Source: a virus
Virus record (IMG/VR): IMGVR_UViG_3300025168_000320
Span: 1-33,691 of that record
DNA length: 33,691 nucleotides
Direction: 5' to 3' (one strand)
In this document: piece by piece, positions 1-33,691 of the stretch
Layout of the letters: every line of letters starts with the position of its first letter
Numbering within the stretch: position 1 is the stretch's first letter
Notes under the pieces: model-generated
What the model saw: the letters and a program-made list of their open reading frames with translations, nothing else
What the model was told of the DNA's origin: nothing
The model's database searches: none
Position numbers and translations under genes: made by a program

Positions 1-66
1 ACTAAGTCTAAGAAAGATGATAAAGTTTGGGCTGAAGTTAAAGTATTATTAGAGACTTTTTCATAA
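1..66 (+). CDS. C-terminal end of an unidentified phage protein
   Basis: Frame 1 is open from the window edge and ends in TAA at 64-66 after 21 visible residues (ending in ...LLETFS). The tail is charged (TKSKKDDK near its beginning). The stop overlaps the ATG of the next gene by one base (TAATG), so the two are probably translationally coupled. Too little is present to name it. Confidence 0.6.
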   Translation, partial: TKSKKDDKVWAEVKVLLETFS

Positions 67-458
67 TGCCAAGGTTTAGTACAAAGAGTAGGTCTAAGTT
101 ACATACTTGCGATGAAAGATTAATTAGTTTGTTTAAAGAAGTAGTTAAGCATTTTGATTGCACAGTGATAGAAGGTAATCGTGGAAAGGAAAAGCAAGAT
201 GCAGCATATAATAAAGGTAATAGTAAGCTTAAGTTTCCTAATGGTAAACACAATAAAAGCCCTAGCGTTGCTGTTGATGTGGCTCCCTATCCTATTGATT
301 GGAATGACCGCGATAGGTTCCATTATTTTAGTGGATATGTTTTGGGCATTGCTTCGCAAATGGGGTTGAATATTCGCTGGGGCGGAGACTGGGATCAGGA
401 TACACAAACCAAAGATAATAATTTTGATGATTTGGTACACTTTGAGATAAAGGAATAA
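66..458 (+). CDS. M15-family peptidase, endolysin-like (L-Ala-D-Glu or D-Ala carboxypeptidase fold)
   Basis: 130 aa. Peptidoglycan peptidase of the VanY/M15 superfamily, expected to cut the peptide stems of host cell wall at lysis or entry. The zinc-ligand pattern is visible: His62 in GKHNKSPS, Asp71 in AVDVAPYP, and His125 in the C-terminal LVHFE box, with RWGGDW at 105-109. Length matches minimal phage M15 endolysins. There is no signal peptide or membrane segment, so export would need a holin or the enzyme is a virion component. The start overlaps the stop of the upstream gene by one base, and its own stop overlaps the ATG of the tail gene by one base. Position directly before the tail protein fits either a lysin or a tail-associated peptidase. 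Family call is firm; exact bond cut is not determined. Confidence 0.88.
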   Translation: MPRFSTKSRSKLHTCDERLISLFKEVVKHFDCTVIEGNRGKEKQDAAYNKGNSKLKFPNGKHNKSPSVAVDVAPYPIDWNDRDRFHYFSGYVLGIASQMGLNIRWGGDWDQDTQTKDNNFDDLVHFEIKE

Positions 459-2854
459 TGCCTAAACTTCTTAAAACATATAGTAATTTCACTGGAGGTC
501 TTAATACTGTTGATAACGACAGGACTATAAATGATAATGAGGTTGCTTCTCTTAAAGATGCTGTAATAGATAGAAAAGGATTTATTGTATCTTCTGGAAG
601 ATTTGCAGATAATACAAGCAATTATAGAGCACCAACCATTGATGCTTCTCAAGCTGGATATGGTTTATTTCAGTATAAATCTGATTACGACCAAGCTGGT
701 AATAATGAATCCATAGTAAGAACTCTGTTGGCAGATGCTGACGATGGCGGAGAAGTAGAGATTAGCGTTTATTCATCCGATACTAATGTGTGGACTGATG
801 CACAAATTGGATTAGGTACCGTTACTAGTAACGAGCAAGGTAAGGTTATATATCATATAGCAGATGGAGCTGTTAGAATTTGCGATACAAATATAACTAA
901 TGTTTCTACAGCTATTAAAAAATATGGATATGTAAAAGCTCAAGATAGATGGTTAAATTCAGCTGGGACAGCTCAGACTCCAGCTTCTTATGCTGGTGTT
1001 GCTGCTTGGTTATCCTCAGATGTTAAATTAAGTAAACCAACTAGAGGTTTTGTTTCTGAGCAAATATTTGGAACTGAAACTATGACTGGTGGAAATGAAA
1101 CTACGCTTACCTCTAGCTCAGTTGGTGGTGCTCCTTTTGTAGATGCCATTGAAGATGAGTTAGAAGCTCATTGGATTGTAAAAGTCGGTGGTTCAGTAAG
1201 AGATTTAATAGACCATAGGGATAGTACAACTGTTCTTGATATGGGTGATACTACTCACGACAATCTTGCAACAAGTGTTTATAAAGTATATCCTCCGTCT
1301 GGAACTGGTTTCAATTTAAGTATAGTTCCTTCAGCTGGTGGCTCTTGGACTGCTGGAACATATGAGTTTGGAATAACTTTTGTTTATGATGGAAATCAAG
1401 AATCACTGGTAAAAGGATTGGCAAATACTATTTCAGTAAGTGCTAATGAAAAAATTACAGTTAATGTTTTAGCCACAGAAAGTGAGTCATCTGGAACAAG
1501 GTTTAATAGTCGAATAACTGGGGCGAGAATATACCACAGAATATCTGGAAGCGATGATGCTTGGACTTTATTTGGAGATGTAAACTTACGATACGGTTCT
1601 AGGTCTAGCTTAGATGGTGAATATTCATATTGGTCAGAAGAATATTCTAATTCACCATATATTTATTCTCCTTTTATAAGTTACTCGGAAAATATAGATA
1701 CGTATGAATCTATAAATGGATTTAGCCCAGACTCTGCTTTCATATCAATAGGATTAAACGGAGAGAAATATCAAACTAGCGTTGTTAGTAATAGAAGAAC
1801 TTTTATAGGAAATGTAAAATATACTAACGAGGAAGGTGAGCTTTTAAATAGAGGTGATACTATAAGGTATAGTGAAATAAACAAATTTGATACATTTCCA
1901 GAATTTAATTTTATAGATATAGGTGTTAATGATGGAGAAGAATTCATAAAGTTAGAAGCTTACGCTGATAGACTACTTGCTTTTAAAGAAAAAACTCTTT
2001 ATGTTATTAACATAGGTGGAGGTTCTGATACACAATGGTTTTTAGAATCAGAGCATAAAAATATGGGAGTTGAATTTCACGCAGCTACTGTAAAAACAGA
2101 CTTTGGTGTAGCTTGGGTTAATAAAAATGGTTTATTTTTTTATGATGGTAGTCAAATAAGAAATCTTCAAACTAAAATACACCAAACAGAAGATGTTGGA
2201 GAAATAAACTCTTGGAATAATTTTGTAAACAAAACATACATAGATACTATGATTGGATATGAGCCAAAAAGAAAACACTTAATTATTATTAAGGATGCTG
2301 GTTCTGATCAATATGATGGAAATAGTGGTGATGCTTTTATATATTCTTTTGAGACTAATAGTTTTTCATTTGTCGAAAATTTTGCTCCAGATGCAGTAAA
2401 AACTAATATGATAACAGATGCTTACAATAATTTGTCGGTAGGTACTGCGTTGGATGAAATAGAAACTTACGACGGCACTCCAGCTGCGTCACTTAGTGGA
2501 GGTGGTTTTGGAATTACTTTAAAGAATGATGATTTTGGATTACCTGGTGTTGTAAAAAAAGTTTATGGAATGACAGTAGAATATTCAAGCAGTCATACAA
2601 GCGGTTCAATTGATTTTAAGTATTATCATACTGACTCTGCAGGAACTAAGCAGGGAATAGCTAGTGCATTTACTCCTCCAGCTACGGCTGGTGATTTAGA
2701 TGTATTTCAACAAGAGTTTAAAAACTCTGGAAGCTTAGCCCCAATATCTGCAAATTCATTTCAACCTCATTTTAGCTGTCATAATTTAGATGGTATTCAT
2801 AAGGTGCATAGTGTTACAGTAGAATACAGACCAATAAAGAAAAGAATTACATAA
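458..2854 (+). CDS. Tail nozzle / head-tail stabilisation-like structural protein
   Basis: 798 aa, beta-rich with many Gly, Asn, Ser and Thr residues and no membrane segment. The N-terminus has the pattern NFTGGLNTVDND...NDNEV...LKDAVIDRKG, which I associate with podovirus tail tubular protein B / packaged-DNA stabilisation proteins (T7 gp12 or P22 gp10 type), where it marks the first blades of a beta-propeller. Later segments such as SNRRTFIGNVKYTNEEG and DRLLAFKEKTLYVI look like repeated propeller strands. Starts at the ATG overlapping the previous stop. It precedes the internal virion proteins, the usual podovirus order. A different baseplate/tail hub role cannot be excluded. Confidence 0.65.
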   Translation: MPKLLKTYSNFTGGLNTVDNDRTINDNEVASLKDAVIDRKGFIVSSGRFADNTSNYRAPTIDASQAGYGLFQYKSDYDQAGNNESIVRTLLADADDGGEVEISVYSSDTNVWTDAQIGLGTVTSNEQGKVIYHIADGAVRICDTNITNVSTAIKKYGYVKAQDRWLNSAGTAQTPASYAGVAAWLSSDVKLSKPTRGFVSEQIFGTETMTGGNETTLTSSSVGGAPFVDAIEDELEAHWIVKVGGSVRDLIDHRDSTTVLDMGDTTHDNLATSVYKVYPPSGTGFNLSIVPSAGGSWTAGTYEFGITFVYDGNQESLVKGLANTISVSANEKITVNVLATESESSGTRFNSRITGARIYHRISGSDDAWTLFGDVNLRYGSRSSLDGEYSYWSEEYSNSPYIYSPFISYSENIDTYESINGFSPDSAFISIGLNGEKYQTSVVSNRRTFIGNVKYTNEEGELLNRGDTIRYSEINKFDTFPEFNFIDIGVNDGEEFIKLEAYADRLLAFKEKTLYVINIGGGSDTQWFLESEHKNMGVEFHAATVKTDFGVAWVNKNGLFFYDGSQIRNLQTKIHQTEDVGEINSWNNFVNKTYIDTMIGYEPKRKHLIIIKDAGSDQYDGNSGDAFIYSFETNSFSFVENFAPDAVKTNMITDAYNNLSVGTALDEIETYDGTPAASLSGGGFGITLKNDDFGLPGVVKKVYGMTVEYSSSHTSGSIDFKYYHTDSAGTKQGIASAFTPPATAGDLDVFQQEFKNSGSLAPISANSFQPHFSCHNLDGIHKVHSVTVEYRPIKKRIT

Positions 2855-3045
2855 TGGCAATTGATAGAGAAAAAAGATTTTTATACAACTCAAAAGGTGT
2901 AGATACAAAACTACAAAAAGGTTTTCCAGCTAATTCTTCTGGAAATAATGGAGAACAAAGAGTTGTCAAAACACCAGATGGTAAGCTTAGGCTTTATAGA
3001 AAAGAGCTTGGTGCTTGGTATTATTTAGAATTTACAAGGAGTTAA
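2854..3045 (+). CDS. Small structural-region protein of unknown function
   Basis: 63 aa, ATG overlapping the previous stop by one base, so it is probably coupled to the tail gene. The C-terminal half (KLRLYRKELGAWYYLEFT) resembles short phage proteins with a G-x-W-Y-Y-L-x-F-T ending that occur beside tail genes; function unknown. No cysteine pairs or membrane segment. Probably a minor virion component given its position. Confidence 0.7.
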   Translation: MAIDREKRFLYNSKGVDTKLQKGFPANSSGNNGEQRVVKTPDGKLRLYRKELGAWYYLEFTRS

Positions 3046-3046
3046 T

Positions 3047-3862
3047 ATGACTTTAGCAGAAATAATGGCAGGATTGGGAGCTAGTCAAGCAGTTGGTAGG
3101 GCAAGCACTGGTGCTTTACTTACTCAAACTGCTCAAGGTGAAGCGAGAGATTTGCGTGATGCTCAAAGAAGACTAGCAGAGCAAGAAGCAGAAGCGGCAA
3201 GAAAAGCTGAAAGACGTGGAAAAAGATTAGGCGTTGGTAGAATGCTTGGAATGGCTGCTGGTGCTTTATTAGCATTGCCGACTGGAGGGTTAAGTCTTGC
3301 TGCTGGAGCTGCTTTAGGTAGTGGTGCTGGTCAACTTGCTGCTGGTGCATCTCAAAGAGGTGGTTATAAATTAGATAAAGTAAGCTCTGGACTAGGAGCA
3401 GGTATGTTTTTTAAAGGAGGAAGGGCAGATATTTCTAGCGCAGAAAGAGATACAAATAGATATATTAATGACGCTAATTCTAGTTTTGTTACTAATGCTC
3501 TAACTAATGTTGCTTCTGATTATCTTACTTTTTCAAGCTTAGGTAAATTAGGTGGAGCTGAAAAATACGGAGCTATAGCAGCTGGAGAAGGCGGTAGAGG
3601 AGAAGCTTTAAAGCAACTGCTTAAAGACAATGTATTTAATTTTGGTAAACCAACTGAAACAGCAATTTCATCTACTTTAGGTTCTAGCAGTTCTCTTGCA
3701 GGAGGATCGTTAAGCGGAGCAACTAATTCTGCATTAGAAAACTTTAGATTTGATAAAGGTTTTTACGGAGGCGGTTACGATGCTACAAACCTTGGAAACT
3801 TTGGGACTAGTTATTCTAAAAGAAATCTTTATAATCCATTATTTAGCGGGATGGGGGGTTAA
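3047..3862 (+). CDS. Putative internal/ejection virion protein, glycine-rich with hydrophobic core
   Basis: 271 aa. Residues 31-62 form a charged Ala/Glu/Arg helix (DLRDAQRRLAEQEAEAARKAERRGKR); residues 66-100 are a Gly/Ala/Leu-rich hydrophobic stretch that could insert into a membrane; the C-terminal half is Ser/Gly-rich and ends in aromatic-glycine repeats. This mix (helix plus glycine-zipper-like segment) is common in podovirus proteins ejected ahead of DNA to build a channel. It starts 1 base after the previous stop, with AAGGAG upstream of the ATG. No enzymatic motif. Inference from composition and position only. Confidence 0.55.
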   Translation: MTLAEIMAGLGASQAVGRASTGALLTQTAQGEARDLRDAQRRLAEQEAEAARKAERRGKRLGVGRMLGMAAGALLALPTGGLSLAAGAALGSGAGQLAAGASQRGGYKLDKVSSGLGAGMFFKGGRADISSAERDTNRYINDANSSFVTNALTNVASDYLTFSSLGKLGGAEKYGAIAAGEGGRGEALKQLLKDNVFNFGKPTETAISSTLGSSSSLAGGSLSGATNSALENFRFDKGFYGGGYDATNLGNFGTSYSKRNLYNPLFSGMGG

Positions 3863-3864
3863 AA

Positions 3865-4539
3865 ATGTCATTCGAAGAATTATTAAAACAGGCTGGATTA
3901 GGAGATTACTCTCAGTATTTCTCACAAGATCCAACAAAAATATCATCAGCCTTAGGGTTAAAAGGTGAACAAGCTACTCAATTTGGTCAGTTTTTTCAAC
4001 CTTTTGGTCAAGAACAGTTTATGGCAGCTCAAAAAGAAATTGGAGAAAGACAGGCTACTAGAACTGGATTTTTAGAAAGAGATTATTCATCTGGATTAGA
4101 ACAATTGCAAGGTCAATATCAAACTGCATCTACTGGACTAGGTCAACAGTTAGGTCAAGCCACTAGTCAAATAGGTCAAGCTGCTGGTCAGGCTGGATTT
4201 TCTGGATCTGGTGCTACTGCAAAACAAATAGCTGAAAGTAGAAAAGTTGCTGGTCAGTCATTGCAAGATATAATGCAAAGAAGAAGTTCGCAACTAAGTT
4301 CTATGGAATTAGAAAGAGAGCGTGGGCTTTACGGAATAGAGCAGCAAAGAGGTACGGAGATGGCTGGATTAACTGGAACGCTACAAAATTATTTGCAAGG
4401 TATATTTGGAAGAGGTGAGCGATTATATGGGCTAGACCCAACTGGTGGAGGCACAATGAATCCTGGAGAAAGTGGATATGCAGGAATTTCGGGAACAGGA
4501 GCTCAAGGTATAGCTGGTCAACTAGGTCAATTAACTTAA
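3865..4539 (+). CDS. Putative internal virion protein, Gly/Gln repeat-rich
   Basis: 224 aa, rich in Gln, Gly and Ser. Residues about 76-112 carry a run of short GQ-containing units (GLGQQLGQ, SQIGQAAGQAGFSG), and another set closes the protein (GAQGIAGQLGQ), written with repeated GGTCAA/GGTCAG codons. Residues about 115-150 look helical. No catalytic motif. The composition resembles small ejection proteins (T7 gp14-like position) but sequence identity to a named family is not recognised. Lies between two other presumed internal proteins with 2- and 10-base gaps. Confidence 0.55.
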   Translation: MSFEELLKQAGLGDYSQYFSQDPTKISSALGLKGEQATQFGQFFQPFGQEQFMAAQKEIGERQATRTGFLERDYSSGLEQLQGQYQTASTGLGQQLGQATSQIGQAAGQAGFSGSGATAKQIAESRKVAGQSLQDIMQRRSSQLSSMELERERGLYGIEQQRGTEMAGLTGTLQNYLQGIFGRGERLYGLDPTGGGTMNPGESGYAGISGTGAQGIAGQLGQLT

Positions 4540-4549
4540 GGAAAAAATT

Positions 4550-5674
4550 ATGGCAAACAGATTTAATTATGAGTCACCATTAAACAGATTGTTGAGCGTT
4601 ACAGTGCCTCAGTTTGTAAGCAAAGAGCGTGATAGAGAAGAAAGTTCTAGGCGTTTTGATAAGGAGATGGGTGTAGAAGCTGATGCAAGAAGACAACAGC
4701 AACTTAACTATCAACAAGAGCAAACATTTAGAAATAAAGAGTTTGATTTTAATGTATCTAGAGCTGAAAAATCAGATGACGCAGATTTTGATAGCAATTT
4801 AATATCTAGTCTTGATAGAGTAGGAAACCTAAATCAAAGAATGACAAGAGCTGAAAAAATATTACCTACATTAAGAACTGAATTTGGTAAAAATAACTTA
4901 CAAGGTGTTATAGATTCTTCTAAAGATACTATTTCCAATCGAAAACTCATGCTAGACTCATATCTAGGAATGGGATTAATCAAAGATAATGAATATAATG
5001 TTATGCAAAGTAATATTGCTTCTAGTGGGTATGATAATATGAATACTCAAATAATTGGTCAAGCTATAAAACAATCAAATTTAGAAAACAATAGAGAGTG
5101 GAAGACTAATCAACTAGAGCTTGAATCAATTAATACTATGCTTACAATAGAAGCAAAAAATGTAGGTACAGCTTTATATGGAACTAAAGAAGCAAAAAAC
5201 GAATTAAATTTAAAAATTAAACAATTAAATACTCGAAAAGATGAACTGTTAAAATTAATGAAGACTAATCAAAAAGCAGGAACCGAAGATAAGACTCCAG
5301 GAAGTGTAACCTTAGCTGGAGGTGGGACAATAACTGGCGGTCAGTATGATGGCTTTGTTCAAGGTACTACTGATGATTTACCTATTGAAGTTTGGTCTAG
5401 TTTAGAAATAGAAGATATAGAGGATTTAGAGCAAAAAAGAAAAGAATATACAGCTCAAGGCAAATCTAAGTTAAAAAATCTAATGGCAGATAATCCAGCA
5501 TTAACTATAAAAGAAAAGGCTATACTAAGAAAAGCTGAATTAACCGAGAAGAGAAAGACAGATCTTAAAGAAGACGCTACTGGTAGAAGTACATTAAAAG
5601 GCTTTCTTGAAATGATGGGAAATTTAAAAGCTGGAGATAATCCGCAGACTCCTTTTAACCCTATGGGTTATTAA
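4550..5674 (+). CDS. Putative internal virion protein, coiled-coil rich
   Basis: 374 aa, strongly charged. Residues about 18-70 (KERDREESSRRFDKEMG..., Gln-rich) and about 170-240 (long Leu/Lys/Glu/Asn helix ending in TRKDELLKLMK) are predicted coiled coils; a Gly-rich linker (TLAGGGTITGG) follows near 250. Ribosome site AAGGAAAAAATT precedes ATG. No enzymatic motif seen. By order (nozzle, small Gly/Gln proteins, this, then a 1149-aa protein) it corresponds to the middle internal core protein of podoviruses. Function inferred from position. Confidence 0.55.
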   Translation: MANRFNYESPLNRLLSVTVPQFVSKERDREESSRRFDKEMGVEADARRQQQLNYQQEQTFRNKEFDFNVSRAEKSDDADFDSNLISSLDRVGNLNQRMTRAEKILPTLRTEFGKNNLQGVIDSSKDTISNRKLMLDSYLGMGLIKDNEYNVMQSNIASSGYDNMNTQIIGQAIKQSNLENNREWKTNQLELESINTMLTIEAKNVGTALYGTKEAKNELNLKIKQLNTRKDELLKLMKTNQKAGTEDKTPGSVTLAGGGTITGGQYDGFVQGTTDDLPIEVWSSLEIEDIEDLEQKRKEYTAQGKSKLKNLMADNPALTIKEKAILRKAELTEKRKTDLKEDATGRSTLKGFLEMMGNLKAGDNPQTPFNPMGY

Positions 5675-5680
5675 CAATAT

Positions 5681-8600
5681 ATGCCTCAAACTAATCTAGA
5701 GAGAAGAAAAATACAGCTAGGAATGATTTCCCAGCCAGAAATTAAACAACCTCAAAATTTTGAGAATGAAGTATTTGATTGGCTTCCTGATTTTGTAAAG
5801 CAAGGATATAATCAATCTATAACTGGTATGGCTAGAGAAATAGCAATAGGTAAAAAACCTTTTGATATAGAAAATTATGAGCCTAAGGTATTAGAAGACA
5901 TAGGATCTTCTGTCGTAAGCTTATTTATGCCAGCTGATTTTGCTATAACTTTTGCAACAGGAGGAGCAGGAGGTTTAGCCGTAAAAGCCGCAGCTAGTAG
6001 AGCTGGGACGATGGCTACAAAACAATTACTACGTTCTGGAGTATCTAAGAAAACTGTCAGGACTATAGTTCAAGGAGGAGCGCAAAGAGTAGTATCTGGA
6101 GCAACTGGATTTGGTTCTTATTCTGGAGTTGCTAGTGCATTAAGTCAACAAATAGAAAATTCAGATGTAGACTATGGAGATGTTCTTACTGAGTCAATGA
6201 AAGGTTCTATTTTAGGTGCGGTTACAGGTGGTATAGCTGCAAGAGGAATAGCTAAAGGTAGCAGTACAGCAGTAAAGATACTTCAAGAAGGAGCTGCTTT
6301 TGGAACTATTGCTCCTGCATTAGAAGGTGAATTCCCAACACCTCAAGACTATATTCATTCAGTAGGAACTATTATGGGATTAAGAGGTACAAATGCTTCC
6401 TTTTATTTAGCTAATAAACAAAGAAAAGGTCTTATAACAGAGAAGAGAAGAAAAGAATTAGAACCTTTAGCTGAGAGAGCATCAGCTGAACAAGTTAAAA
6501 TGGAGATAGGTATAGAAAGAAAAGCTGATTTATACCAAAATAAAAACAATCCAAATGATAGTGTAAATATAGTTAGCGTTACAAAAAAAGATAACGTAAC
6601 TAGGTTTAATTTAATAGATAAAGATGGAAAGAAAAGTTCTTTAAGAAAAGATTTATTTTATAAAAAATATACTACGTCAGAATCGAAAGATTTATTATTA
6701 GAAAAATATGATTTATATGAAGTTGAAAGTAATTATAGTTATAATGATAAACAGATAAGAAGAAAAGAAGCTATAAGAAGAATAGATGGTGAAGAGCCTA
6801 AGCAGTACGTTAGTAAAAAGGATATGACTAACACACATCTTAGTGAGTATGGTAAAATTATATCAGCTGATTATAGAATAAGAACACTAAAGAAAAGATA
6901 TTTAGACTTAGCAGGCTTACCTCAGAAATCATTATTAGAACACGTTCTTCCTCCTAAGATGGTAGAGTTTATATTGCCAGCAAAAAGAAGAGGGAAGTCT
7001 TTACAGTCTAGAATTTTGTTAGACGGAATAGAAAAAACTGATTTAGCAACCAGACAAACTTTTGAAAGATATCAGAATAGAATAAGTTCTAACTTAGAAA
7101 AATTAGGAGAAGCAGATTTAAAAAGAGTTGCTAACTCTTTAGAGGGAAAAGAAAATTTAAGTCCAGACTTACAAGTAAAAGTAAATGAATCTAGAAAAAT
7201 ATTTAACGAGATGTATGAATATGCTAGGTCTAAAGGTATAAAAGTAGCTGATTATAGAGCAGACTATTTTCCTCAAATGATAAAGCGTTCTATATCTGAT
7301 ATTATTAGTAATGATTTTATGTCTATGGTTGGTAAAAGGTCTCAATTATTAGAGGGAGGATTAAGTGCAGATACAGTTAAGTCTTTAAATAATTTTATAA
7401 GACAAAGAGTCAATACTGAATTTAGTAAGCAATCTAAAAATGTAATGAGACACCTAGTTAATAAAGAAGGTATGACTTACTATGATGCTTATAAGCAATT
7501 GCAAAATGAATTATTTGTTCAACAGTTAAGTCCGTTTGGAAATTTAGAAAAATCAAGAAAATTTAAATTACCACAAGAAATTCTTGAAAGAGATGCTCTT
7601 AAGGTAATGACTTCTTATAATATGAAGCTTGCTAGAAGAGTAGAAGTTGCTTCAAAGTTTGGTTCTAAAGGAGAAAGAGCAGATAAATTGTTATCAGAAA
7701 TTGCAGAGAAAAGCACATCAGAAGCTAGGGCTATGACTAATGTATGGCAATCTTTTACTGGCTTTATTGAGTCTGATCCTAGTAAAAATTATTCTCCTAA
7801 CGCTAAAAGAATGTTTGAAAATGTTATGGCTTTTGAAATGGGTACTAAGATAGCTTTAGGTACAGCTACAATACCAAACTTAAGTCAGTTTGCTATATCA
7901 ACAGCTTTAGAGGCAGGGTATTATAGAACTTTTAAAGGAGCTTTTAGGCTTTTTAATCCAGAAGTTAGGAAAAAACTTAAAGCATCTGGAGTTACTTATC
8001 ATAACGCATTAGATGTTATACTAGGAACTGATTTAAATTTAAGGTCAGCAGACAGTATTAAACGCTCTCTTAGAGAAGTAGTTAAAAATCCAAAAGACTC
8101 CTTATTAAATATAGCAAGTGCATTAGCTTCTGCATCTGGATTTAAAAAAGTAAACTACTTAAATAATTTAGTTGCAGCATCTACTGCTGAAATATTTATA
8201 AAAGATTTACATAGAATATCAAATACTTCATCTATAAAAAGCAGAAGAAATTGGGCTAATAAAAATTTAAAAAGATTTGATATAGACCCTAATAAAAATA
8301 TATCTCCCGAAGCTTTATCTTCTGGAATGTTTAAGTTTGCTAGAGATAGTCAATTACAAAAAAACATTCTTGCCGATCCTATATTTTTTAACAATCCGAA
8401 ATGGAGACCTTGGATAATATTTAAAAGATTTGGATATAAGCAAGCTAATTATTTATCAGAGACTATGGGTAGAGAATTAAGAGCTGGTAATGCTTTTGCT
8501 TTATTAAGGCTTGGTATTGGTGGTGTTGCTGGTGGAGCTGCTGTTTCAAAAATGAGAGAAATGTACATCGAGTTCCTTACAGGAGAAAAAACATTTAGAG

Positions 8601-9130
8601 AGAACACGGAAGGTATAGAATTTATAAAAGATAATATGTTAGCTGTTGGTGGTATGGGAATTCTTGGAGATTTATTAGCTGCTGAAGACTTAGTCTCTGC
8701 TTTAAAATTTACAATTACTCCAGTAATGTTAAGTGATTTAGATAAAGTTACAGATGGATTAGTTGCTTTGCAAAAAAACATAGATACATTTGGGATAGGA
8801 GAGATAGCTATAAGACGTAGTGTTAAACCAATAGCCTCTATCTTTGGTACTATTCCATCAAGAGGTTTATCTAAACTGCAAACACCAACTCAAAAAATAG
8901 AAACTCTAAAGCAAAGAAAATCTAAAATAAAATCTAAATTATTAGATTTACTTATAGAAGGAAAGAGTGATTTGGTTATAAAGAATATAAAGCAATGGAA
9001 CTCTAAGTTTCCAGAAGTCCCTATTACTGGAGATGATATTAATTATAGTGTTGCGTATGAGAGAATCATAAGAAAAAGAACAAAAATTTATCAAGAAAAA
9101 GCTATGCTTAGAATGGAAAAAAATAAATGA
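5681..9130 (+). CDS. Large internal virion protein
   Basis: 1149 aa, the largest product in the window. An Ala/Gly-rich hydrophobic segment at about 68-110 (SLFMPADFAITFATGG) is followed by helical basic regions; further Gly-rich hydrophobic stretches lie at about 940-960 and 985-1000 (LLRLGIGGVAGGAAV; LAVGGMGILGDLLAA). A DYFPQMIKR box sits near 528. I see no transglycosylase Glu motif or other catalytic signature. Size, position after smaller internal proteins and dispersed membrane-active segments match T7 gp16-like ejection proteins; it also resembles large phage 'polyvalent' proteins. Last base pairs overlap the next gene as ATGA, showing coupling. Confidence 0.6.
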   Translation: MPQTNLERRKIQLGMISQPEIKQPQNFENEVFDWLPDFVKQGYNQSITGMAREIAIGKKPFDIENYEPKVLEDIGSSVVSLFMPADFAITFATGGAGGLAVKAAASRAGTMATKQLLRSGVSKKTVRTIVQGGAQRVVSGATGFGSYSGVASALSQQIENSDVDYGDVLTESMKGSILGAVTGGIAARGIAKGSSTAVKILQEGAAFGTIAPALEGEFPTPQDYIHSVGTIMGLRGTNASFYLANKQRKGLITEKRRKELEPLAERASAEQVKMEIGIERKADLYQNKNNPNDSVNIVSVTKKDNVTRFNLIDKDGKKSSLRKDLFYKKYTTSESKDLLLEKYDLYEVESNYSYNDKQIRRKEAIRRIDGEEPKQYVSKKDMTNTHLSEYGKIISADYRIRTLKKRYLDLAGLPQKSLLEHVLPPKMVEFILPAKRRGKSLQSRILLDGIEKTDLATRQTFERYQNRISSNLEKLGEADLKRVANSLEGKENLSPDLQVKVNESRKIFNEMYEYARSKGIKVADYRADYFPQMIKRSISDIISNDFMSMVGKRSQLLEGGLSADTVKSLNNFIRQRVNTEFSKQSKNVMRHLVNKEGMTYYDAYKQLQNELFVQQLSPFGNLEKSRKFKLPQEILERDALKVMTSYNMKLARRVEVASKFGSKGERADKLLSEIAEKSTSEARAMTNVWQSFTGFIESDPSKNYSPNAKRMFENVMAFEMGTKIALGTATIPNLSQFAISTALEAGYYRTFKGAFRLFNPEVRKKLKASGVTYHNALDVILGTDLNLRSADSIKRSLREVVKNPKDSLLNIASALASASGFKKVNYLNNLVAASTAEIFIKDLHRISNTSSIKSRRNWANKNLKRFDIDPNKNISPEALSSGMFKFARDSQLQKNILADPIFFNNPKWRPWIIFKRFGYKQANYLSETMGRELRAGNAFALLRLGIGGVAGGAAVSKMREMYIEFLTGEKTFRENTEGIEFIKDNMLAVGGMGILGDLLAAEDLVSALKFTITPVMLSDLDKVTDGLVALQKNIDTFGIGEIAIRRSVKPIASIFGTIPSRGLSKLQTPTQKIETLKQRKSKIKSKLLDLLIEGKSDLVIKNIKQWNSKFPEVPITGDDINYSVAYERIIRKRTKIYQEKAMLRMEKNK

Positions 9131-9306
9131 AAAAAATAATTAAGGGAGTCAGCATTGCATCTTTAAATAAAAGACAGCAGACATCTATGTCTAGACATTC
9201 TAAACATCATACTGCTAAACATTTAAAGTCAATGGTTTCATCCATGAAAAAAGGTAAAACTTTTACCCAGTCCCATAAAATAGCTATGAAGAAAGTAGGT
9301 AAATAA
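9127..9306 (+). CDS. Small basic His/Lys-rich phage protein
   Basis: 59 aa, too short for common ORF cut-offs. ATG at 9127 overlaps the previous stop (ATGA). Composition is about one third Lys/Arg/His, with NKRQQTSMSRHSKHHTAKH then MKKGKTFTQSHKIAMKKVGK. I recognise this layout (KRQ... HS-HHT-KH ... M..M-KG-F--SH--AMK-VG) as a recurrent small protein in aquatic phages, function unknown. Basic charge and location after internal virion proteins suggest nucleic-acid binding or DNA packing within the capsid; that is inference. Confidence 0.75.
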   Translation: MKKIIKGVSIASLNKRQQTSMSRHSKHHTAKHLKSMVSSMKKGKTFTQSHKIAMKKVGK

Positions 9307-9307
9307 T

Positions 9308-9622
9308 ATGCCTAAACCTAAATCTCCTGCTTGGACAAGAAAAGCTGGAAAGAATCCTAAAGGTGGTTTAAATGCCAAGGGAAGAGCCTCTTATAAAAAA
9401 GGTACATTAAAAGCTCCTGTTAAAAGTGGAGACAATCCAAGAAGAGCATCTTTTCTAGCCCGAATGGGTGGTATGCCTGGCCCTGAAAGAAAGAATGGTA
9501 AAAAAACAAGGTTGTTATTATCATTGAATGCTTGGGGTGCGAGTAGTAAAGCAGACGCAAAGAAAAAAGCTGCTGGAATATCTAGAAGAAACAAAGCTAA
9601 GAAAAATAAAAAGAAAAAATAA
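9308..9622 (+). CDS. DUF6321-like basic phage protein
   Basis: 104 aa. Contains the conserved series AWTRKAGKNPKGGLNAKGRAS, then LKAPVKSGDNPRRASFLARMGGMPGPE and TRLLLSLNAWGASSKADAKKKAAGISRRN, which I associate with DUF6321, a phage family without assigned function. The last 20 residues are almost entirely Lys/Asn/Arg. Pre-spaced by one base after the 59-aa gene. Very high positive charge suggests DNA or RNA contact. Family recognition is good, role unknown. Confidence 0.8.
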   Translation: MPKPKSPAWTRKAGKNPKGGLNAKGRASYKKGTLKAPVKSGDNPRRASFLARMGGMPGPERKNGKKTRLLLSLNAWGASSKADAKKKAAGISRRNKAKKNKKKK

Positions 9623-9627
9623 TAATA

Positions 9628-9762
9628 ATGGCTAAACAAAAAAAAGTAAGCTGGATGTATGGTGGCAAAAAATATAGTGGAACTTATATTAGAGAAACTA
9701 AAAAAGCTATATTTGCTAGAACTACTAATGGTAAAATTAAAAAGATTATAAAGAAGAAGTGA
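9628..9762 (+). CDS. Tiny basic protein, unknown
   Basis: 44 aa, starting MAKQKKVSWMYGGKKYSG and ending KIKKIIKKK. The ATG is 5 bases after the preceding TAA; its TGA overlaps the GTG start of the next gene (GTGA), which supports both boundaries. The core WMYGGKKYSGTYIRETKKAIFART may be a small beta hairpin. No known family recognised; belongs to a run of four small basic proteins in this operon. Confidence 0.65.
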   Translation: MAKQKKVSWMYGGKKYSGTYIRETKKAIFARTTNGKIKKIIKKK

Positions 9763-10625
9763 ATCCAGAAAACACATTGCTAGGGTTACTTACTGGTGGT
9801 AGATACACTCAGTCATCGGACTTACCAACTGCTAGACAGGTTGGAAGTAGTGCAATAGATAGTATCATAGAGTCTGATAATAAAAGAAAAAGTAAAGTTC
9901 TTTTTGAGTCTGGTAAAAATATATTTGGAAAACCAACCAAAGAGTTTACCCAGGGAGACTTAGATGATTTAATATCTGGATTTGCTGGAACTACAAAGCC
10001 AATAATGTCTAAACTTGGCTTATCTAAAAAAGTTCCTAGAAATCCTTTGTACCACATAACAGATATGAAAAATATAAAATCAATACTAGCCGAAGGAATA
10101 TTACCAAAAGGGGGTAGCGTTTCTTTTACAAGAGACCCTAATTTAAAAGAAGTTTATGGAATTGGGAAAAAGAAAGTACAGCTATTAGTAGATAAAAATC
10201 AGGTAGAAAAATATGCTGGTAAAAAGTTATCTCCATATCAATATGTTGGTGGGAGACCCGAAGGAAAAGGCGGATTACGTTTTGAAGCTGAAGAGCGACT
10301 AACGGGAGAAGGGCTTGGTGCTACGCTAGCATCCTTCGGTTATAGTACTCCCAGCTCCTTTATAAAAGCAATAAGATTAAGAGACCTAGATAATTTTCCT
10401 AGACATCCTTCTGTAAAGTTCTCTCGTGAGATGAAATTAAAACAAGATGCTGAATTAGCAGAATTAATAAAGGATGCAACTAAAAAATACATTCCTATAG
10501 TAACAGATAAAAAATATAAAAAGAATATAGAAAAATTAATTGACAAAATTACTGGTGTATCAGATAAGGGTTACCTTAAAGAAAATATAAATTATATAGG
10601 TAAGAACACATCATGGTGGCGATAA
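9759..10625 (+). CDS. Putative ADP-ribosyltransferase-fold protein (ART-like)
   Basis: 288 aa with a GTG start overlapping the upstream TGA. The middle of the protein reads PLYHITDMKNIKSILAEGIL (His99 of YHIT at 98-101), then GGSVSFTRDPN (118-128), a Tyr-rich strand KKLSPYQYVGG (155-165) and RFEAEERL (174-181), followed by FIKAIRLRDL. The order YH-[ST], n-IL-x-G-[IL], S-x-S-F-T-R-D, later E-x-E-E-R is that of the 'phage YHVT / SFTRD' proteins, and resembles the H-Y-E arrangement of DarT/RNA 2'-phosphotransferase-type ARTs. The first 90 residues are unrelated. If correct it would modify DNA, RNA or protein using NAD. Position in the virion operon suggests delivery with DNA, as for T4 Alt. Fold assignment is tentative. 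Confidence 0.5.
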   Translation: MNPENTLLGLLTGGRYTQSSDLPTARQVGSSAIDSIIESDNKRKSKVLFESGKNIFGKPTKEFTQGDLDDLISGFAGTTKPIMSKLGLSKKVPRNPLYHITDMKNIKSILAEGILPKGGSVSFTRDPNLKEVYGIGKKKVQLLVDKNQVEKYAGKKLSPYQYVGGRPEGKGGLRFEAEERLTGEGLGATLASFGYSTPSSFIKAIRLRDLDNFPRHPSVKFSREMKLKQDAELAELIKDATKKYIPIVTDKKYKKNIEKLIDKITGVSDKGYLKENINYIGKNTSWWR

Positions 10626-10628
10626 GTA

Positions 10629-10742
10629 ATGCCTAATAAGGAAGCTAAAAACAGAAAAAGAAATCGTTTAAAATTAGCGATACAGAATAAGCGTAGAAAA
10701 AGAGAAATGAAAAAATTACAAAAGGAAAAAAGCAATGAATGA
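10629..10742 (+). CDS. Tiny Arg/Lys-rich protein
   Basis: 37 aa, MPNKEAKNRKRNRLKLAIQN then KRRKREMKKLQKEKSNE: more than 40 percent Lys/Arg, probably one charged helix. ATG begins 3 bases after the previous stop; the TGA lies inside the start region of the next gene (8-base overlap 10735-10742). Unknown family. May bind nucleic acid like its small neighbours. Confidence 0.55.
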   Translation: MPNKEAKNRKRNRLKLAIQNKRRKREMKKLQKEKSNE

Positions 10743-11274
10743 AGAACTAATGTCATTAATAAAATCTATGGCACAAACTGGAGCAGGAGGACTTTTAGGT
10801 ATGGGTACGTCTCCTACAATTTTTCAAGACCTAAAAACTGCAGCTGGACTGCCTCAACAGATTAAAGATAGAGCTAGTGGGAAAAAAACATATCGGGAAT
10901 TTTTAGCTGAAGATTCTAAAGGAATGACTAACCAGGAAAGGATGGGCATGACTTTAGAAGAATTTTTAAAAGAAATGACAGAACAATATAAAAAATCTCC
11001 ACGCTTACAAGAAAAACCAGAAGCTGCTAAATCTATAGATGATATTATAAACCAATCTGATATGGTTGAATTTTTATCTAAAGCTATGGCAGATAAAACT
11101 AATGTAGACTCTAGTGAAATGCCTATGGGAGCGGATATAACTAAGTACTCTTCAGATGATCCACTAGATTTATTATTTAAAATGCAAAACAATCAAAGAA
11201 GAGAGCCTTCAAATATAGAAGGCTTAATGAAAATATTAGAAGATTTAAGTAAGGCTAAACCACGGACTTCATAA
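10735..11274 (+). CDS. Hypothetical protein at the end of the virion operon
   Basis: 179 aa, acidic to neutral, helical, Met-rich. AAGGAAAAAAGC upstream of ATG 10735 is a fair ribosome site. An N-terminal Gly/Leu stretch (MAQTGAGGLLGMG) is followed by alternating charged helices (MTLEEFLKEMTEQYKK; PSNIEGLMKILEDL). No motif recognised. It is the last plus-strand gene before convergence with the minus-strand block; its TAA abuts the base of the hairpin used as terminator for the opposite strand. Confidence 0.6.
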   Translation: MNEELMSLIKSMAQTGAGGLLGMGTSPTIFQDLKTAAGLPQQIKDRASGKKTYREFLAEDSKGMTNQERMGMTLEEFLKEMTEQYKKSPRLQEKPEAAKSIDDIINQSDMVEFLSKAMADKTNVDSSEMPMGADITKYSSDDPLDLLFKMQNNQRREPSNIEGLMKILEDLSKAKPRTS

Positions 11275-11316
11275 ATAAAAAGAGGAGCGCAAGCGGAAAT
11301 AAACCTACGCCCCTCT
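11275..11316 (-). terminator. Intrinsic terminator at the end of the leftward operon
   Basis: On the minus strand AGAGGGGCG (11316-11308) pairs with CGCTCCTCT (11289-11281), nine pairs including one G-T wobble, followed at once by TTTTTATTTA. It lies 26 bases past the bS21 stop. The plus-strand copy lacks a T-run, so it should act only on leftward transcripts; it sits exactly at the convergent junction. Confidence 0.75.
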
Positions 11317-11341
11317 AGCTACGCACACAGTAGATGAACTA

Positions 11342-11518
11342 CTAAATTTTTCTCTCTCTTATTGCTTTTTTCTCTCTCTCCCTCCTGAGTTGGGAGGGCT
11401 TAGTGTAAAATCTTCGCTCTTCCAACTCTATTAGGAGTCCAGATTCTCTCACTTTCTTTTTAAATTCTGACAGCATCTTACCTATCTCTTTATTTTTTGT
11501 CTTCTTCACTAATATCAT
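11342..11518 (-). CDS. rpsU: Phage-encoded ribosomal protein bS21
   Basis: 58 aa. Aligns without gaps over the N-terminal core with bacterial bS21: start MILVKKTKNK, then MLSEFKKKV, ESGLL-E, and the hallmark RRFYTKPSQLRRER (E. coli: ALRRFK...REFYEKPTTERKR). The distance from Met1 to the FKK motif (19 residues) equals that of E. coli bS21; the C-terminal basic tail is shorter. ATG 11518 follows GGAG with a 5-nt gap and lies within the metalloprotease gene (29-nt overlap), so the gene is easy to miss. bS21 sits at the 30S platform near the anti-Shine-Dalgarno end of 16S rRNA and helps initiation. Phage bS21 copies are known to enter host ribosomes. It is the last gene before a terminator, so it is expressed with the replication operon. 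Confidence 0.87.
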   Translation of the reverse strand: MILVKKTKNKEIGKMLSEFKKKVRESGLLIELEERRFYTKPSQLRREREKKAIRERKI

Positions 11519-11870
11519 TTAATCTCCAAGTTTTTTCATATTCTTTTACAGCCCAATTCTCTGCTTTAATTTCCCATTTATTATCTTTATAATAATCTCT
11601 ATTACAATAGACAGCTACGTTCCCAGCTTGAGCATACTTTTTAATAAACTTTCTAATACCAATTCTACGAGCATCAATAGCGTGCTTACCTTCATGCAGC
11701 ACAGTCATTACAAAGTCTTTAGGGTCTGGGTTCTCTTCATTTATATCTCTAAGTATAATCTTATCTTCTTCTGCTAAATACATACCCTTAACATCTAGTG
11801 TCTTAGACATTACTACAGTAGGATAAATATTATACTTACCTAAAATTGATTTAGCTATTATATTACGCAA
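11490..11870 (-). CDS. Small zinc metalloprotease-like protein (HExxH, gluzincin type)
   Basis: 126 aa. Residues 59-63 are HEGKH inside VLHEGKHAIDARR, the HExxH zinc/catalytic motif; a downstream helix WEIKAENWAVKEY (99-111) supplies Glu100/Glu104 with E-x-x-A-E spacing like the third ligand of gluzincins. The N-terminus forms a short beta region (TLDVKGMYLAEEDKIIL), as in minimal ImmA/IrrE-like or SprT-like folds. No signal peptide, so it would act in the cytoplasm on a host or phage protein; substrate unknown. ATG overlaps the helicase stop by 8 bases. Confidence 0.7.
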   Translation of the reverse strand: MRNIIAKSILGKYNIYPTVVMSKTLDVKGMYLAEEDKIILRDINEENPDPKDFVMTVLHEGKHAIDARRIGIRKFIKKYAQAGNVAVYCNRDYYKDNKWEIKAENWAVKEYEKTWRLNDISEEDKK

Positions 11871-13218
11871 TTACAATCTCCGATTCTTGTACTAATAGTT
11901 TTTTATTTCTTTCATGTTCAGTAGCATCTATTATATCGTCAAACAATTTACAACTGTCTCCAGAGTAACCCATCTCTACCGAGCCTGGTGTTCCATATCT
12001 ATTCTTAGATACTATAAGCATCATTTCGTTTGGCATCCATATTCTACCATTAGAATCTTCTGCACCAAATCTAGACACATAAGGATAATGAGTGAACACT
12101 ACCATCTCAGCATCTTGCTCTAGTGAACCAGACTCTGCTAGGTCAGATAACCTAGGAGTAGAATCAATTCTATGTTCTATATTCCTGTTTAACTGCGATA
12201 CTAATATGATACACATATCATGACCTTTAGCTAACCATTTATACCTCATAGTTGTTTCCCTAATCTTATGTCTTAGGTCTCTATTGTCGTTAGATGGAAA
12301 CTCTATAAGTCCTATATGATCATCAATAACAACATCTGGTTTTAATCTTTTTATTTCACTAAATGTTTCACTCATATCTCTAATAGAGTCATACATAAAT
12401 AAATTATCTTTATAGTTCTTTCTAATATATTCCATAGCTCTTTCTACTTCTGGCTTAACGGTCTTATCTCCATGCCTAAGACCTCTATATGATATAGTAT
12501 CTGATTCCATAGCTATAAATTTCTTCATCATTTCTACATTTGGCATCTCACGATTGAACATCATTACTTTTTTGCCAGATAATACTAGCTGCCTAGCCAT
12601 ATTAGCTACCACCGTAGTCTTTCCATTGGCTGGTCTACCAGCTACAATAGTTATTTCACCCCTAGTCATTCCATGTACAACAGAATCTAATTTACCTAGT
12701 CCTGTTTTTATAATTCCTTTACTATTAAATATAGAATCACTTGTTTCGTCAAGTAAATTATCTATATTAAAATCATTCTTAGATGGTCTTAGATTTATTA
12801 AGTTACTAGAATCTGTATTCACTTGATTTATAAGAGAATCCATATCTACTGAATTATCTTCTGCATTCTTTATTATAGTATGAGAATGCTTTACCATTTC
12901 CCTTCTTAACCAATGCTCATGCATTAGTCTAGCATAGTACTCTGCTCTAGATGTTGTAGCTTCTTTAGTACATATAGTTGTTATCTCATAAGTAACTTGT
13001 CTGGTTTGATAATTCTTAGAAGGAAAGTTGTGGGATACAGTTAACATATCTATATCCTCTCCCTTTTCCTCTAATCTCTTTACTGTCTTCCATATATCTC
13101 TGTTAAAATCATTGTAAAAAACATCGTCAGTTTCTATCCATCTCTTGACAATATCAATATTACTTGGCTTGTTTATAACTGAGAATAATACAGCTTCCTC
13201 TATTTCTACGTTATGCAT
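11863..13218 (-). CDS. dnaB: Replicative DNA helicase, DnaB family
   Basis: 451 aa, close to bacterial DnaB length. Residues 1-110 are the DnaB N-terminal helical domain (EEAVLFSVINKP; AEYYARLMHEHWLRREM); the RecA-like motor has Walker A GRPANGKTT (194-202), Walker B VVIDD (296-300), SQLNR (341-345) and RLSDLAESGSLEQDAEMVVF (356-375). It unwinds DNA 5'-3' at the phage fork. No primase domain is fused and no primase or polymerase gene is visible nearby, so host primase/polymerase or genes outside the window are needed. The zinc-ribbon gene just upstream (7-base gap) is in the position of a helicase loader. Confidence 0.95.
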   Translation of the reverse strand: MHNVEIEEAVLFSVINKPSNIDIVKRWIETDDVFYNDFNRDIWKTVKRLEEKGEDIDMLTVSHNFPSKNYQTRQVTYEITTICTKEATTSRAEYYARLMHEHWLRREMVKHSHTIIKNAEDNSVDMDSLINQVNTDSSNLINLRPSKNDFNIDNLLDETSDSIFNSKGIIKTGLGKLDSVVHGMTRGEITIVAGRPANGKTTVVANMARQLVLSGKKVMMFNREMPNVEMMKKFIAMESDTISYRGLRHGDKTVKPEVERAMEYIRKNYKDNLFMYDSIRDMSETFSEIKRLKPDVVIDDHIGLIEFPSNDNRDLRHKIRETTMRYKWLAKGHDMCIILVSQLNRNIEHRIDSTPRLSDLAESGSLEQDAEMVVFTHYPYVSRFGAEDSNGRIWMPNEMMLIVSKNRYGTPGSVEMGYSGDSCKLFDDIIDATEHERNKKLLVQESEIVIA

Positions 13219-13225
13219 ATTTCCT

Positions 13226-13600
13226 CTAATCTATTTTTGGTGGCACTCTATCCATTGATAGGTACTCATGTCTTTTCCTAGCAGACTTACTAGAATTATT
13301 ATTAATAATAATAGCAGATAGATATTTTAATCCCTTGCCCTCTTTAGGAGCGTTAGATTTTAAATAATTATTGATAGACATTATAACCATATCGTTATCA
13401 CATTTATCTATCTCAGATAAGAATCCATATATATGAGAATCATTTAGTTTTAAATCTCTAGATGAGTCAACTGTTTCTATACTTGTATCTATTAATAGTA
13501 AAGCTTCTTTACTATAAGACATTCTTTTCTTTTCTATCTGCTTAGTATAAGTCTGTTTCTTTACTGTGCTGCCACAGGTTGGGCATTTTGATTTTGGCAT
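13226..13600 (-). CDS. Zinc-ribbon protein upstream of helicase, possible helicase loader/replication protein
   Basis: 124 aa counted from ATG 13600 (MPKSKCPTCGS), chosen because AGGA lies 9 nt upstream; a TTG three codons earlier is less likely. A CPTC pair opens the protein; a second Cys pair is missing (only a lone C in IDKCDND), so it may be half a ribbon or dimeric. The C-terminus (LKYLSAIIINNNSSKSARKRHEY) is basic and resembles the end of short replication-initiation proteins. Overlaps the upstream gene by 40 nt. Function inferred from neighbourhood. Confidence 0.55.
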   Translation of the reverse strand: MPKSKCPTCGSTVKKQTYTKQIEKKRMSYSKEALLLIDTSIETVDSSRDLKLNDSHIYGFLSEIDKCDNDMVIMSINNYLKSNAPKEGKGLKYLSAIIINNNSSKSARKRHEYLSMDRVPPKID

Positions 13601-14040
13601 TCTAAGCAATCCTCTTTTTCCATAGGTACATTACAAAATACATCGTTAGCAAGGTACTCTACATATAATTCAGCTCTATCTCTATATTCATGGTATGCTC
13701 TTTTGCACTTACTGCATCGTCTAGGGATAGACATACTATTAGCATTAAAATTTGTATTACTAGTAATACCTTTGATTTTATTATCTTGAACTAATTTATC
13801 TAAGTCAAACCATTCATCATCAAAATAATACAAAAGAGTCTCTATAAAAGCATAGTGTTTTACCATAGCATCTCTACTATAATCAGCACCATTTGCTCTA
13901 GTCTCTAACACTCTCTTTATACTAGAAGAGATACTTATTTTGCCAGCTCTAACCAATCTTCGTACTTCTGGATCACATAGATTTGCCCTCGGTCTTCCTT
14001 TACTATCTGAATGTCTACTTCGTCTGTTGGCTTCAGCCAT
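13561..14040 (-). CDS. Predicted DNA-binding protein with HTH-like N-terminus and zinc-binding C-terminus
   Basis: 159 aa. N-terminal SKGRPRANLCDPEVRRLVRAGKIS resembles a recombinase/AT-hook-plus-helix DNA contact region. The C-terminal half contains CSKCKRAYHEYRDRAE (about 109-124) and CNVPMEKEDCLECQ (about 136-149), enough for one zinc site. Starts inside the resolvase gene, sharing 106 nt in another frame. AGAGAG precedes the start. Sits between resolvase and helicase genes, so a role in replication initiation is plausible but unproved. Confidence 0.6.
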   Translation of the reverse strand: MAEANRRSRHSDSKGRPRANLCDPEVRRLVRAGKISISSSIKRVLETRANGADYSRDAMVKHYAFIETLLYYFDDEWFDLDKLVQDNKIKGITSNTNFNANSMSIPRRCSKCKRAYHEYRDRAELYVEYLANDVFCNVPMEKEDCLECQNQNAQPVAAQ

Positions 14041-14228
14041 TTAGCTACTCTCTTTCTAACTTTACATTGTGCTTTATATTTATCTATAAGCAAGTCTACT
14101 TCTGCTGTCTCTCCAAGAGACCTACCATCAGAACCCCAGGCTCGCTTAGATTTAAATCCTTTTTCTTTTGCTATATCAACACATTCTCTTTCAAATCTGT
14201 TGCCTTTTTGTTTACTTTTACTAGGCAT
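13935..14228 (-). CDS. Holliday-junction resolvase-like PD-(D/E)XK nuclease
   Basis: 97 aa from ATG 14228 (MPSKSKQKG). KGNRFERECVDIAKEKGF gives the conserved Glu of Hjc-type resolvases; RAWGSDGRSLGETAEVDLLI supplies the catalytic Asp; AQCKVRKR is the [EQ]xK strand with Gln in place of Glu, as in some archaeal and phage resolvases. It would cut branched DNA made by recombination before packaging. ATG is 4 bases after the upstream stop; an in-frame GTG 18 nt earlier lies within the previous gene. No clear Shine-Dalgarno site is present. Its last 106 nt also encode the N-terminus of the next gene. Confidence 0.75.
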   Translation of the reverse strand: MPSKSKQKGNRFERECVDIAKEKGFKSKRAWGSDGRSLGETAEVDLLIDKYKAQCKVRKRVAKWLKPTDEVDIQIVKEDRGQIYVIQKYEDWLELAK

Positions 14229-14232
14229 AATA

Positions 14233-14472
14233 TTATTGAGAACCACAATTACAAGGCTTGTGTGTCTCTGTATTCCTTTCTATCCAGAATCTATAGTCTG
14301 GTTCAGAGTTATTGTAATACCTATAACAGTCTACGCACATCAATAGATGCTTAGGATCTTCTCTGCAGCACAAAAGAACTGCAGTCCAGTATTGACTCCA
14401 ATCTGTTTTGCAAATAGAACAACTATGTGGTAGCCTCGTCTTTTTCAAGAACCGCATCTCTCTTGGTTTCAT
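14233..14472 (-). CDS. Small Cys-rich, likely zinc-binding protein
   Basis: 79 aa. CSICKTDW (about 18-25) and CVDCYRYY (about 46-53) are two CxxC knuckles 25 residues apart, with extra Cys at LLCC and a terminal CNC. Trp/Tyr-rich. GGAG lies 10 nt before the ATG. Overlaps the upstream gene by 50 nt. Resembles HNH-less zinc knuckle proteins of phages; no catalytic residues seen. Unknown role. Confidence 0.6.
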   Translation of the reverse strand: MKPREMRFLKKTRLPHSCSICKTDWSQYWTAVLLCCREDPKHLLMCVDCYRYYNNSEPDYRFWIERNTETHKPCNCGSQ

Positions 14473-14662
14473 CTTTCATTTTCTCCGTTTTGGCTTCCAT
14501 AAACTTAGCCAGTTTTTTGGTATCTTTCTTCATTTCTAAATAGTTTTCTAAAAGAATGCGAAGAGTATCTATAGTGTAACTATGCGAGGCTACCATATTA
14601 TATACTGTTTGCAAATCTCCAGTTAACTCTTTGACTGTGGGTTTTTTTCTTTTATTTTTCAT
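14423..14662 (-). CDS. Small helical phage protein
   Basis: 79 aa from ATG 14662 (MKNKRKKPTVKELTGDL); an upstream TTG at 14719 would add 19 residues but has no better ribosome site. The pattern TVKELTGDLQTVYNMVASHSY followed by ILLENYLEMKKDTKKLAKFM resembles small coiled-coil proteins I have seen in aquatic phages. Highly charged Lys/Glu tail. 106 bases upstream of it are intergenic and contain inverted copies of GGTGGAGAG/CTCTCC. Function unknown. Confidence 0.6.
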   Translation of the reverse strand: MKNKRKKPTVKELTGDLQTVYNMVASHSYTIDTLRILLENYLEMKKDTKKLAKFMEAKTEKMKDETKRDAVLEKDEATT

Positions 14663-14799
14663 AATTTTTAGGTGGAGAGTGTCGCCAAACCTAGTATCAC
14701 TTTTTCTATCAACAACCAAACCACCACCAAAAAGACCTTTCGTTAGTTTAGTTTTAATAGAATTTTTATTATACTCTCTCCACCAATTCTGTTAGCTCA

Positions 14800-15027
14800 T
14801 CAAGAATATGATTCTTCAAGCCCGTAGAATTTTTTAGATTTTTTAAATCTTTCATATCTCTTTCTGAGTTTAAATAATAATAGTTTATCTTCTCTTGTAG
14901 AAAGGTCGTATATTGGGACTTTCGGTGCAACCTCTCTTTTGATTTCGACCATTTCATTAATGCCCTTCTCCCATCCCATTAGATTGCACATTCTTTCCTC
15001 TATCTCTATCCACTTCTCTACTTGCAT
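14800..15027 (-). CDS. Small hypothetical phage protein
   Basis: 75 aa (MQVEKWIEIEERMCNLMGWE...). AAGGAG lies 10 nt before the ATG. Composition is charged and helical, ending LLLFKLRKRYERFKKSKKFYG. Its first 71 nt overlap the end of the upstream gene in a different frame. No motif recognised. A competing 62-codon frame at 14769-14957 is treated as a shadow. Confidence 0.6.
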   Translation of the reverse strand: MQVEKWIEIEERMCNLMGWEKGINEMVEIKREVAPKVPIYDLSTREDKLLLFKLRKRYERFKKSKKFYGLEESYS

Positions 15028-15178
15028 TATTATAACGCTCCTTATTATTAACTATGAGACCACGTTTCTCTGCGTGTCTCCATATAAATTTAATAAAATC
15101 GTCTATATCTTCTTGAAGCGTATCATCACCTCTTTCTATGTATATAGATTCTATATCATCTACCATTTTAAATTTCAT
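14957..15178 (-). CDS. Small hypothetical phage protein coupled to the methyltransferase
   Basis: 73 aa. ATG overlaps the methyltransferase TGA as ATGA. MVDDIESIYIERGDDTLQED then FIKFIWRHAEKRGLIV looks like a compact helical protein; the last 25 residues (rich in Arg/Asn/Gly) lie in the overlap with the next gene and may be an unstructured tail. Unknown role; coupling hints at function beside DNA methylation or simple operon packing. Confidence 0.6.
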   Translation of the reverse strand: MKFKMVDDIESIYIERGDDTLQEDIDDFIKFIWRHAEKRGLIVNNKERYNNASREVDRDRGKNVQSNGMGEGH

Positions 15179-16284
15179 AAATAAATACTCCTAATTACTT
15201 CAGAAACTACGTTAGTTGTTACTGCATTACCAAGACATTTATACCTCTGAGTATCAGATAATCCTTCAGTCCATCCGTCTGGAAAACCTTGCAATCTCTC
15301 ACATTCTGTTGGAGTTAATCTTCTTATCTTTGAGTTCTGTAATGTATGCTGTTGCATACCAGTATCTAGTGTTTGAGCTATACCTCTGCCAACTCTACCT
15401 CGCCTGGTTTTAGAACTAGGAACAGATAGATTAATACTGTCTCCTTCTTGAGCTATAGCATAGCCTTTCTTAGTGGCTTCCATCACCTTAACCTTGGTAG
15501 CTCCAGTTCTTTGACCCATATTGTCAAACCCTTTATAATAATTAGCATCTAAACAACTAGAGGTATCGCTAAGAATAACCTCTCCGTTTTTAACCCTAAC
15601 TCCTACTTTATATAATCCAGTCTTAGCTCCTACTCCTCCACCTACAGCTTTTATTGTAGTGGATATACCTTTCTGATCGTATACCCTATATGCTTGAGAC
15701 ATATTACTAGTAAGTTCTATCGGTCTGTTCTCTTTATTATTCTTTTCAATGACTTGTCCGATAGGAAATACTTTTTCTCTACCTCTTCCTCTAAGATGTC
15801 CGACAAGATAGATTCTTTCCCTATTTTGAGGGACTCCGAAGTTCTTACTATTAAGTAGTTCCCATTGCACCATATACCCAATGTCGGAGAGAACCCTAAG
15901 GATTGTCTGGAAAGTCCTTCCAGAGTCATGAGAAAATAAACCTCGTACATTCTCGAGTACAAAATGTCTGGGTTTTTTGTGGCTGAGAATCCGTGCGATA
16001 TCAAAAAATAGAGTACCTCTCGTCTCTTTAAATCCGAGTCTTTTTCCAGCAATGCTGAAAGCTTGACAAGGAAATCCTCCAACGAGGAGGTCGAAGTCGG
16101 GAAGTTCTCTCTCATTAATGTTTGTTGCGTCTCCATAGTTATTAACACCTTTAAAATTCCTTTCATATATTTGTGTTGCGTACTTATCTATTTCCGAATA
16201 GCCTACAAATTCAGCATTCGGAATAGTATTTTTTATTCCTAGCTCAAATCCTCCTATACCAGAGAACATTGAGAATACTTTCAT
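15175..16284 (-). CDS. DNA cytosine-5 methyltransferase
   Basis: 369 aa with all main motifs: I FSGIGGFELG (7-16, AdoMet), IV GGFPCQAFS (69-77, nucleophile Cys73), VI ENV (111-113), VIII QNRERIYLVG (153-162), and the C-terminal IX/X region RRLTPTECERLQGFPDGW and KCLGNAVT. The target-recognition region (about 195-300) is of normal length. No endonuclease gene is adjacent, so it is a solitary phage enzyme, probably shielding phage DNA from host restriction or changing host DNA. Specificity cannot be read. Last gene of a segment that begins after the terminator near 16500. Confidence 0.96.
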   Translation of the reverse strand: MKVFSMFSGIGGFELGIKNTIPNAEFVGYSEIDKYATQIYERNFKGVNNYGDATNINERELPDFDLLVGGFPCQAFSIAGKRLGFKETRGTLFFDIARILSHKKPRHFVLENVRGLFSHDSGRTFQTILRVLSDIGYMVQWELLNSKNFGVPQNRERIYLVGHLRGRGREKVFPIGQVIEKNNKENRPIELTSNMSQAYRVYDQKGISTTIKAVGGGVGAKTGLYKVGVRVKNGEVILSDTSSCLDANYYKGFDNMGQRTGATKVKVMEATKKGYAIAQEGDSINLSVPSSKTRRGRVGRGIAQTLDTGMQQHTLQNSKIRRLTPTECERLQGFPDGWTEGLSDTQRYKCLGNAVTTNVVSEVIRSIYL

Positions 16285-16319
16285 CTATTATCTCCTATTC
16301 TATTATGATTGCAGCTAGA

Positions 16320-16475
16320 CTAATTTCCTGTAGCCTCAGCTTCAGCTATGTTATACCAAACCTTCTCTCCATAATCATCATCTTCTTCGAGACATTCTTG
16401 GCATTTATCTTCTTCGAATTTTACATCATCTTCGTTATATAATTCTTCACATTCTTTACAAATTTTATTACTCAT
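16320..16475 (-). CDS. Tiny acidic zinc-ribbon-like protein
   Basis: 51 aa, MSNKICKECEELYNEDDVKF then EEDKCQECLEEDDDYGEKVW. Two CxxC pairs (Cys6/9 and Cys25/28) form a minimal zinc knuckle; about 40 percent Asp/Glu. Strong GGAG 7 nt before the ATG. It lies between a terminator and the methyltransferase gene, 35 nt from the latter. Net negative charge makes a DNA-mimic or protein-protein role possible; that is speculation. Confidence 0.7.
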   Translation of the reverse strand: MSNKICKECEELYNEDDVKFEEDKCQECLEEDDDYGEKVWYNIAEAEATGN

Positions 16476-16493
16476 AGTAACTCCATATTAAGG

Positions 16494-16528
16494 AAAAGGG
16501 GTGCAGAAAAACAAATAACTACACCCCT
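16494..16528 (-). terminator. Intrinsic terminator after the SSB gene
   Basis: Minus strand: AGGGGTG (16528-16522) and CACCCCT (16503-16497) form a 7-bp stem with an 18-nt loop, followed by TTTTCC. It is 25 bases beyond the SSB stop and before the 51-aa gene, so it would separate the recombination module from the methyltransferase/helicase genes or attenuate read-through. Confidence 0.65.
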
Positions 16529-16552
16529 ATCATCATGAACACAACTAACTAA

Positions 16553-17131
16553 CTAAAAAGGTAAGTCATCTAGCTTTCTCTTTTGACCATCCCAGGTAAA
16601 AATCGCTCCAGCTTTTGGAGTGGTTCTCTTGTTACCTTGGTTGTCTGTCCACTCATCGTGAAAGACCTCTAGGGTAACAGGCATACCAACGATATCACTC
16701 TCGTCTACATTAGGTAGAAAAAATTTACCCTCGTTATCTGCTTCCGTTTTAACACCAAATGATTCAATTAGCTCCATATAGGATTTATTAGAACCACTAT
16801 TTTCTTCTAAGTTAGGGTATATAGATTTGTCAGGTGCTTTAAATCTAAAGAAACCTTTAGACCTAACCTCTTTACCTACAAAATTCTTACCATTTACTTC
16901 TTTTCCGTCTACATCATATACACTATCCGCATTCTCTTCAGCGACTTCGAACTTAACCTCGTATACATCTGCTAAGAACTTACCTCTAACTACTAAGTTT
17001 TCTTTTATTATAAGTTCCTTAGCATAGGCTTTGTACGTTCCTACAGGCATAACTCCAGAGAAGTCTGCTGATGGATCATACCAAGCCTTAGAGGAAGAGT
17101 CTGAGTCTAAGATTGTTGCAACATCACTCAT
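16553..17131 (-). CDS. ssb: Single-stranded DNA-binding protein, phage DUF669-like
   Basis: 192 aa. Ends in KRKLDDLPF, the acidic-hydrophobic tip (D-D-[IL]-P-F) through which SSBs recruit partners. The body has the beta pattern of DUF669-type phage proteins: PVGTYKAYAKELIIKENLVV..., then a strand KNFVGKEVRSKGFFRFK and a PVTLEVFHDEW strand followed by NQGNKRT. It coats ssDNA during replication and annealing. Lies directly downstream of the annealing protein (8-nt overlap), forming an exonuclease-annealase-SSB module. AGGAG precedes the ATG. Confidence 0.8.
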   Translation of the reverse strand: MSDVATILDSDSSSKAWYDPSADFSGVMPVGTYKAYAKELIIKENLVVRGKFLADVYEVKFEVAEENADSVYDVDGKEVNGKNFVGKEVRSKGFFRFKAPDKSIYPNLEENSGSNKSYMELIESFGVKTEADNEGKFFLPNVDESDIVGMPVTLEVFHDEWTDNQGNKRTTPKAGAIFTWDGQKRKLDDLPF

Positions 17132-17699
17132 TATTTTCTGTCTCCTTTTGTTTAATAAAATCGTTTAACCTAGCTTTTATAGACACTAGATTCTTTTTGT
17201 TTATCTGACCACTATTTAATTGAGTTACTACCTTCGCAATTAAATTACTGTCTTTAGTAGCTTCAACTAACTCTGTAACTTCTTCTATTGTCTTGTCATC
17301 AAGAATACTATCTGGCAAGTCTTCTCCAGCAAATATATATAGACCTAAACCATGTAACGCAATTGCTTTAGCTAAACATCTCTGTATAGAGGTATTAACT
17401 TGGAAAGCATCTGGTGTTTTGATAGGTCTATTTCTATTATCTAAGACTGGGTGAACTTGCTCTCTAGGTATTCCATTAACAGTAACAGATACTTTTACAA
17501 AGCATCCAGCATCTGTCTGCATGTAAGGCTGTCTACTACCTTCTATACCCCACTCGTGGACTGTCCACGTAGCATCTGGAGCTACTCTAAGTAATTCTCT
17601 AACTGCCCAAGCCCAACTAAGATAGGTGAATGCACCTTTCTTTTCTGACTTAGCAGAGACATCTACTTTATCTAGTATTTTAAATACATTATCTTCCAT
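17124..17699 (-). CDS. Single-strand annealing protein, Sak3 / DUF1071 type
   Basis: 191 aa. The N-terminal signature FTYLSWAWAVRELLRVAPDA (24-43), then MQTDAGCFVKVSVTVNG and DAFQVNTSIQRCLAKAIALHGLGLYIFAGEDLP, is that of DUF1071, which Lopes and colleagues grouped as Sak3 among Rad52-like phage annealases. It pairs complementary ssDNA made by the adjacent exonuclease. C-terminal 60 residues are charged and may contact SSB. AGGA is 5 nt before the ATG. Stop overlaps the SSB start by 8 nt. Confidence 0.85.
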   Translation of the reverse strand: MEDNVFKILDKVDVSAKSEKKGAFTYLSWAWAVRELLRVAPDATWTVHEWGIEGSRQPYMQTDAGCFVKVSVTVNGIPREQVHPVLDNRNRPIKTPDAFQVNTSIQRCLAKAIALHGLGLYIFAGEDLPDSILDDKTIEEVTELVEATKDSNLIAKVVTQLNSGQINKKNLVSIKARLNDFIKQKETENNE

Positions 17700-17708
17700 A
17701 TATATCCT

Positions 17709-18575
17709 TTAGTTAATGTGTGGACATAGGTGTCTTACGTCACAATATCTCTCGCACTTGATACCATTCCACGTTTCTGTTTCATTGCATTTTTCTGGAG
17801 TAGTTTTACTTTCTAAAGCTTCTACTAATCTATTTCTTTTCTCTACAAAGAAATCCAGTAGGTGGTCGTTATGTATATAAGGAACTTCTACCAGGTAGAT
17901 ATTTCTTTCTATACCTCTATCTCTAGCAACAGCTATACCACCATCTCTAACTGTCATCTGCACATACATCTTATCTACTTGTTTACCTGTAGATTCTAAC
18001 ATATATCTATACATATTTATCTGCCAAGACCAGTCTCCAAAGTCTGCTTTCTCTGGATTCCTAAAGTATTTTTTTACTTTCTTAGGTGTTCCAGCAGCTC
18101 CCCACCTTCCACTTCTCTTATATAATGCACCACTCGGATCAGGCTCTAAATAGAAATCCATACCTAGTATCTGAGAGGCTTTATAAGAGCCAGTGTTTTT
18201 ATAGTCTATCAAACAGTTTGTGTTTGAATCATACAAGTCTACAATTCCTGTAATATCTATTCCCTCTAGCGATATCTCTGCTTCGCTCTTATCTGCATTA
18301 TCCTCTAACTTCTTATGATGTAGAGTTCCTGCAAGAGAGAATGCATATTCTTGTGGATTGATATTGTATGTCTCAGTCCTTTGTAGATATGCTTGACAAG
18401 TACCACTTATAAGCTCTGTCACCGATGGCTTTCTATCTGGGTCTCGCTGCTTAGACATTTCTTTAAGAGCAGTAGGGTATACTCCCATACGCTCTATGTC
18501 TAGCTTTTTATTTTCTAACGCATCCTCAAAAGAGATAGTATCTCCTTCTGGATATTTAAATCCTATAGCTGGCAT
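17709..18575 (-). CDS. Cas4/RecB-like PD-(D/E)XK exonuclease with Fe-S cysteines
   Basis: 288 aa. Core motifs: GTLHHKKLE (83-91), GIVDLYD with Asp113, LIDYK with Asp124/Lys126, and QINMY (185-189, QxxxY). Four cysteines are placed as in Cas4/AddB: Cys60 before the core and Cys274, Cys278, Cys284 at the end (KCERYCDVRHLC), suggesting a 4Fe-4S cluster; Cys263 is an alternative ligand. It probably makes 3' ssDNA tails for the Sak3 protein encoded next (9-nt gap). GGAGAG precedes the ATG. Confidence 0.85.
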   Translation of the reverse strand: MPAIGFKYPEGDTISFEDALENKKLDIERMGVYPTALKEMSKQRDPDRKPSVTELISGTCQAYLQRTETYNINPQEYAFSLAGTLHHKKLEDNADKSEAEISLEGIDITGIVDLYDSNTNCLIDYKNTGSYKASQILGMDFYLEPDPSGALYKRSGRWGAAGTPKKVKKYFRNPEKADFGDWSWQINMYRYMLESTGKQVDKMYVQMTVRDGGIAVARDRGIERNIYLVEVPYIHNDHLLDFFVEKRNRLVEALESKTTPEKCNETETWNGIKCERYCDVRHLCPHIN

Positions 18576-18602
18576 TTACTCTCCTATTTATTTTGTTTGT
18601 TA

Positions 18603-18788
18603 TTATTCCCATATCCTTGCTATTCTTCTTAGAAAACCAAGACTCGCTCCAAACCCAAAGGCTACTCCAGCAATCTCTAAATTTCCAAAGTATAAAGCGA
18701 ATGAACATAGTATGTATGCAGTAAATCTAAATACACCATATATAGAGAAATCATTTTTAGACTCTCTTCTACTTTTATCAATTATCAT
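18603..18788 (-). CDS. Small membrane protein
   Basis: 61 aa. Short charged N-terminus, then two hydrophobic segments, FRFTAYILCSFALYFG (about 21-36) and LEIAGVAFGFGASLGFL (about 37-53), ending in RRIARIWE. ATG overlaps the preceding gene's TGA (ATGA). Two close transmembrane helices with basic ends resemble small holins or inner-membrane inhibitors, but location in the recombination operon argues against a late lysis role. Function unknown. Confidence 0.6.
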   Translation of the reverse strand: MIIDKSRRESKNDFSIYGVFRFTAYILCSFALYFGNLEIAGVAFGFGASLGFLRRIARIWE

Positions 18789-19210
18789 TTAAATTCCTCT
18801 ACTCTTACTTTTTTAATAAGTTTATAATCTGCATTCTCAAACTCTAAGAACTCAATAACTCTTGGATAGTTAAACAATGACTTTGCTCTATTCTCTCTAA
18901 TCTTTTTAAGCTTCTCTCCATCTCTTTTAAATGGGTGGAGTTTATTATCTAATCCTCTCTTAGTAGGATGATATTTTCCATTGTCATCTTTTTTAATTAG
19001 AGGGTTATCTCCTCCTCTAAGTCTACATAGGCTAGTGTTCCAGTAACCTTGATAGTCTCTTCTAAGCTTCCATCTACCACCTTCCCACTTAGATTCTATC
19101 GCCCAACCTCCATGTGAACCTTTCTTTACAGACTTCATTAGTCTATTCATCTCTGAGAATTTTAATGGCTCTTTCTCTAACCAGTTAATTAAGTACGTTG
19201 ATTTGTTCAT
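18785..19210 (-). CDS. Hypothetical basic protein, possible nucleic-acid binder
   Basis: 141 aa from ATG 19210 (MNKSTYLINWLEKEP), chosen because AAGGAAGG lies 9 nt upstream; an earlier ATG at 19219 overlaps the upstream gene. STYLINWLEKEPLKFSEMNRLM may be a winged-helix-like start; GGWAIESKWEGGRWKLRRDYQG is a beta hairpin. About 30 percent Lys/Arg/Trp. Family not recognised. Confidence 0.6.
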   Translation of the reverse strand: MNKSTYLINWLEKEPLKFSEMNRLMKSVKKGSHGGWAIESKWEGGRWKLRRDYQGYWNTSLCRLRGGDNPLIKKDDNGKYHPTKRGLDNKLHPFKRDGEKLKKIRENRAKSLFNYPRVIEFLEFENADYKLIKKVRVEEFK

Positions 19211-19211
19211 T

Positions 19212-19394
19212 CTATACACCTTCCTTTAGATTCATTGTGTCAGCTAAAGAGTTAATGAGTCTCATTATCTCTATTCTAATTCTAGCTGCATCTAATACAT
19301 CTATCTTATCTAGCTGTAGATTCAGCTTTTTCATAGAACTTCTAACACTATTCTCTGAACTTGAATCCAGAGAACTATTTTTTAATTGATTCAT
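19212..19394 (-). CDS. Small helical protein, first gene after a regulatory gap
   Basis: 60 aa; Ser-rich N-terminus then amphipathic helices (KKLNLQLDKIDVLDAARIRIE, LINSLADTMNL). AAGGAAATAA before the ATG. Its upstream 130-bp gap (19395-19524) carries a plausible minus-strand promoter and repeated TTATCTTGTT sites, so it leads a transcription unit toward the exonuclease. May be a small regulator or a helper; no motif. Confidence 0.55.
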   Translation of the reverse strand: MNQLKNSSLDSSSENSVRSSMKKLNLQLDKIDVLDAARIRIEIMRLINSLADTMNLKEGV

Positions 19395-19470
19395 TTATTT
19401 CCTTTTATCTTGTTTGAAATTACCATTGATTTACTAATAAATACAAGAAAAATAATCTTTTTCATTGACA

Positions 19471-19498
19471 ATTTTAGATAAACCACTTATCTTGTTAA
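19471..19498 (-). promoter_or_regulatory. Putative leftward sigma70 promoter with operator-like repeats
   Basis: Minus strand TTAACA (19498-19493), 16-bp spacer, TAAAAT (19476-19471). The spacer carries an inverted repeat AGATAA-5 nt-TTATCT (19476-19492), and the 10-mer TTATCTTGTT occurs twice on the plus strand (19487-19496 and 19405-19414). This sits in the only real gap within the 17-24 kb block. It would drive the 60-aa gene through SSB. Confidence 0.45.
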
Positions 19499-19524
19499 TA
19501 GTCCCCCAAGGTTAGCTAGATATA

Positions 19525-20817
19525 CTATACACTATATTCAAGTACTTCATAGTCCTCTGCTTTATTCTTATCGTAGAACTTAGCCATCCTCTGATCAACA
19601 TATTCTCTAACATCACTATCTAACCTTAAGTACTTGAAGAACTCTTCATAGGTAAGGTCTCTGTTTATTAGTATATCTAGAATCTCAGCACTTCTATATG
19701 CAGATACACCTCCTTTAGATATCTCTATACCTGTATCTACTATAGCTGTACATATCTTAGTCCAATTAAGTATCTTATCTTGATTGATAGTACCAGAGTG
19801 ATATCTAAACTCTACAGAGCCATTGATTATTCTAGAGTGCATATTCATACCACAGTATCTAGAATCATTGTACTTCTCCATAGATGGGTCTACACCCCAA
19901 GAGTTATACCAAGCATCTATGAATTCATCATTAGACTCTATTGCAAGTATATCTGACCTAGACATAGGTATCCTTCTACACCATCTACCATTGTCTCTAG
20001 AAGGTGGTAACATCTTGTAGATTACATCTTGTACAGCCTTACCTAGTAATAGAATATGTTTGAGCTGCTTCCATTCACAGTCTCTAGCGTCTACGTGTAC
20101 GTGTAAACCACAGCTTCTATTAACATCAAAGTCTGAAGAAAGGTATTCAGTTAGATTTGCTATACGATTATATAGTTCATCTCCATTAGAAGGATTCCTC
20201 ATCACCCACTCTACACCACTACCTCCCTCTCCTCTATCTATACTGCCATCATGGACTGGTCTAAACGTCTCTGGGTGATTAGTATCTTCACAATCCCAGT
20301 AATTCCATTCTTTTGTAATGGTTTCTACTTCTAGACCTACTAACCTCATAGATTTGATAATACGATTAGACCTAGCATCTTCTCCCATATTTCTCTGAGA
20401 GTAACTATCTAAGTCTACTTCCTCTTCTCCTTGGTAACATTGTTCGCAGTAATACTCTTCATTAGAATCACTCCAATGTAATTCATCTCTAGTGTGTTCT
20501 AATTCGCAAGTATCACACGTAGAGTAAATTTCATAGTAGCAATCTTCACAGTAGGAATCACCATTCTCCGTAAGACGAAGGTAATTAGACTCTGACCACA
20601 TAGAGCAACCACAGTCATCGCATTGGTATATATCCTCCTGGCAAGAATCACATAGAAATTCCTTAGTCTCTCCATCTACTTCTATAGATTCTTGATAGTC
20701 ATCAGTAATTTCTTCACAAGAGGAACATATCACCTCATCTGGTTTTACTTCTGCAGATGTATTATGGTTAACAGAATGTGTTGTTCCATTAGTATCTGTG
20801 TATACATTTGGTGGCAT
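19525..20817 (-). CDS. Amidoligase (Amidoligase_2 family) with N-terminal zinc-finger array
   Basis: 430 aa. Residues 31-127 hold three successive CxxC...CxxC modules: C31/C34-C56/C59, C66/C69-C90/C93, C101/C104-C124/C127, rich in acidic and Tyr residues. The catalytic part starts at GLEVET (161-166) and continues with HDGSI (189-193), GVEWVM (201-206), CGLHVHVD (236-243), CGMNMHS and SVEFRYHSGT, the conserved series of the predicted COOH-NH2 ligases related to glutamate-cysteine ligase/glutamine synthetase. Such enzymes join a carboxylate to an amine with ATP. Strong AGGAGG 4 nt before ATG. It follows a 106-aa gene and a class-II glutamine amidotransferase, which could supply ammonia or process glutamine. 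Substrate unknown. Confidence 0.85.
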   Translation of the reverse strand: MPPNVYTDTNGTTHSVNHNTSAEVKPDEVICSSCEEITDDYQESIEVDGETKEFLCDSCQEDIYQCDDCGCSMWSESNYLRLTENGDSYCEDCYYEIYSTCDTCELEHTRDELHWSDSNEEYYCEQCYQGEEEVDLDSYSQRNMGEDARSNRIIKSMRLVGLEVETITKEWNYWDCEDTNHPETFRPVHDGSIDRGEGGSGVEWVMRNPSNGDELYNRIANLTEYLSSDFDVNRSCGLHVHVDARDCEWKQLKHILLLGKAVQDVIYKMLPPSRDNGRWCRRIPMSRSDILAIESNDEFIDAWYNSWGVDPSMEKYNDSRYCGMNMHSRIINGSVEFRYHSGTINQDKILNWTKICTAIVDTGIEISKGGVSAYRSAEILDILINRDLTYEEFFKYLRLDSDVREYVDQRMAKFYDKNKAEDYEVLEYSV

Positions 20818-20825
20818 ACATCCTC

Positions 20826-21146
20826 CTAAGCTATTGCGTAGTTAGCAGTTATCATATAGAAAGCCATATAGTTAATCTCTCTAAGCCAACCTATTCTTTT
20901 AAGAGTCTTGTATATACTCTCTGGCTCTACTGATTCTACTATTATGCCTTCTTGTTGTTCTATCTGCTTGGCTACATAGTTAAGATAAGACTCAAATGAA
21001 TCTGTATCTACAAAAGGATTGTTCTTAGCTTTCTTATAGAGTTTCTTCATTACATATAATTTAGATTTTACACGTATTGGATTCTCTATACCAACTACTA
21101 TCGCTGATCGCTTCTTCTTAGATGAAACAAGTTTGTCTATCATCAT
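20826..21146 (-). CDS. Hypothetical protein between amidotransferase and amidoligase
   Basis: 106 aa from ATG 21146 (MMIDKLVSSKKKRS), supported by AAGGAG 8 nt upstream; the first ATG at 21170 is less likely. Overlaps the end of the amidotransferase gene by 29 nt and is followed 8 nt later by the amidoligase, so the three are co-translated. N-terminal half is Lys-rich; the middle (SFESYLNYVAKQIEQQEGIIV) looks helical; it ends in MAFYMITANYAIA. Unknown family; could be a partner, adaptor or substrate of the ligase. Confidence 0.6.
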   Translation of the reverse strand: MMIDKLVSSKKKRSAIVVGIENPIRVKSKLYVMKKLYKKAKNNPFVDTDSFESYLNYVAKQIEQQEGIIVESVEPESIYKTLKRIGWLREINYMAFYMITANYAIA

Positions 21147-22239
21147 CAGACTCTCTCCTTCCATTAACATCTACTATTTTAGAGGTATCATACTCGTAGC
21201 AGCTACTACATATATAACAGCCATGAGTCTTAATAGGGTTGTCTGCCCATTCTCCACAGTATCCACAATCTATTCCCTCTTCATACTCTCTTTTAGAGAT
21301 ATTCTTTCTTACATTGTACTCACAGTCTACACATATATACTCTCTAGTATCTGCATTGTAGATTATATCCCACCATGCTGTATGATTGTTACATACATCA
21401 CAGTCTTTATCTCTAGAGTCTGTGCCGAAGCTATCATTATAACTACTAAACTCGTTATAGTGTCCTCCGAAGTAATTAGTCTCTAACATATAGTTAGATG
21501 CTATTACATTTGTATCATACGACTTCTTAGTGAAGTTCATCTTTCTATTAAACTTACTAGTATCTATAGTATATAGAGTATCATTCTTCAACTCATGTAT
21601 ATCCATAGATATTTCTGTACCTTTAATAGATTCTTCTAGAATGTCTTGTGTAGAGGCATAGAGCAATACTCTAGCTTCTTTCCAATAGCCAAAATAACAA
21701 GGTCTACCTTTCTCTTTTAATAGATGTAGTATATCTCTATTATCCTTATTCCAGGCGAGTGCGTAGTCTCCGTATATTTCATCTAGACATTCTTGAAGGT
21801 TATTATTGGAATTAAATAGAGCAAATACAGCCTGAGAATCTACTTCGTAAACTTCTTTTTTGTTTACAGAGATATCTGTATGGTTATGTATTATTCCATT
21901 ATGAGTTCCAATCACAGAGCCAATGTGGAAGGGGTGAGCATTTTCCAGAGTTATCTTTCCGTGGGTCTTCCATCTAGTATGTCCCAATACTACAGATGTC
22001 TCTGGGGTGAGCTCTTCTATGATCGTATCCCAATCTCTATGCTTGACAAGATTACTTGACTTTTTTAGAGACTTGAATACCATAGGGTTCTTCCCATTAC
22101 TAATAAAAGCAAGTCCTGTAGAGTGTTCACCTCTAACTACTGATAGTGCAGTAAGCTTAGTTAGAACTCTCTCCAGTTGCTTTAACTCGTACTCTGTTTG
22201 TGCGTTTTTCTTTTTGGCTATGCCAAATATTCCACACAT
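21118..22239 (-). CDS. Class-II glutamine amidotransferase (Ntn hydrolase) with C-terminal zinc fingers
   Basis: 373 aa. MCGIFGI places Cys2 as the N-terminal nucleophile after Met removal; VRGEHSTG (35-42), GHTRWKTHG (86-94), NAHPFHIG (100-107), THNGIIHNH (112-120) and GDYALAW (157-163) are the GATase-II landmarks seen in GlmS/PurF/AsnB. Only the glutaminase domain (about 1-235) is present, without isomerase or synthetase domain. Residues 280-347 carry two zinc modules, C280/C283-C303/C306 and C325/C328-C344/C347, similar in style to those in the amidoligase encoded downstream. It probably hydrolyses glutamine to deliver ammonia. AAGGAAAT precedes the ATG. Confidence 0.9.
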   Translation of the reverse strand: MCGIFGIAKKKNAQTEYELKQLERVLTKLTALSVVRGEHSTGLAFISNGKNPMVFKSLKKSSNLVKHRDWDTIIEELTPETSVVLGHTRWKTHGKITLENAHPFHIGSVIGTHNGIIHNHTDISVNKKEVYEVDSQAVFALFNSNNNLQECLDEIYGDYALAWNKDNRDILHLLKEKGRPCYFGYWKEARVLLYASTQDILEESIKGTEISMDIHELKNDTLYTIDTSKFNRKMNFTKKSYDTNVIASNYMLETNYFGGHYNEFSSYNDSFGTDSRDKDCDVCNNHTAWWDIIYNADTREYICVDCEYNVRKNISKREYEEGIDCGYCGEWADNPIKTHGCYICSSCYEYDTSKIVDVNGRRESDDDRQTCFI

Positions 22240-22283
22240 ATTTCCTTCTTTCTAGTTGTTAGAATACTATCATATATATTCCT

Positions 22284-22700
22284 CTATATCCAATAATATT
22301 CTAGGTTATCTGGTTCATTCCAACCATACCTTGAATAGAACTTAAAGTCCTTTCTAAGTAGGTTGCTTCTATGAGATGCGTGTAGCTTTTCTTTTCCTAG
22401 CCAATGTGGCATCTCTACGTTCTCCGAGACTCCTATCATTTCCATAGTATTGTTGTAGCCTCTGAGAATCCATTCCTCTATCATTTTATTCTTGTAGAGG
22501 AGCAGAGCCTCTTCGTAGCCTTTCCACATAGTCACAGCTGGGTGATTAAGCCACCCTCTATAGCTTCTACCTGATTTCGTAGGTACTCCAGATAGAGCGT
22601 TAAATATTTGTAGAGCTTCGACTCTCTGTTTACCTAAACGTCTGTAGTCTAAGGACTGTGCAGAGAGAGTGAAGTCTTTATATGGCAGGAACGTTTGCAT
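22284..22700 (-). CDS. MSMEG_6728-family protein, annotated elsewhere as pyrimidine-dimer DNA glycosylase
   Basis: 138 aa from MQTFLPYKDF at 22700 (family-typical start; GGGAG lies just upstream). Conserved series: MQTFLPY-DF--SA--LD, RLGKQRVEALQI, GWLNHPAVTMWKGYEEAL, EW--RGY, then PHWLG-E-LHASHRSNLLRKD and YSRYGWNEPDNLEYYW. This family is usually named pyrimidine dimer DNA glycosylase/endonuclease V by distant relation to T4 DenV, implying repair of UV damage. The C-terminal HRS-L-RKD box is typical for longer members. Repair of sunlight damage would suit a phage from lit waters. Enzymatic name is inherited, not shown. Confidence 0.75.
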   Translation of the reverse strand: MQTFLPYKDFTLSAQSLDYRRLGKQRVEALQIFNALSGVPTKSGRSYRGWLNHPAVTMWKGYEEALLLYKNKMIEEWILRGYNNTMEMIGVSENVEMPHWLGKEKLHASHRSNLLRKDFKFYSRYGWNEPDNLEYYWI

Positions 22701-22878
22701 CTTCTCCCACCCATACATTCATAATAAGTTCTCTATCATGTGCATCTATGAATCTAATAACACCTATAGAAATTTTATCATTATCATTTCTCGTCTCTAG
22801 CTTTACTGACTTAATCTCTGTTATACCTTTAGAGGCTAGTAATGTGTAGATAGCCGAGTTTATAGTTTTAGTATCCAT
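22678..22878 (-). CDS. Small hypothetical protein
   Basis: 66 aa. Helical first part (INSAIYTLLASKGITEIKSVKLE) and two beta strands (ISIGVIRFIDAHDRELIMNVWV). Overlaps the glycosylase start by 23 nt; begins 1 base before the stop-proximal end of the membrane gene upstream. No motif; probably a small alpha/beta protein. Confidence 0.6.
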   Translation of the reverse strand: MDTKTINSAIYTLLASKGITEIKSVKLETRNDNDKISIGVIRFIDAHDRELIMNVWVGEDANVPAI

Positions 22879-23034
22879 TTATTTTCTCCATATGTTATCT
22901 CTAATCCACCACCTCATAGTATTGTACACATATAGAAACATAGTTCCTATGAATGCACCAAATACATACACAGTATGTAGAAGTCCGTGTCCCTCTCCAC
23001 ACCAGCCGATCAGATGTTTTAGTGTCTCTATCAT
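22879..23034 (-). CDS. Tiny single-span membrane protein
   Basis: 51 aa, MIETLKHLIGWCGEGHGLLH then TVYVFGAFIGTMFLYVYNTM and a Trp/Arg-rich tail RWWIRDNIWRK. One transmembrane helix is evident. ATG overlaps the TGA of the upstream gene (ATGA) and its TAA directly abuts the next ATG, so boundaries are well supported. Could act on the host envelope or be superinfection-related; unknown. Confidence 0.65.
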   Translation of the reverse strand: MIETLKHLIGWCGEGHGLLHTVYVFGAFIGTMFLYVYNTMRWWIRDNIWRK

Positions 23035-23252
23035 TCTTTATCTCTTTGTATTAATCTATCTATAATAGAACTGATATAATTAGGCTTTGCTCTATCTCTA
23101 AATTTCTTTGGGATAAATAATTTATTATCTTTCTTGAAATATTTACATAGGCTGCGCATCAATTTCTCTGTATCTGCTACATATAGACTGCCTAGTCTAG
23201 AGCCACTGTCTCTTATGATGTCGGCTATCTCTTCATAGTTTGATCTAGTCAT
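23031..23252 (-). CDS. Small hypothetical phage protein
   Basis: 73 aa: NYEEIADIIRDSGSRLG..., LMRSLCKYFKKDNKLFIPKKF. The pattern 'YEEIA-II' plus 'L--YF--DN--F----F' recurs in small phage proteins of aquatic phages; no function known. Basic C-terminus. GGAGAAAGTAA precedes the ATG. Confidence 0.65.
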   Translation of the reverse strand: MTRSNYEEIADIIRDSGSRLGSLYVADTEKLMRSLCKYFKKDNKLFIPKKFRDRAKPNYISSIIDRLIQRDKE

Positions 23253-23264
23253 TTACTTTCTCCT

Positions 23265-23453
23265 TTATTTTCTAAATATTTCAGCTCTTACTTTCTCTGT
23301 ATAAAATATTGCTACAATTCTTCTCAAGCTATAATTTTTTAACTTACTCTTAGGTGTATTAAACCTACGTTGTAACCACGCTCTACCTTGTTCTAGTGTC
23401 TCTGGTGGGTATGCTGTATTATAATAGTTTCTACTCATAGAGCAATCTTTCAT
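23265..23453 (-). CDS. Small basic hypothetical protein
   Basis: 62 aa from 23453, or 57 aa if the in-frame ATG at 23438 (MSRNYYN) is used; both overlap the end of the upstream gene. GRAWLQRRFNTPKSKLKNYSLRRI is strongly basic with a possible helix-turn-helix look (LRRIVAIFYTEKVRAEIF). No family recognised. Confidence 0.5.
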   Translation of the reverse strand: MKDCSMSRNYYNTAYPPETLEQGRAWLQRRFNTPKSKLKNYSLRRIVAIFYTEKVRAEIFRK

Positions 23454-23760
23454 TACTTAACCACCCATAGAGAGCTTCTTCTGCTCTGAATAAGTGCTCA
23501 TAGACTTCTGTATGTCTCTCTAATGGAACTTCGTAACCTCTACCAGTAATCTCTATATAACCTATAAAGCTACGTTTAGAGTACGAGTTAAAGCAATTAG
23601 AGTATATATATACCCAGCCTACTCTATCTTCTAGGAACTCAGCAGCTAGATTGCTTTGCGTAGAGTGCAATCTCTTTCTAGTTGCTTTCCATTTCTCTAT
23701 AGGTACATTTTCTCTGATATTTCTATCTCTACATTGGCATTTGTTTTTACTACAACTCAT
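23431..23760 (-). CDS. Hypothetical protein with N-terminal Cys cluster
   Basis: 109 aa. MSCSKNKCQCRDR contains three closely spaced cysteines, but no second cluster except a lone Cys in YSNCFNSY. The middle (VGWVYIYSNCFNSYSKRSFIGYIEITG) is beta-rich. Function unknown. Lies in a run of small genes at the upstream side of the leftward block. Confidence 0.55.
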   Translation of the reverse strand: MSCSKNKCQCRDRNIRENVPIEKWKATRKRLHSTQSNLAAEFLEDRVGWVYIYSNCFNSYSKRSFIGYIEITGRGYEVPLERHTEVYEHLFRAEEALYGWLSNERLLYE

Positions 23761-23798
23761 AGTCTCTACCTCTTTTGTTCATTGTTAGTTTAATCTGT

Positions 23799-24245
23799 TT
23801 ACCAGGTTCTTTCGTCTCTAAGTATTGGTCGTAAAATTTTGGGGTCGTGTCTCTTGACCTCTGATTTGATAGGCTTAAGAGGTTGTCTACGATGTAGTTT
23901 TCTATTATACTTAGTTAAGTAACTAAGCTCTGTCTCTCTATCTCTAATCTTGTTATTATGTTTAGACAGTGTCTCTACTGTCTGCATTCTCTCTTCTGCA
24001 TCTAGAACTAGTCTTGCTAGTCTCCAGTGATTTACTCTATGAACTGAGCCACTATTTCTATTGGTTATCTCTAACACGTCAATCTCGTTATAAACCAGGT
24101 TTCGTAGAAATAATATATGCTCTATTAAGTCTTGACTTCTACTAGCTGTTTTGATCAGACCACCATTTAAGTAGAGGTGCCATTTCTTAGAGAGGTACTC
24201 AATTTCTATAGGTAGAATTTCTCTATGATTATTATTAGCTGCCAT
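23799..24245 (-). CDS. Hypothetical basic helical protein
   Basis: 148 aa. First 55 residues form an alpha/beta part (EIEYLSKKWHLYLNGGLIKT); residues about 80-125 are a charged coiled coil (LVLDAEERMQTVETLSKHNN) followed by an Arg/Lys/His-rich tail. Probably nucleic-acid or protein binding. First gene downstream of the terminator at 24293-24319, so its transcription depends on read-through or an unseen promoter. Confidence 0.55.
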   Translation of the reverse strand: MAANNNHREILPIEIEYLSKKWHLYLNGGLIKTASRSQDLIEHILFLRNLVYNEIDVLEITNRNSGSVHRVNHWRLARLVLDAEERMQTVETLSKHNNKIRDRETELSYLTKYNRKLHRRQPLKPIKSEVKRHDPKILRPILRDERTW

Positions 24246-24292
24246 AATTAAATTTCTCTGTAATTTGTTTAATAGATAGTAATTTTATATAG

Positions 24293-24319
24293 AAAAAAGC
24301 CCTTATTTCTAAGGGCTTT
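24293..24319 (-). terminator. Strong intrinsic terminator
   Basis: Minus strand AAAGCCCTTA (24319-24310) pairs perfectly with TAAGGGCTTT (24305-24296), loop of 4 nt, running into TTTTTT (24298-24293). Only 16 bases past the stop of the 151-aa gene. It isolates or attenuates the first gene of the leftward block from those that follow. Confidence 0.85.
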
Positions 24320-24334
24320 AATCTCTCCTAGTTC

Positions 24335-24790
24335 CTATTTTTCTACCTCCTTTTTTATTGTATCTAAAATTTCATCTACTTTGCTAGGTACTTCTAACTT
24401 CTTGCCGTCTTTATCAAAATAGACAGTAACAGATTTAGCGTTAATAGTAAATTCCTTTACTCTACGCTCTACTCTGACTACTTTGTCAGCTAGTAAAGAC
24501 ATTGCTTTAGTTTCTGACTTGTTATAGCTAGTAGGCTCATAGTTAAAAGAAGTTAATTTAGCAACTTCAGATTCAGATATTCTATACTGTTCCACGTTCT
24601 TAGAGTCTGAACAAAAGTGGATATGCTTCTGGCGTTCTTTTGTTTCTACTATGACAAGTTCACCAGATTCAATAGATTTATCTAGTTCGATTACCTTATC
24701 ATTCCAGCCCATAGAAATCAACTGTCTTTTCATCTCTGCTAGTTCTTTATTTGTTTTTTGTAACATGATATTTTCTTTCCTTTGTTTCAT
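24335..24790 (-). CDS. Hypothetical leftward early protein
   Basis: 151 aa from 24790, or 143 aa from MLQKTNKELAEM at 24766. AAGGAGGT lies 12 nt before the first ATG (long) and GGAAAG precedes the second; the start is unresolved. N-terminal helix (NKELAEMKRQLISMGW), an HIHFCSD segment, and a C-terminal strand-helix (VTVYFDKDGKKLEVPSKVDEIL). No domain recognised. Flanked by a perfect terminator downstream and the repeat-rich control region upstream, so it forms its own unit and may be highly expressed. Confidence 0.6.
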   Translation of the reverse strand: MKQRKENIMLQKTNKELAEMKRQLISMGWNDKVIELDKSIESGELVIVETKERQKHIHFCSDSKNVEQYRISESEVAKLTSFNYEPTSYNKSETKAMSLLADKVVRVERRVKEFTINAKSVTVYFDKDGKKLEVPSKVDEILDTIKKEVEK

Positions 24791-25257
24791 TGTTAGTTAA
24801 GTACCTCCTTTCTACCACAAACTTGACCAGGGAGCATAATGAGAATGAGTCTCATTAGTATTAGTGAGCGTTTGGGATTTGGGGAGGTTGTTCATTTGAT
24901 AGAATTTACAAATAATCTAGATAGTATCAAAGCAATAAAAACAGGTTGACAGCGTGTAAGCGTTATGAGCGTTATGGTCTGAAATCCTGGGCGTACTTAA
25001 GAGGAATGTACTGCTAAAAATATATATTATGCAAGTGTTATTTTGATCTGTGATAATGAGACTCAATCTCAGTTGAGCTAGGTGCTAATGATAATGAGAC
25101 CTAATAACAATTGCACTTTTTTCAACCTAATAATGAGACTCAGTATCAATAGGCGAGGGGGGGGTGTCGGGGAGAGAAAGGAAAGCACACAAAGTAGAGT
25201 AATTTTACACAATTTAAGAGTGTATATTTCTTTTCTATAGAATATAGGGTATAAGTC
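24791..25257. other. Non-coding control region
   Basis: 467 bases between the leftward 151-aa gene and the small ORFs above 25258. Besides the TAATGAGACTCA repeats it holds a direct repeat GCGTTATG at 24960-24967 and 24970-24977, an unusual G-rich patch (25154-25180), and short ORFs only (for example a 36-codon plus-strand frame at 24839-24949 that has GGAG 4 nt upstream). Base composition differs from coding DNA on either side. No tRNA seen. Confidence 0.5.
24836..25142. repeat. Repeated TAATGAGACTCA sites (iteron/operator-like cluster)
   Basis: ATAATGAGACTCA occurs exactly at 25053-25065 and 25130-25142; ATAATGAGAC at 25091-25100 is a third copy in the same orientation, giving start-to-start steps of 38 and 39 bp. 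The inverse TGAGTCTCATTA lies at 24846-24857 within the palindrome AATGAGTCTCATT (24844-24856), next to another ATAATGAGA (24836-24844). The surrounding DNA has no convincing gene, and an 8-G run follows at 25157-25164. This is the layout of replication-origin iterons or of a regulator's binding sites. Confidence 0.6.
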
Positions 25258-25350
25258 TTACATAGGAATAGTCTTATTTGTCCCAAATTCATACCAAATC
25301 AGAGGTTTTTTCATTTCTTCTAGTATACATACCAACTTCTTAGTTTTCAT
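25258..25350 (-). CDS. Very small ORF, uncertain
   Basis: 30 codons, MKTKKLVCILEEMKKPLIWY then EFGTNKTIPM. ATG starts 1 base after the preceding stop (TAGTATG). No ribosome site beyond coupling. Listed because it continues a tightly packed series of three minus-strand ORFs; it may be spurious. Confidence 0.25.
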   Translation of the reverse strand: MKTKKLVCILEEMKKPLIWYEFGTNKTIPM

Positions 25351-25351
25351 A

Positions 25352-25519
25352 CTAAATTGGGCGTTCTACAAGCTCCCATTTTTCATGTATATTACACCAA
25401 TTGCTTTTATTAACAATAACATTGCTATAGATGTGTTGTTTTCCACTGATATCATTTAGAGTAATTGGATGGTGGCTGCATCCGTTTGTAAAGAACCACA
25501 CAAAGAAAATTTTTTTCAT
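25352..25519 (-). CDS. Small protein with hydrophobic N-terminus, possible lipoprotein
   Basis: 55 aa. MKKIFFVWFFTNGCSHHPIT: two Lys, a short hydrophobic run, then NGC, which loosely resembles a lipobox (Thr at -3 is atypical and the hydrophobic run is short). The rest (WCNIHEKWELVERPI) is soluble. ATG overlaps the upstream TGA as ATGA. May be a lipoprotein or a soluble small protein. Confidence 0.45.
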   Translation of the reverse strand: MKKIFFVWFFTNGCSHHPITLNDISGKQHIYSNVIVNKSNWCNIHEKWELVERPI

Positions 25520-25662
25520 TTTAAGTTTTTCTTAACCTTTTCTTTTTTTTTAAGTTTAGTATCTGTTGTTTTTGTTTCTACCCAGTCTCCAAATATTTTT
25601 GTATAATTTTTTTCATAACGAGTGAAATTATAAACTCTACTTCGATCGCCTTTAACACTCAT
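25516..25662 (-). CDS. Tiny basic protein, first gene of leftward promoter
   Basis: 48 aa, MSVKGDRSRVYNFTRYEKNY then TKIFGDWVETKTTD and a Lys-rich tail. AAAGG lies 9 nt before the ATG. First ORF downstream of the minus-strand TTGACA-17-TATATT promoter, after a leader of about 100 nt that contains an 18-bp palindrome. Being the first product, it could be an early regulator; no motif recognised. Confidence 0.5.
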   Translation of the reverse strand: MSVKGDRSRVYNFTRYEKNYTKIFGDWVETKTTDTKLKKKEKVKKNLK

Positions 25663-25682
25663 TATTAAAACCTTTCTTTTTG

Positions 25683-25757
25683 GATATTATATATAATATC
25701 TTTTTTCTTTAGTAGTATATATAATATATATTATATATATATAATATTCTCTTATAG
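25683..25757. repeat. AT-only palindromes in leftward leader
   Basis: GATATTATATATAATATC at 25683-25700 is a perfect 18-bp inverted repeat, followed on the plus strand by TTTTTTCTTT. From 25714 to about 25746 the DNA is an almost pure alternating A/T tract with overlapping inverted repeats. It may be a DNA-unwinding element, a regulator site or a leader hairpin of the leftward transcript. Confidence 0.5.
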
Positions 25758-25768
25758 TAACTATATAC

Positions 25769-25797
25769 AATATAAGGACTATATATATAATTGTCAA
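25769..25797 (-). promoter_or_regulatory. Leftward sigma70 promoter
   Basis: Minus strand: consensus -35 TTGACA (25797-25792), 17-bp spacer, -10 TATATT (25774-25769). Predicted start near 25762, reading into the 48-aa gene and the control region. It is arranged back to back with the rightward promoter at 25813-25841, with 15 bp between the -35 boxes. Confidence 0.75.
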
Positions 25798-25812
25798 GTA
25801 AAATAATAGTTC

Positions 25813-25841
25813 TTGTAAAAATAGTGTATACTACTTATATT
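25813..25841 (+). promoter_or_regulatory. Rightward sigma70 promoter giving a leaderless transcript
   Basis: TTGTAA (25813-25818), 17-bp spacer, TATATT (25836-25841). The usual start, about 7 bases after the -10, falls at 25848, the A of the ATG of the next gene. No Shine-Dalgarno sequence precedes that ATG. A second -10-like TATACT lies inside the spacer at 25827-25832 but lacks a -35. Confidence 0.6.
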
Positions 25842-25847
25842 GAGTGT

Positions 25848-26048
25848 ATGCGAAATTATAAAAAACAAGATGCACTTAGCTATTGTTGTAACTGGGATGC
25901 TGGTAAATGTCTAGGTTGTGATATTCGTAGTAAAGATAATATCTTAATTATGTATATTGATTCTAAGAAAGCTGGAAAGGAATGTACTATTGATAAAGAA
26001 TGTAATTATTTTAACAGAGTAGTTGTACCAGGAATAATTAAAGAATGA
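25848..26048 (+). CDS. Small Cys-rich protein, first gene of rightward operon
   Basis: 66 aa from ATG 25848 (MRNYKKQDALSYCCNWDAGK); a TTG at 25791 in the same frame falls in the promoter and is rejected. Cysteine pattern: CC-N-W-D-A-G-K-C-L-G-C, then AGKEC and KECNYF, about six to seven Cys suitable for a zinc or disulphide fold, ending NRVVVPGI. I associate this C-C-N-W...G-C-x-G-C...C-x-Y-F shape with an uncharacterised aquatic phage family. Leaderless expression from the divergent promoter suggests an early regulator. Stop overlaps the next ATG (ATGA). Confidence 0.7.
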   Translation: MRNYKKQDALSYCCNWDAGKCLGCDIRSKDNILIMYIDSKKAGKECTIDKECNYFNRVVVPGIIKE

Positions 26049-26410
26049 AAAGGAGTCAAATGAGAGAGAAAGAAGTTATAAAGGCGATAGAAACATCGTA
26101 TCCAGAGATGATGAAGAGGTTCAGCAAGATAACAGATGAACAATATAAGTTATTCTGCAGAAAGCAATATGACTATGGTAGCGGCAATATTACACTTGGT
26201 GGAGATTTAGACAAAGAAGACGATAGAATGCTAGCCTTGATTGCTTTGGTTATTAGAATGAACGATAAAGTAAATCGCTTAAAGAATATTCTTGTAAAGC
26301 ATAGAGGTAAGAACGCTGTTACTGATGAAACTTATCTAGATGCATTCAAGGATTTATCTATCTATGGTGTGATAGCTCAATTAGTATCTGAAAAAATCTG
26401 GGGTAAATAA
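26045..26410 (+). CDS. Nucleotide modification-associated domain 1 (DUF1599/Nmad1)-like protein
   Basis: 121 aa. KITDEQYKLFCRKQYDYGSGNITLGG followed by LIALVIRMNDKVNRLKNIL, VTDETYLDAFKDLSIYGVIAQ and WGK matches the Nmad1 pattern K--DYG--N, iRm-DK--Rl, DE---Da--Dl--Y. The family is linked by context to phage base modification and resembles MazG-like nucleotide-binding helical bundles; the reaction is not established. With the cytosine methyltransferase it hints at altered DNA bases. ATGA overlap with the previous gene. Confidence 0.7.
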   Translation: MKRSQMREKEVIKAIETSYPEMMKRFSKITDEQYKLFCRKQYDYGSGNITLGGDLDKEDDRMLALIALVIRMNDKVNRLKNILVKHRGKNAVTDETYLDAFKDLSIYGVIAQLVSEKIWGK

Positions 26411-26487
26411 TGATATTACTTAAATTAATAGAATCTTATATTTTAAAGTTTGCTTTTTTCTTAGTTAAATTGGGAGATAAACGATGA
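26410..26487 (+). CDS. 25-residue hydrophobic micro-ORF between coupled genes
   Basis: MILLKLIESYILKFAFFLVK then LGDKR. ATG shares a base with the upstream TAA (TAATG), and its TGA overlaps the next ATG (ATGA). This fills the 73-nt gap exactly and would be a single amphipathic/membrane helix. GGGAG for the next gene lies in its last codons. It may be a real micro-peptide or only a coupling device. Confidence 0.4.
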   Translation: MILLKLIESYILKFAFFLVKLGDKR

Positions 26488-27449
26488 AATGGTCAGCAGA
26501 GGAAACAAGTATAGTCAGGCAGTATGAGAACACTAGTAAAAAAGCTTCTGATATTTATCAGCAGCTATTTGCAAGTGGTTATGATCGTACCTTGAAAGCA
26601 GTTCGAAGAAAAATTGAGTCAATGCATTTAGGTAAGCCTTATAAAAACCTTGATATCAGTAAACTACCGAAGATACTCATGTTGGATATTGAGACAACCC
26701 CTATACCAGTGTGGGCTTGGAGCTTAGGAAAGCAGTATGTCCAGACTCACAGCATGATGAAAGATAGCAATGGAAAGATTATAGACTGGTATGTCTTGAG
26801 TTGGTCGGCTAAATGGCTTTATGACGATGAAGTATTAAGTGATGTCCTAACATCAAAAGAAGCAATAGATAGAAATGACAAGAGAGTATTAGAATCTGCT
26901 TGGAAACTTCTTGATGAAGCTGATATAATTATTGCTCATAATGGAGATAAGTTTGATTTAAGAAAAATAAAAGCTAGATTCCTTTCAAATGGTATTATGC
27001 CTCCAATGCCTTATAAAACTATAGATACATTGAAGGTTGCAAGGAAAGAGTTTGCGTTAACCTCTAACAAACAAGATTATATTACTAGATTGTTAGGTGT
27101 TCAAAAAAAGCTAGATACAGATTTTCAATTATGGGTTGATTGTATGAATGGAGATACGGAAGCTTTAAAGAAAATGGAAGAATATAATAAGCATGATGTT
27201 CTAGGGTTAGAGCAGATGTACTTAAAGCTTAGACCTTACATATCTGGACATCCTAATATAGCAGTAATGATGGAAGAAAATGTATGTTCTTCCTGTGGTA
27301 GTGACTCATTAAATAGCGTTGGAAAGTATTATTATACTGGTTCAAGTAGATATGAGTTATATTACTGTAGTGGTTGTATGTCTCCTCATATTAGAGGTAA
27401 AAACAATGTATCTGAAAAAAATATATTTATAAGGTCAACTGCTAAGTAA
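26484..27449 (+). CDS. DEDDy 3'-5' exonuclease with HTH start and zinc-ribbon end
   Basis: 321 aa. Residues 1-48 (KWSAEETSIVRQYEN..., RTLKAVRRKIESM) look like a SANT/Myb-type helix-turn-helix. The RNase H-like exonuclease fold follows: LDIET (Asp68, Glu70), AHNGDKFD (151-158) and YNKHD (Tyr234, Asp238), i.e. the DEDDy set, closest in style to YprB-type predicted nucleases. A zinc ribbon CSSC (268-271) and CSGC (295-298) closes the protein. No polymerase domain. It may proofread, trim recombination ends, or degrade host nucleic acid. GGGAG 8 nt before ATG. Confidence 0.85.
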   Translation: MKWSAEETSIVRQYENTSKKASDIYQQLFASGYDRTLKAVRRKIESMHLGKPYKNLDISKLPKILMLDIETTPIPVWAWSLGKQYVQTHSMMKDSNGKIIDWYVLSWSAKWLYDDEVLSDVLTSKEAIDRNDKRVLESAWKLLDEADIIIAHNGDKFDLRKIKARFLSNGIMPPMPYKTIDTLKVARKEFALTSNKQDYITRLLGVQKKLDTDFQLWVDCMNGDTEALKKMEEYNKHDVLGLEQMYLKLRPYISGHPNIAVMMEENVCSSCGSDSLNSVGKYYYTGSSRYELYYCSGCMSPHIRGKNNVSEKNIFIRSTAK

Positions 27450-27451
27450 TC

Positions 27452-27480
27452 TTGACTTTATGTGTAAAACAGCTTATATT
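27452..27480 (+). promoter_or_regulatory. Rightward promoter of the packaging operon
   Basis: TTGACT (27452-27457), 17-bp spacer, TATATT (27475-27480), then GAATATTAA and the terminase small-subunit ATG at 27490. Expected start 27486-27489 leaves a leader of 0-4 nt and there is no Shine-Dalgarno site, so the first message is effectively leaderless. Confidence 0.7.
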
Positions 27481-27489
27481 GAATATTAA

Positions 27490-28254
27490 ATGATTACCCG
27501 AAAGATAAATAAGGTAAATCATCCTATCTATGAGAATGTTAAAGAATTCCAGAGGTACAATCCTGAGGTTGATGTTGTCAGCAATTGGAGGAAAGGCACC
27601 GAGGGTAGCTGGGTAGTTTCAGACGATAGACAAGTTTGTCAGGTTTTGAAACGCGGGGAGTTGCGAGCGTCTGCTTCTAATAAAGTAATTAGAAATTATA
27701 TCAGGATACCTCTGGGAACTTTTGTTTGTGATGAAAAAGTTAAGATAGAAGGAGAGCCTAGGAAGAATCTTTATTCATTTGGCTTGGCTAATAAAAGTGC
27801 TTATAGGCACAAGATTGAGAAAAAAGAAACAACTCAAAGAGAGTTTTTGTTTGCTCAATTTGTGGCTAAAGGCGAAAACATAGTAGATGCTTTTTTAAAA
27901 GCTTATCCTACAAATAATCGTCGTTATGCGGAAGGTCAAGCTAAAATTTTATTAAAAGCAAAGAGGGTACAAAAATTGATTAGAGATGAAATAGACAAAG
28001 TTCTTGTAGATGCTGATATCACTCCTTTGTATCTTTTAGAGCAAATGAGAAGTATTGTAGATAGCGGTGATTCTCAAGACAGAGATAAAATTCAAGCAAT
28101 AAAAACCTTAATGCAGATTAGCGGAATGATGGATACTGAAAAGAGAACTGAATCCGTTGCTGTATTCCAAGGATTTACAAAGGAGCAATTAGATGCGATC
28201 GGGTCAGGCGAAGTCAAACAGCTTGCAGCGGCTGAAAAAGAAGTTGAACTCTAA
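27490..28254 (+). CDS. Terminase small subunit
   Basis: 254 aa. The C-terminal half carries the small-terminase HTH pattern: QREFLFAQFVAKGENIVDAFLKAYPTNN, A-GQAKILLKAKRVQKLI, then ITPLYLLEQMRSIVDSGDSQDRDKIQAIKTLMQISGMM. It recognises the packaging start and hands DNA to the large subunit. The N-terminal 100 residues (basic, beta-like; SNWRKGTEGSWVVSDDRQVCQVLKRG) are an extra domain, perhaps another HTH. It starts directly after a promoter. Confidence 0.8.
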   Translation: MITRKINKVNHPIYENVKEFQRYNPEVDVVSNWRKGTEGSWVVSDDRQVCQVLKRGELRASASNKVIRNYIRIPLGTFVCDEKVKIEGEPRKNLYSFGLANKSAYRHKIEKKETTQREFLFAQFVAKGENIVDAFLKAYPTNNRRYAEGQAKILLKAKRVQKLIRDEIDKVLVDADITPLYLLEQMRSIVDSGDSQDRDKIQAIKTLMQISGMMDTEKRTESVAVFQGFTKEQLDAIGSGEVKQLAAAEKEVEL

Positions 28255-28417
28255 ACGTTGTGACCTTTGTGGGTCAAAATTATTTCCTAAAGCTTTTATA
28301 ATACAAAACTTAGACAGTGACAATATCTACGTAGAATGCGTAAACTGCCTTACTGTTTATGACGAAAAGTTAGAAATAGATAGTGTCGGTTTACCAGATA
28401 TACATGGAGTGAGTTAA
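28193..28417 (+). CDS. Small zinc-ribbon protein overlapping terminase small subunit
   Basis: 74 aa. CDLCGSKL (23-30) and CVNCLTVY (49-56) form one four-Cys zinc site. AAGGAG 7 nt before the ATG, inside the terminase gene, is a strong start signal, so the 62-nt overlap is real. Its stop overlaps the next ATG. Possibly binds the packaging complex or DNA; unknown. Confidence 0.65.
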   Translation: MRSGQAKSNSLQRLKKKLNSKRCDLCGSKLFPKAFIIQNLDSDNIYVECVNCLTVYDEKLEIDSVGLPDIHGVS

Positions 28418-28665
28418 TGAAAAAAGTCAATTTTAATTTAGAAATAGAAGTTCATAAAGATTTAAAAAATGAAATTCTTAAAGAATATATTTCTAGTTAT
28501 CTTATAAATCAACAAGCATTTGATGATTTTAGATTAAACATTATTGGAGGAAAAACCTATCCTAAAAATTTTGAGATAGGTTGTGTAAAGTTTGATTTAA
28601 AAAATGATAAGATAACTGAGATAAGACCTTTAAAGAAAAAAGCTAAAAAGAAAGCTAAGAAATGA
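28417..28665 (+). CDS. Hypothetical protein with Lys-rich tail
   Basis: 82 aa. N-terminal strand (VNFNLEIEVH), a helix, and a C-terminal strand followed by PLKKKAKKKAKK, a nucleic-acid-like basic tail. Coupled on both sides (TAATG; ATGA). No family recognised. Confidence 0.6.
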   Translation: MKKVNFNLEIEVHKDLKNEILKEYISSYLINQQAFDDFRLNIIGGKTYPKNFEIGCVKFDLKNDKITEIRPLKKKAKKKAKK

Positions 28666-29012
28666 AATTAGCTGTATATGGAACATTAAGAAGTGGAAAT
28701 AAAAATACAGGTATATTAGAAAACTCCTCATTAGTTTTTCCAGGGCATCATACTTTTCCAGCAGTTATTCAAAATAATAATGGTTCTGGAACTGTAGTAG
28801 AAGTCCATGATGTAGATAAAGAAGATTTAGCAAGGTATGATATCTATGAAGGCATTAAATCTGGACTTTATAGAAGAGTAAAGGCTGATGTCAAAATGGA
28901 TAATGGAGATATAGAAAATGCCTGGGTGTATGTTGCTGGAGATGAATTAATGCAAAGAAGTAATTCTTTTAAGGTTATTCAAAGCGGAGATTGGTACAAT
29001 AGAAAATTTTAA
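28662..29012 (+). CDS. Gamma-glutamylcyclotransferase / AIG2-like protein
   Basis: 116 aa, full length for the family. YGTLRSG (6-12) is the substrate-binding loop; LARYDIYEGIKSGLYRR (56-72) contains the conserved acidic residues and Tyr-Arg of the cyclotransferase fold; NAWVYVAGD forms the last strand. These enzymes cleave gamma-glutamyl amines to 5-oxoproline and free amine. It may undo or complete the reaction of the amidoligase at 19525-20817, with which AIG2-like proteins are known to be associated by genome context. Embedded between terminase subunits, ATGA overlap upstream. Confidence 0.85.
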   Translation: MKLAVYGTLRSGNKNTGILENSSLVFPGHHTFPAVIQNNNGSGTVVEVHDVDKEDLARYDIYEGIKSGLYRRVKADVKMDNGDIENAWVYVAGDELMQRSNSFKVIQSGDWYNRKF

Positions 29013-29055
29013 CATAGTATCTAGTAATCTTTCTGAAAAAGAAAGAGTCTTAAAT

Positions 29056-30570
29056 ATGGTATCAAAAGACTTAGTTGCTTTTGGACAACTGTTTTTACCT
29101 GAAGACTTTATGAAAAGTTCTCCAGCTCCATTTCATTATGAAGTTGGAAGTAAGTTATTAACTAGAAGTTTAAGAAAGCTATGTATAGTTCTTCCTAGAG
29201 GTCATTCTAAGTCTACAATGGCTAAAGCAGCTTTACTCCATAGAATATATTTTAATCCTAAAGGGAAAAAAGAGTTTGCAGCTTGGGTTTCTGAAGAACA
29301 AGGTCAGGCAGTAGATCATTTAAGATATATAAAAAATCATATTGAATATAATAATGCATTAAATTATTATTTTGGAGATATGATGGGAGGAAAGTGGACA
29401 GAAAAAGAGATAACTACTAGTCGTGGAGACAGGTTAATCGCTAAAGGAACGAGCCAAAGATTAAGAGGTAGGTCTGAATTAGGTACTAGATATACAAATA
29501 TTATACTTGATGACTTTGAATCTGAATTAAATACTAAGACTCCAGACAGAAGAAGAGAGATTAAAGAATGGTTGATGTCTACAGTTTATCCTTCTCTTGA
29601 AGAGTCAAAAGGAAATGAAGGTTCTATCTGGTTGATTGGTACTATTGTTCACTATGATTCTGCTTTACAAGCTATCTATGATGGGTATTTAGAAGCTAAA
29701 GCTAAAAATGAAGAGTACACATGGGATGTTATTTTTCATAGAGTATTAGAGGATGGTAAGCCATTATGGGAATCTTATTTTAATAAGAAAAAGATTAACC
29801 AGATAAGAAAAGATTATGAGAATGTAGGACAATTACACAAGTTCGCTCAAGAGTACATGAATGATGCTAGAGACCTAGCAACTGCTAAATTTAAAATTGA
29901 TAAATTGCAACATCATGACTATGAATTTGTATCAAGTAATAATCAAGCTTATATAAGAGATGGTGAAAAAGTTATTCCAGTAAATGTTTATTTTGGTGTT
30001 GACCTAGCTTACGAATCTAATGCTCACAATGACTTTCAAGTTATAATGGTAACGGCTGTAGATAGTGAAAAGAATTTTTATATATTAGATTATTATCATG
30101 AGCATCTTCCTTTATATGAAATGCCTCAAAAAATATTTGAATACGCAAAAAAGTATTCACCAGTTAGAAGAGTTAACATTGAGCACGTTGGAGCACAGGG
30201 TATTATAAAAGATGCTGTTAATAAAATGGGTGGATTTGATAGGAAGATGGCTCCAGGTATTGCAAGAGGTGTAAGACCTCCGTCTGGAATTAAAAAAGAA
30301 GATAGATTAGAATCTGGATTATGTCCTATTGTTAATAGAGGAAAACTGTTTCATAGAAAAATACATCAAGAAATAGTTGATGAAATGTTTCATTTTCCAA
30401 AAGGAAAGAACGATGACTTGCTTGATGGGCTTTGGTATTCAATAATCAATGCAAGATCTCCTCTTAGTAAAAGCTTTAATTCTGATAAATTTGAGGCTGA
30501 AAAGTCAGATAAACGTAAAGAATCAAAAAAATCTATTATAAGAAGTTGGATTACTGGACAAAGAAGCTAA
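29056..30570 (+). CDS. Terminase large subunit
   Basis: 504 aa from ATG 29056. ATPase: Walker A-like LPRGHSKST (46-54), Walker B IILDDFE (149-155). Nuclease: GVDLAYES with its Asp, and the late KNDDLLDGLWYS acidic cluster. It pumps DNA into the prohead and cuts it. The frame stays open upstream to 28951 and the translated stretch NFNIVSSNLSEKERVLNMVSKDL continues like a normal terminase N-terminus, but it has no ATG/GTG/TTG; ATA at 28999 has GGAG 9 nt upstream. The true start may therefore be unusual. Confidence 0.93.
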   Translation: MVSKDLVAFGQLFLPEDFMKSSPAPFHYEVGSKLLTRSLRKLCIVLPRGHSKSTMAKAALLHRIYFNPKGKKEFAAWVSEEQGQAVDHLRYIKNHIEYNNALNYYFGDMMGGKWTEKEITTSRGDRLIAKGTSQRLRGRSELGTRYTNIILDDFESELNTKTPDRRREIKEWLMSTVYPSLEESKGNEGSIWLIGTIVHYDSALQAIYDGYLEAKAKNEEYTWDVIFHRVLEDGKPLWESYFNKKKINQIRKDYENVGQLHKFAQEYMNDARDLATAKFKIDKLQHHDYEFVSSNNQAYIRDGEKVIPVNVYFGVDLAYESNAHNDFQVIMVTAVDSEKNFYILDYYHEHLPLYEMPQKIFEYAKKYSPVRRVNIEHVGAQGIIKDAVNKMGGFDRKMAPGIARGVRPPSGIKKEDRLESGLCPIVNRGKLFHRKIHQEIVDEMFHFPKGKNDDLLDGLWYSIINARSPLSKSFNSDKFEAEKSDKRKESKKSIIRSWITGQRS

Positions 30571-30576
30571 AAGTAC

Positions 30577-30605
30577 TTGACAAATAACACAATATGTGTT
30601 ATATT
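30577..30605 (+). promoter_or_regulatory. Rightward promoter of the head gene operon
   Basis: Consensus TTGACA (30577-30582), exactly 17-bp spacer, TATATT (30600-30605), followed by an A/T tract and the ribosome site AAGGAG (30621-30626). Expected start about 30612, leader of about 22 nt. The spacer contains the palindrome ACACAATATGTGT (30588-30600, one central mismatch), a possible operator. Confidence 0.8.
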
Positions 30606-30633
30606 ATATATATAGATACCAAGGAGTCGCAAA

Positions 30634-32649
30634 ATTAACTACGTAGAAACTTTTGCCGAGCACGAAGATGCTCAGGCTAACAGAGAATTATGGAGAAGAT
30701 GGAGAGATGCCAGGGCTAACTGGGAAGTAGAATCTAGAGATGCTATTGATTTTGTCTTAGGTAATCACTATTCTACTGAAGAATCAGAAATGCTTCAATC
30801 AGTTGGTCAAGGTGATTTTATTATAGATAGAGTTTATGCTGCTGTAGATAAACTTAAGTCCCTACTAACATCTAGGAATCCGAAGTTTTCTGCTGTTGCA
30901 AGAGAGGACTCTGATTATAAATTAGCCAATGTATGGCGTACTATATTAGAGTATGTATGGGATATCTCTGATTGCAATACTCATTTTAAACAAGTAGTAC
31001 ATGATTATTCTGTTGCAGGAGTTGGTTACTTTTATGTTTATGTAGACCCAGAATCAGATTATGGAAGAGGCGATGTTAAGGTTACAGGGATAAATCCTTT
31101 TCGTGTTTATATAGACCCAGCTTCAAGAGATAGATACAATGCAGACTCCGCTTCTATGATACTGTCTACTATCTTAACTAAGGAGCAACTCCTTGGATTA
31201 TACCCACAACTTGAAGAAATAGTAGATAACATAGATAGCTCCACAGATGAAGAAGATTATCCAGCCTCAAAGAAAAAAAATTCCTCTTCTTCTTTTACGC
31301 CTGATGTGGTTAAAGATTATGATCGCGGTGGCTACCAAAAATACAGGATTCTGGAGAGGTTTGAAAAAATTAAAGTTCCTTATTATAGATTATTTAACAA
31401 GGAAACTCAAGAAGAGAAAATAATAGATTTAGAGTCATTTCAAAAAATTCTATCTGAAAACTCTCATTTGATAGAATCGGGACTGGTAGAAGCAGTTGAA
31501 GTTCTACAGACACGCGTGCGACAAGTTGCTACTGTAGGGCAGATTCTATTATATGAGCAAGTGCTCAACACTGATGTATATCCTATTGTACCAGTCCCAA
31601 ACATTTGGACTAATACTCCATATCCTAAATCAGATGTAAGTAAAGTAAAAGACTCTCAAAGATTAATTAATAAATTATTTTCTCTTACATTAAGTCATGC
31701 ACAAGCCTCAGCTGGTCTAAAACTATTAGTTCCAGAAGGTAGTGTAGATGATGTAGGGCAGTTAGAAAGAGATTGGGCTAATCCAAATGCGGTTATTGAA
31801 TATAATCCTGAGTTTGGTGAGCCACATTTTCCAGCACCTCAGCCATTAGCATCAGAGTTCTATGGTTTAATTTCTAGAGTAGAGCATTATATAGATTTAA
31901 ATTTTGGAATATCAGAATTAATGCAAGGATTTAGGTCTGGAACTCCAGATACAGCTAGAGGAACGTATATGCTCCAGGAGATGGGAGAAACGAGAGGGCG
32001 TTCTAAACTCAAAGATATAGAGGGAAGCCTTGATGTTCTTGGAAAAGTAGTATATAACTTTTGTAAGGGACATTACGGATTTAAAAAGACTTTTAGGATT
32101 GTGCAACCAAATAATGACATAACTGAATTTACCGTTAACAATAGAATGTATGACGATAAATCTAAAGAGTTAATGTCTATTGAGAATGATATTTCTCTTG
32201 GTCAGCACGATATTAGAATAATATCAGGTTCAACGCTACCATCTAATAAGATGGCTGAGTACAATATGTATTTAGATGCTTATAAGTTGGGCTTGGTAGA
32301 CGATGTCGAGGTTTTAAAGAAAACAGAAATCTATGACAAAGAAGGTGTCTTGCAACGGAAAGGTGCTATGAGTCAGATGCAAGGTTATATTCAACAGCTT
32401 GAAGAACAGGTTAAGAAACTAAGTGGTGATTTGCAAACTTCAGAACGTGAAGCAGTAAATGCTAAAAAGCAAACTATCACTCAGAAATTCAAGACTGGAC
32501 TAGATTCAGTTCTTGGTGATATAAAAGATAAAGAAAGAAAAAATCTGAATAAGCTAGAGAATGTAATTGATAAAGCTGATTTGCAGGCTAAGTATGGTCA
32601 ACAGCAAAGACAAGGCGTACAGGGTGCCGAAGAAGGCGTTGAAGGTTAA
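30634..32649 (+). CDS. Portal protein (P22 gp1-like), predicted AUU start
   Basis: 671 aa if started at ATT 30634. Upstream of the first ATG (30790) the frame is open back to TAG 30613 and encodes clear portal sequence (ELWRRWRDARANWEVESRDA, then FVLGNHYSTEE). The only start fitting a ribosome site is ATT, 7 nt after AAGGAG. Portal landmarks: VYAAVDKLKSLLTSRNPKF, SVAGVGYFYVYVDPESDYG, INPFRVYIDP, and a late helical barrel with Gln/Glu-rich coiled coil (QMQGYIQQLEEQVKKLSGDL) and QQQRQGVQGAEE tail. It forms the dodecameric DNA channel. Confidence 0.9.
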   Translation: MNYVETFAEHEDAQANRELWRRWRDARANWEVESRDAIDFVLGNHYSTEESEMLQSVGQGDFIIDRVYAAVDKLKSLLTSRNPKFSAVAREDSDYKLANVWRTILEYVWDISDCNTHFKQVVHDYSVAGVGYFYVYVDPESDYGRGDVKVTGINPFRVYIDPASRDRYNADSASMILSTILTKEQLLGLYPQLEEIVDNIDSSTDEEDYPASKKKNSSSSFTPDVVKDYDRGGYQKYRILERFEKIKVPYYRLFNKETQEEKIIDLESFQKILSENSHLIESGLVEAVEVLQTRVRQVATVGQILLYEQVLNTDVYPIVPVPNIWTNTPYPKSDVSKVKDSQRLINKLFSLTLSHAQASAGLKLLVPEGSVDDVGQLERDWANPNAVIEYNPEFGEPHFPAPQPLASEFYGLISRVEHYIDLNFGISELMQGFRSGTPDTARGTYMLQEMGETRGRSKLKDIEGSLDVLGKVVYNFCKGHYGFKKTFRIVQPNNDITEFTVNNRMYDDKSKELMSIENDISLGQHDIRIISGSTLPSNKMAEYNMYLDAYKLGLVDDVEVLKKTEIYDKEGVLQRKGAMSQMQGYIQQLEEQVKKLSGDLQTSEREAVNAKKQTITQKFKTGLDSVLGDIKDKERKNLNKLENVIDKADLQAKYGQQQRQGVQGAEEGVEG

Positions 32650-32728
32650 CAAATAGAGTCAAGCTTTACCCTAAGGGATATCTATTGGTATCGCCCAATT
32701 TAAGAGTAAAGAGATTCGGAAAGAATAA

Positions 32729-33604
32729 ATGGAAAACCAGAAAACAGAACCGATAGGAAAAACTTACGAGGATAAGTTAGTTGAAGAGCGTGAAGGAATT
32801 GATATATCAATGCCAGACGTAGAAGTAGTTAGTAAAGAATATCCAGCAGGCGAAGAACTAGAAGCTCAAGGCGAAGGTCTTGATAGGTCTCCTAGTGTTA
32901 TTAGTGCTGAAGGTAATGAAGATAGTATTGATTATGGTACTGATTGGGAAAATGAAACTAAAAAATTCCAATCTATGTACGATAGACAAAAATCTGAGTA
33001 CGATTCTTTACAATCTCAAGTTCAACAAATGGAACCTCTAAAACAATTGCAAAATGTTTTAGAATCTAGACCTGATATAGTTCAAACTATACAGGAAAAA
33101 TTGCAAGGAAAACCTATTAAAAACAATGAAACTATTCAACCTGATAATCAAGTTGATGAAGCTTCATTTGACCCATGGGAAGCCTATTACAAAACCGACT
33201 CTCCCTCGTTTAAATTACGAGAAGAGAAGGAAACGGCTTTGGTTAACAAAGCAGTCACCGAACAGATGGCTGGTATCCAAAGTCAAGTTGCTATGCAAAA
33301 TTTAAAAGGTGAGTTAAAGTCTAAGTATGGTATGGAAAATGATAGTGAAGTAAATGAATTTATTGATTTTGCAATGACTCCTAGAGATCAATTGCCTGTC
33401 GACTTTCTAATTAATGTTTATCGACAGTTTTACAATAAAGGCGTTAACGCTCCTTCATCTGAAAATATACAAGCTGTGACTAATACTCAAGCTATGCCAA
33501 AGTCAGCTGGCGTTTTACAAGGCGGTGAGCCTAGCGTAAAAAGTGAAGTTGATGTTTCTTGGGATAGGATTTTAAAAGCTGGCAACGCAGGAAGATTACT
33601 TTAA
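32729..33604 (+). CDS. Scaffolding protein (capsid assembly)
   Basis: 291 aa, acidic N-terminal half, then a coiled coil (FQSMYDRQKSEYDSLQSQVQ, about 80-100), Gln-rich helices and a short C-terminal basic segment (WDRILKAGNAGRLL), the usual make-up of podovirus scaffolds, located between portal and capsid genes. The 79-nt gap before it has a short hairpin (CCCTAAGGG palindrome at 32671-32679) and CGGAAAG 6 nt before the ATG. Identity inferred from order and composition. Confidence 0.75.
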   Translation: MENQKTEPIGKTYEDKLVEEREGIDISMPDVEVVSKEYPAGEELEAQGEGLDRSPSVISAEGNEDSIDYGTDWENETKKFQSMYDRQKSEYDSLQSQVQQMEPLKQLQNVLESRPDIVQTIQEKLQGKPIKNNETIQPDNQVDEASFDPWEAYYKTDSPSFKLREEKETALVNKAVTEQMAGIQSQVAMQNLKGELKSKYGMENDSEVNEFIDFAMTPRDQLPVDFLINVYRQFYNKGVNAPSSENIQAVTNTQAMPKSAGVLQGGEPSVKSEVDVSWDRILKAGNAGRLL

Positions 33605-33632
33605 AATAAAAAAATAACGGAGGTTATTAAAA

Positions 33633-33691
33633 ATGGCTATTACACAGGGAACTAAACTCTCTAGTAATATTACGGCTGCAGCAACTAGTGC
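33633..33691 (+). CDS. Major capsid protein, N-terminal fragment (presumed)
   Basis: ATG 33633 is preceded by CGGAGG with a 9-nt gap, the strongest ribosome site in the head operon, fitting a very abundant product. The 19 visible codons read MAITQGTKLSSNITAAATS before the window ends. The position after the scaffold gene is that of the major capsid protein in podoviruses; the fragment alone cannot prove it. Confidence 0.6.
   Translation, partial: MAITQGTKLSSNITAAATS

Follow-up and report, generated by a model that had tools for sequence, protein, structure and literature searches.

The window analyzed here is the whole of IMG/VR virus record IMGVR_UViG_3300025168_000320 (33,691 bases). On its minus strand lies a 58-aa ORF (11342..11518) with an ATG start and a TAG stop, which was assigned to the rpsU-like phage genes encoding ribosomal protein bS21 on the basis of profile matches, relatives, and dN/dS. 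As read from the sequence, its start is led by a GGAG Shine-Dalgarno (SD) motif (11524..11527, minus strand) that pairs at −6.4 kcal/mol with a 9-nt anti-SD. The gene is the final one of the minus-strand replication operon, at whose end stands an intrinsic-terminator-like hairpin with a T-run (11281..11316, minus strand). Upstream, bS21 shares 29 nt (11490-11518) with an HExxH metalloprotease-like ORF (11490..11870, minus strand). A DnaB-like replicative helicase gene (11863..13218, minus strand; Pfam DnaB_C, 1.9e-49; also placed in a tree) served as the locus anchor. An earlier note on this DNA, made from the letters alone, had described both the 29-nt overlap and the place at the operon end beside a terminator, and both were confirmed (stem and T-run at 11316-11281 on the minus strand). 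On the far side, the ORF list gives the last ORF of the convergent structural operon (10735..11274, plus strand); alignments of 5 of 13 related pairs stop just past the terminator, before this side. The module junction right after the terminator was seen in the pairs L051/L067, L052/L053, L006/L007, L008/L018, and L011/L046.

Since the same record carries phage genes for DnaB, terminase, portal, a Sak-like annealing protein, and an exonuclease, bS21 was counted as phage-encoded and not as host flank. A different case is MK416018.1 (L213), a 34-kb Klebsiella 'phage' record, in which an annotated bS21 gene lies between those for tsaD and DNA primase; this looks like flanking host DNA retained on a prophage, tsaD - rpsU - DNA primase being the usual host gene order. 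The ORF upstream of bS21 has the motif HEGKH in the window and HEGKH, HECKH, or HEAKH in all eight relatives looked at. Its single Pfam match, DUF3267 (putative zincin peptidase), is sub-threshold (E = 0.12), and it is also present in the clade without bS21 described below. Elsewhere in the window we noted (i) a class II glutamine amidotransferase-like gene in the replication operon (21118-22239, minus strand; PHROG 4736, E = 4.8e-35); (ii) a gene for a DUF6321 protein (9308-9622, plus strand), whose DNA is similar to that of otherwise unrelated Pelagibacter and Methylophilales phages (matches of 70-276 nt at 72-86% identity, with no other match in the 5 kb searched); and (iii) an ORF weakly similar to RNA 2′-phosphotransferase (9759-10625, plus strand; PHROG 5470, E = 4e-4).

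The 58-aa ORF scored 34.5 bits against Pfam Ribosomal_S21 (PF01165; curated cut-off 27), the search that the earlier note had proposed, and 32.3 bits against NCBIfam TIGR00030 (curated cut-off 28.95). It also matched PHROG 21469, 'ribosomal protein S21', with E = 3e-8 (PHROGs come without a curated cut-off). Using phmmer against the PDB, bS21 chains were retrieved in the same register from the N-terminus (best E = 1.7e-5), and 21 of 21 alignment members matched PF01165 at E ≤ 0.1. An AF2 model of the protein (pLDDT 76.7) displayed long helical stretches at residues 12-36 (12-26/28-36) and 41-57, with helices as in bS21 ribosome structures; the best Foldseek match in the PDB was the B. subtilis bS21 chain 7qv1_b, a weak one (TM 0.55, E = 0.25). 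Codons 2-30, which lie outside the nucleotide element discussed below, are under purifying selection (pS 0.588, pN 0.183, pooled dN/dS 0.18; 12 sequences, all pairs). A chance ORF is ruled out by the profile and PDB matches, by the occurrence of the same 58-59 aa protein in 19 contigs, and by this dN/dS value. The identity put forward in the earlier note is upheld by the two curated cut-offs and the PHROG and PDB matches, and we regard it as virtually certain that the ORF is a genuine bS21 gene. Its description as hidden was mildly overstated: the ORF is real, but annotations exist for other phage bS21 genes (67-75 aa). Gene callers accept ORFs as short as 58 aa.

Relatives, gain, and loss of the phage bS21 gene

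Two scans of viral contigs returned 19 and 20 bS21 relatives, mostly in the same contigs. The close form (58-59 aa) was found in 19 contigs, of which one is cut by the contig end and another, of 80 kb, holds two copies. A more distant bS21 is encoded by a different phage (L019). The 80-kb contig (IMGVR_UViG_3300030708_000851; L015, L066) carries two different DnaB-bS21 loci ~45 kb apart, which we read as two related phages joined or as a chimera.

Among the best 80 of 121 DnaB-relative loci, a bS21 ORF was detected near DnaB in 27 (18 of the close form, downstream, and nine divergent). Four sister contigs (L051, L067, L052, and L053) were without bS21 though their DnaB is 78% identical, and two loci ended too soon. 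In the other 47 (DnaB 48-52%), no bS21 was found within a flank of ~4 kb or up to the contig end, nor in any of the 21 of these that were searched as whole records. A Pfam search of 46 whole records found bS21 in 21, and none in the four loss records (31.9-46.2 kb each, searched whole). These counts indicate a retained gene with one clade-wide loss and not a spurious ORF, which also answers the concern of the earlier note that related phages might show stops or frameshifts at this locus. Among relatives of the metalloprotease-like ORF that are without the locus, 11 were searched, and no bS21 match better than E = 0.09 was obtained in them. In a midpoint-rooted DnaB tree of 30 rows with long outgroup branches, the bS21 phages formed one clade with one nested loss, requiring 2 label changes compared to a mean of 6.4 after shuffling. 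The simplest history is a gain of bS21 at the base of the group and a single loss; one bS21 may also have been swapped for another inside the group, the close and divergent forms being just 40-47% identical.

Phage bS21 is the most common viral ribosomal protein (PMC6375957; PMC9976891), and Chen et al. 2022 (PMC9723584) mention over 14,000 matches in IMG/VR. The gene alone is thus another of a well-documented type (PMC6375957; PMC9723584). According to Mizuno et al. 2019 (PMC6375957), viral ribosomal-protein genes are under purifying selection, and the bS21 of Pelagibacter phage HTVC008M entered E. coli 70S ribosomes, which then performed at ~5% of wild-type translation in vitro. The link to known bS21 genes of aquatic phages drawn in the earlier note holds. 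The window has in common with HTVC008M a bS21-family gene in an aquatic phage and purifying selection (PMC6375957). Yet the HTVC008M protein matches that of the window weakly (tblastn E = 0.9, 37.8%), and its gene is without the CCTCC/GGAGG found here. In the account of cultivated phages given by Mizuno et al. (PMC6375957), bS21 occurs only in genomes > 130 kb. HTVC008M has a genome of 147 kb, whereas the contigs of the close group measure ~34-39 kb, the two-locus contig of 80 kb excepted. In the close bS21-positive group, the longest contigs with a single locus measure 37.7-38.5 kb, and relatives extend to 46-48 kb, all of which are possibly partial.

As in the huge phages of freshwater Bacteroidetes, bS21 resides here in a conserved gene neighborhood (PMC9723584). 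In those phages (293-331 kb, Bacteroidetes hosts predicted) it lies beside late structural genes according to the same source; in the window it closes the replication operon. In four of five large isolate phages opened (L208, L209, L210, and L212), bS21 comes after a gene for a CobS, AAA, or ClpX ATPase, directly or with one small ORF between; Mel-JY01 differs. In the window, bS21 is instead located behind the HExxH protease-like ORF. It has been speculated that such phages might remove host bS21 (PMC9976891), with which either an ATPase or a protease-like neighbor would fit.

The earlier note had proposed a comparison with the bS21 of candidate hosts to identify the host lineage, but the cellular matches were too weak to name one. 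A first scan of cellular genome contigs gave 103 pattern stretches and no bS21 relatives among them. A second, with basal phage bS21s added, gave 11 of 122 (one Omnitrophica, six Nitrospirota, three Desulfobacterota, and one Zymogenaceae). SD pairing of ≤ −5 kcal/mol was found at 0.13 of 365 internal ATGs, taken as the null, compared to 0.47-0.67 in pooled phage gene sets. Bacteroidetes ribosomes fail to recognize SDs (PMC9976891). The use of SDs far above the internal-ATG null sets the window phage apart from the Bacteroidetes huge phages and argues against a Bacteroidota host.

The nucleotide element in codons 31-51

Codons 31-51 of bS21 (11366..11428, minus strand) are near-invariant as DNA, whereas codons 1-30 and 52-58 are far more variable. 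The stretch RRFYTKPSxxRRER, on which the earlier bS21 reading was based, doubles as this element. Twelve sequences from relatives with DnaB divergence of up to ~1/3 were compared: for codons 31-50 (18 invariant columns), synonymous change was 0.13, versus 0.42 in invariant DnaB columns. None of 20,000 samples of DnaB columns was as low as 0.13, and the lowest 20-codon DnaB window reached 0.263. The codon CCC accounts for only 4 of the 149 Pro codons in nine window genes, yet it is invariant in the element.

The element is kept, adjoining the terminator, in all four bS21-less contigs, so phage bS21 is not the sole reason for it. Between two of these (L051 and L052), 5 of 52 core positions differ, compared to 0.36 of DnaB four-fold sites (P = 1.4e-5). 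No conserved alternative open frame was found through the element: all six frames are closed in the four bS21-less rows, and no second protein therefore explains it. In bS21-positive rows, the +1 frame is open but spans 22-85 aa, and the −1/+1 continuations differ in the four rows compared. An overlapping ORF or programmed frameshift was accordingly rejected as the cause of the synonymous constraint.

Pattern matches in viral contigs were confined to the clade, with at least 23 stretches in at least 22 contigs (18 with and four without bS21); these are lower bounds, since the scan missed the L018 contig, which has the element. A second scan yielded 21 stretches, all in contigs of the clade. 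With model R1, one strong copy of the element was detected per phage and no repeats of it; outside the clade no match exceeded 17 bits, and inside it reverse-strand echoes of P1, one of the stems described below, scored up to 23.4 bits. An Rfam search of the window gave no match, and none of six relatives of the metalloprotease-like ORF that are without the locus (L202-L207) had the element. From the synonymous suppression, the alignment including bS21-less relatives, the recoding described below, and model R1, we conclude that an overlapping element is very probably under selection.

Two stems can be drawn within the element. In P1, columns 1-13 (11416..11428, minus strand) pair with columns 30-42 (11387..11399, minus strand), as derived from pair counts over alignment A5. 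In P2, columns 31-36 (CCCUCC, anti-SD-like; 11393..11398, minus strand) pair with columns 44-49 (GGAGGG, SD-like; 11380..11385, minus strand), the latter being invariant in 18 of 18 rows of A5. The 3′ arm of P1 overlaps the 5′ arm of P2, and since both stems use the CCCUCC strand they are mutually exclusive. The P2 3′ arm belongs to a polypurine tract, AGGAGGGAGAGAGAGAA (11370..11386, minus strand), of which 13 positions (11373-11385) are identical in 14 of 14 pairs, bS21-less phages included. When the 21-residue peptide was recoded at random with synonymous codons drawn by phage codon usage (six sequences), the observed P1 was reached in 0-8 of 5000 recodings, the observed P2 in 30-43 of 5000, and the observed MFE in 1-17 of 1500.

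The best evidence for selection on the hairpin itself comes from compensatory changes in the bS21-less rows. There, two P1 mismatches (columns 8-35 and 11-32) become pairs, and both members of the pairs 6-37 and 9-34 are altered. In the full alignment, eight cells in four P1 pairs (1-42, 4-39, 6-37, and 9-34) were double-changed, compared to 1.9 in shuffles (reached in 0/500). In the bS21-positive rows alone, covariation in P1 was not significant (one cell, 138/500 shuffles), and the signal thus stems chiefly from a single bS21-less clade. This clade has lost the outer pairs 2-41 (3/3 distinct rows) and 3-40 (2/3), and the base of P1 is shortened accordingly. With the 3′ partner of P1 slid by +2, the score was 0.137 versus 0.166 unslid. 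RNAalifold favors P2, without covariation, and no covariation was found within P2 itself. Folding z-scores were −0.38 (141 nt) and −2.13 (81 nt) for the window, and 0.40 (L016), 0.05 (L010), −1.67 (L052), and −3.80 (L051) for relatives; the stretches folded are mostly not unusually stable, with the exceptions of L051 (strong) and the 81-nt window piece (mild). Altogether, a stem in the selected element is moderately supported.

In P2, CCUCC is paired with GGAGG like in the SD-ASD helix of the ribosome, close to which bS21 is positioned. By its sequence and in the recoding, the element displays what characterizes a mimic of this helix, i.e. CCUCC-GGAGG pairing that is alternative to another stem. 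The hairpin CCTCC-N(3-20)-GGAGG was present at the element in 5 of 5 derived bS21-positive genomes and absent from 12 others (three basal bS21-positive, four that lost bS21, and five outgroup genomes); the bS21-less phages no longer have the exact CCUCC arm. AGGAGGG occurs once in the window. The tract pairs with the anti-SD at −11.4 kcal/mol, but other sites of this genome do so more strongly (best rank of the tract 149 of 33676 windows).

Possible roles of the element

A precedent for such a helix outside the ribosome is OLE RNA, in which bS21 binds an SD-ASD-like duplex in the P6 stem; mutants with changed SD/ASD letters but kept pairing were still bound (PMC12054373). The window element resembles OLE RNA in its CCUCC paired to an SD-like arm and in its mutually exclusive local folds (PMC12054373). 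OLE is described as a large noncoding RNA found mostly in Bacillota (PMC12054373), whereas here a 63-nt element lies within the bS21 CDS, and binding of bS21 is conjectural. Autoregulation of rpsU in F. johnsoniae likewise ties bS21 synthesis to SD/ASD pairing, but the SD used there, at the start of rpsU, is an extended one (< −13 kcal/mol; PMC9976891). At the window bS21 start no such Bacteroidota-type extended SD was found, the GGAG there pairing at −6.4 kcal/mol, and the SD-like site lies within the CDS. In the openly licensed literature, we found no account of an RNA element residing within the bS21 gene of a phage.

Our overall reading, which we put forward tentatively as not quite probable, is that viral bS21 enters the 30S subunit and that the element of codons 31-51 acts in cis as RNA, maybe in response to bS21. 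bS21 would be translated from its GGAG-led start at the operon end and, by analogy with HTVC008M bS21, would most likely join the 30S platform of the host beside the anti-SD. The element most likely works in cis on its own mRNA. Ribosomes translating the last ORF run into the P1 hairpin, and this could determine which of P1 and P2 forms. This ORF would be bS21 or, where bS21 is missing, the metalloprotease-like ORF, whose stop codon falls within the hairpin, namely in the 5′ arm of P1 in L051 and in the loop in L052. Free bS21, from host or virus, may bind the SD/ASD mimic of P2, and such binding may exert feedback on the bS21 message or tag the 3′ end of the mRNA.

Of the parts of this reading, action as RNA and not as DNA is probable, while bS21 itself as the ligand is a doubtful possibility. 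Since the element resembles the ribosomal SD-ASD helix, the phage may control bS21 through a copy of its target. Rather unlikely is the fullest form of this idea, an autogenous riboregulator in which bS21 binding to an SD-ASD copy inside its own CDS flips P1/P2 and sets the amount of bS21, an overprinted device that outlived the gene in one clade.

In place of an RNA, the element could be a DNA-level site that overlaps bS21, e.g. a replication or primosome hairpin, a recombination boundary, or another protein-binding site, with incidental RNA folding. The inverted repeat of P1 scores on either strand, the element persists without bS21, and its location is a convergent boundary between two modules, at which different structural sides follow on related replication sides. 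But the breakpoints fall past the terminator, outside the element: in 5 of 13 pairs, replication sides that are 90-99.9% identical switch their structural side ~105-145 nt beyond the point where the P2 5′ arm begins. The single strong copy per phage also speaks against a DNA site, which we consider a minority possibility.

Unlikely, in our judgment, is a role of AGGAGGG as an SD-like site without a start codon that parks 30S subunits near the mRNA 3′ end and stabilizes the replication mRNA, with bS21 as a mere neighbor. STAB-SD, a known mRNA stabilizer, is likewise an SD-like site unused for initiation and binds 30S without it (PMC4113751); the tract pairs strongly with the anti-SD and is invariant in every pair compared, bS21-less phages included. 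Known STAB-SD works in 5′ regions, sitting in the leader, and its description in that source includes neither an overlapping gene nor alternative stems (PMC4113751), whereas the window element is inside a CDS. Moreover, other genome sites pair more strongly with the anti-SD, and the invariant CCUCC arm of bS21-positive phages would be left unexplained. Parking of this type is compatible with a cis-acting RNA.

Very improbable is a retuning of the ribosome by phage bS21 from SD-led early to SD-poor late genes. SD pairing of ≤ −4 kcal/mol was seen in 24 of 29 early and 10 of 21 late hand-picked genes, but two of the early starts are not start codons. Under one neutral gene rule in 17 genomes, the contrast is at least as clear in outgroup phages, which have no bS21 (strong SD in 0.67 of early versus 0.53 of late genes), as in derived bS21-positive (0.58/0.47), basal bS21-positive (0.54/0.54), and bS21-lost phages (0.54/0.55), and the idea is not supported. 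Equally improbable is an ordinary phage bS21 gene whose nucleotide conservation reflects recent gene conversion or chance codon bias: the phages of the group do recombine, and FYTKPSQLKRE must be a natural bS21 motif since the unrelated phage L019 encodes the same peptide with different codons, but the block is confined to codons 31-50 next to variable codons 1-30, some of its codons are rare in the phage, and it is kept without the ORF and with compensatory changes. Attenuation by pairing between tract and terminator was rejected, such pairing not being conserved in a comparison by eye.

Returning to the cis-acting RNA that we favor, this 58-codon gene is a compact case in which protein and overlapping element are separable by synonymous mutation, with the bS21-less sister phages as natural controls. 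If the element binds bS21, it would be the second natural RNA mimic of the SD-ASD helix after OLE RNA and would offer a direct, cheap assay of how a phage doses a ribosome-modifying protein.

A second CCTCC/GGAGG palindrome in the window (16076-16090) lies in a DNA methyltransferase gene and is common to G010 only among the 17 genomes scanned. No mimic was embedded within the bS21 CDS of the five large isolate phages. Of 80 Mosig bS21 relatives retained from 166, 66 were examined (match from residue 1, enough upstream DNA), and none of their 43 entries with distinct leaders had a mimic embedded in the CDS. Six of these 43 leaders have CCTCC upstream of GGAGG; they were not counted as mimics because CCTCC sits in a terminator-like T-run hairpin ahead of the SD. 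In two of the 11 cellular bS21 loci, a duplex occurs ~0.3 kb past the bS21 match. Mosig itself carries an upstream terminator-like hairpin, and in L209 and relatives, some Mosig-type bS21 leaders join a GGUGGAGGG/CCCUCCACC terminator-like hairpin to a strong SD.

Follow-up and report, generated by a model that had tools for sequence, protein, structure and literature searches.

Three consecutive minus-strand genes in the window, the 33,691-base IMG/VR virus record analyzed here, encode a class-II glutamine amidotransferase (GAT), a 106-aa protein without a known family (X) and an Amidoligase_2 enzyme (AMID-B), and the same order was found in 67 distinct related cassettes. Family membership, intact active-site residues, fold, gene order and constraint on X were observed. 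On the evidence of the sequences and structural models, it is roughly an even call that the cassette is a pared-down form of the phage amidoligase (peptide-modification) system to which X has been added. The X-containing variant is what is new here; the idea of peptide modification by phages, credited to Iyer, Aravind and co-workers when this cluster was first annotated, had been published before (Iyer et al. 2009, cited in PMC10580990, with an account in PMC5498523).

Organization of the Cassette

The window encodes a P22-like portal, a DnaB helicase, a Sak annealing protein and a C5-cytosine methylase. The annotated phage collection yielded no close relative: the central 8 kb of the window gave no DNA match there, and the terminase showed ∼25% identity to the best among the matches listed. 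The features considered are as follows.

21118..22239, minus strand: GAT, class-II glutamine amidotransferase (373 aa; PF13522, E=1.1e-11)
20826..21146, minus strand: X, 106-aa protein of no known family (ATG at 21146)
19525..20817, minus strand: Amidoligase_2, AMID-B (430 aa; PF12224, E=3.7e-19)
28662..29012, plus strand: GGACT, γ-glutamylamine cyclotransferase-like protein (116 aa; PF06094, E=3.9e-15), directly before the terminase gene

The cluster boundaries assigned in the first-pass annotation (19525-22239) were exact, and the minus-strand order runs uninterrupted from GAT (22239-21118) through X (21146-20826) to the amidoligase (20817-19525). The genes had been described as consecutive and overlapping; they are consecutive, and GAT and X do share 29 bp, but X and the amidoligase gene are separated by 8 bp. 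An AGGAGAG motif lies just 5′ of the X ATG, where the mechanically called open reading frame is 114 aa, and AGGAGG spans the X stop codon ahead of the amidoligase gene. Together, the GAT/X overlap, the 8-bp spacing and the AGGAGG over the X stop codon suggest translational coupling.

Directly upstream of GAT, at 22284-22718 (minus strand), is a Pyr_excise gene (4e-23) for a protein resembling pyrimidine-dimer DNA glycosylases such as T4 endonuclease V. Downstream of the amidoligase gene, at 18785-19219 (minus strand), a 144-aa protein is encoded that has no Pfam match and a weak PHROG match (E 0.057). The cassette matched no known defence system in PADLOC. Zinc modules on both enzymes, a second amidoligase in relatives and the GGACT gene were additional to what had been annotated initially.

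Active-site Residues and Zinc Modules of the Two Enzymes

GAT comprises a glutaminase domain (residues ∼1-240), within which GATase_6 (PF13522) was matched at residues 80-196 with 45 bits against a cut-off of 27, and C-terminal CxxC zinc-type modules (∼280-347). The earlier description of an amidotransferase lacking a synthetase domain is accurate; the C-terminal part carries CxxC pairs instead. At least two such pairs were present in every close GAT, and none in 11 of 16 outside GATs. Profile searches with GAT matched GlmS and PurF structures. Residues Cys2, His87, Arg89, Thr92, His102, Asn114, Gly115 and Asp134 were identical in all 68 close relatives, leaving the glutaminase residues intact throughout; by comparison with GlmS, these include the catalytic nucleophile, the Asn-Gly pair of the oxyanion site, and an Arg and an Asp that bind glutamine. 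GlmS itself holds glutamine through Arg73, Asn98, Gly99 and Asp123. The class-II hallmarks are present in GAT: an N-terminal Cys nucleophile (Cys2), Asn114-Gly115 for the oxyanion, and Arg89 and Asp134 for binding glutamine.

The amidoligase carries LIM-like zinc modules at its N terminus (residues 31-127), containing three CxxC motif pairs similar to those of LIM domains (profile match 1.2e-5), followed by a ligase core (∼150-425). Assignment to Amidoligase_2 was upheld by a PF12224 match at residues 218-360 (70 bits against a cut-off of 22), by retention of catalytic-type residues and by a predicted glutamine synthetase/γ-glutamyl ligase fold (model pLDDT 88). Structural matches to the model were led by YbdK (Z 12.9 over 236 residues), plant glutamate-cysteine ligase (Z 11.9) and glutamine synthetases (∼10-11), with PafA also among the Foldseek matches (E=0.066). 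The amidoligase shares its core fold and the conserved ExE, HxH and ExR pattern with YbdK, a GCS2 carboxylate-amine ligase of the glutamine synthetase superfamily, but is only 10% identical to it in sequence and differs in its N-terminal zinc modules and in having X and GAT as neighbors.

Comparison was extended to 138 amidoligases, consisting of 65 AMID-B proteins encoded downstream of X, 49 proteins of a second type encoded upstream of GAT (AMID-A) and 24 outside members. Residues Glu163, Glu165, Asp190, Glu203, His239, Arg274, Asn325, Glu336 and Arg338 were identical in all 138, and His241 was kept in all but one. Alignment thus revealed intact catalytic residues in each of the 114 cassette amidoligases, and both GAT and the amidoligase look catalytically competent. 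The zinc cysteines were retained in nearly all cassette amidoligases, and the zinc module of GAT is weakly similar to the last of the amidoligase modules (hhalign probability 52%, as against 0.1% for the ligase core). A LIM-like zinc module also occurs at 4903-6264 of contig L011, on a protein retrieved by that module alone.

Conservation of Protein X

Besides the window protein, 63 distinct, full-length relatives of X were recovered from viral contigs. X consists of a basic N-terminal segment, a helical core (residues 29-91) and a conserved hydrophobic C-terminal tail that extends up to the stop codon. In the AlphaFold model, the core blocks reached pLDDT values of ∼83-93 and the tails fell below 50. 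Mean information was nevertheless 2.97 bits over residues 11-27 and 2.68 bits over residues 92-106, compared with 2.6-3.1 bits in the helices, so that conservation in the low-pLDDT tails roughly equals that in the core. Low pLDDT in the tails (44 sequences) is not proof of disorder.

Values of dN/dS for X against five relatives were 0.09, 0.11, 0.16, 0.17 and 0.42. Over the four relatives for which values were computed, GAT gave 0.20-0.28 and the amidoligase 0.25-0.37; X was the most constrained of the three genes in three of these four comparisons and the least constrained against L005. These estimates indicate purifying selection on all three cassette genes, and strong selection on X. Taken with the 67 cassettes that share the gene order, they mark the arrangement as non-fortuitous.

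The 106-aa product was initially described as unknown, and no convincing match was obtained in Pfam, PHROGs, NCBIfam, PADLOC, PDB sequences or PDB and BFVD folds. The best BFVD fold matches (E 0.06-0.2) were small phage proteins without names. A match to DUF5312 (8e-5) involved only 7 of 44 members and was taken as incidental. With three different members as queries, tblastn gave no match to X in named phages, and the single 15-residue match in bacterial and archaeal genomes was judged spurious.

Gene Order and Distribution

X, followed by the amidoligase gene, lay immediately downstream of GAT in 67 of 68 distinct close GATs, the lone exception being a locus cut by a contig end. Thus, the survey for a conserved three-gene order was positive, and the 106-aa gene, far from being absent in relatives, separates GAT from the amidoligase gene in all but that truncated locus. 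In relatives, as in the window, X usually shares some bases with GAT, or else directly adjoins it. AMID-A, a larger amidoligase (∼460-680 aa), is encoded directly upstream of GAT in 51 of the 67 cassettes and is missing from the remaining 16, among them the nearest relatives of the window, which itself has a single amidoligase. On the GAT tree, the X-bearing GATs form one group, with the exception of the very long-branched L012, and the four-gene cassettes make up a sub-group in which AMID-A has apparently been lost once (L100). This single tree, which carries no rooting test, points to one gain of AMID-A as the probable history. No X was detectable in more distant GAT-amidoligase pairs.

At positions 5812-8051 of L012, a distant zinc-bearing amidoligase gene precedes a short GAT, and X was not matched there. 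Two cassettes and two GGACT genes were present on each of two long contigs (80,282 and 63,940 bases; L023 with L037, and L088 with L092); each contig probably combines two related genomes that were joined during assembly. L010 (IMGVR_UViG_3300032134_000011) has the same length as the window, 33,691 bases, but is a different virus with an amidoligase ∼35% identical. Terminase relatives without X were contig fragments, apparently ending before the expected cassette position, and were not scored as losses. OM43 phage MEP401 was rejected as a carrier because its first 22 kb gave a weak GAT match only and no match to X or the amidoligase.

Synteny in the lineage extends to genes beyond the cassette, including a 120-148-aa gene, a PDDEXK nuclease gene and Sak. 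Every X-bearing cassette belongs to a single lineage of uncultivated phages whose flanking genes are conserved, so that synteny does not in itself prove that the genes act together. Common descent contributes to the fixed order alongside any joint function, and adjacency of the cassette genes may derive in part from that ancestry.

GGACT was present in 44 of 50 cassette-bearing contigs and in all 15 terminase relatives searched. Because it adjoins the terminase gene throughout the lineage, its co-occurrence with the cassette is not independent evidence. Independent support for a link comes from the X-less relatives L119, L125 and L126, in which GGACT directly follows GAT. GGACT is therefore a possible functional associate of the cassette, located outside its operon.

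Comparison with Known Phage Systems

Clusters of GAT, Amidoligase_2, COOH-NH2 ligase, ATP-grasp and GGCT genes have been described in LUZ24-like, phiEco32-like and Zobellviridae phages (PMC5498523). The podophage cassette, as in Pseudomonas phage UFV-P2 and Pseudoalteromonas phage PSA-HP1, shares with the window GAT, Amidoligase_2, an AIG2/GGACT-type cyclotransferase and surroundings of replication genes. In contrast to it, the window lineage adds X and zinc modules on both enzymes, and most relatives add the second, larger amidoligase. The 180-209-aa protein that precedes the amidoligase in podophages showed no relationship to X, profile comparison having been negative for X as a shortened form of it.

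The COOH-NH2 ligase (PF14395) was found in 5 of 7 known phages but in none of 40 X-type records (including the window), which are often fragments. Likewise, an ATP-grasp ligase was matched in both control phages and in none of 33 cassette records, again including the window and often fragmentary. The substrate may consequently differ from that proposed for the published cassette. In Arthrobacter phage Waltz (Laroyevirus), the GGACT, amidoligase and GAT families are likewise encoded by consecutive genes, but the amidoligase precedes GAT, no X match lies between or beside them and GGACT is within the same gene run.

Proposed Mechanism and Alternative Explanations

If the cassette is a reduced peptide-modification system, coupled translation would yield GAT, X and the amidoligase together, and these would form a complex; in relatives with AMID-A, both amidoligases would take part. 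With ATP, the amidoligase would activate a carboxylate, most probably that of a glutamate side chain, and join it to ammonia or an amine, while GAT would handle glutamine or a γ-glutamyl group; in the simplest arrangement, ammonia would be released next to the ligase. X would be a small subunit without catalytic activity, its conserved tails serving to link the enzymes to each other or to present the substrate; its constrained termini, not confidently folded in the model of X alone, were counted in favor of such a role. The zinc modules may bind partner proteins or a protein substrate, and GGACT could release γ-glutamyl amines as 5-oxoproline. The target would be a host or phage peptide or protein, modified early in infection; early action is suggested by the location of the cassette among replication and recombination genes.

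As regards the glutamine-fed ligation originally predicted, the competent-looking enzymes, the glutamine synthetase/γ-glutamyl ligase fold and the conserved gene order give it partial support, but a feed of ammonia from GAT to the amidoligase is putative; class-II GAT folds can also remove γ-glutamyl groups (EgtC, PMC9103826). The presence of GGACT in the same phage makes γ-glutamyl chemistry equally possible.

Such chemistry could take the form of protection and release, in which the amidoligase adds glutamate through its γ-carboxyl to a free, peptide or protein amine, from which GAT and GGACT remove it again, GAT being an EgtC-like hydrolase instead of an ammonia source. Precedent by analogy is provided by the ergothioneine pathway, where EgtC, a class-II GAT-fold protein, removes a γ-glutamyl residue and its partner EgtA is a homologue of γ-glutamyl ligases (PMC9103826), a pairing that resembles the two cassette enzymes. 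GAT and GGCT have also been listed as the degrading half of the podophage cassette (PMC5498523), and GGACT occurs in both the window and its relatives. The window GAT, however, matched EgtC weakly (E=0.0004, below cut-off) and was scored far better by GlmS profiles. All of the GlmS glutamine-holding residues are present in GAT, which fits a glutaminase, although γ-glutamyl hydrolysis is also compatible with them. Taken as a whole, protection and release is a tentative candidate with clearly less than an even chance.

A comparable, minority likelihood is given to envelope modification for superinfection exclusion, whereby peptidoglycan peptides would be altered and the hydrophobic tail of X would anchor the complex at the inner membrane. 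Cell-wall modification against superinfection has been suggested for phiEco32-like, LUZ24-like and PSA-HP1 phages (Iyer et al. 2009, cited in PMC10580990; an account is also given in PMC5498523), and the C-terminal 16 residues of X have a mean Kyte-Doolittle value of 1.4, rising to 2.0 in the most hydrophobic members. Yet the conserved tail, at ∼16 residues, would make a short membrane helix and in some members has a mean hydropathy close to zero, the ATP-grasp and COOH-NH2 ligases of that pathway were not found in the records searched, and the LIM-like zinc modules suggest cytoplasmic protein contacts.

It is unlikely that the genes have no joint function and that X is a lineage-specific early protein merely located between two enzyme genes in a conserved region. 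The synteny of flanking genes and the failure to detect X in more distant GAT-amidoligase pairs would be expected on that account. Against it, X was present in 67 of 67 complete cassettes, whereas many small flanking genes were present in only part of the loci; X overlaps GAT in the window and in relatives tends to overlap or adjoin it; and X was more constrained than both enzymes in three of the four comparisons covering all three genes.

Least probable is a role for X as the substrate, a ribosomal product acting as carrier or tag that the amidoligase would amidate or conjugate at its C terminus or on a side chain, much as PafA does with Pup: X is small and constrained, has conserved tails not confidently folded, never extends past its conserved C terminus and accompanies a ligase modeled with the superfamily fold of PafA, but its ends differ by clade (YAIA, YAIS and, in the marine clade, NIGV), unlike the strict ends of known tags, there is no terminal Glu or Gln, and structural matches were led by YbdK and glutamate-cysteine ligase, not PafA. 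The NIGV ending also led to an ssrA-like degron at the C terminus being dropped. It is similarly improbable that X is a viral carrier or tag without a relative in the libraries searched, amidated or conjugated to other proteins or amines by the amidoligase(s), with GAT and GGACT acting as ammonia source or eraser.

Significance

GAT and amidoligase genes have been noticed in phages since 2009 without a known substrate. In the cassette described here, the set is pared down to two enzymes and a single small, conserved protein, and the cyclotransferase gene lies in another part of the genome. Were X a tag, these phages would have a means of tagging proteins or modifying peptides that depends on neither Pup nor ubiquitin. 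If the cassette works as a unit, it would be a small, tractable system for finding what these phages modify, with X as a new handle.

Follow-up and report, generated by a model that had tools for sequence, protein, structure and literature searches.

The portal gene of the virus analysed here begins, with very little room for doubt, at an AUU codon, and comparison with related viruses assigns the same site, occupied by AUU, AUC, AUA or UUG, to the portal genes of the whole clade to which it belongs. The clade-wide extent of this trait, together with a leaderless-type ATG in the sister clade, is beyond what a single window could show. The window, that is, the whole stretch of DNA that was analysed, comprises the 33,691 bases of an IMG/VR virus record and has a GC content of 34%, and the elements around the portal start in it are as follows.

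30613-30615, + strand: in-frame TAG stop, which closes the portal frame on the upstream side
30621-30626, + strand: Shine-Dalgarno (SD) motif AAGGAG, 7 nt ahead of the start codon
30634-30636, + strand: AUU codon (ATT AAC TAC) assigned as the start of the portal gene; never ATG at the homologous site in 91 relatives
30634-32649, + strand: portal protein gene, 671 aa, P22-like (PF16510 and PHROG 156), with its stop at 32647-32649
30790-30792, + strand: first in-frame ATG of the portal frame, read as an internal Met codon and not as the start; unconserved

Start site of the portal gene

From the ATT at 30634 onwards, the portal frame of the window contains no ATG, GTG or TTG until the ATG at 30790, where the mechanical list of open reading frames opens the gene; a start at this position would remove 52 residues from the protein. 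The portal matches PF16510 with E=6e-49 (residues 18-582 on profile positions 2-550) and a score of 167.5 bits against the curated cut-off of 26.1, which makes it a P22-like portal over most of its length, and it matches PHROG 156 with E=6e-65 (residues 22-661 on profile positions 19-629). Since the alignment to either profile begins near residue 20 of the protein read from the AUU, the N-terminus is complete with the AUU, and its predicted sequence with Met at 30634 is MNYVETFAEHEDAQANR, or the form without Met. Within the window alone, the SD-ATT pair of the portal is weak evidence, since a six-nucleotide SD with an ATH codon 5-9 nt behind it turns up 7 times on the + strand of this AT-rich sequence.

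Relatives were gathered from IMG/VR by means of the window protein, alignments, DNA patterns and more distant members, which yielded several hundred contigs; once duplicates had been taken out, 153 portal 5' ends were classifiable, 91 of them non-ATG and 62 ATG, the start codons being set by rule (SD plus position) and the sequences not being independent samples. In the window's clade, the 91 distinct 5' ends carry ATT (58), ATC (23), ATA (8) or TTG (2), and in every one of them this codon sits 4-8 nt after an SD, the forms of which include AAGGAG, AGGAG, GGGGGA, GAGGT and AGGTG. A codon-blind DNA pattern placed downstream of the start recovered 64 close portal contigs from IMG/VR, of which 62 have ATT, 2 have ATC and none has ATG, and an assembly error is thereby excluded. 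Entropy in the 91 sequences is 0.15 bit at nucleotide +1 and 0 at nucleotide +2; at the protein level, column 1 holds I in 89 and L in 2 (0.15 bit), compared with 1.5-2.8 bits in columns 2-12. A residue that is conserved alone, at SD distance, and that gives way to Leu only as TTG behaves as a start codon and not as a conserved Ile, and the TTG sequences (L254, L294 and L231/L297) show, at the level of sequence comparison, that the position is able to hold a standard weak start. Judged from these alignments, the conservation of the non-ATG portal start across the 91 relatives is not a matter of chance; what is found in the window and its relatives corresponds to an infC-like AUH start, with an AUH codon at SD distance and no usable canonical start.

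In a tree of 149 portals (variable N-terminus left out, quick search, LG+G4), in which only the deep split and the change counts are relied on, the 62 ATG portals are separated from 87 non-ATG portals with an SH-aLRT of 100. The whole tree contains 7 start-codon changes, one of which is the ATG/non-ATG split, and no reversal to ATG occurs inside the 87-row clade; with neither ATG nor GTG in any of the 91 sequences (0/91), the avoidance of AUG is conserved. Among prokaryotes, changes from ancestral GUG or UUG to AUG are more frequent than changes from AUG to other codons, and a change to AUU was recorded once among 61,358 ancestral AUG starts of bacteria and archaea (PMC5622118); the long retention of AUH despite this usual drift to AUG points to selection for a weak start.

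The reading in which the Ile codon is internal, and translation proceeds from 30790 or from upstream through frameshift or readthrough, draws on the fact that the portal frame of the window has its first canonical start at ATG 30790, and it is the least probable of those considered here. The Met of 30790 is replaced by other residues in relatives, and pN/pS is 0.147 for portal codons 2-52 and 0.103 for codons 53-200; as codons 2-52 are constrained as protein, 30790 is not the portal start. Further points against an internal Ile are the SD at start distance from the codon in all 91 sequences, the frame of the relatives being closed upstream by stops at varying short distances, the promoter just before the frame, and the presence at the same position, in two relatives, of TTG, a standard start.

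The AUU start had been proposed in the initial annotation, together with the TAG at 30613, the AAGGAG at 30621-30626, the 7-nt spacing to ATT AAC TAC and the lack of any NTG before 30790; these coordinates were confirmed in the window, and the start itself was borne out by the relatives. Two possibilities raised at the same time, namely, that ATT is an assembly error for ATG and that relatives start at the position of 30790, fell away on comparison.

Portal codons 2-9 (window 30637-30660) show few synonymous differences in the window's subgroup, and TAC GTA GAA is invariant there. This low synonymous variation perhaps reflects an initiation-related constraint; over codons 1-10, 4 of 9 columns have a single codon, which is suggestive only. 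A conserved RNA hairpin masking the portal SD or start was not supported, the predicted folds differing among relatives.

Promoter, neighbouring genes and the sister clade

The transcription signal ahead of the portal and the starts of the adjacent genes are located as follows.

28999-29001, + strand: AUA codon, candidate start of the gene for the terminase large subunit, 9 nt after GGAG (28986-28989); overlaps the end of the upstream gene
30577-30605, + strand: sigma-70 consensus promoter TTGACA-17-TATATT, immediately ahead of the portal gene, with transcription expected to begin near 30612
32729-33604, + strand: next gene, in the scaffolding-protein position, with no family match; ATG start
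33633-33691, + strand: following gene, in the major-capsid-protein position; GGAGG then ATG; runs off the window

The promoter is the best + strand site in 25000-33691, with 11/12 matches and a TG before the -10 box, and it scores 11/12 in 57 of the 91 relatives; as the -10 box mostly lies 23-41 nt ahead of the portal start, the transcript would have a short leader carrying the SD. An inverted repeat located in the spacer that separates the -35 box from the -10 box (window sequence ACACA-ATA-TGTGT) was considered as a possible operator and rejected (mean p 0.62 over 47 distinct spacers). The gene after the portal has ATG in 74 of 79 relatives and an SD in 74 of 79, and the gene in the major-capsid position has SD and ATG in relatives too; since the next gene has an SD-ATG start on the same transcript, the unusual start is specific to the portal within the operon.

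Elsewhere in the window, a second TTGACA-17-TATATT site lies on the - strand (25797-25769), and about 1 kb between the divergent operons (24790-25791) is without a clear gene. The divergent module on the - strand (11863-24790) encodes a DnaB helicase, a C5 cytosine methylase, a Sak annealing protein and a PD-(D/E)XK nuclease, as well as a putative amidoligase (19525-20817) and a class II glutamine amidotransferase (21118-22239).

In the sister clade, all 62 portals start at ATG and none has an SD. Each of them has a -10-like box whose end lies 5-8 nt ahead of the ATG, with a match of at least 4/6 in 62/62 and of at least 5/6 in 36, against 4.2 in shuffles; from this spacing, the portal mRNA of the sister clade is probably leaderless. 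The gene after the portal has an SD-ATG start in all 57 of the 57 sequences. In sister-clade portals (L221, L362-L441), the ATG stands about 7 nt after a TATATT or TAAATT -10 box, and Ile predominates at the second codon (MIQED, MIEQD, MIPQD). In the same clade, eight terminase loci have a start (ATG, GTG or TTG) that coincides with or adjoins the upstream stop and shows no evident SD.

The terminase of the window's clade may itself depart from the listed start. The ATG at 29056 is unconserved, with ATA or TTA there in close relatives and the frame continuing upstream, and 57 of the 58 matched sequences have the ATA of 28999, while the codon five positions before it is variously ATG, GTG, GCG or ACG; two terminase loci have no in-frame NTG ahead of the conserved domain. 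The terminase may thus start at AUA 28999 rather than at ATG 29056, which is taken as a lead and not as a result, because the coding constraint of the upstream gene at the overlap confounds the test.

Possible function of the non-AUG start

The best reading, and a probable one, is that a weak and conserved start keeps the portal scarce in comparison with scaffold and capsid; the initial annotation had suggested that the start could limit portal synthesis. The start is set by comparison, and its purpose is what we infer. A strong sigma-70-type promoter would give a short leader with an SD and a non-AUG portal start 4-8 nt after it; the host fMet-tRNA (anticodon CAU) would read AUU, AUC, AUA or UUG inefficiently as a start, and initiation factor 3 (IF3) would reject many of the portal initiation complexes. 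The portal would then be made at a low rate, with scaffold and capsid produced in excess from the same mRNA via SD-AUG starts, and the sister clade seems to have reached weak, IF3-sensitive initiation by another route, the leaderless AUG mRNA. In other phages, too much portal is damaging to assembly. Two points count against a dosage role: the weak portal codon could be compensated in part by the strong SD and promoter, and several other genes of the window are without a clear SD, suggesting that initiation signals are loose in general in this phage. On the side of the translation machinery, IF3 disfavours the pairing of AUU with CAU in vitro (PMC10158994) and is reported as an inhibitor of non-canonical starts, leaderless mRNAs and SD-less re-initiation (PMC2268962); the P22 head contains 12 portal copies, compared with 415 coat and 60-300 scaffolding proteins (PMC9962691).

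A broader proposal, put forward tentatively, is that the phage lineage sets the level of the DNA-packaging motor (portal and terminase) via IF3-disfavoured initiation, while scaffold and capsid keep SD-AUG starts; AUH would serve in one clade, and a leaderless AUG portal plus an SD-less terminase next to the upstream stop would serve in the sister clade. If this were true, initiation fidelity would act as a control on virion assembly, through dosage or timing.

Two other accounts take the same codon to be something other than a passive brake. The AUH start may be regulated, portal synthesis following the free IF3:ribosome ratio during infection so that the packaging parts are timed; sensitivity to IF3 is a property of AUH starts and of leaderless starts alike (PMC2268962), each sister clade using one of the two, and the terminase may start at AUA too, but a passive low rate accounts for the same data, and such a timing switch is considered rather unlikely. 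Far less likely still is efficient reading of AUU and AUC by a dedicated initiator tRNA, of phage or host origin, or by a phage-modified ribosome, which would render the start phage-selective, not weak. The strictly non-AUG codon throughout the clade would suit such a device; however, a search for tRNA genes in the window and in 34 related loci (most of them partial) found none, AUA and UUG are also used and would not be read by a GAU anticodon, and other genes of this phage use AUG, those that follow the portal on its transcript with an SD-ATG start, so that the selectivity for a phage-modified ribosome suggested in the initial annotation was not upheld. With regard to the host, no portal or terminase relatives were found among GTDB genomes.

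Returning to the rate-limiting start as the preferred reading, an AUH codon fixed in a structural gene over a large phage clade, with a sister clade that seems to use a different weak route, provides a natural experiment in which selection for inefficient initiation can be studied, and, if the reading is right, it would tie the initiation fidelity of IF3 to virion stoichiometry. In practical terms, gene callers that accept only ATG, GTG and TTG truncate the portal N-terminus in such genomes.

Relation to known systems

A few bacterial genes are known to use AUH starts. No AUU/ATT start in a phage structural gene was found in the open-access literature, and an earlier report may exist elsewhere. 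The gene infC, which encodes IF3 and starts at AUU in E. coli and at ATC in Streptomyces, resembles the portal in its AUU/AUC start, and repression by IF3 is known for infC (PMC5472188); it differs in being a host gene whose codon is used for autoregulation, whereas the portal gene is a phage structural gene with no known feedback. In sigR of Streptomyces, a non-canonical GTC start, repressed by IF3, sets the ratio of two operon products (PMC5472188), a role to which we infer a likeness in the portal; sigR, however, is a host sigma factor with GTC in a single genus, and the portal has AUH codons across a phage clade. Leaderless AUG mRNAs are comparable to the portal mRNA of the sister clade as predicted here, with a -10 box about 7 nt before the ATG and no SD, and they are unlike the window's clade, where a leader with an SD precedes a non-AUG start. 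Finally, the P22-like portals (PF16510, PHROG 156) belong to the same family and share the gene order of terminase, portal, scaffold position and capsid position, although the annotated phage portals among them, about 20% identical to that of the window (MW202615, KPP25, BA3 and others), have ATG or GTG starts.
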